The notes under the pieces were generated by a model. The model did no database searches and had not been told where the DNA came from. It saw nothing but the letters and a program-made list of their open reading frames with translations. This document shows positions 1 to 64,000 of a stretch of DNA of 64,000 bases, piece after piece (position 1 is the first letter of the stretch; each line of letters opens with the position of its first letter). The position numbers and the translations under genes were made by a program. The stretch covers positions 3,906,001-3,970,000 of the forward strand of contig NZ_CP070304.1 of NCBI RefSeq assembly GCF_016917355.1. The letters are read 5' to 3'. Source of the DNA: Glaciimonas sp. PAMC28666 (GTDB lineage Bacteria; Pseudomonadota; Gammaproteobacteria; Burkholderiales; Burkholderiaceae_D).

Positions 1-796
1 ATGGGTCGCCAGTAAGTTCATTGCCACCCATTACCGTGACCGTCGTGTTTTCCTGGCCGGCGACGCTGCCCACCTGCACCCACCATTCGGTGGCTTCGGT
101 ATGAATATGGGTATCAGCGATGCCGTCGATCTGGGTTGGAAACTGGCTGCGGTATTGCAAGGGTGGGGCGGACCGGCCTTGCTGGATAGCTATGAGCGCG
201 AACGTCGTCCGGTACACCGACATGTGATGAATGAAGCAACTGCCAATCATGCCCTGCTCGGTAATGGCTTGCTGCAGGAGGGAATCGAAGCTGATACGTC
301 CGAAGGAGCCGCTATTCGTGAACAAGTAGGGCAGCGCATTCGGGCCGGAAAGCTGTCGGAATTTTATACCTTGGGTACGCTTCTTGGCGATCGCTATTCG
401 GATTCTCCGGTGATTGCCTGCACGCCGCATCCGCAAGCGCCACGCGATTTCCTCAATTATGTACCGAGCGCCGAGCCGGGCTGCCGGGCACCGCATGCCT
501 GGTTGCATGACGGCAGCTCTCTATTCGATCATTTCGGCGCCGGTTTTACGCTGCTGGTGTCCGGTAACCCCGAAGAGGCCGCCCCTGCCGCAGCCGTGGC
601 CGATGCTGCACAACGTGGTATTCCGCTCAAGGTAATCCATCCACAGATGGGTGCGATACACGGTCTGTATCCGAAGCGATTCACGTTGATCCGTCCGGAT
701 CAACACGTCGCCTGGTCAGGCAGCGAGTGGCCCGCAGCGAATGATGTGTTCGACCTGGTCTGCGGCAATCCGCCTGCCCGGGCCGCGCGCGACTGA
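1..796 (+). CDS. FAD-dependent aromatic hydroxylase (MhpA/PHBH-like), 5' partial
   Basis: The gene enters the window already open (frame beginning at base 2) and ends at a TGA at 794-796, so the N-terminal FAD-binding GxGxxG region is missing. The first visible residues carry the second FAD motif, FLAGDAAHLHPPFGGFGMN, followed by ISDAVDLGWKL. This is the signature of group A flavoprotein monooxygenases of the phenol hydroxylase/MhpA type, which hydroxylate aromatic rings using NAD(P)H and O2. About 230 residues of C-terminal domain follow, including a thioredoxin-like tail typical of the MhpA subgroup. The VOC-fold and Rieske oxygenase genes follow on the same strand, pointing to a role in an aromatic catabolic pathway. 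The class is clear; the substrate cannot be told. Confidence 0.85.
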   Translation, partial: WVASKFIATHYRDRRVFLAGDAAHLHPPFGGFGMNMGISDAVDLGWKLAAVLQGWGGPALLDSYERERRPVHRHVMNEATANHALLGNGLLQEGIEADTSEGAAIREQVGQRIRAGKLSEFYTLGTLLGDRYSDSPVIACTPHPQAPRDFLNYVPSAEPGCRAPHAWLHDGSSLFDHFGAGFTLLVSGNPEEAAPAAAVADAAQRGIPLKVIHPQMGAIHGLYPKRFTLIRPDQHVAWSGSEWPAANDVFDLVCGNPPARAARD

Positions 797-1005
797 TACA
801 TAAGGGATGATGCATAACGAACGAAATGTTGATGGCAGGTTCGATTTGATTTGATGTGTGCCACCGATTTCCTGCAGTCCACCGATTACCTGCAGGCATC
901 GGACGCACTAAATTATCATCTTACGGATGCAGCTAGTGCTTGTTATATTCAGGTCAAACGATGACAACAAAATGATGACAACAATCAGTAATGAGGAGAC
1001 CATAA

Positions 1006-1593
1006 ATGACAAATCAAAATCAAGTCGCGCTGCAAACCGTGCCGGTACCTGCCAAGCTAGCCCACGTTGTATTGCGTACTTCGCAAATGTTGATCATGCG
1101 CGCCTGGTATACCAGCGTGTTATCCGCAAAGACGATCTACGCCGACGACGGCCTCGCATTTCTGACTTATGACGAAGAGCACCATCGCATCGCCCTGTTG
1201 AACATGCCTAATCTCAAGCCACAGGAAACCGGCGCTGCCGGCGTGCATCATATCGCCTTCACTTACGGCACATTGGGCGATCTGGTGACGACTTACGAAC
1301 GCCTGCGCGATGGTGACATCAAGCCAGTGTATTGCACCAATCATGGACCCACTACATCACTGTATTACCGAGATCCCGACGCCAATCAGATCGAATTGCA
1401 GATCGATAATTACGACACGATAGAAGAAGCGGCGCAATTTTTTTACTCTCCCGACTTCAAAGCTAATCCAATTGGCGTGGATTTCGATCCGGAAGATCTG
1501 GTCAAGCGCTTCCGCTCCGGTGAAGATGAAGCAGTCATCAAACGCCGTCCGATGATCGGCGAACGTGATCTGACCTCATTGCCGCTCCAATAA
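1006..1593 (+). CDS. VOC-family protein, extradiol dioxygenase-like
   Basis: A 195-residue protein with two halves of vicinal-oxygen-chelate (glyoxalase/bleomycin/extradiol) character. LAHVVLRTSQ opens the first module, GVHHIAFTYG supplies a metal-ligand-type His, and YYRDPDANQIELQID is the classic end of a VOC module with a metal-binding Glu. It resembles single-repeat biphenyl-diol or catechol 2,3-dioxygenase-like proteins, so ring cleavage of a catechol made by the neighbouring hydroxylases is a reasonable inference. The start at 1006 has a GAGGAG ribosome site about 7 bases upstream; an upstream in-frame extension is unnecessary. It could instead be a non-catalytic VOC protein. Confidence 0.8.
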   Translation: MTNQNQVALQTVPVPAKLAHVVLRTSQMLIMRAWYTSVLSAKTIYADDGLAFLTYDEEHHRIALLNMPNLKPQETGAAGVHHIAFTYGTLGDLVTTYERLRDGDIKPVYCTNHGPTTSLYYRDPDANQIELQIDNYDTIEEAAQFFYSPDFKANPIGVDFDPEDLVKRFRSGEDEAVIKRRPMIGERDLTSLPLQ

Positions 1594-1702
1594 AAAAAAC
1601 CGACAGAGCAAAGCGCGCTTCTTGTCGCAGGGACACGTTGGATTACCAGAGGTTCCTGCCAGCACCATCCATCATCACGTAATGAATTCAGAGGAGTGTC
1701 GC

Positions 1703-2740
1703 ATGAACTACTTGCGGAATACCTGGTATGCCGCTGCATGGGATCATGAGGTCGCCGGCAAAATGCTTGCCCGTACTTTGCTGGACCAGCCTATTGTGTT
1801 TTATCGTGACGTGTTCGGCAAGGCGATTGCGCTGGCCGACCGCTGCCCACATCGTTTTGCGCCATTGTCCGGAGGCAAACTGGTCGATGGCGTGGTGGAG
1901 TGTCCATACCATGGTTTGCGCTATGGATCGGATGGCATCTGCGTACACAATCCGCATGGCGCGATCCCGAAGGCTGCCAAAGTCACCTCCTACCCATTGC
2001 TCGAAAAATACAGCATGATCTGGATCTGGATGGGACGTGCGGAAGATGCCGACCCGGCCTTATTGCCGGATTTCAGCGCTATCGTCGATCACCAGCGGCG
2101 CACCTACGTCAGCGGTTATCTACGCCTGAATTGTTACTATGAACTGGCAACAGACAACCTGCTCGATCTGAGTCACGTGCAATATTTGCATCCGTTGATA
2201 GGCAACACCGATTCCAGCGATCGCAACACGTTTTCACTGAAAGTGGAAGGCAACACCGTGTGGGCGTATAACAATATGCCGGGCGAACCTCTTACCAAAA
2301 TGTGGCAGATGTTATGGGATGGCCCACCCACTACGCTGGTGGACCGGCGCGCTCACATGCGCTGGGACCCTCCTTCAACGCTGCTGCTTGATATTGGCGT
2401 GACCGAATGCGGACGTCCGGAGTCCGAAGGGATTTCGAATGCCGTTGCGCATATCCTGACCCCTGAGAGCGCCAGCGCGACGCATTATTTCTGGAAGGCT
2501 GGGCGCGATTGCAAGCGCGACGATACGGAACTCAGTGAAAAGTTACGGATCGGCCTTGATGCCGTGTTTCGCTATGAAGACGATCCGATGATCATGGCCT
2601 GCCAGTCACGCATGGGAGGCGTCACTGACCTGATGTCACTCAAGCCGATCCTGTTGGCCACGGATGCATCGGCGATACGTGCGCGACGGGTATTGGCAGC
2701 GTTGATCGAAAAAGAACAGGCGGTCACTTTTGCGACCTGA
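1703..2740 (+). CDS. Rieske non-heme iron oxygenase, VanA-like alpha subunit
   Basis: A 345-residue aromatic ring-hydroxylating or O-demethylating oxygenase. The Rieske [2Fe-2S] ligands are visible as CPH (Cys48, His50) and CPYH (Cys67, His70). The mononuclear iron site is the TDNLLDLSHVQYLH stretch near residues 145-160. The size and the NTWYAAAW opening match the vanillate O-demethylase oxygenase group (class IA, single subunit type) rather than two-subunit benzoate-type enzymes. The start at 1703 is preferred over an upstream frame start at 1622 because AGAGGAG lies just upstream and the family begins with this NTWY motif. The partner reductase is probably the gene at 3828, separated from it by the LysR gene. 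Substrate unknown. Confidence 0.88.
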   Translation: MNYLRNTWYAAAWDHEVAGKMLARTLLDQPIVFYRDVFGKAIALADRCPHRFAPLSGGKLVDGVVECPYHGLRYGSDGICVHNPHGAIPKAAKVTSYPLLEKYSMIWIWMGRAEDADPALLPDFSAIVDHQRRTYVSGYLRLNCYYELATDNLLDLSHVQYLHPLIGNTDSSDRNTFSLKVEGNTVWAYNNMPGEPLTKMWQMLWDGPPTTLVDRRAHMRWDPPSTLLLDIGVTECGRPESEGISNAVAHILTPESASATHYFWKAGRDCKRDDTELSEKLRIGLDAVFRYEDDPMIMACQSRMGGVTDLMSLKPILLATDASAIRARRVLAALIEKEQAVTFAT

Positions 2741-2803
2741 TGCGTGCGGCACCGATAGCCAAAACCGGGTTGAAGTGCGCTCATTTGAAACGTTGAACAT
2801 TTC

Positions 2804-3715
2804 ATGCTCAAGCATCGTCATTTAAGAGATTTTCTGGCGATTGCGCAAGCCAGCAGCCTGCGCAGTGCCGCGCTTGCACTCGGTCTCACGCAACCTGCCA
2901 TTTCGCGCAGCTTGCAGGAACTTGAAAAAGATATCGGCACTGCGCTGTTCGAGCGCCATGCGCGGGGAGTGGTGCTGACGCCGGCCGGCGAAAAATTCTT
3001 GTATCGGGCGCAAAGCGCCATGCAATCGATCCGCCGCGGTTACGACGACGTGCGCCAATTCAAAGGCGATATGCGCGGCTCGGTGTCGGTAGCATTGTCG
3101 AGCGCGTCGGTGTTGGGACTGCTGCCTTACGCTTACCCGCGCTTTCGAAAGTTGATGCCTGAAGTTAGTCTGCGTATCGTCGAAGGGCAGTTTTCGGCGA
3201 TTGAGCCGCGTCTGCGTGACGGTCAGCTTGATTTTTATATTGGGCCCGCCGGCAGCGCCGAGGGCGGGGCCTACCACCTGCAGCATATCGATAACAACGA
3301 GCGCTTCGTCATGGCCCGCAACGAGCATCCGCTGCGACACGCCCGCAGCCTGGCCGAACTCGCTCAATCCGGGACGGAATGGCTCATTTCCGGATTGCAC
3401 GAACGGGTCGAACTGGAGTTCGAGGAAGTATTTTCGGTGCATGCGCTGCCCAGTCCTGCGGTACGCACGCGTGCCGAATCGACCCTGATCATGATGACAC
3501 TGCTGGCCAACACCGATGCCCTGGCGATCCTGCCCAAGGCATGGGCCTTCAGTTCCTTGTTCAAACATCTGGTCGGTGTTATCCCGATACAGGAACGGCT
3601 AGCGGCACCGGATCTGGTGCAGGTATGGTCACATCACTTTCCATTGACACCGGCAGCCGAGCAATTGTCGCTGCTGCTGCAGCGTGCGGCCGGAGACACC
3701 ATCCTGTCGCCCTAA
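2804..3715 (+). CDS. LysR-family transcriptional regulator
   Basis: A 303-residue LysR regulator. The N-terminal winged helix-turn-helix spans about residues 5-65 (ALALGLTQPAISRSLQELE), and the inducer-binding domain follows from about residue 95. It lies co-directionally between the oxygenase (ends 2740) and its presumed reductase (starts 3828). Most LysR genes are instead divergent from their targets, so it may be co-transcribed and autoregulated. By family habit it would respond to the substrate of this oxygenase cluster; that is inference. No strong ribosome site is seen ahead of 2804. Confidence 0.9.
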   Translation: MLKHRHLRDFLAIAQASSLRSAALALGLTQPAISRSLQELEKDIGTALFERHARGVVLTPAGEKFLYRAQSAMQSIRRGYDDVRQFKGDMRGSVSVALSSASVLGLLPYAYPRFRKLMPEVSLRIVEGQFSAIEPRLRDGQLDFYIGPAGSAEGGAYHLQHIDNNERFVMARNEHPLRHARSLAELAQSGTEWLISGLHERVELEFEEVFSVHALPSPAVRTRAESTLIMMTLLANTDALAILPKAWAFSSLFKHLVGVIPIQERLAAPDLVQVWSHHFPLTPAAEQLSLLLQRAAGDTILSP

Positions 3716-3827
3716 GAAGTATCTATGGCTTTGTCGTACGCACCAGATTAGCGCGGAACCGTGATCCCGCATTGTTAACCCGGATCACCGCTTCAAGTTC
3801 TGGCGGTGACCATCTCGCGAGACTAAA

Positions 3828-4793
3828 ATGATCGACTCTACTTTCACCGTCCTGGTGGCGCACAAAAAACAGGAAGCAACCGATATATGCAGTCTCGAGC
3901 TGGTCGATCCGCAGGGGCAGGCCTTGCCGGCTTTTTCAGCCGGTGCCCACGTCGACGTGCATTTGCCCAGTGGGCTTGTGCGTCAATACTCGCTCTGCAA
4001 CACTTCCGACGATAGCCATCGTTATCTGTTGGCCGTCTTGCGCGATCCCGTTTCGCGAGGCGGATCGGAGAGCGTGCATGCGCACATCAGACAAGGGGAC
4101 ACATTGCGAATCAGTGCGCCAAAAAATCACTTCGCGTTGGCGGCAGGTGGCAGTCATAGTTTGTTGCTCGCTGGCGGCATCGGTGTCACGCCGATTTTAT
4201 GTATGGCCGAGCGGCTTGCAGTGATCGGAGCCAGCTTCGAGATGCACTATTGCACCCGGTCACAAGAGCGCACCGCATTTTATGAGCGCATCAAACAGTC
4301 TGCCTATGCCGAGCGCGTCCATTTCCATTTTGATGCCGGGGACCCGACCCAAAAACTGGCGCTTCAGGCATTGCTGTCCGATGCTCCCCCGCATACGCAC
4401 CTGTATGTATGCGGGCCAGCGGGATTCATGGATGCAGTATTGAGCGGTGCGCGAGCGCAGGGCTGGCCTGAGGAGCAGTTACATTACGAATTTTTTGCCG
4501 GTGCCGTCACCAGCTCCGCCGAGGACCGTTCATTTCAAGTCACGTTGGCCAGTTCTGGTCGCGTCATTACGATACCAGCCGAAACCTCAGTGGTCGCAGC
4601 GTTGTTACAAGCCGGAATAGAAATTCCAGTCTCGTGCGAACAAGGGGTGTGCGGCACTTGTCTGACCCGCGTTCTGCAGGGTCAACCGGAACATAAAGAC
4701 ATGTATCTGACGCCGGAAGAACAAGCCAGAAATGATCAGTTCTTGCCTTGCTGTTCGCGCGCCAGATCCAGCATGCTTGTGCTCGACCTTTGA
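3828..4793 (+). CDS. Phthalate dioxygenase reductase-family oxidoreductase (VanB-like)
   Basis: A 321-residue three-domain electron-transfer protein. An FMN-binding barrel carries the RQYSLCN flavin motif near residue 55-60. A nucleotide domain has GGIGVTPI near residue 110. A C-terminal plant-type ferredoxin domain has CEQGVCGTC plus a distal Cys in FLPCCSR. This domain order (FMN, NADH, [2Fe-2S]) is that of VanB and phthalate dioxygenase reductase, which feed electrons to class IA Rieske oxygenases. The obvious partner is the VanA-like protein encoded at 1703-2740. A hairpin with a T-run lies about 150 bases downstream and probably ends transcription. Confidence 0.9.
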   Translation: MIDSTFTVLVAHKKQEATDICSLELVDPQGQALPAFSAGAHVDVHLPSGLVRQYSLCNTSDDSHRYLLAVLRDPVSRGGSESVHAHIRQGDTLRISAPKNHFALAAGGSHSLLLAGGIGVTPILCMAERLAVIGASFEMHYCTRSQERTAFYERIKQSAYAERVHFHFDAGDPTQKLALQALLSDAPPHTHLYVCGPAGFMDAVLSGARAQGWPEEQLHYEFFAGAVTSSAEDRSFQVTLASSGRVITIPAETSVVAALLQAGIEIPVSCEQGVCGTCLTRVLQGQPEHKDMYLTPEEQARNDQFLPCCSRARSSMLVLDL

Positions 4794-4940
4794 TGGTTGG
4801 AAGCGCTCGCCGCCATGGTGGGTTCGATTTTTCCACACTGATCTTTTTTTTAAACCGCTGAGTTCAGGCGTCCCGGGTGAATCGTTGTCCAAGTTCCGTG
4901 ACGATCAGACTGCCATCTAACTGGCTTGCGAAAAAGTGAT

Positions 4941-4982
4941 AAACAGATAGCGACCGATTTTATTCGGCTATCTGTTTTTTCA
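4941..4982 (+). terminator. Rho-independent terminator, probably bidirectional
   Basis: A 10-bp stem (AACAGATAGC paired with GCTATCTGTT), with further CGA/TCG pairing in the loop, is followed by a run of T. It sits between the converging reductase gene (ends 4793) and the minus-strand LysR gene (ends 5011). An A-rich tract upstream gives a weaker T-run on the other strand. Confidence 0.8.
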
Positions 4983-5010
4983 GTATGCTTTCAAAATACC
5001 GTAAATCTCA

Positions 5011-5913
5011 TCATTCGGCGAGTACCTCCATCAACAATTGACGGAACCAGCGATTCGCGTCGCTCTCTTCGAAGTTCTCATGCCAGTGCAAGGTTACTTC
5101 AACTTCGGGGACCGTAACCGGAAGCTCAAATAGGGAAAAATTTCCAGAGCCGTTGAAGTACTCAGCGGCGCGGCGCGGCAGCGTCAGCGCCCATCCGGTG
5201 CTTTTCAAGATACCCGGTACCGCGCTGAAATGCGGAATCTGCAACGCGATCTTTCGGTGTATTTTTTGCTGACGCAAAAAATCTTCGATCATGCGGTGAC
5301 TATGTTCTGTCGACGCGACAAAAACATGCGAAAACGCGACGTATTCGTCGAGCAACAGTTTTTGTTTGGTCACGCCGGGCCGCTTGCTTGTCATACAGAC
5401 ATAAGCCTCATGAAACAGCGGTGCATAGCGTGTCGATGTTTTCAACGTCGGGATGTTGCCGATAGCGGCATCAAGGCGGCCGTTACGCAGTGCTTCCTCA
5501 ATTTGCGGTTGCGGCAACTGAACCACTTCTAACCGGATGCCCGGTGCGGCCATGTGAAGCTTTTCGCACACCGGTGGCAGAAACACCATTTCTCCTATGT
5601 CTGACAGCGCCAGGTGAAAAGTCCTTGTGCTCTGCGCGGGAATAAAACGTTCGGCGTGACGCAGGGCTTCTTGCGCTGCGGACATGACCCGGCGCACCGG
5701 GGCGCGCAGTTCCAGTGCGGTGGACGTCGGTAGCATCGCGTTGCCAGTGCGAACAAACAGCGGGTCGTTAAACAACGTCCTGAGTCGCCCTAGAGCGTAA
5801 CTCACTGCCGGCTGCGAGAGCCCGAGGCGATTTCCGGCCAAGGTCAGGCTGCCTTCTTCCGTGATGGCGTGTAAAACCCGAAGCAGGTTCAGATCAATAT
5901 CGAGGATATCCAT
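5011..5913 (-). CDS. LysR-family transcriptional regulator (NahR/NodD-like subgroup)
   Basis: A 300-residue LysR regulator beginning MDILDIDLNLLRVL, with the helix-turn-helix in NRLGLSQPAVSYALGRLR. The DLNLL start and the FVRTGNAMLPT stretch place it by eye in the NahR/NodD/LeuO-like subgroup rather than the CatM/CbbR type. It is divergent from the iorA-like gene at 6057 with 143 bases between, so that operon is its likely target. Its own gene end faces the shared terminator near 4960. The ligand is unknown; an aromatic acid or indole/phenylpyruvate-type compound is a guess from context. Confidence 0.9.
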   Translation of the reverse strand: MDILDIDLNLLRVLHAITEEGSLTLAGNRLGLSQPAVSYALGRLRTLFNDPLFVRTGNAMLPTSTALELRAPVRRVMSAAQEALRHAERFIPAQSTRTFHLALSDIGEMVFLPPVCEKLHMAAPGIRLEVVQLPQPQIEEALRNGRLDAAIGNIPTLKTSTRYAPLFHEAYVCMTSKRPGVTKQKLLLDEYVAFSHVFVASTEHSHRMIEDFLRQQKIHRKIALQIPHFSAVPGILKSTGWALTLPRRAAEYFNGSGNFSLFELPVTVPEVEVTLHWHENFEESDANRWFRQLLMEVLAE

Positions 5914-5944
5914 GGGACTTATTCCGCAACCAAAGTTTGTCTAT

Positions 5945-5974
5945 TTGACTTATATCATATGGTGCAACTAAACT
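5945..5974 (+). promoter_or_regulatory. Candidate sigma-70 promoter for the iorA-like operon
   Basis: TTGACT at 5945-5950 and TAAACT at 5969-5974 are separated by 18 bases, ahead of the gene at 6057 and inside the divergent LysR/iorA interval. The overlapping dyad TATATCATATG could form part of a LysR site. Consensus matching by eye only. Confidence 0.35.
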
Positions 5975-6056
5975 TAAAGCATTAAATTCGGGACGTGATG
6001 CGGCTTGCGCGAAGTCATTACGCATCCCTCCGAAGCTAACTATAGGTGGAGACGGC

Positions 6057-8309
6057 ATGGCAGAAAGATCATTCAAGAAGGAAGTTCAAAAACTTCGTGC
6101 GGGACAAGGAGAGGTGTTCACGGGAGAGGGCATTCTCGCTGTCACGAAGGCTCTTTTACAGTCGGGCGTGTCTTACGTTGCCGGTTATCAAGGAGCACCT
6201 ATTTCGCATTTAATGGATGTGCTGGCCGATGCCAGCGATATTCTCGAAGAGCTCGGCGTACATTTCGAAAGCAGTGCCAGTGAGGCGACGGCAGCGGCAA
6301 CGTTAGCTGCTTCGGTTAATTATCCTCTTCGCGGTGCGATCACCTTCAAGGCAACGGCGGGCACTAATGTGGCATCAGATCCGTTGTCGAACCTTGCTTC
6401 CGGTGGCGTCACAGGTGGTGCATTGATTATCGTCGGTGAAGATTATGGCGAGGGCTCAAGCATCATGCAGGAGCGCTCCCATGCCTTTGCGATGAAATCG
6501 CAAATTTGGCTACTGGACCCGCGCCCGAATCTGCCGTCGATTGTGCGTGCGGTCGAGAAAAGTTTTGAGTTGTCGGAGGCCAGCAACACGCCGGTAATGT
6601 TGCAGATGCGCATACGCGCCTGTCACATGCACGGCCATTTCATTGCCCGTGACAATGTGCGGCCATCGTTTTCACTGGCGAACGCTATGGATAACCCATC
6701 GCGCGACGTTAGTCGTATAGTGCTGCCGCCTGCCAGTTTTGTGCACGAAGATGAAAAAATTAACAAGCGCTGGCCAGCGGCAGTCGAATTCATTCGTCGT
6801 GAACAACTAAACGAACTCTTCGGCGATACCGGCGTTGACCACGGACTGATCGTGCAGGGAGGGATGTATAACACGGTCATCCGTGCGCTACAACTGGTGG
6901 GATTGGCTGACGTGGAGGGTAAGACGGAGGTGCCGCTATATGTCATGAATGTGGCTTATCCGCTGATTGACGACGAGTTGCGCGGCTTTTGTGAAGGCAA
7001 GCAGGCGGTGCTCATGATAGAGGAAGGGCAACCTGAATTCATCGAGCATGCGGTCAACACCAGTCTGCGTCGCGTGGATTTACAGACCCGCGTACATGGA
7101 AAGGATCTGTTGCCGCGCGTAGGTGAATATACGACCACTGTGGTGTTAAGGGCCTTGCTGAAATTTTTTGACCTATATCGTCCAGCATTCGCCGTTCGTG
7201 AGCGACTGTCCGACGGTATGCGTGCTGCGCTGATGCCGCGTCCGGTCATCATTCCGGTGCGCCTCGCCGCTGCAGCCGAATTAACTTCTGCTGCGATGGT
7301 AATAAAAAGCGTGGTGCCCGTTGCCGGGATATCTGTTGCTGAGTTGTCAACGGCAGTGATGGATGTACATCCGCGACCACCATCGTTCTGTACCGGCTGT
7401 CCGGAGCGCCCCATCTTCACTGCAATGAAACTGGTCGAGCGCGAAATCGGTCCGCATCACATCAGTTGTGATATCGGATGTCACCTGTTCTCCATCCTGC
7501 CGCCATTCAATCTGGGTGCCACCACCATGGGCTATGGCCTTGGCTGGGCTGGCGCATCGGCCTTCAATTCGAGTGAGGCGACACGACGTACCATCAGCAT
7601 TATGGGCGATGGTGGTTTTTGGCACAACGGATTAACGAGCGGGGTCGGCAATGCAGTTTTCAACAAGACCGATAACGTGCTTGTCATCATCGACAACGGC
7701 TATTCCGCGGCAACCGGCGGGCAGGATATTCTGTCCTCGAAGGCGGGCAATGCGAACCGCGTTACCAATATGCCTATTGAAAAAGCTGTGCGTGGCATTG
7801 GCGTCGAATGGGTACGTACCGTCACAAATACGTACGACATTTCGAAGATGCGCGACACGTTGCGCGATGCATTGACCAGCAAAGTACGGGGACCAAAAGT
7901 CATCATTGCTCAGTCTGAATGCATGCTCAACAAGCAACGGCGCATCAAGCCATTGTTGCGTAAGTTGGCCAGCGAAGGTCGACGTGTGGTGCGCGAGCGG
8001 TTTGGCGTGGATTCTGATACTTGCACCGGTGATCACTCATGCATACGCTTGTCGGGATGTCCCTCATTGTCAGTCAAGGATAATCCCGACCCATTACGTC
8101 GTGACCCGGTTGCCACCGTACTCGATAGTTGTGTCGGTTGTGGTGTATGCGGAGAAGTCGCGCATGCCGCAGTGTTGTGTCCGTCGTTCTACCGTGCGCA
8201 AATCATCAGTAACCCTACATTCTTCGACAAATTGACAACGCGGGTAGCGGCCGCGGTGATAGGTTATTTGCAGCGACGTCTGGCGATCAGGGAGTTAAGT
8301 TATGCATGA
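6057..8309 (+). CDS. iorA: Indolepyruvate-type ferredoxin oxidoreductase, alpha subunit
   Basis: A 750-residue thiamine diphosphate enzyme of the 2-oxoacid:ferredoxin oxidoreductase family. The N-terminal pyrimidine-binding domain (about residues 15-390) is followed by the TPP-binding core, with MGDGGFWHNGL and VIIDNGYSAATGG near residues 520-560. Before these, FCTGCPERP carries a Cys pair. The C-terminus has a ferredoxin-like Cys-rich segment (CVGCGVCG plus further Cys). Known members decarboxylate arylpyruvates (indolepyruvate, phenylpyruvate) to aryl-acetyl-CoA. The gene overlaps the next one by 8 bases, so the two are translationally coupled. Ferredoxin-cluster spacing is irregular relative to classical 2[4Fe-4S] domains. 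Substrate is inferred from family and from the indole/anthranilate-like context downstream. Confidence 0.87.
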   Translation: MAERSFKKEVQKLRAGQGEVFTGEGILAVTKALLQSGVSYVAGYQGAPISHLMDVLADASDILEELGVHFESSASEATAAATLAASVNYPLRGAITFKATAGTNVASDPLSNLASGGVTGGALIIVGEDYGEGSSIMQERSHAFAMKSQIWLLDPRPNLPSIVRAVEKSFELSEASNTPVMLQMRIRACHMHGHFIARDNVRPSFSLANAMDNPSRDVSRIVLPPASFVHEDEKINKRWPAAVEFIRREQLNELFGDTGVDHGLIVQGGMYNTVIRALQLVGLADVEGKTEVPLYVMNVAYPLIDDELRGFCEGKQAVLMIEEGQPEFIEHAVNTSLRRVDLQTRVHGKDLLPRVGEYTTTVVLRALLKFFDLYRPAFAVRERLSDGMRAALMPRPVIIPVRLAAAAELTSAAMVIKSVVPVAGISVAELSTAVMDVHPRPPSFCTGCPERPIFTAMKLVEREIGPHHISCDIGCHLFSILPPFNLGATTMGYGLGWAGASAFNSSEATRRTISIMGDGGFWHNGLTSGVGNAVFNKTDNVLVIIDNGYSAATGGQDILSSKAGNANRVTNMPIEKAVRGIGVEWVRTVTNTYDISKMRDTLRDALTSKVRGPKVIIAQSECMLNKQRRIKPLLRKLASEGRRVVRERFGVDSDTCTGDHSCIRLSGCPSLSVKDNPDPLRRDPVATVLDSCVGCGVCGEVAHAAVLCPSFYRAQIISNPTFFDKLTTRVAAAVIGYLQRRLAIRELSYA

Positions 8310-9882
8310 AAGTAAATTTACATCCGCTAGCTTCCCCCGGTCAGGCGGCAAGGCGCCCGGCACCCACATTCGGCCTCTCGGTATCGCTATCCTGGCCATG
8401 GGCGGTGAGGGCGGCGGCGTGCTCGCCGATTGGATTGTCGACCTTGCAGAGCATGAAGGTTATCCGGCGCAAAGCACTTCGGTCCCGGGAGTGGCGCAGC
8501 GTACTGGCACAACCATCTACTACGTGGAATTTTTGCCACAAGCCGCGGATTTGAACGGTCATAGTGTTGCACCTGTACTGTCGCTGATGCCTGTGCCAGG
8601 CGATGTGGATATTGTGATTGCATCCGAATTAATGGAAATGGGACGTGCCGTTCAGCGTGGCCTGGTCAGCGCTAGTAAGACGACATTGATCGCCTCCACC
8701 AATCGTGTCTATTCAATCATTGAAAAGAGCGCAATGGGTGATGGTCGCGTGGACGCTCTGCCATTCATCGAGGCCGCGCGCGCCGCTGCAAAGCGTTTCG
8801 TGTGCGGTGATTTCGCCATACTGGCGGAGAAAAGCGGCAGCGTCATTAGCGCCGCGTTGTTTGGGGCTTTGTCCGGAACCGGCGCATTACCTTTCTCCCG
8901 GGACAAGTTCGAGCAAGCCATTCGTCGTGCCGGCGTCGGTGTCGAAAGCAGCCTGATGGCATTCGATGCCGGTTTTGAACTGGCGCAAACAATCCCTCTT
9001 GAAAGTGTAACGGCCGTCATCCCTGCCGCAGTTGATCGAACCCGATCTCTCCTTAACGTATTGGATGCGCGTATTGCTGCGGAGTTTCCGTTGGTCGCCG
9101 CGACTGTGTTGAAAGCTGGTGTACGGCGTTTAGCCGACTATCAGAGCCTTGCGTATGCCGAGTTATACCTCAAGCGGCTGACGATCGTTCGCGATCTTGA
9201 CACCAAAAGCGACGCACAACTTTTGATCGAAACCGCACGTTACCTCGCACTGTGGATGTCATATGAGGATACGGTGCGGGTGGCGGATTTGAAAATTCGC
9301 GCAACCCGTTTTCAGCGTGTCAACAAGGAAGTCAAAGTCAAGCCCGACCAGTTGCTGCACATCAACGAATATTTTCACCCGCGCGTTGATGAGATTGCTG
9401 ACACCTTGCCTCCGTGGTTGGGCAAGATGCTGATGCGTCCGGGGCATTTGCGAGGATGGGTCGAACGCATGACGTCAAAAGGGCGAGTGGTGCGCACCAC
9501 ATCGCTATCCGGATTTCTGTTGCTGTACGGGGTCGCATCCCTTCGTAGCTGGCGTCCCAAATCGCTGCGCTATCAACGTGAACACGCAGAGATGAACAAT
9601 TGGTTAGCCCATATCGAGCACCACGCCAGCGCGCAATATGCGTTAGCGGTAGAAATAGCCGAATGTCAGCGCCTGGTAAAGGGATACGGAGATACCCATG
9701 CGCGGGGCATGCGTAATTTCAAATTGATCGAAGGGTTGCTGCCGCAGCTGGCAGGTAAAGATGAAGGCGTCAACCGCATACGTCAGCTACGAGAGGCAGC
9801 GCTCAAGGATGAGGAGGGAACGCAACTTGCAGCGTTGCTGCGCGACTGGAATTTGTCGAGTATGCCAACGTCAATGCGCTAA
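8302..9882 (+). CDS. iorB: Indolepyruvate oxidoreductase beta-subunit family protein with C-terminal extension
   Basis: A 526-residue protein. Residues about 25-220 form the pyruvate-ferredoxin oxidoreductase gamma-type domain (AMGGEGGGVLADWIVDLA, VPGVAQRTG). The remaining 300 residues form an alpha-helical extension found in the long proteobacterial IorB form and absent from the roughly 200-residue archaeal/anaerobe form. Its start codon lies inside the last codons of iorA. The pair likely works as an arylpyruvate:acceptor oxidoreductase in an aerobe. The gene ends 22 bases before a converging Crp/Fnr gene, with no obvious terminator between. Confidence 0.85.
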   Translation: MHESKFTSASFPRSGGKAPGTHIRPLGIAILAMGGEGGGVLADWIVDLAEHEGYPAQSTSVPGVAQRTGTTIYYVEFLPQAADLNGHSVAPVLSLMPVPGDVDIVIASELMEMGRAVQRGLVSASKTTLIASTNRVYSIIEKSAMGDGRVDALPFIEAARAAAKRFVCGDFAILAEKSGSVISAALFGALSGTGALPFSRDKFEQAIRRAGVGVESSLMAFDAGFELAQTIPLESVTAVIPAAVDRTRSLLNVLDARIAAEFPLVAATVLKAGVRRLADYQSLAYAELYLKRLTIVRDLDTKSDAQLLIETARYLALWMSYEDTVRVADLKIRATRFQRVNKEVKVKPDQLLHINEYFHPRVDEIADTLPPWLGKMLMRPGHLRGWVERMTSKGRVVRTTSLSGFLLLYGVASLRSWRPKSLRYQREHAEMNNWLAHIEHHASAQYALAVEIAECQRLVKGYGDTHARGMRNFKLIEGLLPQLAGKDEGVNRIRQLREAALKDEEGTQLAALLRDWNLSSMPTSMR

Positions 9883-9903
9883 GCTGCTGTCTGAGTTAAA
9901 AAA

Positions 9904-10668
9904 TTATTCCGTTTCAACGGCAAGAGTGGTGAGACGCTTCGGATCAATAATCACGATGTTGCGGCCCTCACGGGTGATGACGTGCTGGTCTTCCAGCATG
10001 CTAAATATATTCGAGACACTGACGCGCGAAATACTGCAGACGTTGGCCATCTCCTGTTGCGTGAAGACGATACGAATAACGAGTCCGCCACGATGAGGAG
10101 AGCTATAACCATGCATCAATCCCAGTAAGTGATAACACACGCGCTGCGTCGCTGAACTTGCACTTAGTAAGGCATAGTGCTGCAACATAATCCTAAAGCG
10201 CACATCTATCAGCGCCAGGTATTGGCGCATAACGGTTGGATGGCGCTGAACGGCCTGCAGCATGGTGTCCCCCGCAACTTCGAAGATCGTGGCCTCGGAA
10301 GAAGCAATCGCGGAACACTGATGGCGTCCAACAGAGAAAAGTCCGCAATCTCCTACCAGGCCATTGCTACCGATTACGGCAAGATGCTGCTCTTTACCGT
10401 CGGGGGAGTAAGTAACCAGACGAATGCGGCCACTTTCGACAATATAGACGGTGTTGGTTGGCTGCCCTTCCAGAAACAAAATTTCTTCTTTTTTGGCCAC
10501 TCGTTCCCGGCCACGTTGTTTGATCTCAGACCAGTCGTAATCCAGATCAGTCAACCAAATTGAGACAAACTGGTGCTGCGGTGTTGCTAACGCCGGCGCC
10601 GAGAGATTGAATGCGTTATGTTTCTTATTCGCTATCACAATTTTCTCTTTCACAGTAATACACACCAA
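9904..10668 (-). CDS. Crp/Fnr-family transcriptional regulator
   Basis: About 250 residues. A cyclic-nucleotide-binding-like beta-roll occupies residues 55-145 (FLEGQPTNTVYIVESGRIRL), and a winged helix occupies the C-terminus (TQQEMANVCSISRVSVSNIF as the recognition region). There is no N-terminal Cys cluster of the Fnr type, so oxygen sensing through an iron-sulfur centre is unlikely; ligand unknown. The start is unclear: the longest frame uses TTG, with GTG codons just inside. It is divergent from the class V aminotransferase gene at 10900, and the interval holds a palindrome with CRP-type half-site spacing, which makes it the likely regulator of the rightward genes. Confidence 0.85.
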   Translation of the reverse strand: MVCITVKEKIVIANKKHNAFNLSAPALATPQHQFVSIWLTDLDYDWSEIKQRGRERVAKKEEILFLEGQPTNTVYIVESGRIRLVTYSPDGKEQHLAVIGSNGLVGDCGLFSVGRHQCSAIASSEATIFEVAGDTMLQAVQRHPTVMRQYLALIDVRFRIMLQHYALLSASSATQRVCYHLLGLMHGYSSPHRGGLVIRIVFTQQEMANVCSISRVSVSNIFSMLEDQHVITREGRNIVIIDPKRLTTLAVETE

Positions 10669-10820
10669 GATTAACGAACTGCAAAATGATCAGCACAACT
10701 ACCCCCGCATAGCTTTTTTTTGCCTTGCATGGACATCGTCAGACAGCGTCAGGCAACAGCGGAGTTATCTAAACTCAAAAGAAATTCGAGTAATTTATTA
10801 TTTTTAATTATTCGCATGAA

Positions 10821-10840
10821 TATGTAAAGCGCTTTACATA
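10821..10840. promoter_or_regulatory. Perfect 20-bp palindromic operator candidate
   Basis: TATGTAAAGCGCTTTACATA reads the same on both strands. TGTAA-N6-TTACA has the 5-6-5 layout of Crp/Fnr operators (TGTGA-N6-TCACA); the central CG is also compatible with a LacI-type operator. It lies 60 bases before the start at 10900 and 152 bases from the start of the divergent Crp/Fnr gene. No LacI-family gene is in the window, so the adjacent Crp/Fnr protein is the favoured binder. Confidence 0.7.
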
Positions 10841-10899
10841 CTTTTCATAAAGTCGTTGCTAAGATCAATCCCATAGTATTTGACACCTAAAGGATCGCA

Positions 10900-12033
10900 A
10901 TGACATTCTGCTTCGAAAAAGAGCGCGCACTTTTCCCCATTTTAACGCGCAAGGCACAGCTCTCAAGTTGCTCGCAAAGTGCATTGTCGGAACCGGTTGC
11001 AACGGCGATCAGAGACTACACGACATCTTGGCTGGAACAAGGTATGGACTGGGTCGGTTGGGTAACAGAGGTTGACGGAGCGAAAGCAGAATTTGCCCGA
11101 TTGATCAACGCCGATCCGAGTGATATCGCGGTCATGTCCTGCGTATCCGATATCACGTCATCGATCGGCAGTGCATTCGAATTTACCGGCGACAAGAACG
11201 AAGTCGTTGTGGCGGACATCGATTTCCCATCACTCGGCCACGTCTGGCTGGCACATGAACGCAAAGGCGCAAAAGTAAAGTTCGTGCCGGACAATGGCAA
11301 AAATTGCATCGATCTGGAGGCTTACCGCGAGGCGATCAATGAACGTACGAGATTAGTGTCGATCTCTCATGTTTCGTATTACAACGGTTTCAAGCAGGAT
11401 ATTCAGGCTATTGCAGCTCTAGCGCATTCGCATGACGCGCTCATTTACGTAGATGCTTACCAGTCAGTCGGGTCAATGCAAATCGATGTGGTGCGCGATG
11501 AAATTGACCTGCTGGCTTGTGGTGCGCAAAAATTCTTGCTTGGTTGCCCGGGGATTGCATTTTTATATGTCCGTCGCGATTTAGCAAAAAAATTCCAGCC
11601 GAGTAATACAGGGTGGTTTGGTCGTGTTAATCCTTTCGCGTTTGATATACGGCATCTTGATTATGCGGACGGCGCACGACGGTTTGATACAGGAACCGCT
11701 CCAATGATCAATGCTTGCGCTGCACGCGCCGGTATGCAATTACTCAACAGCCTGAACATGGCAGATGTGGAGTCCCATCTGCGTTTCTTGTCTGACATCG
11801 CGCTACAGGAAGCAAAAAGTAAAGGCTTGCGTATTGCCAGCCCGCTGGATGTGAACCTTAAAGGAGCAACTACGGCGATCTATATTCATGATGCCCAGAC
11901 GGTCGAGCGCAAGATGGCTAACGATGGCTTCATCGTATCGGCACGCAATGACGTTATTCGTGTCGCTCCGCATTTTTATAACACCGAACAAGAAGTCGCC
12001 GCGGCCATGAATGCGCTTGCCAGATATGCCTAG
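10900..12033 (+). CDS. Class V aminotransferase-fold PLP enzyme (cysteine desulfurase/kynureninase-like)
   Basis: A 377-residue fold-type I PLP enzyme. Asp185 (YVDAYQSVG) should contact the pyridine nitrogen and Lys211 (GAQKFLLG) should form the Schiff base. The protein is close to the SufS/NifS/isopenicillin-epimerase branch in length, but it lacks an obvious mobile-loop catalytic Cys of desulfurases. Placement ahead of catabolic genes argues for a role on an amino acid such as a kynurenine-type substrate; this is inference. AAGGA precedes the ATG at 10900. The 3' end overlaps the next ORF. Confidence 0.8.
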   Translation: MTFCFEKERALFPILTRKAQLSSCSQSALSEPVATAIRDYTTSWLEQGMDWVGWVTEVDGAKAEFARLINADPSDIAVMSCVSDITSSIGSAFEFTGDKNEVVVADIDFPSLGHVWLAHERKGAKVKFVPDNGKNCIDLEAYREAINERTRLVSISHVSYYNGFKQDIQAIAALAHSHDALIYVDAYQSVGSMQIDVVRDEIDLLACGAQKFLLGCPGIAFLYVRRDLAKKFQPSNTGWFGRVNPFAFDIRHLDYADGARRFDTGTAPMINACAARAGMQLLNSLNMADVESHLRFLSDIALQEAKSKGLRIASPLDVNLKGATTAIYIHDAQTVERKMANDGFIVSARNDVIRVAPHFYNTEQEVAAAMNALARYA

Positions 12034-12634
12034 ACAGGACGCCCCGCTGATCGAGTGGGTACAACTTGCCATGGTCGCGTTGGGTGCCGCAATAATTGCT
12101 ATTAATTACCAGTTATTGCTCAAGCCCAATCAGCTCATGCCTCCCGGATTTGGAGGGGTGGTGGCGCTGATTTCGGACTGGCTCAGACAACCTATCGGCC
12201 TGGTGAATGTTATCGCCAACCTGCCGTTATTTTTTATTGGTTTTCGGTTCGTCGGATTGCGGTTCTTATTGCTTTGCCTGGTCGGAGCCGGTGCCATGTC
12301 GCTGTTTCTGTATGTGTTCGAATCGGTGCCGGGTATTCACAGTTGGGTGTTAGCGACCGTGGTCGGAGGCGTGGTCAATGGCGCTGCGGTTGCTCTGGTG
12401 TTGCTGTTTCATGGCGCCACTGGTGGTCTGGATATCGTTTGCGTCATATTGGCAAAGTTATTTCCACGGTTCAGTATCGGGCGCCTCATGTTTTCTATTA
12501 ACTTGATCATTGTTTGTATCGCCGGATGGTCATTAGGTATAGCCAGTTTCCTTGGTTCGGTCATTTCCATGTATTTGGCAGGCCGGACGATCGATATCGT
12601 CATGCAGTCGCGCCAGGCCAAAGTGCTGCAATAA
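12011..12634 (+). CDS. YitT-family membrane protein, short form
   Basis: A 207-residue hydrophobic protein with five or six predicted membrane segments and the YitT-type pattern (NYQLLLKPNQLMPPGFGGVVAL, GATGGLDIVCVIL). Canonical YitT proteins are about 280 residues and end in a cytosolic DUF2179 domain; that domain is absent here. The frame start at 12011 overlaps the preceding gene by 23 bases; ATG at 12026, just before that gene's stop, is an equal alternative. Neither has a good ribosome site, consistent with coupling. Function of the family is unknown; a transport role would fit. Confidence 0.75.
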   Translation: MRLPDMPRQDAPLIEWVQLAMVALGAAIIAINYQLLLKPNQLMPPGFGGVVALISDWLRQPIGLVNVIANLPLFFIGFRFVGLRFLLLCLVGAGAMSLFLYVFESVPGIHSWVLATVVGGVVNGAAVALVLLFHGATGGLDIVCVILAKLFPRFSIGRLMFSINLIIVCIAGWSLGIASFLGSVISMYLAGRTIDIVMQSRQAKVLQ

Positions 12635-12734
12635 AATTCTACCGGGCAGATCGTCGGCAAGTTAAAAGCGTCATGCCTTTGCCACATAACCCGAACACGG
12701 TGCACGTCGAATTCTGACATGAGAGACAAAAAAT

Positions 12735-13802
12735 ATGAATCAAGATAAGTTACCGATTGCAGTCCAGTTCAAACCCTATTATGTGGAATTGGAAGCGGGT
12801 AAAAGCTATCTATGGTGCAGCTGCGGTAAAAGCCAGACCCAGCCTTTTTGTGATGGCTCCCACAAAGGTAGCGGATTGATGCCGATGCGATACGTTGCAA
12901 AATTCGCCGGTGAAGAGGTATTGTTTTGTGGATGCAAGCAAAGTAAAAATAAGCCATTTTGTGACGGAACACACAACAGTCTTATTACCAGGTACGCCGA
13001 TGACGATCCGCTTAGTACATCCAATCGCTTGATACCACAGATAGCGGCGGAAGCAGATGGCAAGGCGCGCCTTGATGGAAATTGCCTAGTGTGCGATATG
13101 CGGTCCACCGCACCCCTTTTAACAACGGATTTTTCTTGTGTCGAGATAGTGGGAAGTGCTGATGGCGCTGTCCATCAGTCCCTTTTTCTGGTGGAAATCG
13201 GTTCTGTGGAAAGCCCCTCAATGACGTTTGGTGAGTGTGAGGTTGTGCTGACAGTGGTCTCCGGTGGAGGCACTATTGTGATCTCCGGTCTCCCATTCGA
13301 GATTAATAAAGACACCGGTATCTACATCAGGCCGAACGAAGTCTTTTCTTTTCAATGCGAAACGGCGGAAAGTTTGCGTTGCTTTACGTCGGTCTCACCC
13401 TTGTTTACCGGAGCTCCCGCGTTTGTACCGATGCGCAATAACTTCGACGAAAGGCATCCCGAACGGATTGCCCGGATTGATCCGGCACAGCGCCAGGTGA
13501 TGGCTGAGCGGTTCTTTCAGATGATGGTGGATGGGCGCCACGGCTCTGAAATTATTACCCAGTTCATCGGCGAGATTCCGCTATCAAAAGCTGCTCCACA
13601 TCGCCATTTGTACGAGGAGGTGTTAATGGTGATGCGGGGTAGCGGCATGATGTGGACCGAAAACGTAAAAACAATTGTGAATACAGGTGACATCATTTTC
13701 CTACCTCGCAAACAACTGCATTCCCTGGAAAGCACCGATCCGGAAGGGATGCTGGTGGCGGGCGTGATTTGCCCTGGAAATAATCCTTCCATTAATTATT
13801 AA
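12735..13802 (+). CDS. Fusion protein: two CDGSH iron-sulfur motifs plus bicupin
   Basis: A 355-residue protein. Residues 25-80 hold two CDGSH-type [2Fe-2S] sites with 3Cys-1His ligands: Cys28, Cys30, Cys39, His43 and Cys65, Cys67, Cys76, His80 (each ending PFCDGSH or PFCDGTH). The rest reads as two cupin barrels. The second has a metal-site pattern (PHRHLYEEVL, then LPRKQLHSLE); the first lacks obvious ligands. CDGSH proteins handle redox or iron-sulfur transfer, and cupins with His ligands are often dioxygenases or isomerases. A self-contained redox-assisted oxygenase acting in this catabolic operon is a plausible inference. A Shine-Dalgarno-like GAGAGA precedes the ATG. Confidence 0.8.
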   Translation: MNQDKLPIAVQFKPYYVELEAGKSYLWCSCGKSQTQPFCDGSHKGSGLMPMRYVAKFAGEEVLFCGCKQSKNKPFCDGTHNSLITRYADDDPLSTSNRLIPQIAAEADGKARLDGNCLVCDMRSTAPLLTTDFSCVEIVGSADGAVHQSLFLVEIGSVESPSMTFGECEVVLTVVSGGGTIVISGLPFEINKDTGIYIRPNEVFSFQCETAESLRCFTSVSPLFTGAPAFVPMRNNFDERHPERIARIDPAQRQVMAERFFQMMVDGRHGSEIITQFIGEIPLSKAAPHRHLYEEVLMVMRGSGMMWTENVKTIVNTGDIIFLPRKQLHSLESTDPEGMLVAGVICPGNNPSINY

Positions 13803-13898
13803 CTTTCCTCTTACTGAGAATTTTTAGACAAGTATTCATGAAATACCTGGCGCTGACGATCGTCGCGGTGTCAATGTTTAGTTCACGAGGTGTTAACA

Positions 13899-15068
13899 AT
13901 GAAAACAGTTCTACAGCCGCAACAGACAACGATTGATTGCTTAAAACAACTCATTTCTTTCGACACGACAAGTCGAAATTCCAATCTGGCATTGATCGAT
14001 TGGACGAAATCTTATCTTGAAAACCTGGGTGCAAGTATTCGGCTCGATTTTAATAAAGAGCGTAATAAGGCAAATCTGATTGCCACCTTTGGTGAAGGTC
14101 CGGGTGGCATTGTTTTATCGGGACACACGGATGTTGTTCCGGTTGATGGCCAGCTGTGGAGCTCTGATCCATTTTGTGCAGAAATCCGGGGCGAAAAATT
14201 ATACGGGCGCGGCAGTGTTGACATGAAAGGTTTCATTAGCGTTGTTCTTGGTTCAGCACGGATGATGGCGACATCTTCTTTAAAGACACCTATTCATATC
14301 GCTCTGACATACGATGAAGAGGCCGGATGCCTCGGAATTCCAGGGTTGCTTAAAGACCTTGCGACGGCAGGAATTAAACCAACCGGATGCATTGTCGGAG
14401 AGCCGACTGAGATGAAAATGGTCGCAGCGCATAAAGGCGGCCGTATTTATCGATGCCAGGTGCATGGTAAATCTGCGCACTCGTCGTTGACGCCGCATGG
14501 TGTGAATGCGATCGAATATGCCGCGCGAATCATCACTTTTATTCAGGATCTGGCGTGGCGCGAAGAGGAGCACGGCCTGAAAATAGATGGATTCGATGTC
14601 CCCTTTTCAACTTTGTCGACCAACATAATTTCCGGCGGGAGTGGGAAGAATATTATTCCCGCTGATTGTGAATTCTTTTTCGAATACCGCTACCTGCCGG
14701 GTGTTCAGGCCGGCAGCTTCATGGAAAGCATTGGCCGCTATGTGGCGGAACAGGTAGAGCCACGCATGAAAAAAAATGATCCGGAAGCGCACGTTAGCTT
14801 CGAGTGTGTAGGGGAAATTCCCGCGCTTGAGGCTAAAGAAAACGAGGAAATATTTCAATTGGTCCAATCGCTATTGAGGCCGCATCAGCCGGGCAAAGTA
14901 GCGTATGGCACTGAGGCATCTTTTTTTCAGGAAGTCGGCGTGCCTAGCGTCGTTTGTGGACCCGGAAGAATAAACGAGGCACATAAGCCGGACGAGTTCG
15001 TGTCGCTTGAACAGTTATATCAGTGTGAAAGGTTTATTCAAAACTTAATTTTAAAAATGGGTAATTGA
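13899..15068 (+). CDS. M20 family deacylase, ArgE-like
   Basis: A 389-residue di-zinc peptidase of the acetylornithine deacetylase/DapE group. Visible motifs are SGHTDVVPVDG (metal His and Asp), YGRGSVDMKGF (bridging Asp), TYDEEAG (catalytic Glu pair) and the C-terminal YGTEASFFQ, GPG and AHKPDEF segment with the last metal His. The ATG at 13899 is preferred over an in-frame GTG at 13890 because CACGAGG sits at proper spacing. The setting among transport and catabolic genes, not arginine genes, suggests an N-acyl amino acid or similar amide substrate; an argE housekeeping role is less likely. Confidence 0.85.
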   Translation: MKTVLQPQQTTIDCLKQLISFDTTSRNSNLALIDWTKSYLENLGASIRLDFNKERNKANLIATFGEGPGGIVLSGHTDVVPVDGQLWSSDPFCAEIRGEKLYGRGSVDMKGFISVVLGSARMMATSSLKTPIHIALTYDEEAGCLGIPGLLKDLATAGIKPTGCIVGEPTEMKMVAAHKGGRIYRCQVHGKSAHSSLTPHGVNAIEYAARIITFIQDLAWREEEHGLKIDGFDVPFSTLSTNIISGGSGKNIIPADCEFFFEYRYLPGVQAGSFMESIGRYVAEQVEPRMKKNDPEAHVSFECVGEIPALEAKENEEIFQLVQSLLRPHQPGKVAYGTEASFFQEVGVPSVVCGPGRINEAHKPDEFVSLEQLYQCERFIQNLILKMGN

Positions 15069-15102
15069 CCTGATAAAAATAACTTAAAGATAAGAGGTGG
15101 GG

Positions 15103-16416
15103 ATGCGAACCTATTCAAATTACAGAGACAAATCGGTCGTGAGTGATGCAGAAAATGCGCTATATAGAAAAATAACGTGGCGCTTGATGCCAATGCTATT
15201 TTTCTGTTACATCGTCTCCTATATTGACCGCATAAATATTAGCTTTGCCAAGTTACAAATGCTCGACGATTTGCATTTCAGTTCAGCAGCGTACGGTTTG
15301 GGCGCGGGGATCTTTTTCGTCGGATTTTTTATTTTCGAATTGCCCAGTAACCTGATGTTGTATCGGTTTGGTGTTCGGGTTTGGATTGCGCGAATAATGG
15401 TGACGTGGGGTGTACTTTGCTCCGGCATGATGTTCATCAAGACGCCGGAAGCATTCTACATAATGCGTTTCCTTTTTGGCGCCGCAGAAGCCGGATTTCT
15501 TCCGGGCGTTGTCTATTATGTGGCGCAATGGTACCCCCGCGAGCGCCACGGACGCATCATATCGCTTCTGATTACCGGAGCCGTTGTTGGTGGAATTCTT
15601 GGCGGCCCTTTTGCCGGCGTGATAATGGACACCTTTATGGATGTTGCCGGACTCCGTAACTGGCAGTGGTTATTTTTGCTCACGGGAATTCCGGCAGTGG
15701 CATTGGGAGTTGCATTTTACTTTTTGATGCCCAATAAGCCTTCTGACCTTAAAGGTCTGAACGAGATAGAACGCACTCTTCTCAAAAATAATCTGGATGC
15801 CGACAATGCAAAAGCAGATCATCAGCGTAGCAAGATTTTTGATGCACTGAAAGAATCAAAAGTATGGTTATTGGGGCTAGTAGCTCTAACTGTCAATTTA
15901 GGCATTTATGGGGTCGTGTTCTGGACCCCCACCATCATTAAAGAGGCTGGTTTCAAGAGCTACACCACTATTGGTCTCATTTCCACCCTTCCATACGTGG
16001 CGGCGGGAATGGCAATGTTATTCCTCGGATATAGCTCGGATCGCTGGCGTGAGCGCCGCTGGCATATTGCTTTTGCGTGCATCGTTGGCGCGGCCGGAAT
16101 GCTAATAAGTATCGAATTCAAGGCAGTTCCGATGCTATCAATTCTTGGAGTCATTGTTGCGACGGCTGGATTTATCGGATCAACTCCCCTAGTTTGGGCC
16201 TTTGCGTCGAATTTTATTAAAGATAAGGCAGCGGCAGCCGGTTTCGCAATTATCAATTCCATGGGGGCGATAGGTGGATTCAGTGGTCCGTATCTTATGG
16301 GAATGGCGAAGGACTACACCGGTAACACAGATGCGGCACTTTACGTGATGGTCTCGTTCGCCCTGTTAGGCAGCTTGATCGTATTGTTTTTGCCGCGACC
16401 AGGACCTGCCCGGTAA
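15103..16416 (+). CDS. MFS transporter, anion:cation symporter (ACS) family
   Basis: About 437 residues with 12 predicted membrane helices. SYIDRINISFAKLQM near residue 40 is the ACS-family hallmark, and FLFGAAEAGFLPGVVYYVAQWYP is also family-typical. Members carry organic anions such as tartrate, hydroxyphenylacetate or phthalate. ATG at 15103 follows AAGAGG; an in-frame GTG at 15097 is less likely. It follows the ArgE-like deacylase by 34 bases, suggesting joint transcription and uptake of the substrate of that enzyme. Confidence 0.88.
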   Translation: MRTYSNYRDKSVVSDAENALYRKITWRLMPMLFFCYIVSYIDRINISFAKLQMLDDLHFSSAAYGLGAGIFFVGFFIFELPSNLMLYRFGVRVWIARIMVTWGVLCSGMMFIKTPEAFYIMRFLFGAAEAGFLPGVVYYVAQWYPRERHGRIISLLITGAVVGGILGGPFAGVIMDTFMDVAGLRNWQWLFLLTGIPAVALGVAFYFLMPNKPSDLKGLNEIERTLLKNNLDADNAKADHQRSKIFDALKESKVWLLGLVALTVNLGIYGVVFWTPTIIKEAGFKSYTTIGLISTLPYVAAGMAMLFLGYSSDRWRERRWHIAFACIVGAAGMLISIEFKAVPMLSILGVIVATAGFIGSTPLVWAFASNFIKDKAAAAGFAIINSMGAIGGFSGPYLMGMAKDYTGNTDAALYVMVSFALLGSLIVLFLPRPGPAR

Positions 16417-16557
16417 GGCGCCAAGCACTTTTTCCGGCTACCGAATTGGTGCTGCATTAAATCTACTTCCCGTCACTCTCCGTTAGTGCAAAAAAATGAG
16501 ATTCAGGAAGTCTTACTATCAAAAAAATCATAAATCTTGATAAGTTGAGAAGAAATC

Positions 16558-17640
16558 ATGAAAAGCAAATATGCCACATTGGCGATGATCAGCTCCATGG
16601 CGGGAGTCTCTAGCGTCGCCAGCGCACAGCTGAGCAACATCACCATATACGGAATCATCGATGCTGGCATCGACCGGGTCAGTAATGCGGGAGCAGGCCA
16701 TTCGAACCTGATTCTCAATACCGGGATCATGCAGGGTAACCGCCTGGGTTTCAAAGGTACGGAAGATCTGGGAAGCGGGACCCAGATGATATTCGACTTG
16801 GAAAATGGTTTTTCACTTGATAACGGGGCTATGGGGCAGGGTGGATTCCTGTTCGGCCGCCAGGCTTGGGTTGGGTTAACAGACCAGGCGTTAGGCACGT
16901 TGTTGGTCGGGCGCCAATATGATTTCATGACGGATCTTGAAGCATTTTATACAGCGACCTGGGGCGCGGGCGGTTACGCAAATCATCCTCTCGATAACGA
17001 CCGTATGAGCGGGCAGCGCGTCAATAATTCGGTGAAATACTTGTCACCGGTCTATAGCGGGCTGCAATTCGGTGCAATGGTCGGACTCTCGGAAAGCGCC
17101 GGAAACTTTAATGGCACGAATCGCACTTACAGCTTCGATGCTATCTATACCAATGGACCGTTCAGCATGGGAGCCGCATACACAGACGTTAGCGGCCAGA
17201 CGCTTGACATCGCGCCGATCGTTGGTTCGGTGTCGGCGGTGAATGTGGGCGGCGACTATCAACAGGTCTGGGGCAGCGGCGCAAAATACTCGTTTAGCAA
17301 GGTGACGATCTATGGTGCGTATTCGCAGGCGACCTACGCTGGCTCTTTGCCTGCACAGTACGCTAAATTTCACAATTATGATTTCGGTTTCGCGTACGCG
17401 CCGACGGAAGTCAACGTGTATGCCGTCGGCTACACCTACACGACGCTATCAGGGGGAAACAAATACGGCCAGCTTAACCTGAACGCTGATCACTTTTTAT
17501 CCAAGCGCACCGATATTTACGTACAGGCAATTATCCAGCAGGCGACAAGCGCCGGTGCCACCGCCGATATCATCAGCATGCCCGGATCATCCGGAAGCAG
17601 CCAAATAATTTACCGCGTCGGTATGCGGACCAAATTCTGA
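16558..17640 (+). CDS. Outer-membrane trimeric porin, Burkholderiales type
   Basis: A 360-residue beta-barrel porin. The signal peptide ends at SVASAQ, followed by NITIYGIIDAGID, the constant first strand of the Burkholderiales porin family. The internal GTEDLGSGTQMIFDLENGFS stretch is characteristic, and the protein ends in a C-terminal Phe as needed for barrel assembly. It follows the ACS transporter by 141 bases and probably serves uptake of the same compounds. First of three porins in the window. Confidence 0.9.
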   Translation: MKSKYATLAMISSMAGVSSVASAQLSNITIYGIIDAGIDRVSNAGAGHSNLILNTGIMQGNRLGFKGTEDLGSGTQMIFDLENGFSLDNGAMGQGGFLFGRQAWVGLTDQALGTLLVGRQYDFMTDLEAFYTATWGAGGYANHPLDNDRMSGQRVNNSVKYLSPVYSGLQFGAMVGLSESAGNFNGTNRTYSFDAIYTNGPFSMGAAYTDVSGQTLDIAPIVGSVSAVNVGGDYQQVWGSGAKYSFSKVTIYGAYSQATYAGSLPAQYAKFHNYDFGFAYAPTEVNVYAVGYTYTTLSGGNKYGQLNLNADHFLSKRTDIYVQAIIQQATSAGATADIISMPGSSGSSQIIYRVGMRTKF

Positions 17641-17775
17641 CATATTTCTGCAGTATAAAAGGCCTCGGCATTACCGGTGAAAAAAAAGCGACATCGGGTT
17701 TTGAATTTATAAAAAATAAATCCATGGGCAAAAGCCATGGTGCGTAACAGAAAATCTAAAATATATGGAGATGAC

Positions 17776-19188
17776 ATGAACACCGATAAGGACATTATCG
17801 CCCGAGAGCAAGGATTGCAGCGCAAGCTGACACAACGCCAATTAACCATGATCGGGTTAGGTGGTGCGATTGGGACGGGCCTCTTCATGGGGAGCGGAAT
17901 AGCGATTGGTTATGCCGGTCCCGGGGTACTGATCAGTTATCTGATTGCGGCCCTGATTGCCGTCATCATGATGTGGAGCCTGTCCGAAATGGCAGTAGCG
18001 CATCCTACCGCTGGCTCGTTCGGCACCTATGCCGAATTGTATTTGAATCGGTGGTTTGGCTTTGTGGTTCGGTACACATACTGGGCTGCACAATCGATTG
18101 CAATCGGCAGTGAGGCTGTGGCAATCGGGCTCTACATGTCGCTCTGGTTTCCGGGAATACCTTTGTGGTATTGGACCGCAGGGTTCGGCGCTGCGATCAT
18201 TTACGTCAACACCCGTTCAGTCTCTAGTTTCGGTAGTCTGGAATATTGGCTCTCCACCATTAAAGTATTTGCGATCTGTACATTTATCCTGTTCGGTCTG
18301 GCGCTGGTTTTCGGTATCGGACATACGCCAGTCGGCTTTCATAATTACACTGCCAATCAGGGCTTTTTACCTCACGGATTCAGCGGGGTGTGGATGGGCG
18401 TATTGATGGCGATCTTTTCATTCTATGGTATTGAGATTATCGCCGTTACCGCAGGGGAAGCAGAGAATCCACAAGAGGCGGTGCCGAGAGCCATGCGTAC
18501 CATGATCTTGCGCTTGTTTCTCTTTTATGTCCTGTCAATAGGCATCATGTTAGCGGTTGTGCCTTGGGCCGATGCCGGTGCCAAAGGCGTAGCGCAGAGT
18601 CCGTTCGTGAAAGTGTTTTCCAACTACCACTTTTTATACGCAGCGGCCGCGATGAATTTCGTGTTGATCACAGCCGCGCTCTCTAGCATGAATGCCAATT
18701 TGTATCTGTGCTCACGCATGATATTTTCATTGGCCCGAGGCGGATTTGCCCCTAAGACGCTTGGGCAATTGAGCTCACATGGCACACCACGCAAAGCGAC
18801 GCTGGTATCAAGCATTGGTGTATTGATTGCAGCAGTCACCAGCATGGTCAGCCCTATTGCATACAATTATTTATTCGGCATAGCACTGGGCGGCGGGATC
18901 CTGGTTTGGCTGATTATCTTGCTTAGTCACCTATCCTTCAGAAAGCGCTGGGTCAGCCAAGGCGGCGCAAAGCTGTCGTTTCGCTCCCCTTGGTTTCCAT
19001 GGGCACAGTACGTCGGTATTTTCTTGTTGGTGGCGGTACTCGTGACCATGGGACTGGACAAGGATTTTTGGAACGTCGGTATCATTTCCGGTTCGATCTG
19101 GGTAGTTTTTCTGACGCTCGTGTATTTCTGGCGGGAGCGTATCGGGCGGAACCTCGCAGCCAGGGAGCAGGAAGGAAGCATGACCTGA
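17776..19188 (+). CDS. Amino acid permease, APC superfamily (AroP/GabP-like)
   Basis: About 470 residues with 12 predicted membrane helices. The conserved first helix reads MIGLGGAIGTGLFMGSG, and EMAVAHPTAGSFGTYAE and FYGIEIIAVTAGEAENP are hallmark segments of the amino acid transporter (AAT) group. This group includes aromatic amino acid, GABA, proline and asparagine permeases. ATG at 17776 follows GGAG; the upstream in-frame ATG at 17737 lacks a site. Its position before the cyclase gene and among indole/anthranilate-type genes suggests import of an amino acid that feeds the pathway; specificity cannot be read. Confidence 0.88.
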   Translation: MNTDKDIIAREQGLQRKLTQRQLTMIGLGGAIGTGLFMGSGIAIGYAGPGVLISYLIAALIAVIMMWSLSEMAVAHPTAGSFGTYAELYLNRWFGFVVRYTYWAAQSIAIGSEAVAIGLYMSLWFPGIPLWYWTAGFGAAIIYVNTRSVSSFGSLEYWLSTIKVFAICTFILFGLALVFGIGHTPVGFHNYTANQGFLPHGFSGVWMGVLMAIFSFYGIEIIAVTAGEAENPQEAVPRAMRTMILRLFLFYVLSIGIMLAVVPWADAGAKGVAQSPFVKVFSNYHFLYAAAAMNFVLITAALSSMNANLYLCSRMIFSLARGGFAPKTLGQLSSHGTPRKATLVSSIGVLIAAVTSMVSPIAYNYLFGIALGGGILVWLIILLSHLSFRKRWVSQGGAKLSFRSPWFPWAQYVGIFLLVAVLVTMGLDKDFWNVGIISGSIWVVFLTLVYFWRERIGRNLAAREQEGSMT

Positions 19189-19459
19189 GCGGAGGCCGGG
19201 CGTAGCGGTCACCTGGGTAGTCACAGGACGCCCGCCGGTTCTCTCCCAGAGCGTAGATAGAAGGCTACGTGCAAACACTACGTACGCCATCCATGCGCGG
19301 TTTTTGACTATTTCTGAAATTGAAGTGAACGGTTGCGAACGATGCAATGTTAGCGGAGCTTCGTCCTTTTCTTTTCGGGGCACCCAATTAAAGAGTTATC
19401 ACAGAAAATCTGGGAGTGCGCTGCTCAGCAATACACCTCAGATCCAACTTGGAGTAAGC

Positions 19460-20248
19460 ATGAGTACCAACCTGTTAATGCAGTTCGCGCAAGCCATCGC
19501 AACGAAAACAATTCGTGTCATTGATCTTACGCAAACTTTAGAACCTACGACGCCGATCCTGCCGCTACCTCCGGAGTTCGGTCAGTCATGGCCATTCAAG
19601 ATCGAAGAAATCTCCAGATACGACGACAGAGGTCCCGCATGGTATTGGAATAATTTTTCTTGTGGCGAACATACCGGAACGCACTTTGATGCGCCCATTC
19701 ATTGGGTGAGCGGCAAGGATCACGCCCACAATGCGACGGACACGATCGCTGTCGACCAATTCATTGCGCCTGCCTGTGTGATCGATGTAGTGCAAGAGGT
19801 AAAAGACAATCCCGACTTTTTGCTCACGCAGAAACATGTCGAGGCCTGGGAACAAGAGCACGGCAGAATTCCGGAAGGTTCTTGGGTATTGATGCGCACC
19901 GACTGGAGTAAGCGCAAAGGCGCCAAAGATTATCTGAACATGGATGAGGGTGGCTCCCATGTTCCGGGGCCGCATGCGGACCTGGTGCAGTTCCTGGTCA
20001 GGGAGCGCAATGTGATCGGCTGGGGCGGGGAAAGTGTCGGTACTGATGCAGGGCAAGCCTTCACGTCCACGCCACCATTTCCATGTCATTGCATCATGCA
20101 CGGAGCGAACCGTTTCGGTTTAGCAAGTCTGACTAATTTGGACCAATTGCCAGCCACCGGTGCGGTTCTGATCACGCCACCGCTAAAGATCGTTAATGGA
20201 TCAGGCAGCCCATGCAGGGTGTTGGCGCTGGTGTCTTCAGCAACTTAA
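19460..20248 (+). CDS. Cyclase-family metal hydrolase (isatin hydrolase/kynurenine formamidase-like)
   Basis: 262 residues with the diagnostic metal-binding motif HTGTHFDAPIHW near residues 75-86. Later segments, VPGPHADLVQFLVRERNVIG and CHCIMHGANRFG, complete the active site of this fold. Family members hydrolyse isatin to isatinate, N-formylkynurenine to kynurenine, or cyclic amides. KynB proteins are shorter (about 210), so isatin hydrolase-like length is a better match. The gene is followed by a porin and then the aminobenzoyl-CoA monooxygenase operon, so release of anthranilate or its precursor fits. GGAG lies ahead of ATG 19460; the longer frame from 19304 has no such support. Confidence 0.82.
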   Translation: MSTNLLMQFAQAIATKTIRVIDLTQTLEPTTPILPLPPEFGQSWPFKIEEISRYDDRGPAWYWNNFSCGEHTGTHFDAPIHWVSGKDHAHNATDTIAVDQFIAPACVIDVVQEVKDNPDFLLTQKHVEAWEQEHGRIPEGSWVLMRTDWSKRKGAKDYLNMDEGGSHVPGPHADLVQFLVRERNVIGWGGESVGTDAGQAFTSTPPFPCHCIMHGANRFGLASLTNLDQLPATGAVLITPPLKIVNGSGSPCRVLALVSSAT

Positions 20249-20352
20249 AAAAGCCCGATGCCCATCACCGGCCCCAACGCGCGCTTAGGTCCCTTCCTGA
20301 TGCGTGCAAGCAGCCGGCTTACTGGCGTAACACCTAATTTATGAGGTATTAG

Positions 20353-21345
20353 ATGAAAAGAATTCTGATCGCACTGGCGGCCCTTAGCGTAGTTGCCAGC
20401 GCAGTACAAGCGCAATCGCAATCGTCCGTCACCATCTACGGTAAGGTGGATCTGGGTCTTACAAAATTTGCTGGTGACAGCGCTAACGTCAATAATGCCG
20501 TGCAGATGCAACAAAACCACCAAAGTCGGGTCGGCTTCATGGGGGTCGAAGACCTGGGTGGTGGTTTGTCTGCGCTATTTCAAATGGAAAACCGATTTAC
20601 GGCCGACGATGGCGTACAAAATGGCGGGATGGAGAGTACAGGCCCTTATCTGGTTGGTCTGAAAGGTAGTTTTGGGACGGTGAAACTAGGCCGTAACTGG
20701 AATACCATTGGCAATGCAGATTCGCCTTCAGTCGATCCGTTCGAAGGAGATGGAATAGGCGGCCTGAATGCGCTGACCCTTCCGCGCCTCAATAATACGG
20801 TTACGTATTATTCACCGGCCGTACATGGCTTCGGTATCGAAACGCAATATATTTTTTCGGAGCAACCCACTTCTCATATCGCCAATCAATACAACGACGG
20901 TTATACGGTTGCCGGTAGTTACGATAATGGACCGATCCACCTCAGCGCAGGTTATGGCGAAGCTGCCAATTCAAATAACTCGGTCAATTGGGGCGCTGCC
21001 GGTACTTATATCATTGGCGCGGCTAAAATTATTATCGCCTATGACCAGTATGACGACAAGACCGCGGCCAATCTACCTGTGAGCACAAACTTCATTGTCG
21101 CCACTACCTATGCAATCGGTAATGGTCTGATCAAAGCTGCTTATAACCAGACCAAATACGGTGGAGATAACACTATCACCAATACCGGCCTGCACCAGAA
21201 ATTCCAAAAAGTGGCAATCGGCTATCAACACAAGCTATCCAAACGCACGTCCTTGTATGCAGACATTGCACGTACCAAATTTACTGACCCTGGAATCAGC
21301 AACGCAGTCACGGGTGTTGGTGCTGGTATTACACAAAGCTTTTAA
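20353..21345 (+). CDS. Outer-membrane trimeric porin, Burkholderiales type
   Basis: 330 residues. A signal peptide (MKRILIALAALSVVASAVQA) is followed by SVTIYGKVDLGL, the family first strand. GVEDLGGGLSALFQMENRF is present, and the last residue is Phe. Located between the cyclase and the aminobenzoyl-CoA monooxygenase gene, so probably the outer-membrane channel for that pathway's substrate. It is clearly different in sequence from the porins at 16558 and 45701. Confidence 0.9.
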   Translation: MKRILIALAALSVVASAVQAQSQSSVTIYGKVDLGLTKFAGDSANVNNAVQMQQNHQSRVGFMGVEDLGGGLSALFQMENRFTADDGVQNGGMESTGPYLVGLKGSFGTVKLGRNWNTIGNADSPSVDPFEGDGIGGLNALTLPRLNNTVTYYSPAVHGFGIETQYIFSEQPTSHIANQYNDGYTVAGSYDNGPIHLSAGYGEAANSNNSVNWGAAGTYIIGAAKIIIAYDQYDDKTAANLPVSTNFIVATTYAIGNGLIKAAYNQTKYGGDNTITNTGLHQKFQKVAIGYQHKLSKRTSLYADIARTKFTDPGISNAVTGVGAGITQSF

Positions 21346-21544
21346 TTTCGTGAAATATTTGTGCCTGGCTTTATTACTTTAAACGGCTAACCCATCTCAA
21401 GAAGTTTTCGGCTGATGTCCCTGGCCGAAGACGTAAGAATTTTTCGTATGGATCAAATGCTCAGGCAAACCATCCTGTGTTCCAGGGATACGCAGCAAGA
21501 ATGTTTAAATTGAATCATTTCAAGCAACCGAACAAGGAGTCACA

Positions 21545-23950
21545 ATGAAGATCGTCTGTATTGGAGGTGGTCCCGCGGGCCTGTATTTCAGCCTGCTAAT
21601 GAAGAAACAAAATCCGGCGCACGAGATCACGGTAATCGAACGTAATCGTCCTTTCGACACCTTTGGCTGGGGCGTGGTGTTTTCGGATCAGACGCTGAGC
21701 AATCTGGTGAATGCTGATGAAAAAACCGCGCGCACAATTTTGCAATCCTTCAATCACTGGGATGATATTGATGTCCATTTCAAAGGACGTGTCATTACCT
21801 CTGGCGGACATGGCTTTTGCGGCATCGGCCGCAAACGCCTGCTCAATATCCTGCAAGAGCGCTGTTTGGAACTGGACGTCAAGCTCGTGTTCGAAACAGA
21901 CGTCTCCGATGATCAGCAGATTGCCGTTGATTATGATGCCGATCTGGTGATTGCCTGTGATGGACTTAATAGCAAGGTGCGCACGCGTTATCAGAATACC
22001 TATCAGCCTGATATCGAAACGCGCAAATGCCGCTTTGTTTGGCTGGGAACGAAAAAATTGTTCCCTGCATTTACCTTTGCCTTTGAACAGACTGAGCACG
22101 GCTGGTTCCAGGCCCACGCCTACCAGTACGACGGCGATACAGCCACTTTCATTATCGAGACGCCGGAAGACGTATGGCGCAAGAGTGGCCTCGACAAAAT
22201 GAGCCAGGATGAGTCCATCGCGTTCTGCGAAAAACTGTTTGCCAAACAGCTTGACGGCAATTGTTTGATGAGTAATGCCAGGCACCTTACGGGGGCCGCG
22301 ATATGGATCAATTTCCCACGGATCATCTGTGGCGAATGGGTGCATTGGAATGATATTCAAGGCAAGCGCGTGCCGGTGGTGCTGATGGGCGACGCTGCAC
22401 ATACCGCGCATTTTTCGATAGGCTCCGGCACCAAGCTGGCGTTGGAAGACGCCATCGAACTGGCACGCTGTTTCAACCTGCACGCAGACGCTGGCATGGA
22501 ACACGTGATGGCCACTTATCAAGAAGTGCGCGCAATCGAAGTGTTAAAAATTCAAAGCGCGGCGCGCAATTCGATGGAGTGGTTCGAAAACGTGGACCGC
22601 TATACCAACATGAGCCCTGAACAATTTGCTTATTCAATGCTCACCCGTAGCCAGCGCTTGTCGCACGAAAATCTGCGGGTACGCGATAAAGGCTATATCG
22701 CACGGTACGAGAACTGGATTGCAAAACAGGCTTGGGCGAGCGCGGATTTGACCGTCGCCGATGACGATGTCCGACATCAACCTGCGGTGCCACCGATGCT
22801 CACCCCGTTCAAGCTACGCGGCATGACCCTCAAAAATCGTATCGTGGTGTCACCGATGGCCCAATACTCTGCGCTTGAGGGTGTGGCCGGCGATTACCAT
22901 TTGGTCCATCTTGGCAGCCGTGCGATGGGCGGCGCGGGCCTGGTGTTTGCGGAGATGACCTGTGTGTCGGCGGACGCCCGTATCACGCCAGGTTGCCCCG
23001 GTCTGTACACGCCAGAACATACGCAAGCATGGCAACGCATCGTGGCATTCTTTCATACCAATTCGGATGCCAAAATTGCTGTGCAGCTGGGTCACGCCGG
23101 GCCCAAAGGCTCGACGCGACTGGCATGGGAGGGGATTGACCAACCGCTGGAGAGCGGCAATTGGCCATTGATTGCCGCGTCTTCGCAACAATATGTTGAG
23201 GGCGTATCACAAATAGCGCGTGCAGCGACGCGTGAAGATATGGACCGCATCCTGGCCGATTTTGTGCGCGCTACAGAAGAGGCTACCAAAGCTGGCTTCG
23301 ACTGGCTCGAACTACATTGCGCGCACGGGTACTTACTCTCAGCCTTTATTTCACCACTCACCAATCACCGCACCGATGAATATGGCGGCTCCCTGGAAAA
23401 TCGCTGCCGTTACCCGCTCGAAGTGTTTTCCGCGATCCGTGCGGTGTGGCCGCAAGAGCGGCCGATCAGCGTCCGGATTTCGGCCCACGATTGGGTCGAA
23501 GGCGGGATCACGCCGGATGATGCGGTAGCCATCGCGAGGTTGTTTAAACAAGCTGGTGCAGACATGATGGACTGTTCTTCCGGGCAGGTCAGCAAGAAAG
23601 AAAAGCCTGTCTATGGCCGGATGTTCCAGACGCCGTTTTCTGATCGTATCCGCAATGAGGCGGGGATTGCGACTATCGCCGTTGGCGCTATTTTCGAAGC
23701 GGACCATGCCAATAGCATCATCGCCGCGGGCCGGGCCGACTTGTGTGCGGTGGCACGTCCGCATTTGGCTAACCCTGCATGGACTCACACCGAAGCGGCA
23801 AAAATCGGTTATTCGGGAATGAAATGGCCTCGGCAATATTACGCTGCAAAATTGCAAATGGAGCGCAATTTCGAACGGGATAAACAAGTCGCAGCGGCGA
23901 ATGCAGGAATGACACCGCAACAGGTTGCGGCAAAACTGCTGGAGGGCTGA
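21545..23950 (+). CDS. Bifunctional 2-aminobenzoyl-CoA monooxygenase/reductase (or salicylyl-CoA 5-hydroxylase fusion)
   Basis: 801 residues in two enzymes. Residues 1-390 are a group A FAD monooxygenase ([12 protein letters not shown] at the N-terminus, [10 protein letters not shown], then [22 protein letters not shown]). Residues about 420-780 are an Old Yellow Enzyme-type flavin reductase ([38 protein letters not shown]). This architecture is that of 2-aminobenzoyl-CoA monooxygenase/reductase from Azoarcus evansii, which hydroxylates and then reduces the ring of anthraniloyl-CoA; single-domain relatives are salicylyl-CoA 5-hydroxylases. AAGGAG precedes the ATG. The beta-oxidation-like genes that follow on the same strand support the aminobenzoyl-CoA reading. 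Confidence 0.9.
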
Positions 23951-23952
23951 GG

Positions 23953-24747
23953 ATGATTTCTGACAAACTGCTTACCGGAAAACACGCGCTTGTGACGGGT
24001 GGCAGCCGCGGTATAGGGGCTGCGATTGCGCGGACGTTGTTGTCGCAGGGCGCATGCGTGACATTGCTAGGGCGCAATAAAGAAAGCCTGTGCGGGACCG
24101 TTCAAGCCCTCAAAGGACTCGGTGGATCCGGCTATGAGCTCAATTATGTCGTGGCCGATATCACCTCCTCAGCGTCGGTAATGGCTGCATTTGCGCAGGC
24201 TGTTGACGTTTTTGGCTGTATCCATATTTTGGTCAACAACGCGGGACAGGCCCATTCAGCGCCGTTCGCTAAAACGGATGAGGTTTTGTGGCAACAAATG
24301 TTGTCGGTCAATCTTACCGGAACGTTCCATTGCACCCAGGCAGCACTCCCATCCATGCTGGAGGCGGGTTGGGGCCGGATAGTCAATGTCGTTAGTACCG
24401 CCGGGCTTGTTGGATACAGCTACGTAGCAGCATATTGCGCAGCCAAGCACGGTGTGATCGGTTTGACACGTGCGCTGGCGCTGGAGCTGGCGACCAAGGG
24501 AATCACGGTGAATGCCGTTTGTCCCGGTTATACCGAAACCGATATCGTCAAAGATGCGGTCGCCAATATCGTCGCCAAAACCCAACTCAGTGAAGATCAG
24601 GCAAAGGCCGAACTTGCCGCACACAACCCGCAGAAACGGCTGGTGGAACCCGACGAGGTTGCGAATGCCGTTGCGTGGCTTTGTTTGCCAGGCTCCGCTG
24701 CAATGAACGGACAAGCGCTGGCGGTGGCCGGCGGTGAAGTAATGTAG
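23953..24747 (+). CDS. Short-chain dehydrogenase/reductase
   Basis: 264 residues. The Rossmann motif TGGSRGIGAAIA is near residue 15, LVNNAGQAH follows near 95, and the catalytic Ser and YCAAK (Tyr-x3-Lys) are present. It starts 2 bases after the stop of the monooxygenase gene, so it is co-translated. Within the aminobenzoyl-CoA pathway it would act on a cyclic or acyclic hydroxyacyl-CoA intermediate, either oxidising it or reducing a ring ketone; this is inferred from position. Confidence 0.88.
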   Translation: MISDKLLTGKHALVTGGSRGIGAAIARTLLSQGACVTLLGRNKESLCGTVQALKGLGGSGYELNYVVADITSSASVMAAFAQAVDVFGCIHILVNNAGQAHSAPFAKTDEVLWQQMLSVNLTGTFHCTQAALPSMLEAGWGRIVNVVSTAGLVGYSYVAAYCAAKHGVIGLTRALALELATKGITVNAVCPGYTETDIVKDAVANIVAKTQLSEDQAKAELAAHNPQKRLVEPDEVANAVAWLCLPGSAAMNGQALAVAGGEVM

Positions 24748-24825
24748 ATCCATTTTTTAAATCGACATGGTGAACCCCGACAGTCAATGGGCCGCATGAT
24801 TGATAAATGGCGTAAAGGATTAAGT

Positions 24826-25398
24826 ATGACAAGAAAACCGATCAGGACGCAGGACCTGAAAATGACCAGCAAGACCGTCACTAAAGCGCCTGTGCTGCAA
24901 TCGCAATCGGCGCAGATATTCGATATGGAAACGCGTTTGACCAAGGGCGACCATTTGCCCTTGCGGCTATGGTTGCGGATGCTGTCTTGCACTGCATTGA
25001 TTGAGGGAGAAATCCGGAGTCGTTTGCGCGCGGAATTCGGCATCACCTTGCCGCGTTTTGATTTGATGGCGCAACTGGAGCGGCATCCGGATGGCTTGCG
25101 CATGGGGGAACTGTCGAAACGGATGATGGTCACCGGGGGCAATATCACCGGGATTACCGATCAATTGGAGCAGGAAGGTCTGGTCACACGGGTTCCGGAT
25201 ACAAAGGATCGTCGCGCTTATAGCGTCAAACTTACCATTGAAGGCCGTCGTGCCTTCAGGCGCATGGCGTCGGTCCACGAGCGCTGGATTGCGGAACTGC
25301 TCAGTGGTATCGACGGCCCGGATAAAGAACAATTGATCGCAATACTGTCGCAAGTGAAGCAACATTTAAATAACCCCGATCCTGAACATCAGAAATAA
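24826..25398 (+). CDS. MarR-family transcriptional regulator
   Basis: About 190 residues with a winged helix-turn-helix in the middle: [20 protein letters not shown] as recognition region, followed by the wing [18 protein letters not shown] with the conserved DxR. An N-terminal extension of about 40 residues precedes the fold. It is embedded in the operon between the SDR and crotonase genes on the same strand. MarR proteins in CoA-dependent aromatic operons usually repress and respond to an aryl-CoA, so that is the likely mode. ATG 24826 follows AAGGATTA; an earlier in-frame ATG exists at 24787. Confidence 0.88.
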
Positions 25399-25406
25399 GG
25401 AAAAAT

Positions 25407-26261
25407 ATGCGCTATTTACCAGGTGAGGCACAGAGTCTGCCCGGCAACACGACCGTTTTATCGGATTATCAGGCACGATATTTTCGTTTCGATGTAAAGG
25501 AGGGCGTAGCGACTTTGACGCTCAACCGTCCTGAACGGAAGAATCCGCTAACCTTCGATTCGTATAGCGAATTGCGGGACCTGTTCCGTAATCTGGCCTA
25601 CGCGGCCGACGTGAAAGCAGTCGTGATCGTCGGCGCCGGCGAGAATTTCTGCTCCGGCGGTGACGTGCATGACATCATCGGACCGCTCACCAAACTCGAC
25701 ATGCCAGGTCTGCTGACCTTTACACGGATGACCGGTGATCTGGTGAAGGCAATACGTGCCTGTCCGCAGCCGATCATCGCAGCGATAGATGGCATTTGCG
25801 CCGGCGCCGGAGCTTTGCTGGCGCTGGCTTCCGACATCCGCTTTGGCACTGAGCGCAGCAAAACTGCATTTCTGTTTTCGCGTGTTGGACTGGCTGGTTG
25901 CGATATGGGGGCGTGCGCGCTATTGCCGCGTGTGATCGGTCAGGGACGGGCGGCAGAATTGCTGTACACCGGGCGAAGCATGGGAGGGCAGGAGGCGGAG
26001 CGCTGGGGATTCTTTAACCGTCTTTGCATGCCGGAAGCGATATTGACCGATGCCCAGACATTCGCCCATGCACTGGCACACGGGCCGACATTTGCCCATG
26101 GCATGACAAAAAAAATGCTACAGCAGGAATGGAACATGGGGGTGGACGAAGCCATCGAAGCGGAGGCGCAGGCCCAAGCCATCTGTATGGCTACCAATGA
26201 TTTTCATCGTGCTTATCATGCCTTTGTCGCCAAACAAAAACCTGTATTCGAAGGGGATTAA
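25407..26261 (+). CDS. Enoyl-CoA hydratase/isomerase family protein
   Basis: 284 residues, crotonase fold. The oxyanion segment [13 protein letters not shown] is near residue 85 and [17 protein letters not shown] near 140. The positions that hold the two catalytic glutamates in classical hydratases appear changed (ALASD, and GLAGCDMGA in place of PE-x-LG), as in ring-hydrolase or isomerase branches of the superfamily. It may therefore open or isomerise a cyclic CoA ester rather than hydrate a simple enoyl-CoA. AAGGAAAAAT precedes the ATG; 9 bases separate it from the MarR gene. Confidence 0.87.
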
Positions 26262-26268
26262 AAACACC

Positions 26269-27438
26269 ATGGCAGATAAAAATTATTTGGAATGGCCTTT
26301 TCTTGATCCTCGGCATCGTGCGCTGGAAGCGGCGGTCGATGCATGGGCCAGCGCGCATATTTCGCAAAAACACGACAAAGATCTAGATGCTGCGTGCCGC
26401 GGCCTGGTGCGCCAGTTAGGGGATGCGGGCTGGCTTCATCATGCGATCGGCGGTAGCGCATACGGTGGCAACAGCGAACTGATCGATACGCGTGCCGTCT
26501 GTCTGATACGCGAGACCCTGGCGCGTCATTCCGGTCTGGCCGATTTCGCCTTTGCGATGCAGGGGCTGGGCTCCGGCGCCATCACGTTGTTTGGTAGCGA
26601 CGCCATGAAACGACAGTTTCTTCCGCGGGTCGCCAGTGGTGACGCGATTGCCGCGTTTGCCTTGTCTGAGCCCGAAGCAGGATCGGACGTGGCAGCCATG
26701 CAATGTGCGGCGCGACTGGATGGCGACCATTATGTGTTGGACGGTGAAAAGACCTGGATTTCGAATGGCGGCATCGCCGACCTGTACACTGTCTTTGTGC
26801 GCACCGGTGAGGCGCTGGGCGCGCGTGGTATTACCGCCTTTGTCGTGGAAGCTGACCGACCGGGGTTCGAGATTGCCGAGCGGATCGATGTGATCGCGCC
26901 GCATCCCCTGGCACGCATCAAATTTGTCAATTGTCGTGTGCCTGTCTCTCATCGTCTGGGCGAACCCGGGCAGGGGTTTAAGGTTGCCATGGCGACGCTG
27001 GATATTTTCCGCACTTCCGTGGCCGCAGCGGCGCTAGGATTTGCCCGGCGGGCACTGGATGAGGCGTTGAAACATGCCACCTTGCGCAAGATGTTTGGTC
27101 ATACTTTGGCCGATTTCCAGCTGACTCAGGCCAAGTTAGCCCAAATGGCGACGGGGATCGATGCTGCTGCATTGCTTACTTATCGCGCGGCCTGGCTGCG
27201 TGATCAAGGCCAACGGGTCACCAAAGAAGCAGCGATGGCGAAATTGACCGCAACCGAAACAGCGCAGCAAGTCATTGATGCAGCCGTCCAGATGTTCGGT
27301 GGCCTCGGTGTCGTCAGCGAACATCCGGTGGAGCGGTTGTATCGCGAGATCCGCTCGTTACGCATTTATGAAGGGGCCAGCGAGGTGCAACAATTGATCA
27401 TCGCCCGGGAAATGTTGCGTGAGGCGATTCCGCTTTGA
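26269..27438 (+). CDS. Acyl-CoA dehydrogenase
   Basis: 389 residues. [16 protein letters not shown] and [16 protein letters not shown] are the two FAD/acyl-CoA signatures, and the C-terminal [19 protein letters not shown] holds the catalytic Glu of the YEG type. It starts 7 bases after the crotonase stop. It would introduce a double bond in a CoA ester during ring-product breakdown. The ATG at 26269 gives a normal-length enzyme; a longer frame from 26197 would overlap the crotonase gene. Confidence 0.9.
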
Positions 27439-27890
27439 GCGCCCATCCGATGAAATCATCCGAACCTGTTTTCGCGACCAGCATAGCGGTGCGCTTCGGT
27501 GATTGCGATCCGGCTGGAATCGTCTTTTATCCGCGCTATTTTGAAATGATTAATAACCTGGTGGAAGACTGGTGTGCGATCGGGCTAGGGCACAGTTTTC
27601 GTAGCTTGCACATGGAGCAAGGCCTGGGTTTGCCGACGGTGCACGTAGAGACCGATTTTGTCGCCGCCAGTGAACTTGGTGAAATCTTGCGCGCCGAGTT
27701 GGTGGTAAAAAAAATGGGGAGCTCTTCGCTCACATTAGACATCCGATTATCTGGTCCGGACCAAAGCATTCGGGTCCGTTGCACGATAGTGCTGGTAATG
27801 CTGGACTTACAAAAACGCAGCGCCGTGCGCCTGCCGGAACTAATGCGCAGTCGTATCGCAAGGTTCTGTACCGCTCAGTCATCAGCGTAA
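27435..27890 (+). CDS. 4-hydroxybenzoyl-CoA-type thioesterase
   Basis: 151 residues, hotdog fold, with the active-site signature [18 protein letters not shown] near residue 20-40; the Asp in DPAG is the catalytic residue of the 4-HBT family. The start shown is TTG, forming a TTGA overlap with the dehydrogenase stop and preceded by GTGAGG; ATG at 27450 is the alternative. In the Azoarcus-type aminobenzoate operon a thioesterase is also present and may rescue CoA from dead-end esters. Substrate not readable. Confidence 0.85.
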
Positions 27891-27932
27891 AAAAAAATGA
27901 CTTTACCTACATCAATTGAAAAAAGGATCAAC

Positions 27933-28325
27933 ATGGACTTCCTGCAACCGCAAGGCTGGGCGCGCGCCAAAGGGTATTCCAACGGCATTGCTGCCACAGG
28001 GCGATATGTTTTTATCAGTGGCATGGTCGGCTGGGATGGTGATGGAAAATTCCATACCGATGATTTTTCCGGGCAAGTGCGGCAGGCGCTCTTGAATATT
28101 GTCGCTGTGCTGGCCGAAGCGAATGCCTCACCGCAGCATATCGTGCGCATGACCTGGTACGTCGTAGATAAAAAAGAATACGTCGCAGCCTATCGGCAGA
28201 TCGGTATCGCCTATCGAGAAGTGATCGGACGCCATTTTCCTACCATGACGGCAGTACAGGTCGTGGCGTTGATTGAAGATCGGGCGCGGGTTGAGATAGA
28301 AGTGACCGCAGTTGTGCCGGAATAA
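27933..28325 (+). CDS. RidA/YjgF-family protein lacking the catalytic Arg
   Basis: About 130 residues with the YjgF trimer fold (GRYVFISGMVGWDGDG, then VEIEVTAVV at the end). In RidA imine deaminases the motif near residue 105 is PARSxV; here it reads PTMTAV, so the active-site Arg is a Met. It is therefore probably not a classical 2-aminoacrylate deaminase. In this operon a role on the enamine or imine produced from a 2-amino ring product is attractive, with different chemistry. ATG 27933 follows AAAGGA; a frame start at 27897 is weaker. Confidence 0.83.
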   Translation: MDFLQPQGWARAKGYSNGIAATGRYVFISGMVGWDGDGKFHTDDFSGQVRQALLNIVAVLAEANASPQHIVRMTWYVVDKKEYVAAYRQIGIAYREVIGRHFPTMTAVQVVALIEDRARVEIEVTAVVPE

Positions 28326-28334
28326 GCGATCCCG

Positions 28335-29855
28335 ATGAATACATCTCTTATTCTGGGTATTGTCGGCGCCGGAGCAATGGGGCGGGGCATCGCTCAGATT
28401 GCTGCCATAGCCGGCATACAGGTCAAGTTGTACGACCGGCAAGCGGGTGCCGCCGACGATGCACATCATCTCATTACCTTGCAGTTACGTAAATTGCAGG
28501 AAAAAGGCCGGCTAACCGATCTGGTGGTGGATGCCGCCATTAACAGCATTGCGCGGGTCAATACGCTGGACGCATTTCAAAATTGCGATATCGTTATCGA
28601 AGCGATCGTCGAAAATCTCGATGCCAAACGTGAATTGCTGGGCTGCCTGGAAGGTATCGTCGGGCCCGACTGCATCTTTGCAAGTAATACGTCGTCATTA
28701 TCGGTGACGGCGATTGCTGCCGCTGCCACGCATCCCGACCGGGTTGCCGGCCTTCATTTCTTCAATCCAGTGCCATTGTTGAAGTTGGTCGAGGTCATTC
28801 CTGGGTTGCTTACCGCTGAACCGGTGGTACAATTTTTGATCGATTTTGTCCACAAGATGGGGCATAAACCGGTTCGCGCGACGGATACGCCGGGATTTAT
28901 TGTCAACCATGCGAGCCGGGGCTATTTGACTGAGGCGCTGCGGATAGTCCAGGAGAATGCCGCTAACTTTGCGCAAATTGATGAAGTCATGCGCGAGGCT
29001 GCCGGGTTTCGCCTGGGACCGTTCGAGCTATTAGATTTAACCGGGCTGGATGTTTCGCATCCTGTAATGGAGTCGATTTACCAGCAGTATTATCACGAGC
29101 CTCGCTATCGTCCCAGTGTCATCACCGCACAACGCCTGGGAGCCGGTTTGTTGGGACGCAAAAGTGGTCGTGGATTTTATTGCTATGAAAATGGCGTGAT
29201 CCGTAAAGACGCGGTCCCTGTGGTCGAAGCGCCAGCGCAACCATGGTCCGGAGCAGTGTGGGTTGCGCGTGCAGACCCACGCACCTCAGCAAAGATAGAG
29301 GCCTTGCTATCGCGCTGTGGCGCAATCCTGGAAACAGGACAAAAACCTTCTGCTGCGGCGCTGTGTCTGGTAGTACCGATGGGCGAAGACGTCAGTACCT
29401 GTGTCTTGCGCGAAAGGCTTGATGCACCGCGAACGCTGGGTATCGACACGCTGACGGATTGCTATGGGCGCTTGACACTGATGAGCAACCCAGCGACCGA
29501 CAGGGCGCTGGCGCAACAGGCGCAAGCGTTATTAGCGCGGAGCGGGCAAGCCGTTACCTTGATAAAGGATAGCTACGGTTTTATCCTGCAGCGGGTCTTG
29601 GCCATCATGGTCAACATTGGTTGCGACATCGCCCAGCAAGGAATATGCACCCCCGAGGATCTCGATTGCGCGGTCGAGACAGGCCTGGCTTATCCGCGTG
29701 GGCCATTAGCATGGGGCGATCATATCGGTGCAGATCAGGTGCTGACCATATTGAAGAACCTGCATCAAACCACCGGAGACCCGCGCTATCGGCCCAGTCC
29801 CTGGTTGATGCGACGTGCCCAATTGGGATTGTCGTTGCGTCACTCGGATAATTAA
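28335..29855 (+). CDS. 3-hydroxyacyl-CoA dehydrogenase, PaaH-like
   Basis: 506 residues. The NAD-binding [17 protein letters not shown] is at the N-terminus, [11 protein letters not shown] and [14 protein letters not shown] (catalytic His) lie near residues 115-150, and two C-terminal HAD domains are present. The size matches the PaaH/PaaC group of phenylacetate and related aromatic pathways rather than the 280-residue short enzymes. It sits 9 bases after the RidA-like gene and would oxidise a hydroxyacyl-CoA formed after ring opening. Confidence 0.9.
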
Positions 29856-29895
29856 TTCTCATCTAAAACCCAATCCATCTATTCAGGAGATTTAT

Positions 29896-31083
29896 ATGAC
29901 ATATGCCAAAGCCCCTTTTCATTGGGACGACCCATTATTATTGACAGAACAATTGACGGACGATGAGCGCATGGTACGCGATGCTGCCCAATCCTATTGC
30001 GAGGGTAGACTCGCACCGCGCGTACTGGAATCCTTTCGGCACGAAACAACCGATCCGGCAATTTTCCGAGAGATGGGCGAGCTTGGTTTGCTGGGTGCCA
30101 CGATCCCCACAGAATACGGTGGCTCCGGTTTAAATTACGTCAGTTATGGTTTAATCGCCCGTGAAGTCGAGCGAGTCGATTCCGGTTACCGGTCGATGAT
30201 GAGTGTACAAAGTTCATTGGTGATGGTGCCGATCAACGAATTCGGCAGCGCAGCGCAAAAACAGAAGTATTTGCCCAAGTTGGCAACCGGCGAGTGGATA
30301 GGTTGCTTCGGCCTGACAGAGCCGAATCACGGCTCGGATCCCGGCAGCATGGTTACGCGCGCCAAAACCGTACCGGGCGGCTACGCAGTTTCAGGTGCGA
30401 AGATGTGGATTACCAACAGCCCGATTGCCGACGTGTTTGTAGTGTGGGGAAAGACCGACGATGGCAAGATCCGGGGCTTCATTCTGGAAAAAGACTGGAA
30501 AGGCCTGTCAGCACCGGTCATTCATGGGAAAGTCGGGCTACGAACTTCGGTGACTGGCGAGATCGTGATGGATGAAGTATTCGTTCCGGAAGAAAATCTG
30601 CTGCCGCATGTCGAAGGCTTAAAAGGACCATTCACTTGCCTGAATTCGGCACGCTTCGGAATTGCATGGGGTGCGTTGGGTGCCGCCGAGTATTGCTGGC
30701 ATGCTGCGCGCCAGTACACGATGGACCGTATCCAGTTTGGCCGTCCGCTGGCTGCTAACCAGTTAATTCAAAAAAAGCTGGCCGACATGCAAACCGAGAT
30801 CACGATGGCTTTGCAGGGTTGCTTGCGTCTGGGCCGCATGAAGGATGAAGGTACTGCCGCGGTTGAAATTACATCGATGATGAAGCGCAACTCCTGCGGC
30901 AAGTCGCTCGATATCGCCCGTACGGCACGCGACATGTTGGGAGGCAATGGCATCTCGGATGAGTTTGGGGTGATACGTCATATGGTGAATCTGGAAGTCG
31001 TGAATACCTATGAAGGCACGCATGATGTGCATGCCCTGATATTGGGTCGCGCCCAGACCGGCATTGCGGCGTTTGCCAATTGA
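29896..31083 (+). CDS. gcdH: Glutaryl-CoA dehydrogenase
   Basis: 395 residues. [15 protein letters not shown], with the Arg-region/His-Gly-Ser-Asp-Pro pattern specific to glutaryl-CoA dehydrogenases, is near residue 135. [16 protein letters not shown] follows, and [17 protein letters not shown] supplies the catalytic Glu. It converts glutaryl-CoA to crotonyl-CoA and CO2. CAGGAGA precedes ATG 29896, 40 bases after the hydroxyacyl-CoA dehydrogenase. Its place at the end of the operon suggests that the pathway delivers glutaryl-CoA, or that this is the housekeeping gcdH recruited here. Last gene of the rightward operon. Confidence 0.9.
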
Positions 31084-31242
31084 TCGACTTTGTTGCATGA
31101 ATCTCCGGAGGAAACTCAAGGGTTGCTTTGCTTTGCTTTGGTTTGTGATGTGACCGGCACGTTATTGGTGGCTAATGCGGTGATTTTTATTCTCTGCGCG
31201 TGGACGTTCGCGACGCGCTCCAGAGCCTCTCTTGAGGAAGCG

Positions 31243-31413
31243 TCAACCAAGCGTTCCAATATTATCGGAAGCAACGGTGTACTTGATCTCGAGCCACGCC
31301 GCATTGAATCTGTCCTCGACGTTGCCCATGAATGCGTTTTTGTCGGCGTCTCTGACCTTGGCGTATCTAAAAGGCTGGGCCAGCAGCCACTTGACCCAAG
31401 CTTCGTAGATCAC
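31243..31413 (-). CDS. Small ORF translationally coupled to the carbamoylase-like gene
   Basis: A 56-residue frame that starts with GTG inside the GTGA overlap with the stop of the upstream gene (31410-31412) and ends at TGA 31243-31245. The sequence begins VIYEAWVKWLLAQPFRYAKV and is hydrophilic after a short amphipathic stretch. I do not recognise a family. The coupled start and open frame support a real or recently truncated gene, but chance cannot be excluded. Confidence 0.35.
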   Translation of the reverse strand: MIYEAWVKWLLAQPFRYAKVRDADKNAFMGNVEDRFNAAWLEIKYTVASDNIGTLG

Positions 31414-32315
31414 AAAACTTCAATAAGCAGCCCATATTTTTCCGGACGCCGATTGAGTTTCAAATTAAACTCCCCCTCCTTGCCGGGCAGGCACGCATCC
31501 AGATCACACTCGGCAACCGCGAGCTCGTCACCAATGCCGGAAGTTTCGGCGACAATCTCACCAGTAGGTGCAATGATGCACGTCCCTGCCATCATGTCGC
31601 AACCTTCTTCCAGCCCCGCCTTGGCAACTCCCACGACCCAGGTACTGTTCTGGTAAGCGCCCGCCTGCATACAAAGACGGTTGTGAAACAGGCGCTGAGC
31701 TGGACTTTGTGTCTGGCCTGGATTGAGCAAAGGCGTATTGTAGCCGAGCGTGATCAACTCCACCCCCTGGAGCGCAAGTATGCGGTAGGTTTCCGGCCAG
31801 CGTCGGTCATTGCAGATTGCCATGCCAACTTTCCCGCCAAAGGCGTCGAACACGGGAAAACCGAGGTCACCCACCTCAAAATACATTTTCTCGAGATTTT
31901 GAAATGGATGCTCCGGATGGATCTCACTGTACCCCGGCAGATGCACCTTGCGGTATTTGCCGACGATTTGCCCCTCCTTACTGACCAGTACCGAGCTGTT
32001 GAACCGCTGTTGACCGTCCAGTTCGGCGTATCCCAGGGAGAATCCGATGCTGAGACGTTTCGCCGCCTCAAACAGCGCGACCACAGGTCCTTCAGGCATG
32101 GTCTTTTCGTAATAGCTGTCAAGCTCCACCGGGTCGGTGACCTCCCAGTGTGGAAAGAAGGTGGTGAGCGCCAGTTCGGGGAACACCGCAAGGTCACAAC
32201 CACGGATACTGGCTTGCTCAAGCAGGGCGATCAGGCGTTTGACAACCATCTCTCTGGTTTCGGTTTTCGCGATTGGGCCAAGCTGAGCGGCCGCTACTTT
32301 AACAATACGTGCCAT
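31410..32315 (-). CDS. Carbon-nitrogen hydrolase, N-carbamoyl-D-amino-acid hydrolase-like
   Basis: 301 residues, nitrilase superfamily. The catalytic triad is in place: Glu47 (FPELAL), a Lys in KYRKVHLPG near residue 127, and a Cys in AICNDRRWPETYR near residue 172. These positions and the NDRRWPE context match D-carbamoylases, which release D-amino acids from N-carbamoyl precursors, rather than nitrilases or beta-ureidopropionases. No hydantoinase is in the window. It forms a tight minus-strand group with small unknown ORFs on both sides and is convergent with gcdH. Confidence 0.88.
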   Translation of the reverse strand: MARIVKVAAAQLGPIAKTETREMVVKRLIALLEQASIRGCDLAVFPELALTTFFPHWEVTDPVELDSYYEKTMPEGPVVALFEAAKRLSIGFSLGYAELDGQQRFNSSVLVSKEGQIVGKYRKVHLPGYSEIHPEHPFQNLEKMYFEVGDLGFPVFDAFGGKVGMAICNDRRWPETYRILALQGVELITLGYNTPLLNPGQTQSPAQRLFHNRLCMQAGAYQNSTWVVGVAKAGLEEGCDMMAGTCIIAPTGEIVAETSGIGDELAVAECDLDACLPGKEGEFNLKLNRRPEKYGLLIEVL

Positions 32316-32320
32316 AGTGT

Positions 32321-32626
32321 TCAGACCTTAAGTTTGCAGGGCGCCACATTGATCTGAACCTTCGCATTGACCATCAGCCACGCTTCGGTGCTCGGGGGTG
32401 CCAGCTCTCCGCCGGGGAAGTCGTTCATGCGGACAGGCTTGAACCTGCCGAAGTAACGGGCGCCGTCCAGCCTCACTGCGGTCTTGCAGACATAGGCCAG
32501 GGTGGCATCGGTGAGCGCCAGGGCGGAGATACAGACGACGTCGCCGTCGCGTGTTACGGGTGACATGGGGCGCGATCTGTGGTCGCAAGCAACAGGTGCG
32601 TTGCCCAGGTATTCGAGTGATGACAT
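32321..32626 (-). CDS. Hypothetical protein upstream of the carbamoylase-like gene
   Basis: 101 residues from an ATG preceded by GGAGC. It contains several Cys, a DGDVVCISALALTDATLAYVC segment and the YFGRFKPVRMNDFPGGE stretch. It reads like a small globular or barrel domain; no family is recognised. Only 5 bases separate it from the hydrolase, so the two are one operon and the protein may be a partner or accessory. A longer upstream frame from 32677 is proline-rich and less likely. Confidence 0.6.
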   Translation of the reverse strand: MSSLEYLGNAPVACDHRSRPMSPVTRDGDVVCISALALTDATLAYVCKTAVRLDGARYFGRFKPVRMNDFPGGELAPPSTEAWLMVNAKVQINVAPCKLKV

Positions 32627-33242
32627 AGATAGCTCCGGTGGAAGGGGCGGGAACGGGGCAACACCAAGGTGATGCAAACCGCGTTAGCGTATGCCCATGC
32701 GCATGCATTGGTAGCCGCTGAAAGCCCAAATCTAAAATGTATTTTCAGTTCAGCCTATTGAAATCATAGTCTATACCAATATCACCATAAAATAAAACGC
32801 TGCAATATTTTTTGCTTTCTGTGGATTATATAAAGCTGTAGCATAACAATCTGTTGCCCAGTCATCGTGCATTAAAAAAACGCGCTATGCCTTCTGCTCC
32901 TTTTAACCGCAACTGAAACGTTCCGTCGCAAAACGCTTTCGTGTGCGGCTCGGCCGGTTGGCAAGGACATGGTTTCAGATTGAACGTCTTCGTCACAGTA
33001 GGTTATCGATTATTTCATCTGATAAACCTAACATATTTGATACTTTTTCAGGTGCTTTTTCCATCTGCCAGTTCGGTGACGGAAGCCTCAATGCGCGGTT
33101 TAAAAGCGAGATTTAAACACTTTACAAGGAAGCTAACATCCGGTGTAGTTGAATCCTTTTTGGCGGTGAAGGCTGTTTCACGCGATGTGTAATCCTGACA
33201 TTATTACGATATAATCACAGACCAATCTTACATTCCGTGTAT
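32627..33242. other. Divergent intergenic region, no gene seen
   Basis: About 610 bases between the minus-strand hypothetical gene and the GntR gene, AT-rich in the middle. It must hold both promoters. TATAAT at 33210-33215 lies 28 bases before the GntR ATG and is followed by CACA; a matching -35 element at normal spacing is not evident. No convincing ORF or repeat found. Confidence 0.5.
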
Positions 33243-34055
33243 ATGACCTTATCGACTATTATTCCACCTCTTTCTGCCACGAAGGGCATCGCATTGCATC
33301 GCCAGATATTTCTGGTGTTGCGCGACGAAATTTCGCGCGGTATGTACCCCGATGGCGCGCTACCTAAAGAAGAAACGCTGTGCGAGCGCTTTGGCGTGTC
33401 GCGCATTACGGTGCGGCGCGGCTTGAATGATCTCGCAGCGCTCGGCGTAGTCGAACGGCGGCACGGACGTGGAACCTTCATAGTCGGTGGCCCATCGCAG
33501 GCACGTCCGGCACCTAGCCTAAGTATTATCGACGACCTCCGCAAAACCGCGATGGAAACGGTGGTGCAGGTGCTAGAGGTCGTGCAAGATGTGCCACCGC
33601 TCGACGTAGCGAAACTTTTACTGCTACCGGCAGATGAAAAGGCGGTCCACGCTTTGCGGCTTCGCTTCAATAGCAGCGGTGCCCCCGCCATGATAACCGA
33701 CGCATGGGTGCCTGCTTCGATCGGGCGACGGGTTACCGAGGCGGCGCTCAAGAAAAAAGCATTGTACGAAATCCTGATTGCGCAAGGTATTCAGTTCGGA
33801 AGGGTAGTGCAAGAAACTACCGCAGTTGCGTGTGATCCGCAGCGGGCCCGACTGTTGCGAACCGAAGTCGGCGCGCCGTTATTAAAACTGGTGCGTCTGA
33901 TGCACGACCTCGATGCAAGCCCGGTGCTGCACCTGACAGCATACATGCCAGCCGATCGTGCTCGGATACTGATGGAAATCCCGGGTGATAGCGTTAATAC
34001 GTTATTCGCCGGACAAATTATTATCGACGGCCCCGACCAAAATGGGCCCGACTAA
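33243..34055 (+). CDS. GntR-family regulator with UTRA domain
   Basis: About 270 residues. The GntR winged helix is at residues 18-80 (LHRQIFLVLRDEIS, CERFGVSRITVRRGLNDL, VERRHGRGTFIV), and a UTRA/chorismate-lyase-like effector domain (VPASIGRR, LLKLVRLMHDL, TAYMPADRARIL) fills the rest, typical of the HutC subfamily. The effector is usually the pathway substrate or an intermediate. The next functional genes downstream are the MFS carrier at 35105 and the lyase operon at 36927, which are the likely targets. ATG 33243 is used; GTG 33237 is possible. Confidence 0.9.
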   Translation: MTLSTIIPPLSATKGIALHRQIFLVLRDEISRGMYPDGALPKEETLCERFGVSRITVRRGLNDLAALGVVERRHGRGTFIVGGPSQARPAPSLSIIDDLRKTAMETVVQVLEVVQDVPPLDVAKLLLLPADEKAVHALRLRFNSSGAPAMITDAWVPASIGRRVTEAALKKKALYEILIAQGIQFGRVVQETTAVACDPQRARLLRTEVGAPLLKLVRLMHDLDASPVLHLTAYMPADRARILMEIPGDSVNTLFAGQIIIDGPDQNGPD

Positions 34056-34104
34056 AGAGCACTGCGGAAGCACGCATCGCCGCCTCCGGAGAATGACAGA
34101 AAAT

Positions 34105-34140
34105 ACAGGCGACCGAGTCAACCTCGAGTTGTTCGCCTGT
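34105..34140 (+). terminator. Hairpin after the GntR gene
   Basis: ACAGGCGA pairs with TCGCCTGT across a 20-base loop; a TGTCGTTTCG tail follows. It lies 50 bases after the GntR stop. The T-run is poor, so terminator activity is uncertain. Confidence 0.5.
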
Positions 34141-34685
34141 TGTCGTTTCGAAGCCTTGTACCGATTCGAGTGGCTACGCCAATTGAAAGTATACCTACAG
34201 CGCAGTTGACTTTGTCCGCCTTTATATCCCGCTCCACACTCTGGCGATACGCGATCGTCACCGGAATTCAGTCGGGATGGGCTGTAGGCTGCCGCTCTCA
34301 AACATCTTTCGTACCATGCCAGTTTAATTTCCCTGTTCACTTTACGCACGTAATGGGCAGAGATTTCAGCGCCAGATGACGCTTGACCATGTGCGCCTCT
34401 CAGGCCACTCGGTCACAATTTTCCGCAAGCTTAAACCGTGCGGCTTTAATTATTGCATTTCGCATTCACCGCATGGCGTTACAAGGCTGTTCCAAAAAAC
34501 GGTCGTTATCCGCCCTTGGTGTATCAATGTTCAATCGCTGCGCTGTATTCGTTTATTTCCGCTGGGACACGTATCAAATTTGTAGAGAATATTTATAGCA
34601 TTGTATGGTGTTTATAATGTGATACACTCAGCTTTACGGTGCCACAAAGAGTGCCAACCAGTCGGCCCCCGCTAGCAGGAGACAC
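34141..34685. other. Intergenic stretch without a supported gene
   Basis: About 545 bases. Short frames occur on both strands but lack ribosome sites and recognisable protein patterns. A TATAATGTGATAC segment at 34613-34625 may be part of a promoter or operator for the next genes. Confidence 0.4.
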
Positions 34686-34943
34686 ATGAATTCAAGCAAT
34701 ATAGCAAGTAAAGCTACCTCTACAGTCGACACCGTAGATGCTGAATGGTCGCGACCATCGTTGTTTGATGTGCGGCCGGTCCCCTTGCGATTCCGATGTA
34801 TTACCGCTCTGAGCGATGTCAATTTTTCCTTCCCGCGCTGTCAAATTAGTGGACTGACGGGTTGGCGCCCACGCATTGGAAAACCAGGCCTTACCAGAAA
34901 TATTTGTAAAAAGATGCACAGCGTCGGAATTTCGACTTGCTGA
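34686..34943 (+). pseudogene. Decayed N-terminus of an ABC transporter ATPase (LivG-like)
   Basis: An 85-codon frame with a good AGGAGA site. Its residues FDVRPVPLRFRCITALSDV and NFSFPRCQISGLTG line up by eye with the start of branched-chain amino-acid ABC ATPases (xLEVRxLxxRFGGxxALxDVxFxxxxGxIxGLIG). Where the Walker A GPNGAGKTT should follow, it reads GWRPRIGKPGLTR, and the frame then stops. The result is a non-functional fragment, probably a relic of a former transporter replaced by the MFS gene at 35105. The similarity is judged by eye only. Confidence 0.45.
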
Positions 34944-35104
34944 TGGACCGGGCCTCAGATAAAGCTTAGTGCTGGCACATTCTGGTGAACAACCCCCATG
35001 CGCTTTGCGGCTATTCCACACGAAAAGAACAGCAGGAATGCGATTCGCGGCGACGCCAGCGATGCAGGCACGACCAAAAAAATACACAAAAACAGGAGAT
35101 AAGC

Positions 35105-36505
35105 ATGAAATACACCGCAGGACAGCGACTGGACCGCCTTCCAGAATCATCGTTCCACCGCCGATTGGCCGCATTGATCGGAGCGGGATTGTTCTTTGAC
35201 GCGTTCGATTTGTTTTTGGCAAGCGGCGTCATGATGGCATTGTCCACCTCGGGTTGGGCCACGATGGCGCAGAATGCCCAGTTTGCGTCGGCGGGAGCGG
35301 TCGGTGCATCGATCGGTGCTCTACTCGCCGGTTGGGTGGGTGACAAGTTTGGACGGCGCTTCGCTTTCCAATTCAATCTGCTCTTATTCGGCACCATGTC
35401 GATTGCCGCTGCCTGCGCGCCATCGATGACATGGCTCATCGTTTGCCGCTTCCTGATGGGAATTGGCCTGGGTGCCGAGGTGGTTGTCGGGTACTCGACC
35501 ATATCCGAGTTTGTTCCGCCACAAAAACGTGGCAAGTGGGGCGCGATTATCTTTTTCATTGCGACTTCCGCGCTGCCGGTATCCAGTCTCGTCAGCTATC
35601 TGGTGATTCCGCATTTCGGTTGGCGCTGGATGTTCGTCATCGCCGGGACTGGCGCATTCGTGGTCTGGTATTTGCGGAAAAAAATGCCTGAATCGCCCCG
35701 CTGGCTAGAATCCGCAGGCAGACATGCCGAAGCGCGTCAGGTCCTTGACGAGATCGAAGCGGAAGTATCAAAAAAACATATTCTTTCCGTACCCGTATCT
35801 ACTCCCGTCCCTGCTAAAGCGCCGACAGCAGCGCACTATCGCCTGATCGACCTGTTCAAACCGCCACTGCTGCGATCGACGTTGCTGGGTATGACGCTGA
35901 ACATCGTCCCATTAAGTGCCGTGTATGGGTTCATCGTCTGGCTTCCGACATTTCTTGTCAAACAAGGACTGTCGGTGACGGCCTCTCTCGGCCACACGGC
36001 GTTGATGAACACGGGTAGCCTGATAGGCATTTTTTTGGCGGGTCGTTATTCCGATAAATGGGGGCGCAAGAAAGGGATTATCGCGCTCTCCGTCATTACC
36101 GCTGGGTTAGGCTGGTGGTACTCCCATGCAGGGTCGATCGAAACAACGGCGTTAATCGGAATCACCCTGATTGCATCGATATATTGCATGGGCACATTAT
36201 CATTTTCCACTTATGTGCCGGAGCTATTTCCAACCGAGCTGCGGCTGCGTGGAACCAGCATATCGAGTACAGCGGGGCGCGTCGCGTCCATTCTTGCGCC
36301 TCAGGCGGTCAGTATTCTGTATGCCTATGAAGGCGGCGTAAGCGGCGTAATGTTCGCTATTGTCGGACTGATGTTGGCGCAGGCGATCATCATGGCGTTG
36401 TTTGGTATTGATATGACGGGCCGTTCGCTTGATGCACAGGCTATTGAAATTCCAGTCGAGACAGGCGTCGATGCGTCGACCGTTATCAAACCAAGGCAAT
36501 CGTAA
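35105..36505 (+). CDS. MFS transporter, aromatic/organic acid (AAHS-like) type
   Basis: 466 residues, 12 predicted membrane helices. FFDAFDLFLASGVM opens helix 1, GDKFGRRFAFQ is the loop 2-3 motif, and MGIGLGAEVVVGYSTISEF is the helix 4 region. MPESPRWLESAGR precedes the central loop and GRYSDKWGRKKG is the loop 8-9 repeat. Close relatives move aromatic or dicarboxylic acids with protons. AGGAGATAAGC precedes ATG 35105. The gene precedes the lyase/dehydratase operon by 420 bases and may bring in its substrate. Confidence 0.88.
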   Translation: MKYTAGQRLDRLPESSFHRRLAALIGAGLFFDAFDLFLASGVMMALSTSGWATMAQNAQFASAGAVGASIGALLAGWVGDKFGRRFAFQFNLLLFGTMSIAAACAPSMTWLIVCRFLMGIGLGAEVVVGYSTISEFVPPQKRGKWGAIIFFIATSALPVSSLVSYLVIPHFGWRWMFVIAGTGAFVVWYLRKKMPESPRWLESAGRHAEARQVLDEIEAEVSKKHILSVPVSTPVPAKAPTAAHYRLIDLFKPPLLRSTLLGMTLNIVPLSAVYGFIVWLPTFLVKQGLSVTASLGHTALMNTGSLIGIFLAGRYSDKWGRKKGIIALSVITAGLGWWYSHAGSIETTALIGITLIASIYCMGTLSFSTYVPELFPTELRLRGTSISSTAGRVASILAPQAVSILYAYEGGVSGVMFAIVGLMLAQAIIMALFGIDMTGRSLDAQAIEIPVETGVDASTVIKPRQS

Positions 36506-36510
36506 GTCGG

Positions 36511-36533
36511 CCTGGCGCTCTTGTTACGCCAGG
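36511..36533 (+). terminator. Hairpin after the MFS gene
   Basis: CCTGGCG and CGCCAGG form a 7-bp stem with a 9-base loop, 5 bases after the stop codon. No T-run follows, so it may protect the 3' end or attenuate rather than terminate. Confidence 0.4.
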
Positions 36534-36733
36534 TGGATGGGTCATAGGCTGTGCTGAGAGACATTCCCTTTCAGAGGAAGATCGGGATCAGTTTCGGTCG
36601 ATTTTCCCGCCACCGGCACGAGTGCCACTTGCAGATGAGCCACCGCTGCCTCCGCGCTCAGCTCTTAGTGAAATTGAAATTCACCGTCTCGATAGCGAAT
36701 GCATTGCTTTAGCAGAAGTGCAGAGCGCGGTGT

Positions 36734-36764
36734 TTGAAGTTTTCAGTTGTAATATTAGTATAAT
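36734..36764 (+). promoter_or_regulatory. Candidate promoter of the lyase operon
   Basis: TTGAAG at 36734-36739 and TATAAT at 36759-36764 with a 19-base spacer. The -10 box is followed by CACATATTGAC. TATAATCACA is identical to ten bases ahead of the GntR gene (33210-33219), which hints at shared control. Confidence 0.4.
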
Positions 36765-36798
36765 CACATATTGACAAATTCACCGAAGGGTAGCTAAG

Positions 36799-36930
36799 AT
36801 GTCTGACCCAGCAGCAAAGAACGAGAACGCGGCAGTAACAACGGCCGACCAGATTCTCAACATAAAACGGTGCGCATTCCGGGTCGCTCGAAATTTTACC
36901 CGGTTAGTTTTTTTCGCAGGATTAATATGA
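36799..36930 (+). CDS. Small ORF coupled to the lyase gene
   Basis: A 43-residue frame (starts MSDPAAKNENAAVTTAD) with a GAAGGG site upstream. Its TGA overlaps the ATG of the next gene (ATGA), so it could act as a leader that sets translation of the operon. No family recognised; it could also be the remnant of a longer gene. Confidence 0.3.
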   Translation: MSDPAAKNENAAVTTADQILNIKRCAFRVARNFTRLVFFAGLI

Positions 36931-37796
36931 AAGCTTCCTCTCTTAAAGCACGGCTGGCAAATCCCAGCATGTTGATCGTCCCGGGTGCCTACGACGGGAT
37001 CGGTGCCCGCCTGATAGAGCAGGCTGGCTTCGAAGCCGTTTATATGACCGGTGCGGGCACCTCGGCCGCACGTGGCTATCCTGACTTTGGTCTTCTTACC
37101 ATGAGCGAGATGGTCGATAACGCTGCCAGCATGGCGCGTTCTGTCGCAATTCCGCTGATCGCAGATGCCGACACCGGATACGGTAACGAGCTCAACGTGA
37201 CGCGCACGGTACGGGAATACGAGGCACGCGGCGTGGCCGGTATTCACATCGAAGATCAGGTTTCACCCAAGCGCTGCGGCCACCTCGACGGCAAAGAGGT
37301 TATCTCGCGGGTCGAATTCATATCGAAGATTCGTGCCGCGGTTGAAGCGCGCCGCACAACAGAATTCGTGATCATCGCGCGCACCGACGCGCGCGCCATG
37401 ATGAGTTTGGATGAAGCCATCTGGCGCGGTAATGCAGCACTCGAAGCCGGAGCCGATATGGTCTTCCTCGAGGCCATGCAAACACTGGAAGAAGTAGCCG
37501 CCGTGCCCAAGGCCGTTCGCGGCCCCTGCCTGCTGAACGTAGTGCCGGGTGGCCGCACTCCGATCTTCGATCTGCGTGAAGCGGAAGCGATGGGCTATAA
37601 GATGGCGATTCTGCCCGGATTGATGCTAATGGCCGCGATCGAAGCTGGCGATGCAGCGTTGGCGCAGCTCAAGGCCACGTACATGACGCCTCCCATGACA
37701 GGCACCGTGGCCCAGATATTTCGCCGTTTCGGTGCCGACGAATGGGACACCGTGCGCACGCGTTTCAACGCCGGTGCCATGATGGAAAGCAAGTGA
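36927..37796 (+). CDS. Isocitrate lyase/PEP mutase family C-C lyase (dimethylmalate or methylisocitrate lyase-like)
   Basis: 289 residues. Family motifs are present in order: VPGAYDGIGARLIEQAGFEA, DADTGYGNELNVTRTV (metal-binding Asp), HIEDQVSPKRCGH (catalytic Cys in KRCGH) and IARTDARAM. The KRCGH Cys is found in 2-methylisocitrate lyase, 2,3-dimethylmalate lyase and isocitrate lyase, and not in PEP mutase. The neighbours (aconitase-family dehydratase, PrpF-like isomerase) favour a dimethylmalate or other methylmalate-type substrate over the methylcitrate cycle, because no prpC-like synthase is present. The lyase gene is followed by the LeuC-like gene after 1 base. Confidence 0.88.
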   Translation: MKASSLKARLANPSMLIVPGAYDGIGARLIEQAGFEAVYMTGAGTSAARGYPDFGLLTMSEMVDNAASMARSVAIPLIADADTGYGNELNVTRTVREYEARGVAGIHIEDQVSPKRCGHLDGKEVISRVEFISKIRAAVEARRTTEFVIIARTDARAMMSLDEAIWRGNAALEAGADMVFLEAMQTLEEVAAVPKAVRGPCLLNVVPGGRTPIFDLREAEAMGYKMAILPGLMLMAAIEAGDAALAQLKATYMTPPMTGTVAQIFRRFGADEWDTVRTRFNAGAMMESK

Positions 37797-37797
37797 C

Positions 37798-39195
37798 ATG
37801 AGCCGTACACTGTTCGATAAACTATGGGATGCGCACGTGGTGCGCGAGTTGGGCGATGGCTGGGTGTTGCTGCACATCGATCGCCATTTGCTGCACGATC
37901 TGTCCGGCGCGCCCGCGCTGGCTGATATTGCTTCGCGCGGCTTGTCACTGCAAAATCCAGAACTGGCTTTCGCTACGCCCGATCATGTGGTATCGAGCGC
38001 GCCAGGCCGCACCGGCGAAACTTTTGCTCCCGGTGCGATTCTATGGGCCGGACTCAAGCGCGGTGCCGAAAAGGCGGGTGTGCGCTATTTTGACCTTGGC
38101 CAGACCGGTCAGGGTATCGTCCATGTGATGGGACCCGAGCTCGGCATTGTGTTACCCGGCACCACAGTGGTGTGCGGCGACAGCCATACTTGTACCAATG
38201 GCGCTATTGGCGCATTGGCCTTCGGCATCGGCTCGTCCGAGAGCGTCCATGTACTTGCCACGCAGACCCTGCGTCAGCAAAAGCCGAAGCGCATGCGAGT
38301 GCGTTTCGAAGGCACCATGGCGCCGGGAGTTGCCCCGAAAGATTTGATTTTGCATCTGATTGGCCGCCTGGGTGCTGCGGCCGGTGTTGGTTACGCGATC
38401 GAATATGCGGGTTCGGCGATTCGCACAATGAGTATCGAAGGGCGCTTGACGATTTGCAATTTGTCAGTTGAAATCGGTGCAAAGTTCGGCATGGTCGCGC
38501 CTGACGAAACGACCTTCGCCTATCTTAAAGGGCGGCCGTTTGCCCCCGCCGGTGCGTTGTTCGAGCAAGCTGTCGCACACTGGCGTACCCTGCAAAGTGA
38601 CGTTGACGCCGTCTTTGACCGGGAAGAAATCATTGATATCAGCGCCGTCGGACCGACCATCACCTGGGGTACCAGCCCGGAACACGTTATTGGCATCGAC
38701 GGTGTGGTGCCCGATCCAGCGCTAGCGCCTGATTCGGTCAGCCGTGACGCCTGGCAGCAGGCAATCGAATACATGGGATTAGCGCCGGGGCAGGCTATCG
38801 CCGGTACCAGGGTCGACTGGGTATTCATCGGCTCGTGCACCAACTCGCGCTTGTCTGACCTGCGCGCCGCGGCCGATGTTGTACGCGGGCGTCGGGTCGC
38901 CGTTGGCGTCACCGCCTGGGTTGTCCCGGGATCGCTGCAGGTTCAGCGCGAGGCTGAAGCCGAAGGCTTACAGCACGTGTTTCAAAATGCTGGTTTTGAA
39001 TGGCGCGAGCCAGGCTGCAGCATGTGTGTTGCGGCGAACGGTGAGCGGGTGCCACCTGAGGCACGCGCCGTGTCCACCTCGAATCGCAATTTCGTTGGTC
39101 GCCAGGGCCCGGGTGCACGCACCCATCTGGCCAGTCCCGCGATGGCCGCCGCCGCCGCCGTGACCGGTTTCATCACTGATGTCCGGAGCTTATGA
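37798..39195 (+). CDS. Aconitase-family hydro-lyase, large subunit (LeuC/DmdA-like)
   Basis: 465 residues. The [4Fe-4S] cysteines are visible in VVCGDSHTCTNGAIG (His and Cys), GSCTNSRLSDLRAAAD and PGCSMCVAANGE. Length and motif spacing match bacterial isopropylmalate isomerase large subunits and their paralogues such as dimethylmaleate hydratase DmdA. No leuA or leuB lies nearby, and the flanking genes are lyase and isomerase genes, so a role in leucine synthesis is unlikely. The 3' end overlaps the small-subunit gene by 4 bases. Confidence 0.87.
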   Translation: MSRTLFDKLWDAHVVRELGDGWVLLHIDRHLLHDLSGAPALADIASRGLSLQNPELAFATPDHVVSSAPGRTGETFAPGAILWAGLKRGAEKAGVRYFDLGQTGQGIVHVMGPELGIVLPGTTVVCGDSHTCTNGAIGALAFGIGSSESVHVLATQTLRQQKPKRMRVRFEGTMAPGVAPKDLILHLIGRLGAAAGVGYAIEYAGSAIRTMSIEGRLTICNLSVEIGAKFGMVAPDETTFAYLKGRPFAPAGALFEQAVAHWRTLQSDVDAVFDREEIIDISAVGPTITWGTSPEHVIGIDGVVPDPALAPDSVSRDAWQQAIEYMGLAPGQAIAGTRVDWVFIGSCTNSRLSDLRAAADVVRGRRVAVGVTAWVVPGSLQVQREAEAEGLQHVFQNAGFEWREPGCSMCVAANGERVPPEARAVSTSNRNFVGRQGPGARTHLASPAMAAAAAVTGFITDVRSL

Positions 39196-39842
39196 CCATG
39201 CAAAACTTTACCACCGTCGGCGGGCCCATTGCCGCTGTGATGCGCGCCAATATCGATACCGACGTCATCATCAGAGTTGAATGGCTTAGTATGCCGCGCG
39301 AGCAACTTGGTCCCTATGCGTTCGAGGCCCTGCGCTATTTGCCTGATGGCAGCGACGATCCTGAATTCATGCCAAACCGGCCGCCGTTTCGCGGTGCGCC
39401 GATTCTGCTTGCCGGAGTAAATTTTGGTTGCGGTTCGTCCCGCGAGACCGCCGTCTGGGCTTTGCAGGCGATGGGAATCCGTTGCGTCATCGCACCTAGC
39501 TTCGGCGATATATTTTCAAACAATTGCTTTCAGAATGGCGTGTTGCCGATCGTGCTGGCGCAAGCTCAGGTCGATGCGCTTGCGGCGCGCGCCGCGAACG
39601 GCCAGGCCTTTACGATAGATCTGGAGGAACAAACAATTATCGCTGCCGACGGCTACACTCTTGATTTCGGCATCGATACCTTGCGCCGTGCATCGCTGCT
39701 GGCAGGGCTCGATGAAATTGGCCTGACCTTGCGTGACGGCGCTCTTATTCTTGCCTGGCAAACTGCGGACCGCACGCGGCGTCCCTGGGTCTGGAAAGTC
39801 AATGATCCGCAAACGGAGCGTATTGATCTGGGCCTGGCCTAG
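39192..39842 (+). CDS. Aconitase-family hydro-lyase, small subunit (LeuD/DmdB-like)
   Basis: 216 residues, swivelling domain. NIDTDVIIRVEWL is the N-terminal segment, and NFGCGSSRETAVWAL is the substrate-recognition loop. In isopropylmalate isomerase the latter reads GSSREHAPWAL; the changes His to Thr and Pro to Val imply a different substrate side chain. It pairs with the large subunit through an ATGA overlap. The GRPWVW-like tail is unusual but the length is normal for the family. Confidence 0.87.
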   Translation: MTMQNFTTVGGPIAAVMRANIDTDVIIRVEWLSMPREQLGPYAFEALRYLPDGSDDPEFMPNRPPFRGAPILLAGVNFGCGSSRETAVWALQAMGIRCVIAPSFGDIFSNNCFQNGVLPIVLAQAQVDALAARAANGQAFTIDLEEQTIIAADGYTLDFGIDTLRRASLLAGLDEIGLTLRDGALILAWQTADRTRRPWVWKVNDPQTERIDLGLA

Positions 39843-39906
39843 CGTAGCCATAATGCGCCCAACAACACTACAAAACTGAAGCCCTTAATTTTGGAGCACG
39901 AAAAAA

Positions 39907-41346
39907 ATGAACACCACACAAGACTTGAACCGCGATACCGCGACGGATCCAGACGGCACCACTGGTCAGCTTGCCACCTGGCTGGCTAATCTGAAACTCG
40001 ACGACGTGCCGCAGCACATCCGGGATCGGGCTAAATACCTGACACTTGACGGCCTGGGATGCGCCATCGTCGGCGCCCAACTGCCCTGGTCGCGCAAGGC
40101 AGTCGAACTGGTGACGGCCCTGGAAGGACAAGGCGAGAGCACGGTAATTGGCTGGGGCATGAAGACCAGCGCACCGGCGGCGGCACTGCTCAACGGTACC
40201 TTTATTCAGGGTTTCGAACTTGATGATTTTCACCTGGCTGCACCGCTGCACAGCGCATCGCTGGTGATTCCATCGCTGCTGGCGAGCGCCGAAAAATTGG
40301 GCGGCATCAGCGGCGCAAAGCTGTTGCAAGGCGCGGTCGCTGGTTATGAAGTCGGGCCGCGTGTTGGTCTCGCATTGCACGGTACGCAAATGCTGTCGCG
40401 CGGCTGGCATTCCGGTTCCGTATTCGGCACCCATGCCAGCGCGGCGGCTGCCGGCACATTGTTGCAACTGAATCCGGCGCAATTCGAGGATGCGCTGGGG
40501 CTGGCGGGAACGCAGTCGGCGGGATTGATGGCCGCGCAATATGAAGCCATGTCGAAGCGCATGCACCACGGCTTCAGTTCGCGCAACGGCTTGTATGCGG
40601 CATTTTTGGCGGCCGGTGGCTACACCGGCATTAAACGCGTATTCGAGCGCGAGTACGGCGGTTTTTTGTCGACCTTTGGCGAAGGGCACGCGCCTGACGC
40701 AACGCAGATCACCAATGGCCTGGGCCAGCACTGGGAAATAGAACGCATCGTCATTAAACAATATGCGGCGATGGGTGGATTGCACGCGCCTCTGGATGCA
40801 TTGTTCGCGATCAATGCGCAGCGCACCTTGCATGCCGACGATATCGAACGCATCGAAGTTGATCTGTCGCATGCGGTCTACCACCATGGCTGGTGGGAAA
40901 TTGAACGGCCAATTACGCCGATCGGCGCGCAGATGAACATCGCCTACGCTCTCGCCGTGGCGATACTCGATGGCGCTGCACTGGTGCCGCAGTTTACGCC
41001 ACAGCGTATCAATCAGGATGACGTCTGGGCGCTAATTCCCCGCATCGTGGCGCGCCACGAACCTGAATTTGACAAAGGTGGTCCAGCCGGGCGCGTCCAG
41101 ACGCGTGTACGGGTCTTCTTCCGCGATGGTTCACAAATTGAGGAATTCCGCATGGCGCCGCGTTCTATTTTGCAACCGCTGTCAAAGGAAGAAATCGTGT
41201 CGAAATTTTGTCACTTGACCGACGGCTTGATCACCCCCGCGCGCCAGACTGAAATCGTGCGGGTCGTGCTCGCACTGGAAGAACTGACGGATACCGGAGA
41301 ATTGATCGCACTGTTGGCACCGAAAGTAGCGGCCGCCTTTGCATAA
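39907..41346 (+). CDS. MmgE/PrpD family protein
   Basis: 479 residues. DDVPQHIRDRAKYLTLDGLGCAI and GFELDDFHLAAPLHSASLVIP mark the family, with GWHSGSVFGTHASAAAAG and MSKRMHHGFSSRNGLYAAFLA further on. Known members are 2-methylcitrate dehydratase (PrpD), itaconate-metabolism cis-aconitate decarboxylase, and many uncharacterised enzymes on methylated di- or tricarboxylates. In a locus that already has an aconitase-type dehydratase, it may act as a second dehydratase, decarboxylase or isomerase. No prpB/prpC context supports the methylcitrate cycle. Confidence 0.87.
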   Translation: MNTTQDLNRDTATDPDGTTGQLATWLANLKLDDVPQHIRDRAKYLTLDGLGCAIVGAQLPWSRKAVELVTALEGQGESTVIGWGMKTSAPAAALLNGTFIQGFELDDFHLAAPLHSASLVIPSLLASAEKLGGISGAKLLQGAVAGYEVGPRVGLALHGTQMLSRGWHSGSVFGTHASAAAAGTLLQLNPAQFEDALGLAGTQSAGLMAAQYEAMSKRMHHGFSSRNGLYAAFLAAGGYTGIKRVFEREYGGFLSTFGEGHAPDATQITNGLGQHWEIERIVIKQYAAMGGLHAPLDALFAINAQRTLHADDIERIEVDLSHAVYHHGWWEIERPITPIGAQMNIAYALAVAILDGAALVPQFTPQRINQDDVWALIPRIVARHEPEFDKGGPAGRVQTRVRVFFRDGSQIEEFRMAPRSILQPLSKEEIVSKFCHLTDGLITPARQTEIVRVVLALEELTDTGELIALLAPKVAAAFA

Positions 41347-41453
41347 CGACGCCATTTTTTGCGTCAGGGATCTGTCGTTTTGATCCCAAAAGCGGGCAAA
41401 GTGGACAACAGCAATAGCGCTCTTTCCTGACATACATTTAAGTGGAAGAAAAA

Positions 41454-42596
41454 ATGAAAAAATCATATTTGCCACATGGAAAAATTTCAGCCGTGTTCAT
41501 GCGTGGTGGCACGAGCAAGGCAATCATGTTTCATGCGCGCGATCTGCCTGCCGAGCGCGCCGATTGGGATGCGATATTCCTGGCGGCGATGGGCAGTCCT
41601 GATCCCAGTGGACGGCAACTGAACGGAATGGGCGGTGGCGTCACCTCGGTATCCAAGGTGTGCGTCATTGGCCCTTCATCGCGCCCGGATGCGGACGTTG
41701 ACTATACTTTTGCCCAGGTGATGGTCAAGGAGGCACGGGTCAGTTATGCAGGCAATTGCGGCAACATGTCGGCCGCAGTGGGTCCGTTTGCAGTAGACGA
41801 GGGGCTGATTGCTGTCAACGGAGCAGGTGCGGAAATACGTATTCACAATACGAACACAAAGAAAATCATCCGTTCGACCATTTTAGTGGAAGACGGCAAA
41901 GCGGCGATCGACGGCGACCTGGCAATACCAGGCGTGGCAGGGACGGGCGCTCCGATTCGTCTGGATTTTCTTGAACCGGGCGGCTCCGCGACCGGCAAAT
42001 TGTTACCATCTGGAAATCCGTTTGACATGCTGGACGTGCCGGGATTTGGTTTGATTGAAGTGTCCATGGTGGACGCGGCCAATCCCTGTGTATTCGTGGA
42101 CGCGGCAGGTGAGGGACTGACCGGTGTAGAGTCACCGGAGGCACTTGAGCGGAATCTGGCGGCGCTGGCGCGTTTGCATGCGATCGGCGCACAGGCCTCC
42201 GTCGCGATGGGACTGAGTGCGACGTTCGGGGAGGGGCTGAAAAACCTACCCCTGATCGGGATCATTTCGAGGGCACAAGTTTCCACGACTCTGTCGGGTA
42301 CCAGCATTCCAGCCGACGCTGCCGAGCTATGTATTCGCATGCTCTCGAGTGGCCAGCCGCATAGGGCCTTGCCCGGCACAGGCTCAGTCTGCACTGCCGT
42401 TGCGGCCCGCATACCAGGCACCTTGCCACATCGCCTGGCTTCCGCTGCCAACGGCAATGCAATTCGACTTGCCCATCCTTCCGGCGTCATCGTGGTTGAC
42501 TCGGAGGTAACCGAAAATCAAGGGACCTTGCATGCCGTGCGGGGCTCTGTGTATCGGACTGCCCGCCGCTTGTTTGATGGTTTTGTGTATTACTAA
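41454..42596 (+). CDS. PrpF-family isomerase (methylitaconate isomerase-like)
   Basis: About 380 residues, two diaminopimelate epimerase-like halves. AVFMRGGTSKAIMF opens the protein, GGVTSVSKVCVIGP contains Lys68 at the position of the proposed catalytic Lys of PrpF, and YAGNCGNMSAAVGPFAV and GTGSVCTAVAARI are further family segments. Family members isomerise aconitate, methylitaconate, methylaconitate or 4-oxalomesaconate double bonds. Paired here with a dehydratase and a lyase, a methylitaconate to dimethylmaleate type step is an attractive inference. ATG 41454 follows GGAAG; GTG 41442 is the alternative. Confidence 0.87.
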   Translation: MKKSYLPHGKISAVFMRGGTSKAIMFHARDLPAERADWDAIFLAAMGSPDPSGRQLNGMGGGVTSVSKVCVIGPSSRPDADVDYTFAQVMVKEARVSYAGNCGNMSAAVGPFAVDEGLIAVNGAGAEIRIHNTNTKKIIRSTILVEDGKAAIDGDLAIPGVAGTGAPIRLDFLEPGGSATGKLLPSGNPFDMLDVPGFGLIEVSMVDAANPCVFVDAAGEGLTGVESPEALERNLAALARLHAIGAQASVAMGLSATFGEGLKNLPLIGIISRAQVSTTLSGTSIPADAAELCIRMLSSGQPHRALPGTGSVCTAVAARIPGTLPHRLASAANGNAIRLAHPSGVIVVDSEVTENQGTLHAVRGSVYRTARRLFDGFVYY

Positions 42597-42664
42597 ATGC
42601 AGGACTGACGCGCTGAAAAAAATTTAAATCAGCCGATCAACAACATGAAAGAGGAGTAATAACC

Positions 42665-43801
42665 ATGCCTACCCAGACGCTTATTCTTACCGGCGACATT
42701 AACCTGATGAACGTTGGCCCTGGTGACAATCCGTTTGTCAATGTGCGCGACGAACTTCGGTCAGCCAACCTGGTGTTCTCAAACCTGGAGTGCTCGCTTT
42801 ACAATCCGCCCCACGGGCAGTCCATTGAACAAGAAGGTTTCTTTGCCGATCCCGAGATTGGTGGTGCCGCACTGATAGACGCCGGGATTGGCGCAGTGGG
42901 AATCGCCAACAATGTCAATTACGGCGAGGCACCAATTCGGGCCTCGATTGCACAACTCGACCGCCTGGGTATCCCGCATACAGGCGCTGGCGTGAATCGG
43001 AAGGCGGCCAACGCCCCGATCATCGTGGAGCGAGACGGTGTGCGTTATGGTTTCCTGCAGCGCAGTTCGGTTTACTGGGCAACCAACCATGAGGCTGGCG
43101 ACGAAGATACTGGTATTGCCGTCATCATGGGCCATACGGCTTATCACGTTCCCATGTACCGTGATCGCCGCGGCATGGCCCCTTTCAATCGGCCCGGCAT
43201 TCCTCCGCGGGTCGTTACATGGTGCGACCCGGAATATCTCCGCACTTTTGCCGAGGAAGTCGCCGCTTTGCGCAGCCAGGTGGACGTGCTGGTGGCGTCC
43301 TGCCATTGGGGACTGCAAGGAGAAGTATTCGATTACATGACTGAAATTGCGCATACGGCGATCGATGCCGGTGCCGATATCGTGATGGGCCACGGCCCTC
43401 ATAATCCGCTCCCGGTGGGCTACTACAAAGACAAGCCGATTTTCTACGGGCTCGGAAGTTTTTGCTTCCACACGGGTCACGAGGGAATACAGCACGGTGA
43501 CTGGGTCGGACTCATGATCCGCGCTGAAATCGAGGACCGCAAGTTAGCACGTACGGCATTCCAGTTTGTGCGGCACAGCGCGGTGAACGAGACGGTTCGC
43601 TGCACTGTTGATGAAGAATCGAAGATGCTACTCAAGCTTTCAGAAGCGAGTCTGGCGTTTGGCGCAAAGTTCGAACCTGATACGCAATTTGTTACGGTGG
43701 TACCCGTTGGCGAATCGGGTCAAGCGCGTGCCCCCTCCACGGCGGCATTCGTGCGTCGGGCACCGCCTCCCGTTCCGACGCGCGGTGATACACCGCGCTG
43801 A
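42665..43801 (+). CDS. CapA-family (PGA_cap) metallophosphatase-like protein
   Basis: 378 residues. LTGDINLMN at the N-terminus and ANLVFSNLECSLY, then ADIVMGHGPHNPLPVGYYKDKPIFYGLGSF, are the motifs of CapA/PgsA-type calcineurin-like proteins. No signal peptide is seen, so unlike capsule CapA it is probably cytosolic. GAGGAG precedes ATG 42665. Similar cytosolic CapA proteins are found in catabolic operons, where they may be hydrolases; a function in poly-gamma-glutamate is not supported here. It is the last gene of the lyase operon before a hairpin. Confidence 0.8.
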   Translation: MPTQTLILTGDINLMNVGPGDNPFVNVRDELRSANLVFSNLECSLYNPPHGQSIEQEGFFADPEIGGAALIDAGIGAVGIANNVNYGEAPIRASIAQLDRLGIPHTGAGVNRKAANAPIIVERDGVRYGFLQRSSVYWATNHEAGDEDTGIAVIMGHTAYHVPMYRDRRGMAPFNRPGIPPRVVTWCDPEYLRTFAEEVAALRSQVDVLVASCHWGLQGEVFDYMTEIAHTAIDAGADIVMGHGPHNPLPVGYYKDKPIFYGLGSFCFHTGHEGIQHGDWVGLMIRAEIEDRKLARTAFQFVRHSAVNETVRCTVDEESKMLLKLSEASLAFGAKFEPDTQFVTVVPVGESGQARAPSTAAFVRRAPPPVPTRGDTPR

Positions 43802-43830
43802 CGCATTTCAGCCTTGAGGACATGACCATT

Positions 43831-43851
43831 GGCAAGCGCCGGGCGCTTGCC
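43831..43851 (+). terminator. Perfect hairpin after the CapA-like gene
   Basis: GGCAAGCGCC and GGCGCTTGCC form an inverted repeat around a single G, 30 bases after the stop codon. The stem is strong, but no T-run follows. Confidence 0.5.
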
Positions 43852-44083
43852 AGAGCATTCACTAAGCAGGATAAACGGGGACTTCATCTCACCTGCCGGG
43901 GATGGATGGACGACTGCGCCCGGATTTCTGCTGATACTGAAAGTCTTGACGGCATTTTGATCGGGTAAGTCAACAGGACGAACTGATGAGAGTCACTTTT
44001 CAAAAAAAGCATCAAACGAATCAGCTGGTCAACCTGAGTTTGCAGGCAATGGAAAAAAGAAATTACGATTATTGGGGCAGCAT

Positions 44084-45514
44084 ATGACTTCTGTTAACAC
44101 GAAAAGTGCGACGCACGACATGGCCGGTGCAAACAATACCATTGCGGCGGAGGACATGATTAGCGCCCGGATCGATCGCCTTCCGGCGACGAGGGCAGTA
44201 TGGACGCTGGTAGTCCTGCTTTCGATGGGTGGATTTTTTGAGATTTACGAGCTGCTTTCTACTGCGTATATCGCGCCTGGCATGATCAAAAGCGGCATCC
44301 TCAGCGCGAGCACCGCTAAGCTGTTTGGCTTGAATGGCCTGGCCGCTTTTATTGCGGCAAATTTCGCGGGCCTGTTTGTGGGAACCTGTGTTATCGGCTC
44401 AGTGGCGGATCGATTTGGCCGGCGCTCGGTCTTCACTTTCGCATTGCTCTGGTATTCCATCGCCGCTGCCGTAATGGCATTTCAAAACGATGCACAGAGT
44501 CTGCTTTTCTGGCGCTTCATGGTCGGCATTGGTCTAGGACTGGAACTGGTCACCATCGATGCCTATTTGAGTGAAATGGTGCCCAGGCATATCCGCGGCC
44601 GGGCTTTCGCGGTCTCCACGTCGATCCAGTTTCTAGCCGGGCCGACGGTGGCGCTGATGGCATGGTTGTTGGTGCCGTTGCAGCCTTTCGGCATTGATGG
44701 CTGGCGCTGGGTGGTATTGGCAGGTGCGTTTGGGGCACTGCCGATTTGGGCCATCCGCAAGGGCCTGCCAGAAAGCCCGCGCTGGCTGGCAGCGAGCGGG
44801 AAAGTCGACCGGGCGCAAAAGATCGTTGCCCTGCTTGAGAAAAAAGTCGCTGCCGAGAGCGGTAAACCGTTGCCTCCTGCACAGCCTGTGAGGCGAATTG
44901 AGGAACATAGAAAATCCGGATTTAAAGACTTGTGGACCCGTAAATATGCGCCCCGTACGACGATGCTCGTTCTCTTTCACGTTTTTCAAAGCATTGGAGT
45001 TTACGGCTTTGTCAATTGGGCGCCGACTTTCCTGGTCAAGCAGGGCATCACTCTCACGACCAGCCTGAGCTACACGCTGGCGATAGCGATTGCCATGCCG
45101 GTTGGACCGGCGCTGGCTATTTTCTTCGCCGACAAGCTGGAGAGAAAATGGCAGATGGTCATATCGGCATTTGTATTGGCGATTGCCGGGCTGATATTTG
45201 GGCACACTCTCAATCCCATTATTATCGTGTCAAGCGGAATCGTCATGACACTGGCTGCAGCGATTTTGGCGTACAACTTTCACGCCTATCAAGCTGAACT
45301 TTACCCTACGCGTATCAGAGCGATGGCCGTAGGATTCGTTTATTCATGGAGTCGCCTTTCGGGTGCACTGGGCGGTTTCCTGGTCGCGTTCACATTGCAT
45401 GGTTATGGTGTCTCGGGGGTCTTCATCCTTATTGCTTCATGCATGGGGATGGTCATGCTTGCCATCGGATTCCTTGGGCCGAAAACCAAAGACCTGGCGC
45501 TCGAATCGATCTGA
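44084..45514 (+). CDS. MFS transporter, organic acid type
   Basis: 476 residues, 12 predicted membrane helices. GGFFEIYELLSTAYIAPGMI is helix 1, VADRFGRRSVFT the loop 2-3 motif, VGIGLGLELVTIDAYLSEMVP helix 4, and GLPESPRWLAASGKVDRA the segment before the central loop. It has the same AAHS/sialate-like architecture as the carrier at 35105 but is divergent in sequence, so it probably moves a related acid. It lies 283 bases after the CapA-like gene and 187 before a porin. ATG 44084 follows GGGG; an in-frame TTG precedes it. Confidence 0.87.
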   Translation: MTSVNTKSATHDMAGANNTIAAEDMISARIDRLPATRAVWTLVVLLSMGGFFEIYELLSTAYIAPGMIKSGILSASTAKLFGLNGLAAFIAANFAGLFVGTCVIGSVADRFGRRSVFTFALLWYSIAAAVMAFQNDAQSLLFWRFMVGIGLGLELVTIDAYLSEMVPRHIRGRAFAVSTSIQFLAGPTVALMAWLLVPLQPFGIDGWRWVVLAGAFGALPIWAIRKGLPESPRWLAASGKVDRAQKIVALLEKKVAAESGKPLPPAQPVRRIEEHRKSGFKDLWTRKYAPRTTMLVLFHVFQSIGVYGFVNWAPTFLVKQGITLTTSLSYTLAIAIAMPVGPALAIFFADKLERKWQMVISAFVLAIAGLIFGHTLNPIIIVSSGIVMTLAAAILAYNFHAYQAELYPTRIRAMAVGFVYSWSRLSGALGGFLVAFTLHGYGVSGVFILIASCMGMVMLAIGFLGPKTKDLALESI

Positions 45515-45700
45515 GTCCTGCCGGGGAGATATCCCTTAAAAAAAATTGAAATATCAATTAAAAAAGAAATAACTTACGAAGGAGTCTGTGCAGAAAACTG
45601 ATACATCACTCACACCCGCCGGACGCAGTTTTTAGTGGAGTTGCTTGCGCGCATGCACCTTCCACTCACAAAAAATTATAATAATTCACGAGACAATATC

Positions 45701-46861
45701 ATGCATAAAACAGGTTTAGCCTTAGCCGTTCTTTCCATTTTTTCGACTGCTGCCTATGCGCAATCGACATCGAATGTTACCTTTTATGGCACGGTAGATG
45801 AGGCCGTTGCTTATACCAACAATGGTGCTTCTTCTCCAAAGCCTTCGAACACGGTCCTGGTTAGTTCAGGAATTTTCGCGTCTTCGCGTTGGGGCATGGA
45901 AGGTACAGAGGATCTCGGTGGCGGACTCAAGGCGAAATTTCAGCTTGAGGCAGGTTTTGATGCGGATACTGGTGCCATGAAGACTTATTCGGGCAACCCT
46001 TCCACGGCCACGCCGGCGGCACCGGGCGGTGCCTCCATATCAGGCCTCTTCAATCGGCGTTCTTATGTTGGACTAGAGGGAAATTTCGGCGGCGTTTTCG
46101 TTGGTCGTGACTATACCCCGCTGTATTGGGCCATTAATCGAAGTGATCCGCTAAAGTTAGGCTTGTACGGCAACGTGCAGGAAATCGTACAACTATCCGG
46201 CACGGGGTCCGACCGCTTCGGACGCGCCAGCAACGCGGTGTTCTATGTGTCGCCCAAGCTTGACGGTTTCCAGGGGCGCGCTATGTATAGTCTGGGTTCA
46301 GAGAGCCCCGGCGGAGTGGGTGCTGCGCCAAAAGATGCGAACCACATGTGGGGCATTTCTGGCGAGTACGTGCTCGCAGGATTGACTATTACTGGTGCCT
46401 ACCAACAGATTCAACTGCCGACGGTCGCCGGTACAGGGACGGCGGCTAGCTTCACTGGTGCCACCGGGACGCGCAAGGATATCGTCGCGGGTGCCAAATA
46501 TGTCTTTGGCGACTACTCGGTGGCGGGAGGCTACTTTAATACGAAGCAACCAGTCGCGCATACTGACGCCAGCGACATTTGGCTGGGAGGCACCGCCCAG
46601 TTGGGCAACGGTACCGTATTGGTGAACTTCCAACGCATGCGCCTGGACGCGGCAGTTGGGGCCGCGCCGAAGGCGACGATCTACGCTCTGAGTTATGTCT
46701 ATCCATTATCGAAACGGACATCCGTCTATGCGTCATCAGGCATTGTCAAGAATGGCTCCACGGCGGCCTTCGCGCTGGCAGCGAGTGACGCCACCGTCGC
46801 AGCAGCGGCACCCGGTGCTGCCGTCAAAGCGATCGCACTGGGCATCTCCCATACTTTCTGA
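45701..46861 (+). CDS. Outer-membrane trimeric porin, Burkholderiales type
   Basis: 386 residues from ATG 45701. The signal peptide ends in AAYAQ, NVTFYGTVDEAVAY is the first strand, and GTEDLGGGLKAKFQLEAGFD is present, with a final Phe. It pairs with the MFS carrier ahead of it as inner- and outer-membrane steps of uptake for the lyase operon. The longer frame from 45635 would add residues before the signal peptide and is rejected. Confidence 0.9.
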   Translation: MHKTGLALAVLSIFSTAAYAQSTSNVTFYGTVDEAVAYTNNGASSPKPSNTVLVSSGIFASSRWGMEGTEDLGGGLKAKFQLEAGFDADTGAMKTYSGNPSTATPAAPGGASISGLFNRRSYVGLEGNFGGVFVGRDYTPLYWAINRSDPLKLGLYGNVQEIVQLSGTGSDRFGRASNAVFYVSPKLDGFQGRAMYSLGSESPGGVGAAPKDANHMWGISGEYVLAGLTITGAYQQIQLPTVAGTGTAASFTGATGTRKDIVAGAKYVFGDYSVAGGYFNTKQPVAHTDASDIWLGGTAQLGNGTVLVNFQRMRLDAAVGAAPKATIYALSYVYPLSKRTSVYASSGIVKNGSTAAFALAASDATVAAAAPGAAVKAIALGISHTF

Positions 46862-47240
46862 TTTCGTCTGAGAGAAACGATGAGGGCGTTGTTGTATCAA
46901 TAGAAATATGGCAAAAAGCCGGCATTTGTCGACGTTTTGCCAGATTGTTTAAGTCGGGTTCGACAAGGCCGCAGGTCGGATACGGGCAGCACTTGCTACC
47001 CGCGTGGACAGGGCCTTGATCGAATCCGCACCCAGGTAATCGAAGTGAGGACGTAAGTGCCTCGTTTGATCAATGGTTGAGGTTTCCTCACTGTCATGGT
47101 GAAGAAGCCAGTCCTTGATATGCGTGATGCTGAAGCGAGCTGAGCCGATTCGATCCAGATGACACTGCTTAAAAAATAGTGTCTTGCCATATCGCTATAC
47201 AAGATGGTCATGCTCCGTGACCTTTATTAAAGAGAGAAGT
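46862..47240. other. Intergenic region, no gene seen
   Basis: About 380 bases between the porin and the ligase gene. A GGCAAAA/TTTTGCC hairpin near 46910-46941 could end the porin transcript but has a long loop. No ORF with a start site and recognisable product. Confidence 0.4.
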
Positions 47241-48884
47241 ATGAATGGCTTGATGATGTCCGGGAAGTTACTGATTTCCTCGTTGATTGTGCATGCGGAT
47301 CGTCATCACGGCGATACCGAAATTGTGTCGCGTCGGGTCGAGGGTGATATGCATCGGTACACGTACCGCGACTGTCACCGTCGTACGCGCCAACTGGCCA
47401 ACGTACTGACCGGATTAGGCGTCAAGGGTAGCGATCGGGTGGCGACACTGGCGTGGAACGGGTATCGGCATATGGAGCTTTACTATGCGATATCCGGAAT
47501 GGGTGCGATCATTCACACCGTCAATCCGCGCTTGCATCCGGAGCAGGTGACCTATATTGCGAATCACGCGGAAGATCAGTATCTCTTCTTTGACCTAACG
47601 TTCCTGCCGATGGTTAAATTGATCGCAGCGCGTTGCCCAACGGTCAAGGCGTTCGTCGCCATGACCGACCGCGCGCATATGCCGCAGGACGCCGGGATTG
47701 CCAACCTGTTGTGCTACGAAGACTTGATGGAAGCCGCATCAGATGATTATGTTTGGCCCACTTTCGACGAAGATACGGCATCTACTTTATGTTATACCTC
47801 TGGCACGACCGGCAACCCGAAGGGCGTCCTGTACAGTCACCGCTCAACCCTGCTGCACACCTATGCAGCCGCCTTGCCTGACGCGCTGAACTGTTCTGCG
47901 CGCGACGTCATCTTGCCAGTGGTTCCGATGTTTCACGTGAATGCCTGGGGCCTTCCCTATATTGCTTGCATGGTCGGTGCCAAACTGGTGTTTCCAGGGG
48001 CAGGAATGGATGGCAGATCACTCTATGAGCTGCTTGAAACGGAACACGTGACGATGGCGGCAGGCGTGCCGACAATCTGGCAAGGTTTGCTGAGTTACGT
48101 GGAAACGAACGATGTGAATTTTTCGACGGTGACGCGCACGGTGATTGGCGGCGCGGCCTGTCCACCCGCCATGTTGCGCAAGTTTCAGGACGACTTCGGC
48201 GTGCAGGTGTTGCACGCGTGGGGGATGACCGAACTGAGTCCGCTCGGCACCGTCTGTGCACTCAAATCCCGGCAGTTAAAGGCTAGTCCGGAAGAACGCT
48301 ATGCAGTTCAGGCGAAGCAGGGCCGTGCGGTGTTTGGCATCGATATGAAAATTGTCAGCGAGGACGGGCACGCGCTGCCGTGGGATGGAAAAACGGCAGG
48401 GGAATTGCTGGTGCGCGGACCCTGGGTTGCAAACAGCTACTTCAGAAATGAAGGTGATGCCGGCCTCCAGATGGATACTAATGGTAATGGCTGGTTTCCG
48501 ACCGGTGATATCGCTAATATTGATGCCGATGGCTATCTGCAGATCACCGACCGCAACAAAGATGTCATCAAATCGGGGGGCGAATGGATCGGCTCGATCG
48601 ATCTCGAGAACATCGCGATGGGGCATCCGGCGGTTTTCATGGCGGCTTGTATTGCGGTGAAACACCCGAAATGGGATGAGCGTCCGCTACTGGTGGTTGT
48701 CCGGAAGCCCGGTATCGCTCTGGACCGCGATGCATTGCTTGCTTTTTATGAAGGCAAGATCGCCAAATGGTGGACCCCCAACGACGTGGTATTCGTCGAC
48801 GCGCTTCCCATGGGGGCCACCGGGAAGGTGCTGAAAAACAAGTTGCGCGAACAGTTCATCGATTATGCTTTCCCAACGGGGTGA
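47241..48884 (+). CDS. Acyl-CoA ligase, AlkK-like medium-chain type
   Basis: 547 residues, ANL superfamily. The phosphate-binding loop [19 protein letters not shown] is near residue 180, the [12 protein letters not shown] acyl/AMP motif near 320, and [25 protein letters not shown] near 425. The adenylation Lys region at the end reads [13 protein letters not shown]. The [18 protein letters not shown] segment is typical of AlkK and related medium-chain ligases rather than benzoate-CoA ligases. It activates a carboxylic acid that would be degraded by the beta-oxidation block to its right. AGAGAG precedes ATG 47241. Confidence 0.88.
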
Positions 48885-48891
48885 GGAAAGC

Positions 48892-49089
48892 TTGGACGTC
48901 GTTTCCACGGCCATTCTCAGTATGGCTGCGCGCTTGCATGTGACGCCCCTGAGCATGAAAACCGTGGTTTCCCGTTAGATCCTTGGTCTGGCGGCCTGCA
49001 TCCCGCTGAGCGGCTGGCTGGCCGATCGCTTCGGCACCCGGCGCGTGTTTGCCAGCGGGGTGGCCATGAAGCTGAGAACATTGTTCTGA
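48892..49089 (+). pseudogene. Remnant of a DHA2-type MFS drug exporter
   Basis: In one frame the bases read LDVVSTAILSMAARLHVTPL, then a stop TAG at 48976-48978, then ILGLAACIPLSGWLADRFGT and RRVFASGVAM, ending at TGA. This matches by eye the first two helices of EmrB/DHA2 exporters (LDTTIVNTALPxMA ... SYLLxLAxxIPxSGWLADRFGTRRVF). The missing start, internal stop and absent downstream 450 codons show a dead fragment left between the ligase gene and the CoA-transferase gene. Confidence 0.7.
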
Positions 49090-49130
49090 GCCATCTGATA
49101 CACGCAATGTTCATGCGATAGAACCTAACA

Positions 49131-50417
49131 TTATCCGTCTTCCTTACCAACAGCAGTATTCGGAGGCGGCGAAGAACCCATCGTTGCGACAATGATCCCC
49201 TCTTCTCGTAGGCGCTCGATCTTTTGCGGGCAGTATCCAAGCTCACCCAGAATTTCTGTCGAATGCTGGCCGAGCAGGGGTGTCGGCAGACGTACACTGG
49301 CAGGTGTCGCGCCAAATCGCGTGGCCGGCCGTACATAGCGTAGCCGGCCCTCACTCGGATGATCCATCGATTGGAACATGCCAATAGCCTGTAGATGCGG
49401 ATGGTCGGGCAAGTCGTCGAGCGAATAGATCGGTGTGGCAGGAATGTCCAGCTCCTCGCATATCGCTACCCACGCAGCGGTGGTCCTCGACAACGTCATG
49501 ATGCCCAGCTCACGGTAGAGGTCACGAACCACAGCGTTGAGCTTTTGTCGGTCGGTAATAGCGTAGGTTTCGACCAGGTCGGACCGGCCGACGCGCTGGA
49601 ACAAGGCAATCCAATGGCCAGGGCTGTAGGGCAACATTGCGACATGACCATCCGCGGTCGGCATGGGCTTGCGGCCGCCGCTCATGATGCGTCCATAGCC
49701 GGCCGGTGCCAGCCCGGGGTCGAACGCCAAGCCGCCCAGATGCTCGGCGAGCGTGAATTCGACGAGAGTTTCGAACATCGGTACCTCGATATACTGTCCC
49801 TGACCGCTGCGCTCACGATGGAACAATGCGGCCAGAACCGCATTCACTACCGCCATACCGGCGGTCTTGTCGGCGATTAAGCTGGGGACATACTCAGGCG
49901 TTCCGCTCGCTTGTCCGGCCAGGCTTGCCATGCCACATGCGCCCTGGATAATGTCGTCGAAAGCCGGTTTGAAGCGATAAGGACCGTCTTGACCGAAACC
50001 GGTCGCGGCGCAGTAGACCATATCCGGCTTGATGGCGCGAACGACGTCGTAGCCGAGACCCAGCCGTTCAATTGCGGGAATACGCATGTTGTGGATAATC
50101 ACATCGGCGCTCGCGGCTAACTCCAGAAATATCTCTCGCCCTTTCGGGCTCTTCAGATCGAGTGCCAGCGAGCGCTTGTTGCGATTGAGCGCAAGGAAGA
50201 CCGAACTCATTCCAGGATTGCGCGAAACCCCATTGGCGCGCATCAGATCACCTGTGAGACTTTCGATTTTGATGACATCGGCACCATAATCGCCGAGTAC
50301 GAGTGTGGCGAGAGGCCCGAGCACAACCGACGTGATGTCGAGCACGCGAATACCGCTCAAGGGTCCCTGAAGATCAGGGAGATCGGGGCGGTCCTGCGAT
50401 GGTGTAGGCGAATGCAT
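49131..50417 (-). CDS. CaiB/BaiF family III CoA-transferase
   Basis: 428 residues. SGIRVLDITSVVLGPLATLVLGDYGADVIKIE is split across the N-terminal signature, and PAFDDIIQGACGMASLAG holds the active-site Asp that forms the acyl anhydride. Family III enzymes move CoA between carboxylates (oxalate, carnitine, benzylsuccinate, mesaconate). The CCCGGAGGAATTC upstream of ATG 50417 is an excellent ribosome site, so a much longer frame to 50744 is not used. Second of two such genes in this block, last of the minus-strand run. Confidence 0.9.
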   Translation of the reverse strand: MHSPTPSQDRPDLPDLQGPLSGIRVLDITSVVLGPLATLVLGDYGADVIKIESLTGDLMRANGVSRNPGMSSVFLALNRNKRSLALDLKSPKGREIFLELAASADVIIHNMRIPAIERLGLGYDVVRAIKPDMVYCAATGFGQDGPYRFKPAFDDIIQGACGMASLAGQASGTPEYVPSLIADKTAGMAVVNAVLAALFHRERSGQGQYIEVPMFETLVEFTLAEHLGGLAFDPGLAPAGYGRIMSGGRKPMPTADGHVAMLPYSPGHWIALFQRVGRSDLVETYAITDRQKLNAVVRDLYRELGIMTLSRTTAAWVAICEELDIPATPIYSLDDLPDHPHLQAIGMFQSMDHPSEGRLRYVRPATRFGATPASVRLPTPLLGQHSTEILGELGYCPQKIERLREEGIIVATMGSSPPPNTAVGKEDG

Positions 50418-50440
50418 GAATTCCTCCGGGCAGTCTAGCT

Positions 50441-51607
50441 TCAGCGCTTCAATCCGAGCAACTCCCGGGCGATTACCCAGCGATGAATCTCGCTCGGTCC
50501 TTCGTAGATTCGCATGAGCCGCGTCTCGTTGGCCATCTGTTGCAGCGGCATCTCGCAGGTCATACCCATTGCGCCGAATGCCTGCATCACGTTGTCGATT
50601 ACATCCCAGGCCATTTCCGTTGCAAACACTTTGATCATCGATACCTGTGACCGTGCTTCCTCGCCGTTGTCGATGCGCGCCGCAGCTTCGTAGGTCATCA
50701 GGCGGCAAGCATGAATACGCGTCGCCGCGTCGGCGACCCACCACTGGATGGTTTGGCGTTCAGCCAGCACCGCGCCGAACGTGTGACGCAAACCCGCGTG
50801 CTCGCACAGCATGTCGAGCGCGCGCTGCGCCCGACCGATACACCATGCGGCGATCTGCACGCGACGGGTGGAAAGCCGCGCCTGCATCGGCGCGAAACCT
50901 TGACCTTCTTTTCCAAGGAGCTGACTGTGCGATACCCGACAATCGTCGAATAGCACTTCATACGTCGACACGCCGCCGATCATCGGAATGCGACGGTCTA
51001 CCTTGAAGCCAGGAGTTCCTTTGTCGACAATCAAAGCCGAGATCCCGCCGCGCGCGCCTTTCGTCTTGTCGGTTACCGCCATGACGATAGTCCAGTCGGC
51101 GCTGGCCACTCGGCTGATCCAGATCTTTCGGCCATTCAGCGTCCAGCCGTCTGCGTCGCGCACCGCGCGTGTAGTCATCGCTGAGGGATCGGCCCCCGCA
51201 CCGGGCTCCGATATGGCAATAGCGGACACGGTTTCGCCGCGGGCGTAAGGTGCCAGGTATCGGATCCGCTGCTCTTCATTAGCCGATGTCAGCAACATGC
51301 GCAAATTGGGAGAATCCGGCGGCAGCTCGTAAGGTGTGATCGTTTTTCCCAGCTCTTCGTTCACGCCGACCATCGCCACCACGGGTAGATCGAAGCCACC
51401 CATCTCAAGCGGTGCATCCAAACCCCAAAGTCCGCGTTCCTTGGACACATCGTTTAGTTGTTCGCGCTCATCGGGCAGCAATTCCCACGGCTTTCCCGTC
51501 GCGGCGCGACTCAAAAGCGCCGCTTCACGTGGAATCAATTCTTCTCTGACGAATCGGGCGACCAGATCTTTGAGCATCCGGTGCTCTTCTTCAAGTTGAA
51601 AGTTCAT
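50441..51607 (-). CDS. Acyl-CoA dehydrogenase
   Basis: 388 residues. SAIAISEPGAGADPSAMTTRA and RKIWISRVASADWTIVMA are the family signatures, and LMRIYEGPSEIHRWVIARELLG is the C-terminal catalytic-Glu segment. CAGGAG precedes ATG 51607. It lies 23 bases upstream of the CoA-transferase gene, suggesting that the transferase product is oxidised here or vice versa. Substrate unknown. Confidence 0.9.
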   Translation of the reverse strand: MNFQLEEEHRMLKDLVARFVREELIPREAALLSRAATGKPWELLPDEREQLNDVSKERGLWGLDAPLEMGGFDLPVVAMVGVNEELGKTITPYELPPDSPNLRMLLTSANEEQRIRYLAPYARGETVSAIAISEPGAGADPSAMTTRAVRDADGWTLNGRKIWISRVASADWTIVMAVTDKTKGARGGISALIVDKGTPGFKVDRRIPMIGGVSTYEVLFDDCRVSHSQLLGKEGQGFAPMQARLSTRRVQIAAWCIGRAQRALDMLCEHAGLRHTFGAVLAERQTIQWWVADAATRIHACRLMTYEAAARIDNGEEARSQVSMIKVFATEMAWDVIDNVMQAFGAMGMTCEMPLQQMANETRLMRIYEGPSEIHRWVIARELLGLKR

Positions 51608-51641
51608 CGACACTCCTGAGCCAATCCCGGTGGGATGGCCA

Positions 51642-52424
51642 TCATTGAAAAACAGGCAGGCGACGTTCGGCCATGGCCCGGACCCCTTCTTGAAAATCTG
51701 CCGAACCGAATTGCTTCAGCTGAACTTCCAGCTCCCTTGCATTCACGCGCCGCACCTGCTCCGCCAGATCCCCGTGCAAAGTCTGACGGGTGCTTTGCAC
51801 GGCCCCTGGGGAGGACGCTGCGATTTCCCCGGCAAGCTGCCGGGCGCGCGAAAGCACATCATCCTTTGCCACCAACTCCTCCGCCAGGCCAATGCGAACC
51901 GCCTCGGTCCCGTCGATGCGACGTCCGGTATAAAACAACAGCGATGCTTTCTGTATGCCGATCAATCGCGGTAAGGTATGGCTCAGGCCAAACCCTGGAT
52001 GAAACCCAAGCCGGTTGAAGTTGAAGCTGAAGCGGGTCTCCGGGCAGACAATCCGGAAGTCCGCCAGCAATGCCAGTCCGGCCCCGGCCCCGATGGCTGC
52101 GCCTTGTACAGCCGCAACAATTGGCTTGCGAACGTCAAACAAGCGCATGGCCTGATGATAGAAGAGCGCAGGATCAATCGCACCGGCACCTCCCGAGTTA
52201 AGGGAAAAATCAGCGCCGGCACAAAACGTTTTGCCCTCGGAAGTGAGCACAATGGCGCGACAATCAGTCTGCGCATCGAGCTCGGCAAACAGGTCCGCGA
52301 GGCGGCGGATCATGTCGGTATTGGCGTAGTTATAAGGAGGCCGCCGGATGGTCACTGTCGCAACATGGCCGTCTTTGCTGACGGTGAGCTCGGCATCGGT
52401 ATCAGCATGGTTATCGGCACTCAT
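51642..52424 (-). CDS. Enoyl-CoA hydratase/isomerase family protein
   Basis: 260 residues, crotonase fold. [15 protein letters not shown] is the oxyanion segment and [18 protein letters not shown] the second core motif. The position normally PExxLGxxPGxGG reads [20 protein letters not shown], so the second catalytic Glu is absent; isomerase or hydrolase activity is possible. It overlaps the thiolase gene by 4 bases. Confidence 0.88.
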
Positions 52425-53608
52425 GGCAGCACCTCAAACAAACCGGCAGCACCCATGCCACCGCCGACACACATGGTCACTACGACGAATTTTGCGTTGC
52501 GCCGCCGTCCTTCCAGCAAGGCATGTCCAACCATGCGCGCGCCCGTCATACCGTAGGGATGTCCGATAGAAATAGCGCCGCCGTTCACATTCAAGCGCGC
52601 TGGATCGATACCCAGCCTGTCGCGACAATAAACAACCTGACACGCGAATGCCTCGTTCATCTCCCAGAGATCGATATCGTCGATCGTCAGTCCATGCAGC
52701 TTCAACAGCTTCGGTACTGCGTAGACCGGACCGATGCCCATTTCTTCCGGGGCATTGCCCACCACTGCGATGCCGCGATAGATGCCGAGGGGCACCACCG
52801 CGCGACGTGCTGCCAGTCCTGCATCCATCAGCACGCAAGCGCTGGCACCGTCCGACAATTGACTCGCATTGCCCGCGGTGACCGAACCGCCTTCGACGAC
52901 CGCAGTCAGCGCAGCGAGAGATTCACGGGTCGTCTCTGGCCGGTTTCCTTCATCACGGGCCACGGTAAGCTCGCGCTGACTCACGACGCCGGTCGCCTTG
53001 TCGGTCAATGTCATCGTCGTGGTTAATGGCACGATTTCGGCTGCAAACCGACCGGCCAACTGCGCCGCCGCCGTCCGTTGCTGTGATTCATACGCCAGCG
53101 CATCCTGCGCCTCCCGACTGATCTTGTATCGTTTAGCGACGTTTTCAGCCGTCAGCAACATCGGCATATAGGCTTGCGGCACGCAGGCCTCGACTGCCGG
53201 ATCGCGTGTTTCCTTGATCCAGTCGAAGTAACGTTGCTGGATCGCAGAAATATTGTCCTGCCCACCGGCAGCGACAACATCCATTCTATCGACGATGATT
53301 TGTTTGGCGGCGATGGCAATCGCCATTAACCCCGAAGCACATTGCCGATCGATCGTTTGCGCCGCCACAGTGACCGGCAGTCCTGCCGCAAAAGCCGCAT
53401 TACGCGCCACGTTCATCCCGGCGGTACCGGCGCCGAGTACGGTACCGGCAACGAAGTCCTCGATCTCCGCAGCCTCGACTCCCGAGCGCTCAACCGCGTG
53501 GCGCAATGCGTGTCCCAGCAGGGTCGGCGAATGGACCGCATTAAACGCACCTTTAAAAGCCCGCCCGATCGGCGTGCGCGCCGTGGAAACAATCAGTGCT
53601 TCTCTCAT
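52421..53608 (-). CDS. Acetyl-CoA C-acyltransferase (thiolase)
   Basis: 395 residues. The active-site Cys is in [20 protein letters not shown] near residue 90; [20 protein letters not shown] near 350 gives the His, and [13 protein letters not shown] near the end gives the second Cys. It cleaves a 3-ketoacyl-CoA to acetyl-CoA, as the last step of a beta-oxidation spiral in this block. TTGGAG lies just ahead of ATG 53608; a TTG start 12 bases earlier is not needed. Confidence 0.92.
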
Positions 53609-53671
53609 ATCTGACTCCAAAAAAGGGCTGTGCCGACAAGCATGCGCCCGGGGTGAGGGTTGTCGGCCGAA

Positions 53672-55792
53672 TCAGCTGGCTAGCGATGCCGCCGGCGTCC
53701 AATAGCCGAAATGGTTGCCGCTTCGGCGGCCATAATAGCCCAGCCGTTCGGCCACCTGCTGATGGCCCAGTGTGTCGGCGTAATACATCGGGCCGCCGCG
53801 CTCGGGCGGGAAGCCATAGCCGGCAAGCCAGACAATATCGAGATCCCCTCTGCGCGCAGCGATGCCCTCGTCGAGAATGTGCGCGCCTTCATTCATCAGC
53901 GGCAGTAGGCAGCGCTCAACAATCTCTTCATCGGTGATGTCGTCGCGGCGATTGATACCCGCTTGTGTCGCAAGTCTGGTGAAGATGTCAGTAACGGCGT
54001 CGTCGCGCGCCGTGCGTCCATCGTAGCGGTAGAAGCCACTGCCGGACTTCTGGCCGAAACGGCCGAGTGCGGCCAGTTCACGACAGACAATGCGATAGGT
54101 CTGATCGGGCGGCAGTTTGCCTTCCTTGCCGCGCTCGTCCACCACCTTGGCACAGACGTCGACTCCCGCCAGATCCATCATGCGGCAAGGTCCCATCGCC
54201 ATGCCGAATTGCTCAAGGGCGGTATCGATGCGGCGCGGCGTCAATCCCTCCAGTAGCATGGCTTCGGTTTCGCGGAGGTAACCTTCGAGCATCCGATTGC
54301 CAATGAAGCCGTAACAAACTCCCGACACTACCGGCACCTTGCCCAGACGGGAAGCCAATGCCATGACCGTCGCCAACACATCGGGTAAGGTCGCTTTGCC
54401 GCGCACGATCTCGAGTAACTTCATCACGTTCGCCGGACTAAAAAAATGCAGGCCGACCACGTCTTGGGGACGTCCAGTGGCCGCCGCGAGCGCATCGACA
54501 TCCAGCGTCGATGTATTGGTCGCAATGATGGCTCCCGGCTTTGCGATCTGGCCCAGCCGCCGGCACACGGCTAACTTGACATCGAGGTTCTCGTATACGG
54601 CTTCCAGCACCAGATCGCAAGTCGCCAGAGCCGCATCGTTTAGCGCTCCCGTCACGCGCTTAATACAGGAGAGAGCCGTCTTGGCATCAATCCGATTAGC
54701 CTTCACCGCGCGTTCGTATTCGGCTGAAATCCCAGTCAGCGCCGCGTCGCGCGCGATGGCGCTGACTTCCAGCAAGATGACCGGAAAACCGGCGTTCGCA
54801 AAGGCCATGGCGATACCACGCCCCATCGTGCCGCCGCCAACGACACCGACCGATGCCAGCGGGCGACGCATCGTCGCGCCGCTCACGCCGTCAATTTTTG
54901 TCGCGGCACGTTGCGCAAAAAAGGCGTGCTGTAATGCCGCTGCCTCGGGACTTGCATTACAGGCGACAAACTGCTCACGCTCAAACCGCAGCGCCTCATC
55001 GAACGGCAATGTCAATGCCTTTTCTACAGCGTCGATGGCCGCGCTGCGCGCGCGGGTCTGGGCGCGGTTCCGCGGCTTCTCTGTGCGTACCATAGCGAAT
55101 AAACGCTTCGTTGGTTCGCTATCGTCGATCTGACGGTCCCGTGCCAAGGTCCATGTCTCACTCGCGAGAAGCTTTTCAGCGTAAGCGACTGCCTGCGCTA
55201 TCAAATCATCCTCAGCGAGAACAAGCGCGTCGATCAATCCTGCGGCGAGTGCTTCTTGCGCCCCAAGCATCTTGCCGGTCACGATCATCTCAAGCCCCAG
55301 TGCGACGCCGACCAGACGTGGCAAGCGCTGCGTACCACCGGCTCCGGGGATCACCCCCAGCGTGACCTCGGGTAAGCCGATACGGACACCGACGCGGGCG
55401 ATGCGCGCATGACAGCCCATTGCCAACTCGAGTCCGCCACCCAAAGCATGACCAAACAGTGCGGCCACCACGGGTTTGCCGCATCGTTCGATGGCGGCAA
55501 TCACTTCGTTCGGGTCCGGTTCGCTGGTCATGAGTACACCGCTGCGATCCGCAAATTCGCCGATCTCCGCTCCTGCGACGAAGGTGCGCCCGGCGCAGGC
55601 CAGAACGACCGCCTTTACTTGCCGGTCGGCGCAGACTGCCGACAAGGCATCGAGCAACTGGCGTCGCACGGAACGTGAAAGTGCGTTGACGGGCGGGTGA
55701 TCGATCGTCACTACGGCAACCTCACCCTGCGTTGTCACGCTGACGTGTGCATCGGAGGTCGAATGGTAGTTGTTTTCGCTGGAAAGTATCAT
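53672..55792 (-). CDS. FadB-like fusion: enoyl-CoA hydratase and 3-hydroxyacyl-CoA dehydrogenase
   Basis: 706 residues. Residues about 15-190 are a crotonase domain with both catalytic glutamates available ([15 protein letters not shown] and [17 protein letters not shown]). Residues about 310-600 are the dehydrogenase ([19 protein letters not shown] for [30 protein letters not shown] with the catalytic His). The length matches single-chain beta-oxidation enzymes. With the thiolase and the acyl-CoA dehydrogenases, the block has a complete spiral. It lies 63 bases upstream of the thiolase start. Confidence 0.92.
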
Positions 55793-55907
55793 GGTAGTCA
55801 GAGGTCAGAAAGAGTAGGCCAGGCGACTAGCGCCGCCTGGTGCCGCTCATAGATATATCAAGTCACGAATGACATCACCGAATCACATCACCGAATCATT
55901 CTGCTAG

Positions 55908-57224
55908 TTACTTTCCGGGATCGAGGCTAATGCCACGCGTCTCCGGCATCATGATGTAAGTAATCAGGCTGATGAGCGCCCAAAAAATCACATAAACGAG
56001 AAACCAGGCTTGATGGTGTTGTGACTCGAAATACGTCATCAAATAGGGTGTGGTGCCGCCGATCAGCGCAACAACCAGGTTATAGATTGTGCCGATACTG
56101 GTAACCCGGACCTCGGCGCTAAAGACCTCGGCCATGACCGTCGGGGCGATTGCAGAATACAGTCCATAACTTAAAAGGCCGAAGCATTCCACCAAAAAAA
56201 CCGACGTGAAATTTGCGCCGATCGACATAACGACCGGGTACAGAAACAACACATGCAACAGCGCGAACGCGATGAGTGGTGGCCGACGACCAATGCGGTC
56301 GGACAGCATTCCAAAGAAAGGCTGCGAGATAAGGAATACCGCGATGCCGGCAGTTGCCGCACCAAATGCGACACTCGGGACGGCTCCCGCATGGCGGATC
56401 GCGTAGACCGGTACGTAGCTGACGAACAGGTAGAAACTGGGTGCGCCAAGCACGGCGATACCGAGTAGACGCAAGATCTCCCGCCGATGATTTCGCCAGA
56501 TCCACAACAGCGAACGCCGTTTGATCCCTCGTGCGCGCATCGCAATGAAGGCATCGGTTTCGGGAATGCCGTGGCGCAACCAGCCGCCAAAAATAGAGGC
56601 GCAGCCACCGACGAAGAAAGGAACGCGCCAAGCCCATGCTTCCAGCGTTGCAGTTTCCACGAAAGACGTCATTAACCAGGTTAATGCGGAGGCCAGCAAA
56701 AGTCCCGAGGCGACACCCACGTACATGAAGCTGGCATAAAAACCGCGTTTTGCCGGCGGCGCGGATTCCGCCATGTAGGCGGCTGAGGCACCATATTCGC
56801 CCCCGGCCGACAGGCCTTGCAACATTCTCAGGATGGTCAGCGCAATCGGCGCGGCGATACCGATCTGTTGAAAAGTCGGCAATATCGCAATCAACAGCGA
56901 AGAGCCGCCCATCATACCGATAGTCAAAGCCAGCGCTGTCCGGCGTCCGTAACGATCAGCAAACACGCCCGCCAGCCAACCGCCGATCGGTCGCATGCTG
57001 AAGCCGACCGCAAACACGGCGAAGGTCGACAATAGAGACGCCGTCTCGTTGTCGCTGGGAAAGAACTGCCTCGTAAAGAAGATCGCGAAGCCGGTGTAGA
57101 CCAGCCAGTCGAACCACTCAAGAGCATTGCCGACGCAGCCGGCGATCAGTGCCCTGGTGGTGGGCGATACGATGACAGCGACGGTTTCGGTCGATGGTGA
57201 CGCATCTGTGTGCGTGTTTAACAT
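55908..57224 (-). CDS. MFS transporter, metabolite:H+ symporter (MHS) family
   Basis: 438 residues, 12 predicted membrane helices. GNALEWFDWLVYTGFAIFF is the characteristic MHS first helix, FADRYGRRTALALTIGMMGG the loop 2-3 motif, and LSAGGEYGASAAYMAESAPP the helix 4-5 signature. MHS carriers bring in citrate, alpha-ketoglutarate, shikimate, proline/betaine and aromatic or dicarboxylic acids. GGAG precedes ATG 57224. Its place in the CoA-transferase block suggests that the substrate is a carboxylic acid taken up with a proton. Confidence 0.9.
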   Translation of the reverse strand: MLNTHTDASPSTETVAVIVSPTTRALIAGCVGNALEWFDWLVYTGFAIFFTRQFFPSDNETASLLSTFAVFAVGFSMRPIGGWLAGVFADRYGRRTALALTIGMMGGSSLLIAILPTFQQIGIAAPIALTILRMLQGLSAGGEYGASAAYMAESAPPAKRGFYASFMYVGVASGLLLASALTWLMTSFVETATLEAWAWRVPFFVGGCASIFGGWLRHGIPETDAFIAMRARGIKRRSLLWIWRNHRREILRLLGIAVLGAPSFYLFVSYVPVYAIRHAGAVPSVAFGAATAGIAVFLISQPFFGMLSDRIGRRPPLIAFALLHVLFLYPVVMSIGANFTSVFLVECFGLLSYGLYSAIAPTVMAEVFSAEVRVTSIGTIYNLVVALIGGTTPYLMTYFESQHHQAWFLVYVIFWALISLITYIMMPETRGISLDPGK

Positions 57225-57312
57225 AGTGATTGTCTCCAGCTTATTGATGCACCCATGCGATCGATACCGCATGACTCTTCATTTATTTGCGCATGGCTTA
57301 TGCCGTGTCAGC

Positions 57313-57804
57313 TTAGGTACTCCCGGGCCGACGCCGAACGAGCCGTAGCGGGCGATACACGAGAAGCTCAGTGCCATCGCCCAAAACAACTGTGTTCTCG
57401 GTGCGCACCAGGCCACGATCCAGCTTCTTTGATGCGGGCCGCTCGATGACCTTGCAATGGACATAGATCGTGTCACCGATGTGGATCGGGTGCTTGACGT
57501 CGAGGTCGGTATGCAGGAAGGCGAGGCCGGTACGATCAAGCGACGGCGACACCAATCCTTCGGCCATCGTGAAGACCATACCGGCGGGCACCGGCCGCCC
57601 GCCAATCACATTGACACTTTCATCGTGTCGATTGGTGAACAGTTCTTCGGTGAACCAGGTGAGGTTAATGAAGGAGACGAGGTCGGTTTCGGTGATCGTG
57701 CGCCCGGCTGTGTGCCAGCGCGTGCCTGGTACAAAATCGTCCCACATCATGCCGATTCCAATCCGACCAAGATCGGCGCCCTCGTTTCTATTCGTGTCCA
57801 TCAT
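57313..57804 (-). CDS. MaoC-family hydratase
   Basis: 163 residues, single hotdog domain. WHTAGRTITETDLVSFINLTW near the N-terminus holds the conserved start of the (R)-hydratase motif, but the canonical D-x4-H active site is not obvious. RPVPAGMVFTMAEGL is the second core segment, and HIGDTIYVHCKVIER the third. MaoC proteins next to CaiB transferases and acyl-CoA dehydrogenases hydrate branched or dicarboxylic enoyl-CoAs such as mesaconyl-CoA. TTGAGGA precedes ATG 57804. Confidence 0.82.
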   Translation of the reverse strand: MMDTNRNEGADLGRIGIGMMWDDFVPGTRWHTAGRTITETDLVSFINLTWFTEELFTNRHDESVNVIGGRPVPAGMVFTMAEGLVSPSLDRTGLAFLHTDLDVKHPIHIGDTIYVHCKVIERPASKKLDRGLVRTENTVVLGDGTELLVYRPLRLVRRRPGST

Positions 57805-57850
57805 AATTTTTTCCTCAAGAGTGTGACAGTAGCCCATAAGCTTTTGTGTC

Positions 57851-59017
57851 TCAGTACGATCGCGGCAGTCCGAGCACCTTCTCCGCAATAAACGAAAAGA
57901 TCATCTGCATGCTGACCGGCGCAATCCGTAATAACATCGCTTCCCGGAAGTAGCGTTCGACGTGATATTCCTTCGCATAACCGAAACCGCCATGCGTTAG
58001 CACAGCCGCTTCGCAAGCGCGGAAACAGGCTTCCGCAGCCAGATACTTCGCTGCGTTCGCTTCCGCACCGCAGGCCAGACCCTGATCGTATTTCCAGGCC
58101 GAATGCAGCACCATCAGCCATGCCGCTTCGAGGTCCATCCAACACTGGGCAAGCGGATGCTGGATGCCCTGGTTTTTACCGATCGGCCGATCGAATACGA
58201 CCCGCTCGTTGGCATAACTGGCTGCGCGTGCCAACGCGGCACGGCCCAGGCCGACCGCAGCGGCACCGACCAAGGTACGTTCAGGATTCATCCCATGAAG
58301 AATGTTGCGGAAGCCCTGACCTTCGACGCCGATCAGGTCTTCTACGGGTACCGGCAGATCATCGATGAACAATTCGTTCGAGTCGACACACTTGCGTCCC
58401 ATCTTTTCGATTTCGCGCACATCCACATATCGGCGATCGAGGTTGGTGTAGAACAGACTCAGGCCATCGACCTTTTTCTGGCACTGCTCGATCGGTGTCG
58501 TACGGGCCAGTAACAACATCTTCTCAGTGACCTGCGCAGTGGATATCCATACCTTGCGGCCGGTCACCAGATAACGATCGCCGTCGCGTCGCGCGAAGGT
58601 CTTGAGGCGCGTGGTATCAAGGCCAGTGTTGGGTTCCGTCACCGCGAAACAAGCCTTCTCCTTACCTGCAATCAGCGGCGGCAGAATTCTCTGTTTTTGC
58701 GCTTCCGTGCCAAACACCACCACTGGATTCAGGCCGAAGATATTCATGTGGATCGCGGACACGCCACTCATGCCTGCGCCCGAGCCGGATAGCGCTTCCA
58801 CCATGAGGGCCGCCTCAGTGATCCCCAGTCCGGCACCGCCATAGGCCTCGGGCATGCACACGCCAAGATAGCCCGAGCGCGCAATCGCCTCATGAAAGTC
58901 AAGCGGAAAGCCCCCGTTACGGTCACGATCGAGCCAATACTCGGCCGGAAAATCGCTGCATACCTGACGCACGCCGTCCTGGATAGCGCGTTGTTCATTG
59001 CTTAAGGAAAAATTCAT
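57851..59017 (-). CDS. Acyl-CoA dehydrogenase, non-canonical active site
   Basis: 388 residues. CFAVTEPNTGLDTTRLKTFAR and RKVWISTAQVTEKMLLLAR are the family signatures. The C-terminus, where most members have YEGTxE, reads MLLRIAPVSMQMIFSFIAEK, so the catalytic Glu is not at that position. Relatives with RIAPVS endings are frequent in CaiB-linked clusters; the base may come from another helix as in isovaleryl-CoA dehydrogenase. Its start overlaps the CoA-transferase stop (ATGA, 59014-59017). Confidence 0.88.
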   Translation of the reverse strand: MNFSLSNEQRAIQDGVRQVCSDFPAEYWLDRDRNGGFPLDFHEAIARSGYLGVCMPEAYGGAGLGITEAALMVEALSGSGAGMSGVSAIHMNIFGLNPVVVFGTEAQKQRILPPLIAGKEKACFAVTEPNTGLDTTRLKTFARRDGDRYLVTGRKVWISTAQVTEKMLLLARTTPIEQCQKKVDGLSLFYTNLDRRYVDVREIEKMGRKCVDSNELFIDDLPVPVEDLIGVEGQGFRNILHGMNPERTLVGAAAVGLGRAALARAASYANERVVFDRPIGKNQGIQHPLAQCWMDLEAAWLMVLHSAWKYDQGLACGAEANAAKYLAAEACFRACEAAVLTHGGFGYAKEYHVERYFREAMLLRIAPVSMQMIFSFIAEKVLGLPRSY

Positions 59018-60270
59018 AGTGTCACTCCAGAAATCGCGGAAGCCGCTGTGCGAGGATGAAACTGAATGGCGGCACCGCTGGCTAACAGTGCATGCCGGGC
59101 GGCCGCGTCAATGCCGGCCTCCGCCAATACCTCGTCGGTATGTTCACCCAGCCGGGGCGGCATCGTGACAGACGGCCGCTTGCCATTGAAGCGCATCGGC
59201 GCCGCGACCAGTTTCAGTTGACCAAGTGCCGCGTCATCCACCGTAGGGAACATGCCAACGGCCATCAGATGCGGGTCGCGCTCCAGATCCGCCAACCGAT
59301 TCAGCGGTCCTGCGGGAATATCGAGTCGATCGCAAGCGGCCAGCCACTCGGCGCTCGAACGCAATGCGATACGTTCACCGACCAAGCGGTAAAGCGCATC
59401 AATATGAAGCGTGCGGCTGCCGATCCCGATGAAGCGCGGATCGTCGGCGCATTCGGGAATCCCCGCCTCACCGAAAAAAAGACGCCAATGCTGATCGGTA
59501 TAAGGAACGATGCAAACATAGCCGTCAGTCGTCCGATACGGACGACGCCAGCGCGTCAGCAGGCGCGAATAACCGGCCTCACTTTGGGGCGGGACGAAGT
59601 GCGCGCCGTAGAAATGTTCGATGAGCGTGAAATGCACCATCGATTCGAGCATTGGCACTTCCACATAGACGCCGCTGCCTTCGCGGGCACGCCTGACGAG
59701 TCCCATCAGCACTGCCTGGGTGGCGAACATACCGCAAATTTTGTCGGCAATCACGCTCGGTACATACGAGGGTTCGCCTCCCTGGTCGGCCGAGAGGCCA
59801 GCGAGACCGCATAAGCCCTGAATGATGTCATCGTATGCGGGACGTCCGGCGTAGGGACCGTCTTCACCAAAGCCATGCGCGGCAACAACGATGAGTTGAG
59901 GATTGCGTGCCAACAGCGCTTCGGGACTGAAGCCGAGTGCCGCCATTTTTTGTGGCCGCATGCTGTGCAGCAGGACATCGGCGTTGTCGATCAAAGTGAA
60001 CAGCGCATCGCGCGCTGCCGATTGCTTAAGATCGAGAACGATGCTGCGCTTGGCGCGATTGACGCCTATGAAGGCGGCCGCCATGCCCGCCTCGGGAGCC
60101 GGTCCGGTGCGGCGCGTGGAATCACCGCCCGGCGCTTCGATCTTGATGACGTCGGCACCGTAGTCGCCGAGTTGCTGACTGGCGAACGGCCCGAGCATGA
60201 TTGTCGTGAGATCAAGGATACGTAAGCCCGCCAGTGGCGCGGCATCGCTCGTTCGTGCTGTGTCAGCCAT
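59014..60270 (-). CDS. CaiB/BaiF family III CoA-transferase
   Basis: 418 residues. AGLRILDLTTIMLGPFASQQLGDYGADVIKIE is split across the N-terminal signature, and PAYDDIIQGLCGLAGL holds the active-site Asp. AAAGGAGACC precedes ATG 60270, so the long frame to 60357 is not used. It is the first gene of the minus-strand block and directly divergent from LysR. It is close in organisation to the transferase at 49131 but clearly a separate paralogue. Confidence 0.9.
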   Translation of the reverse strand: MADTARTSDAAPLAGLRILDLTTIMLGPFASQQLGDYGADVIKIEAPGGDSTRRTGPAPEAGMAAAFIGVNRAKRSIVLDLKQSAARDALFTLIDNADVLLHSMRPQKMAALGFSPEALLARNPQLIVVAAHGFGEDGPYAGRPAYDDIIQGLCGLAGLSADQGGEPSYVPSVIADKICGMFATQAVLMGLVRRAREGSGVYVEVPMLESMVHFTLIEHFYGAHFVPPQSEAGYSRLLTRWRRPYRTTDGYVCIVPYTDQHWRLFFGEAGIPECADDPRFIGIGSRTLHIDALYRLVGERIALRSSAEWLAACDRLDIPAGPLNRLADLERDPHLMAVGMFPTVDDAALGQLKLVAAPMRFNGKRPSVTMPPRLGEHTDEVLAEAGIDAAARHALLASGAAIQFHPRTAASAISGVTL

Positions 60271-60326
60271 TCCGGTCTCCTTTGTTTTGTCACTCAGGTA
60301 ATCGTATACGCCGACATCGTTCGGGT

Positions 60327-60354
60327 CTAATATTAGTTTTATCGTTTCTAATAT
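60327..60354. promoter_or_regulatory. LysR operator candidate: TCTAATAT repeated 20 bp apart
   Basis: TCTAATAT occurs at 60327-60334 and 60347-60354. The first copy extends into the perfect palindrome CTAATATTAG (60328-60337). Twenty bases is two helical turns, so both sites face the same side of the DNA, as expected for a LysR tetramer. The region lies between the divergent CoA-transferase and LysR starts. Confidence 0.6.
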
Positions 60355-60369
60355 CATAAGAGTATCGCT

Positions 60370-61257
60370 ATGGAACTTCGCCAGCTTCGCCAGTTTCTCG
60401 CCGTCGCGGAAACGCTAAACTTCCATAAGGCTGCTGCGCGCTTGCATATTGCGCAACCGCCGCTCTCCATGGCCATACGCCGTCTCGAGACGTCGCTGGG
60501 TGCGGCGCTGTTCGATCGCACCACGCGAGGGGTCGTGCTGACAGCCGCCGGTCAAGCCGCGCTTGAACACGCGCGCGATGCGGTGTTTCATGCGGATCAG
60601 GTGCGCGAAAGTATAGCGCTCGCCAACACAAATGCCACCGGCACCTTGCGCATGCATTTCGTTGCTTCGTCGATGCTGGCGTTTGTCCCGCGTGCGATTG
60701 AACGCTTTCACGCGACTTTCCCCAAAGCGGAACTGGATTTATACGAGGCGGATACACAAGCCATACTCAAGGCCATCGAGGTCGGGGACTCCGATATCGG
60801 CGTCGTGCGCTTTCCCACGCCCAAGCTGGCATCGATCACCATGGAGCCCGTGCTAAGCGATCGCTATATCGCGGCACTGCCCAAGAATCACCGACTCGCC
60901 CGGCGCAAGACACTCAAGCTGACAGAATTGCGTGATGAGCCCTTCATCCTTCCCTCGCAGCGCATGACCCCAACCTCGCATCTTTGCGTGCTCGCGGCTT
61001 GTCACCAGGCCGGGTTCATTCCTCGCATTGTTCAGCAAGGCTCGCAGGCGCAAACCATCATCGCGCTGGTCGAGAGCGGACTTGGCGTCGCTCTCGTACC
61101 CAAACTATGGGAACTCATGGCGGGACGCTCGGTAGCCCTCCGTCCGCTTTCCGATCAACGGGATGGCACTACCGGACTCGGCATCGCATATAGAACCAAC
61201 GCGGTGACGCCACTGGCACGGCATTTTCTGGAATTTGCGAAGGCAATCGTGGGGTGA
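60370..61257 (+). CDS. LysR-family transcriptional regulator (CatM/BenM-like)
   Basis: 295 residues. MELRQLRQFLAVAETLNFHK opens the winged helix, AARLHIAQPPLSMAIRRLE is the recognition region, and the effector domain follows. The MELRQLR start and the TRGVVLTAAG turn resemble the BenM/CatM/AlsR subgroup. It is divergent from the minus-strand CoA-transferase/beta-oxidation block and is its probable activator, with repeats at 60327-60354 as the likely site. Effector unknown. Confidence 0.92.
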   Translation: MELRQLRQFLAVAETLNFHKAAARLHIAQPPLSMAIRRLETSLGAALFDRTTRGVVLTAAGQAALEHARDAVFHADQVRESIALANTNATGTLRMHFVASSMLAFVPRAIERFHATFPKAELDLYEADTQAILKAIEVGDSDIGVVRFPTPKLASITMEPVLSDRYIAALPKNHRLARRKTLKLTELRDEPFILPSQRMTPTSHLCVLAACHQAGFIPRIVQQGSQAQTIIALVESGLGVALVPKLWELMAGRSVALRPLSDQRDGTTGLGIAYRTNAVTPLARHFLEFAKAIVG

Positions 61258-61260
61258 ATT

Positions 61261-61471
61261 GCGCCTGCGATCGGTGCTGACACCATGGGTAGCGGCATCG
61301 CGATGAATTTGGTGCACAGGCACCCCCATCATCCTGCTCATAAACAAACAGGAAACGCTCGACAAGGGCCTGGCGACGATCCGTAAAAATTGCGAAAATA
61401 CGATAAAGTACGGGCAGCAGACGCAAGAGAAATCTCGTCTTACAAATTATGTGGAGTCAATTTTGAGCTAG
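61261..61471 (+). pseudogene. Frameshifted remnant of a 3-hydroxyacyl-CoA dehydrogenase
   Basis: From 61261 the frame reads PAIGADTMGSGIAMNLVHR, the NAD-binding start of a FadB-type dehydrogenase. After a +1 shift near 61319 it continues GTPIILLINKQETLDKGLAT, then IRKNCENTIKYGQQTQEK, to a stop at 61469-61471. This lines up with the usual GAGTMGxGIAMN, VxLLExNQExLDKGLATIRKNYExTxKKGxLTQEK order. No start codon or downstream domains remain. It is a dead copy next to the LysR gene and not a copy of the nearby fadB-like gene at 53672. Confidence 0.8.
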
Positions 61472-61481
61472 TACAGCGCAC

Positions 61482-61520
61482 AAAACAAAATCCGATTGTA
61501 ACGTCGGATTTTTGTTTTCT
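61482..61520. terminator. Strong bidirectional terminator
   Basis: AAAACAAAATCCGA pairs with TCGGATTTTTGTTTT across a short loop (TTGTAACG); the A- and T-rich flanks give T-runs in both directions. It lies between the dead dehydrogenase fragment and the minus-strand XRE gene (ends 61536). Confidence 0.8.
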
Positions 61521-61535
61521 ATTTAGCGATAAGTA

Positions 61536-61724
61536 CTATACAAGATGTCCTTCCAGACGTTTGTCGAGTGCGCTGGCGTATTCTCGCAACGTACTGAGGC
61601 TCGGGGAGCGCTTACCTGATGCAAGTGCACTTTCCACTCTGACGACCGCTGGCGCTTTGGTGCCCATGTGCTCAGCAATTTGCGCTTGGGTCAGTCCTGC
61701 CGCTTTGCGGGTTCGCTGAATCAC
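61536..61724 (-). CDS. Small XRE-type helix-turn-helix protein
   Basis: 62 residues from GTG 61724. TRKAAGLTQAQIAEHMGTKA is an HTH_3 motif, then VVRVESALASGKRSPSLSTL. It is shorter than complete HigA-type antitoxins but contains the entire DNA-binding fold. The GTGA start overlaps the stop of the upstream ORF, which suggests a two-gene unit of toxin-antitoxin layout. Bounded on its 3' side by the strong terminator. Confidence 0.75.
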   Translation of the reverse strand: MIQRTRKAAGLTQAQIAEHMGTKAPAVVRVESALASGKRSPSLSTLREYASALDKRLEGHLV

Positions 61725-61912
61725 GACGCCGTCACGGTGTTACAAGAAAATTGGGCGAGTATCCGTAGTCCTTTTTTACGTATCGCGGTAATCCTTTCCG
61801 GTGGGATGTTATCAACACCGCATGGCATAACGCGATCAAGAAAGTAGATCTCCGCTCCGGTAACCCAGGATTCGTCAGGAGCAAGTCCCATACCGAATCG
61901 TCTCTGGTTCAA
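61721..61912 (-). CDS. Small ORF upstream of the XRE gene, unknown
   Basis: 63 residues (begins MNQRRFGMGLAPDESWVTG). No family is recognised. It overlaps the XRE gene by 4 bases and could be its partner, for example a toxin or a truncated one, but there are no residues that mark a known toxin fold. Confidence 0.35.
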   Translation of the reverse strand: MNQRRFGMGLAPDESWVTGAEIYFLDRVMPCGVDNIPPERITAIRKKGLRILAQFSCNTVTAS

Positions 61913-62202
61913 ACGCGTGAAATGACCATTCCAATCTGTCCTTTGTGTTTGTCACGGCCATCTTGTGTGCGTCGTGACGACACCGGGGCTGATCCATATG
62001 ATAGCGGTCCTCTTCGATAGCTAAGCAAATAAGGTTGTTGCCATAAATTGCCGTGATTCAGCATGGCGCGATGTTTGCTAGTTGTTAGCAAAGTACACGG
62101 CATCGCGTGCGCAACAAGGAAGCTTTATTACCTGCTTTTCCTGTTGTACCCGCCATTTCGATGACTCAACCTGATTTACCTAAATCTATAATAGGAGACA
62201 CA

Positions 62203-63420
62203 ATGCATTTGTCCAAAATCGCCGTTGCCGTTCTTAGTGCGTCCATCATTGGTTTGAGCGCCGGTAATGCCATGGCGCAATTTACGGGTGACAGCGTCAA
62301 AATCGGTGTCATTGTTGATAAAACCGGTGTCTACTCCGGCATTGGAGGGCCAGGAGGGGTCGCCGCGGTAAAAATGGCAATTGATGATTTCGGCGGCAAG
62401 GTATCCGGCAAGCCGATTGAAATGGTTTCAGCGGACTACCAGAACAAAGTAGACATCGCCGTTGCACGCGCATCAGAATGGATTGATCGCGATCAGGTTG
62501 ATATGATCATTGAATCGACCGACTCTTCCGCCGCTATTGCATTGCAAAAATTGGGAGTAATTAAAAAGAAAGTGATGTTATTTGCCGGATCGGCGTCAAC
62601 TGTGCTGACCAATCAGGAATGCTCCCCCTATGGCGTCCACTATGTATATGACACATACGCGCTGGCAACCGGTACGGGCCGCGCTATCGTAGAGTCAGGC
62701 GGCGATACCTGGTTTTTCCTGACTGCTGATTACGCTTTCGGAAAATCGCTCGAAAAAGATACAAGTCAGGTCGTTAATGAAATGGGAGGGAAAGTCTTAG
62801 GCTCGATTAAGCATCCACTTAACGCATCAGATTTTTCTTCGTTCTTGCTACAAGCCCAGGCATCGAAAGCCAAGATTATCGGTTTTGCTAATGCTGGTCG
62901 AGATACGCAAAACGCGGTACGCGGTGCCGTCGAATTTGGCTTGACTAAGGGTGGCCAGAAGCTGGCAACCCTGTTGATTTTTGACACAGACCTCAAAGGT
63001 ATGGGCCTTCCTCTCGCGCAAGGACTGTTGTTTACAACGGGTTTCTATTGGGATATGAATAATGAAACCCGTGCATGGTCCAAGCGTTTTTACGCACTGC
63101 AACAAAAGATGCCGACTATGGTTCAAGCCGGTATGTATTCCGCGACCATGCATTATTTGAACGCAGTTCAAGCGGCAGGTACTGATAATGCGGAAGCAGT
63201 GATGAAAAAGATGAAGGCCACCGAAATCAATGATTTTTTTGCGAAGAAAGGCCGGATTCGCGAAGATGGCCTAATGGTGCATGACATGTACCTGGCAGAA
63301 GCCAAAAAACCGTCGGAATCCAAGTCTGACTGGGATTTGATGAAAATAGTAAAAACTATTCCTGGCGATAAGGCATATCAGCCGATGAGTGAAGGATCTT
63401 GCTCACTGGTGAAAAAGTAA
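62203..63420 (+). CDS. Periplasmic binding protein of a branched-chain amino-acid-type ABC transporter
   Basis: 405 residues. The signal peptide MHLSKIAVAVLSASIIGLSA is cleaved after GNAMAQ. The Peripla_BP_6 start, VKIGVIVDKTGVYSGIGGPG, is followed by ALQKLGVIKKKVMLFAGSAS and DTWFFLTADYAFGKSLEKD. Relatives in Burkholderiales often bind aromatic or organic acids rather than leucine. AGGAGACACA precedes ATG 62203. The rest of the transporter is not seen in the window; it may lie to the right or be lost. Confidence 0.9.
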   Translation: MHLSKIAVAVLSASIIGLSAGNAMAQFTGDSVKIGVIVDKTGVYSGIGGPGGVAAVKMAIDDFGGKVSGKPIEMVSADYQNKVDIAVARASEWIDRDQVDMIIESTDSSAAIALQKLGVIKKKVMLFAGSASTVLTNQECSPYGVHYVYDTYALATGTGRAIVESGGDTWFFLTADYAFGKSLEKDTSQVVNEMGGKVLGSIKHPLNASDFSSFLLQAQASKAKIIGFANAGRDTQNAVRGAVEFGLTKGGQKLATLLIFDTDLKGMGLPLAQGLLFTTGFYWDMNNETRAWSKRFYALQQKMPTMVQAGMYSATMHYLNAVQAAGTDNAEAVMKKMKATEINDFFAKKGRIREDGLMVHDMYLAEAKKPSESKSDWDLMKIVKTIPGDKAYQPMSEGSCSLVKK

Positions 63421-64000
63421 TTGTTGTAGCCTTGGAAAAATAATTGCCGGGTTTTGGATCAGTCCCCCAAATATGACTGGCTAAATGAAGGTTCCGGTTC
63501 AGCATGACTGCTGATCCGGAATAAAGGTGAACGATTTGTGGTGCGTGTCGGAACCACCGGCCACGTTAAGATGGGTGAGTCATTAGCGGCCCCGCGGGTT
63601 AAATTCAAGTAAGCTCTTGCAGCTGTCACCATTTTCGCGTTTGCCAAAACCACGTTTCATGCTTTGCATTAGCTTGCTTAAAACCGCTGTCCTGGCCTTC
63701 GGCTTCCATTCTTTGTCGTGCCTCCCTCGCTCATATTTCCTTCACTCACGTAGCTGCTACCTCGCGATTGACATCCCATCAAGGCTTCGCCGAGCCCTGC
63801 CAGCCACACTGCGAAGCGCTCGTTTGAACCGATGAAGCAATGGAGGAACAATGACAGGAAGCGTGGTTGACCGTTTCCTGGCACGTGGTTTGCATATAGG
63901 TCGTCAATGGAAGGTTCGGTGCCGATACAGGCCGGAGTGGCTGAGCGGCCGAAGCCTCACTACAATCGAGACGAGATTTGAAACCGGAGCCTAATGTGGT
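63421..64000. other. Terminal intergenic region with a long hairpin, no supported gene
   Basis: A 13-bp stem with one mismatch and a TGAC loop lies at 63492-63521 (TTCCGGTTCAGCA against TGCTGATCCGGAA), without a T-run. Short frames on both strands carry no recognisable protein. GTGGCTGAGCGGCCGAAG near 63946-63963 resembles a tRNA-Ser D-arm, but the rest of a tRNA cannot be folded. Confidence 0.4.

Follow-up and report, generated by a model that had tools for sequence, protein, structure and literature searches.

A Glaciimonas gene cluster suggestive of CoA-independent breakdown of branched dicarboxylates, with a LeuC/LeuD-type hydratase of distinct substrate loop

Six genes lie head to tail on the + strand within the 64,000-nucleotide stretch of Glaciimonas sp. 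PAMC28666 DNA that was analysed (the window). They encode a KRCGH-bearing lyase of the ICL/PEP-mutase superfamily, proposed to be a 2-substituted malate lyase (36927..37796), a LeuC-like large subunit (37798..39195) and a LeuD-like small subunit with the substrate loop RVEWL (39192..39842) of a presumably catabolic Fe-S hydro-lyase, an MmgE/PrpD-family protein (39907..41346), a PrpF-family allylic isomerase placed outside the Mii clade (41454..42596), and an accessory CapA/PGA_cap-family protein (42665..43801). Assignments were made with Pfam, supplemented by trees for the lyase, LeuC, MmgE and PrpF proteins and by a loop alignment for LeuD. All Pfam scores were far above the cut-offs (PEP_mutase, 178 bits; Aconitase, 526; Aconitase_C, 89; MmgE_PrpD_N, 240 plus C, 120; PrpF, 382; PGA_cap, 143). 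Successive genes are separated by 1, -4, 64, 107 and 68 bases, a spacing that suggests transcription as a single operon. Sites resembling promoters or terminators did not exceed their frequency in shuffled sequence.

The flanking genes are also on the + strand. A GntR/UTRA regulator, probably that of the cluster (33237..34055; Pfam GntR and UTRA), is followed by a first MFS carrier (35105..36505; start placed at ATG 35105), whose closest model, an aromatic acid/H+ symporter, scored below its cut-off and which ends 421 bases before the lyase. Downstream lie a second MFS carrier (44084..45514; Pfam; relatives of 55-59% identity in loci L070, L072 and L082), a Gram-negative porin (45701..46861; Pfam) and, beginning about 380 bases beyond the porin, an AMP-forming acyl-CoA ligase (47241..48884). 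The preliminary description of this DNA had named the six adjoining genes, the KRCGH motif and a neighbouring MFS carrier, porin and GntR regulator; each was confirmed, with carriers on both sides, and the ligase has to be added to its incomplete parts list. In public records these genes carry names such as 3-isopropylmalate dehydratase, and any pathway is therefore hidden by annotation.

Loci around related lyases were divided into 24 close, fully flanked loci with a lyase of at least 61% identity and a comparison set of 35 with a lyase below 61%. Neighbours were counted within 10 kb of the lyase, LeuC and regulator homologs at 45% identity or more; the sister loci are mapped only in part. 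LeuC was near the lyase in 20 of the 24 close loci, four having none within 10 kb, as against 5 of the 35 others. The lyase-LeuC-LeuD core is shared by many genera, which places the gene set beyond chance. Further members of the close loci were the MmgE (6 of 24), a Mii-like isomerase (9), the ligase (4) and a homolog of the GntR/UTRA regulator (10). Core and this MmgE occur together in eight loci besides the window, from Variovorax, Advenella, Caballeronia, Paraburkholderia and alphaproteobacteria, and the ligase accompanies MmgE in two of these eight.

The ligase exceeded the cut-off of the 3-(methylthio)propionyl-CoA ligase model (969 versus 822 bits). Homologs of 61-68% identity in L068, L077, L080 and L116, and of 46% in L124, make it a recurrent partner (5 of 91 sampled lyase loci), although it may belong instead to adjacent beta-oxidation genes. 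CapA was dropped as a core part because it was found in only one of the 24 close loci; among the 91 other sampled lyase loci a CapA-like gene lay within 10 kb of the lyase once (L068). Its N-terminus, MPTQTLILTGDINL, read by eye, has no evident signal peptide. Of the two proteins that had been put forward as new pathway parts, CapA is thus peripheral and MmgE belongs to a subset of the clusters.

Besides the K[KR]CGH loop, the lyase keeps the metal-site motifs DADTG and EDQ of the ICL/PEP mutase superfamily. In line with the proposed kinship to dimethylmalate lyase, its best solved relative by score was the 2,3-dimethylmalate lyase of A. niger (DML, 198.4 bits), which practically ties with oxaloacetate acetylhydrolase (OAH, 197.7 bits). 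In a quick tree with the DML of A. niger and the OAH of C. parasitica as references, the lyase fell into one set with both of these (support 87) and was split from the PrpB set at support 100. The prpB model gave 263 bits, below its cut-off of 354, and the PrpB motifs YLSGGGV, CGHRP, EFGxTP and SAxRAM are missing. TGAGT, CGHL and LLN are common to the lyase and DML, and proline stands where OAH has serine. The predicted structure was good (mean pLDDT 90); a Foldseek search with it ranked the subfamilies alike and did not discriminate among them.

Placement of LeuC, together with that of the lyase, had been named beforehand as a refuting test, and LeuC fell outside the biosynthetic clade as the lyase fell outside that of PrpB. 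In a quick tree LeuC lay within a set of 23 LeuCs, all from lyase loci (SH-aLRT 99), and the biosynthetic set was separate from this set at support 100. Lyase-linked LeuCs comprise several lineages, ten being closer to the biosynthetic set than that of the window and six being of a short type. The NCBIfam cut-offs were passed for leuC (606 versus 560 bits) and leuD (172 versus 116 bits). LeuC reached 265 bits with the IPMI_arch model, and LeuD reached 77 bits with the LeuD/DmdB-family model, below the cut-off of 109. In this comparison of model scores, the hydratase ranks as a member of the LeuC/LeuD lineage and not as DmdAB type, contrary to the kinship suggested initially.

In IPMI small subunits, such a loop is described as determining substrate choice (PMC7308503). 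The loop RVEWL of the window LeuD corresponds to RIERL in most of its clade, as against PKQFL in the biosynthetic protein. The pattern R[IV][ED][RW]L was present in 21 of 22 LeuDs of the window clade, and also in L048, L200 and L201. It was found in none of the 20 distinct other LeuDs parsed, all of which have P-x-x-x-x. This loop signature of the clade is a new observation. In Novosphingobium the same LeuCD type stands beside genes for a CoA transferase and an HMG-CoA-lyase-like protein, and in Methylobacterium both this arrangement and that with the lyase stand side by side; one hydratase product could thus possibly feed two alternative cleavage routes. A search of the class sample with the window LeuC gave an E-value of 1e-175 or better only in its own genome (1 of 369), and the converse linkage, this LeuC without the lyase, was therefore examined on plasmids only.

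The nine cluster MmgE proteins form one clade (support 100/99), and the window protein is distinct from the PrpD type in the tree. Q, E and L replace H85, D88 and Y145 of IDS epimerase, leucine occupying the second-base tyrosine column in 9 of 9, and a His/His/Lys/Lys set is retained. This altered active-site set common to nine proteins is a new observation. A two-base epimerase of the IDS epimerase or methylsuccinate isomerase type was set aside because the second-base tyrosine is absent. Of 392 genomes from the family of the window organism, only its own yielded this MmgE. The predicted structure was poor (mean pLDDT 67) and was left out of the argument.

Lys73 and Cys107 (S. oneidensis numbering), for which a catalytic role is described in PrpF (PMC5690661), are conserved in all 21 PrpF-family rows. 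Mii of E. barkeri, which acts on methylitaconate and for which activity on itaconate is reported (PMC4720413), was the closest solved relative of the window PrpF by score (297 bits). The methylitaconate isomerase kinship first proposed holds to that extent; in the tree of 21 rows the window PrpF fell into one set with five other isomerases (95/90), and Mii and the isomerases of the sister clusters into another (90/81). By this placement the window PrpF differs from the Mii-like isomerase of the sister clusters, which is likewise a new observation.

Taken with the conserved catalytic residues and the recurrent linkage, these clades are judged slightly better explained than not by CoA-independent breakdown of an imported branched 1,4-dicarboxylate, possibly with a third carboxylate, via a 2-substituted malate. 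In an acid of the itaconate/aconitate type, PrpF would move or flip the double bond; MmgE/PrpD would dehydrate or decarboxylate a substrate that feeds into the route. From these steps a 2-substituted maleate-type acid would result, to be hydrated to the 2-substituted malate by the LeuC/LeuD Fe-S hydro-lyase, whose substrate loop is its own. The dimethylmalate-type lyase would cut the C2-C3 bond. One product would be a 2-oxoacid, namely pyruvate where the substituent is methyl, and the other a free carboxylic acid, from which the AMP-forming ligase would make the CoA ester. The order of steps is uncertain, because in L070, L072, L081 and L082 the part examined contains MmgE and no PrpF.

An unlikely alternative is a route akin to the methylcitrate cycle, acting on an analogue of citrate or aconitate taken up from outside. 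MmgE would be a dehydratase, PrpF an aconitate cis/trans isomerase and LeuCD a hydratase to an isocitrate analogue, from which the lyase would release a 2-oxoacid and succinate; a citrate-synthase step would be absent because the acid is imported. The methylcitrate cycle (PrpB, PrpD or AcnD plus PrpF) draws on the same superfamilies, namely ICL/PEPM lyase, MmgE/PrpD, PrpF and aconitase, and the residue pattern of the MmgE clade would suit this route. Eight PrpF relatives of at least 50% identity were listed and five (50-56%) inspected; three of these five adjoin tricarballylate/aconitate genes (TcuA, TcuAB or AcnA), and the relatives thus point to tricarboxylates, which also weighs against the preferred reading. 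A Rhodococcus locus unites MmgE, lyase, AcnA, a citrate symporter and PrpF, but its MmgE is only 26% and its lyase 42% identical to those of the window. TctC-like binding proteins occur within 10 kb of 11 of the 24 close lyases, yet also of 8 of the 35 others. Against this route, the lyase lacks the PrpB motifs and agrees with DML, a succinate product would need no dedicated ligase, and neither a prpC- nor an acnD-like gene was found by gene calls and Pfam at the cluster. The genes prpB, acnD and prpF, accompanied by a prpC-like frame, form a separate locus at genome positions 3707174-3713243, about 230 kb upstream. A complete methylcitrate context just outside the window had been set in advance as a further refuting condition; this locus lies elsewhere.

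In E. barkeri, nicotinate fermentation ends with the successive action of Mii, DmdAB and Dml. The same chemistry of allylic isomerase, hydratase and C-C lyase on free acids can be written for the window, and DML and Mii are the best solved relatives of the lyase and PrpF. A literal dimethylmalate pathway, from methylitaconate via dimethylmaleate and dimethylmalate to pyruvate and propionate, is nevertheless improbable. Only the isomerases of the sister clusters are sister to Mii; the window combines a PrpF of another clade and a LeuC/LeuD-scoring hydratase with MmgE and the ligase. Propionate would need no ligase besides a PrpE-like frame of 628 aa elsewhere in the genome, named by inspection. 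No B12 mutase was seen, in agreement with the preliminary description: the two B12-binding (PF02310) matches of the genome, both distant from the cluster, were read by inspection as a MetH-like protein and a radical-SAM protein. Of the likeness drawn there to the nicotinate route, the isomerise-hydrate-cleave chemistry is supported and equivalence with that route is not.

Two independent adjoining modules, one of lyase, LeuC and LeuD acting on a 2-substituted malate and one of MmgE and PrpF acting on trans-aconitate or a different acid, would accord with the many loci that hold the first module without MmgE or PrpF. This is very improbable in view of the single strand, the short gaps and the MmgE orthologs (63-74% identical) within 10 kb of the lyase in the eight other loci. 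A redundant second gene set for the methylcitrate cycle or leucine biosynthesis, as the NCBIfam names and leuC and leuD scores would have it, was rejected as extremely improbable, both functions having their own loci (leuC-leuD-leuB-like at 4.94 Mb) and the lyase and LeuC lying outside those clades.

Like the preferred alkylmalate reading, the CoA-dependent itaconate/methylsuccinate pathway (Ict, Ich, Ccl, MmgE, Mcd) involves branched C5 diacids and a protein of the MmgE/PrpD family (PMC12290011). It differs in that cleavage in the window is predicted to be by a free-acid-type lyase, and the second-base tyrosine of its isomerase type is missing from the window MmgE clade. LeuC/LeuD paralogs in catabolic loci also recall gentisate degradation, with HbzIJ compared by description only. 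HbzIJ is the LeuC/LeuD-type maleate hydratase of gentisate pathways. The genome has a further LeuC/LeuD paralog beside frames read by inspection as a gentisate pathway; unlike the window pair, its LeuC groups with the biosynthetic set and its LeuD loop is PKQFM.

In the open-licence literature searched, no paper was recognised by its title or abstract as describing the cluster. It is tentatively suggested that the cluster represents a hitherto undescribed alkylmalate pathway, independent of CoA, with a new RIERL-loop hydratase subfamily and a new MmgE clade, serving branched acids such as itaconate, alkylitaconates and fungal or plant 2-substituted malates. In this proposal a dedicated ligase would feed the freed acid to beta-oxidation, and the hydratase module would combine either with a free-acid lyase or with the pair of a CoA transferase and an HMG-CoA-lyase-like enzyme. 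Should this interpretation prove right, the LeuD loop would be a simple discriminator of a catabolic subfamily from leucine synthesis, the cluster would be a CoA-free counterpart of itaconate/citramalate routes, and its enzymes would be of use for branched diacids. The operon is rare, and its gene set suggests a testable pathway for branched-acid breakdown that would remain free of CoA until the last salvage step.

The source genome of Glaciimonas sp. PAMC28666 consists of one contig of 5,230,360 bases, of which the window covers positions 3906001-3970000. Genes for a lyase of the ICL/PEP-mutase superfamily, LeuC, LeuD, an MmgE/PrpD protein, a PrpF-family isomerase and a CapA-like protein are arranged in this order, head to tail on the plus strand, at window positions 36927-43801, with intergenic gaps of 1, -4, 64, 107 and 68 bases. 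Strong Pfam assignments were obtained for all six, which confirmed the gene set named in the preliminary description. The lyase gene is preceded by a second MFS carrier and a GntR/UTRA regulator; an MFS carrier, a porin and an AMP-forming ligase follow the CapA-like gene on the same strand. Two sets of acyl-CoA beta-oxidation genes (window 23953-31083 and 49131-59017) flank the cluster, and a carbon-nitrogen hydrolase is encoded on the minus strand at 31413-32315 (nearest model N-carbamoylputrescine amidase, score far under the cut-off).

The cluster serves neither the METHYLCITRATE cycle nor leucine synthesis. A methylcitrate cycle locus was found about 230 kb ahead of the cluster, where PrpB (3707174), AcnD (3709594) and PrpF (3712074) are encoded, with a frame resembling the citrate-synthase type (by inspection) between PrpB and AcnD. 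A PrpD-like MmgE (own_L162) is located at 1.07 Mb. At 4.94 Mb, a LeuC gene adjoins leuD- and leuB-like frames. With this LeuC as query against 30 family genomes, 28 other genomes gave a match, and the identity of the best one was 75-92% in 27 of them and 50% in the last; the window LeuC is 52% identical to the query.

A quick tree built from 56 LeuC rows placed the LeuC of the window within a set of 23 lyase-linked LeuCs (SH-aLRT 99). The LeuCs of E. coli, the own genome and five family members formed a separate biosynthetic set (100), also with four further LeuC paralogs of the genome. Six of the 11 named family loci were left out for want of a usable frame. Because the rows were gathered by lyase similarity, the tree demonstrates separation, not lyase linkage of every member of this LeuC type: a Novosphingobium LeuC is of the window's type by identity (70%) and by LeuD loop, and no lyase was found within the 21 kb seen. 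The lyase-linked LeuCs fall into more than one lineage, with ten others nearer the biosynthetic set and six of a shorter type. Two further LeuC/LeuD pairs of the genome were noted. One (L158, genome 3987000-4000000), about 41 kb past the cluster, is preceded by frames resembling a hydroxylase, an FAH-type hydrolase, a gentisate-type dioxygenase and an MFS carrier and followed by a malate/tartrate-dehydrogenase-like frame (all by inspection), probably a route from gentisate to D-malate. The other (L156, genome 749000-762000) is near a maleate isomerase-like frame and an MFS carrier (by inspection).

The lyase scored 263 bits against NCBIfam prpB (cut-off 354). Its top solved relatives were A. 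niger 2,3-dimethylmalate lyase (DML, 198.4 bits) and C. parasitica oxaloacetate acetylhydrolase (OAH, 197.7). Next came a chain with the name carboxyvinyl-carboxyphosphonate phosphorylmutase (187), then methylisocitrate lyases (at most 181). A quick tree with 102 rows split off PrpB at 100 and put DML/OAH, whose branch is long, next to a group of 67 bacterial lyases including that of the window (87). The motifs YMTGAGT, KRCGHL and LLN match DML; PrpB has YLSGGGV, KRCGHRP, EFGxTP and SAxRAM instead. At the position of the Ser that marks OAH, Pro is found in the window lyase and likewise in DML. The AlphaFold model was confident (90.1), and its PDB matches did not separate the subfamilies.

Substrate choice is set by a LeuD substrate-recognition region in Arabidopsis, according to PMC7308503. 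This region was located by its position after the DTDxII motif, a placing of our own. LeuDs entered the comparison at more than 35% identity to the window's, with references added (53 rows, six duplicates, two unparsable, 24 rows printed). The own paralogs and E. coli have the loop PKQFL or PKQFM, and other lyase-linked LeuDs have P-x-x-x-x. Of the 22 LeuDs partnering the window set's 23 LeuCs, 21 have R[IV][ED][RW]L (L092 differs with PIHRL; the contig of L079 carries no LeuD). The last form also occurred in L048, L200 and L201. Outside this group, 20 distinct LeuDs could be parsed, and the loop Arg was absent from all of them.

Altogether 96 loci were mapped, mostly picked by lyase similarity (L200 and L206 entered via LeuC or PrpF); 91 contained a lyase, 59 of these with at least 5 kb on either side. 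Fully flanked loci were divided into 24 close ones (lyase identity at least 61%) and 35 lower ones, and neighbours were counted up to 10 kb from the lyase. LeuC (at least 45% identity) was present in 20/24 close and 5/35 lower loci, Mii-like isomerase in 9/24 and 0/35, MmgE in 6/24 and 0/35, GntR in 10/24 and 0/35, TctC-like protein in 11/24 and 8/35, and CapA in 1/24 and 0/35. A shorter LeuC-like neighbour (30-33% identity), labelled DmdA-like by length and score only, occurred in 4/35 lower loci. The ligase (4/24 and 1/35) was 61-68% identical in L068, L077, L080 and L116 and 46% in L124; it accompanied MmgE only in L077 and L080. Thirteen plasmid records had a LeuC of at least 60% identity, and among nine inspected the lyase lay alongside in eight (H41-H44, H46-H49) and was not found in H45.

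Sua5/YrdC-domain proteins were counted in 5/24 close and 1/35 lower loci and near the lyase in 7/91 lyase loci. They are about 242-271 aa long (L068:15843-17337, L077:16363-17097, L091:12891-13637, L116:7287-8102 on the minus strand, L124:15845-16573), with further matches in L076 and L093 and tandem copies twice in Variovorax. Three were scanned with the threonylcarbamoyl-AMP synthase model and reached 37-48 bits (cut-off 123). In Advenella kashmirensis, a TauD-family dioxygenase (L080:7744-8841, minus strand) is encoded between two lyase-LeuCD modules; its group of related frames was represented in 8 of the sampled loci.

Eight other loci (L070, L072, L075, L077, L080, L081, L082, L086) have an MmgE ortholog of 63-74% identity up to 10 kb from the lyase, and these formed one clade with the window's (100/99). 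In all nine, the columns of IDS epimerase H99, H150, K198 and K266 are kept, and Gln, Glu and Leu replace H85, D88 and the tyrosine labelled here Y145. The residue set is given in PMC12290011, where the extra tyrosine is ascribed to two-base isomerases. Because Leu replaces it, the cluster MmgE is expected from its residues to be a dehydratase or decarboxylase.

The proposed kinship of the isomerase to Mii, the methylitaconate isomerase of E. barkeri, held by score, Mii being the best solved relative (297 bits; PrpF 245, OMA isomerase 202), but not in a tree of 21 rows. There, eleven isomerases from ten sister loci clustered together (100/99), with Mii as their sister (90/81), and the window PrpF grouped with five other isomerases (95/90). 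The catalytic Lys and Cys were retained in 21/21 rows. Besides the prp-locus PrpF, no Mii-like gene other than the cluster's was found in the genome. The five that group with the window PrpF, out of eight relatives listed at 50% identity or more, were inspected: that of Hydrogenophaga adjoins tcuA, that of Shinella tcuB-tcuA and acnA, and that of Sagittula a lyase with the annotation prpB (6-hydroxynicotinate reductase is encoded at a greater distance); in Rhodococcus it accompanies MmgE, lyase, acnA and a citrate symporter, and in Agrobacterium the neighbours were uninformative. From this grouping and these neighbours, the window isomerase belongs to a different, aconitate-leaning clade; PrpF-family aconitate isomerases are known (PMC11495376). 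On Rhodococcus opacus pLP414 (L203), MmgE, GntR, lyase, AcnA, citrate symporter, PrpF and TctAB occur together, and PrpC was not among the genes listed in the 21 kb seen.

Allylic isomerase, hydratase and C-C lyase acting in sequence on free acids would fit the parts. A 2-substituted malate is suggested as hydratase product, because the same hydratase type pairs with the lyase or with a CoA transferase and an HMG-CoA-lyase-like gene; Methylobacterium has it with both. On pLA3 of Novosphingobium pentaromativorans US6-1 (L201), a LeuC/LeuD pair of the RIERL type is encoded together with a CoA transferase and an HMG-CoA-lyase-like protein in the midst of genes for aromatic ring cleavage; this may be a variant of the same step that depends on CoA. 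The lyase would free an acid to be taken by the AMP-forming ligase, which would account for the latter. Alkylitaconates occur in fungi and 2-benzyl- and 2-isobutylmalates in plants, and these would be fitting substrates with longer substituents. With a methyl substituent, itaconate would be converted via citraconate and citramalate to pyruvate and acetate; PMC4720413 reports that Mii also uses itaconate. The main rival is a tricarboxylate as cluster substrate, because the relatives of the window PrpF favour it.

Every enzyme family in the cluster is already known. No description of the hydratase loop, of the MmgE clade or of this set of genes together was found in the open-licence literature; subscription papers could contain one. 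An MmgE ortholog (E 1e-120 or better) was present in one of 392 family genomes, the own genome, and a close lyase relative (77%) in one other genome (G017) among 195. The lyase sample contained four more genomes of the genus, each with a single match (E about 1e-47 to 1e-48) as strong as that to the PrpB of the own genome. On these counts the cluster is rare in the family, and it may have been exchanged horizontally.
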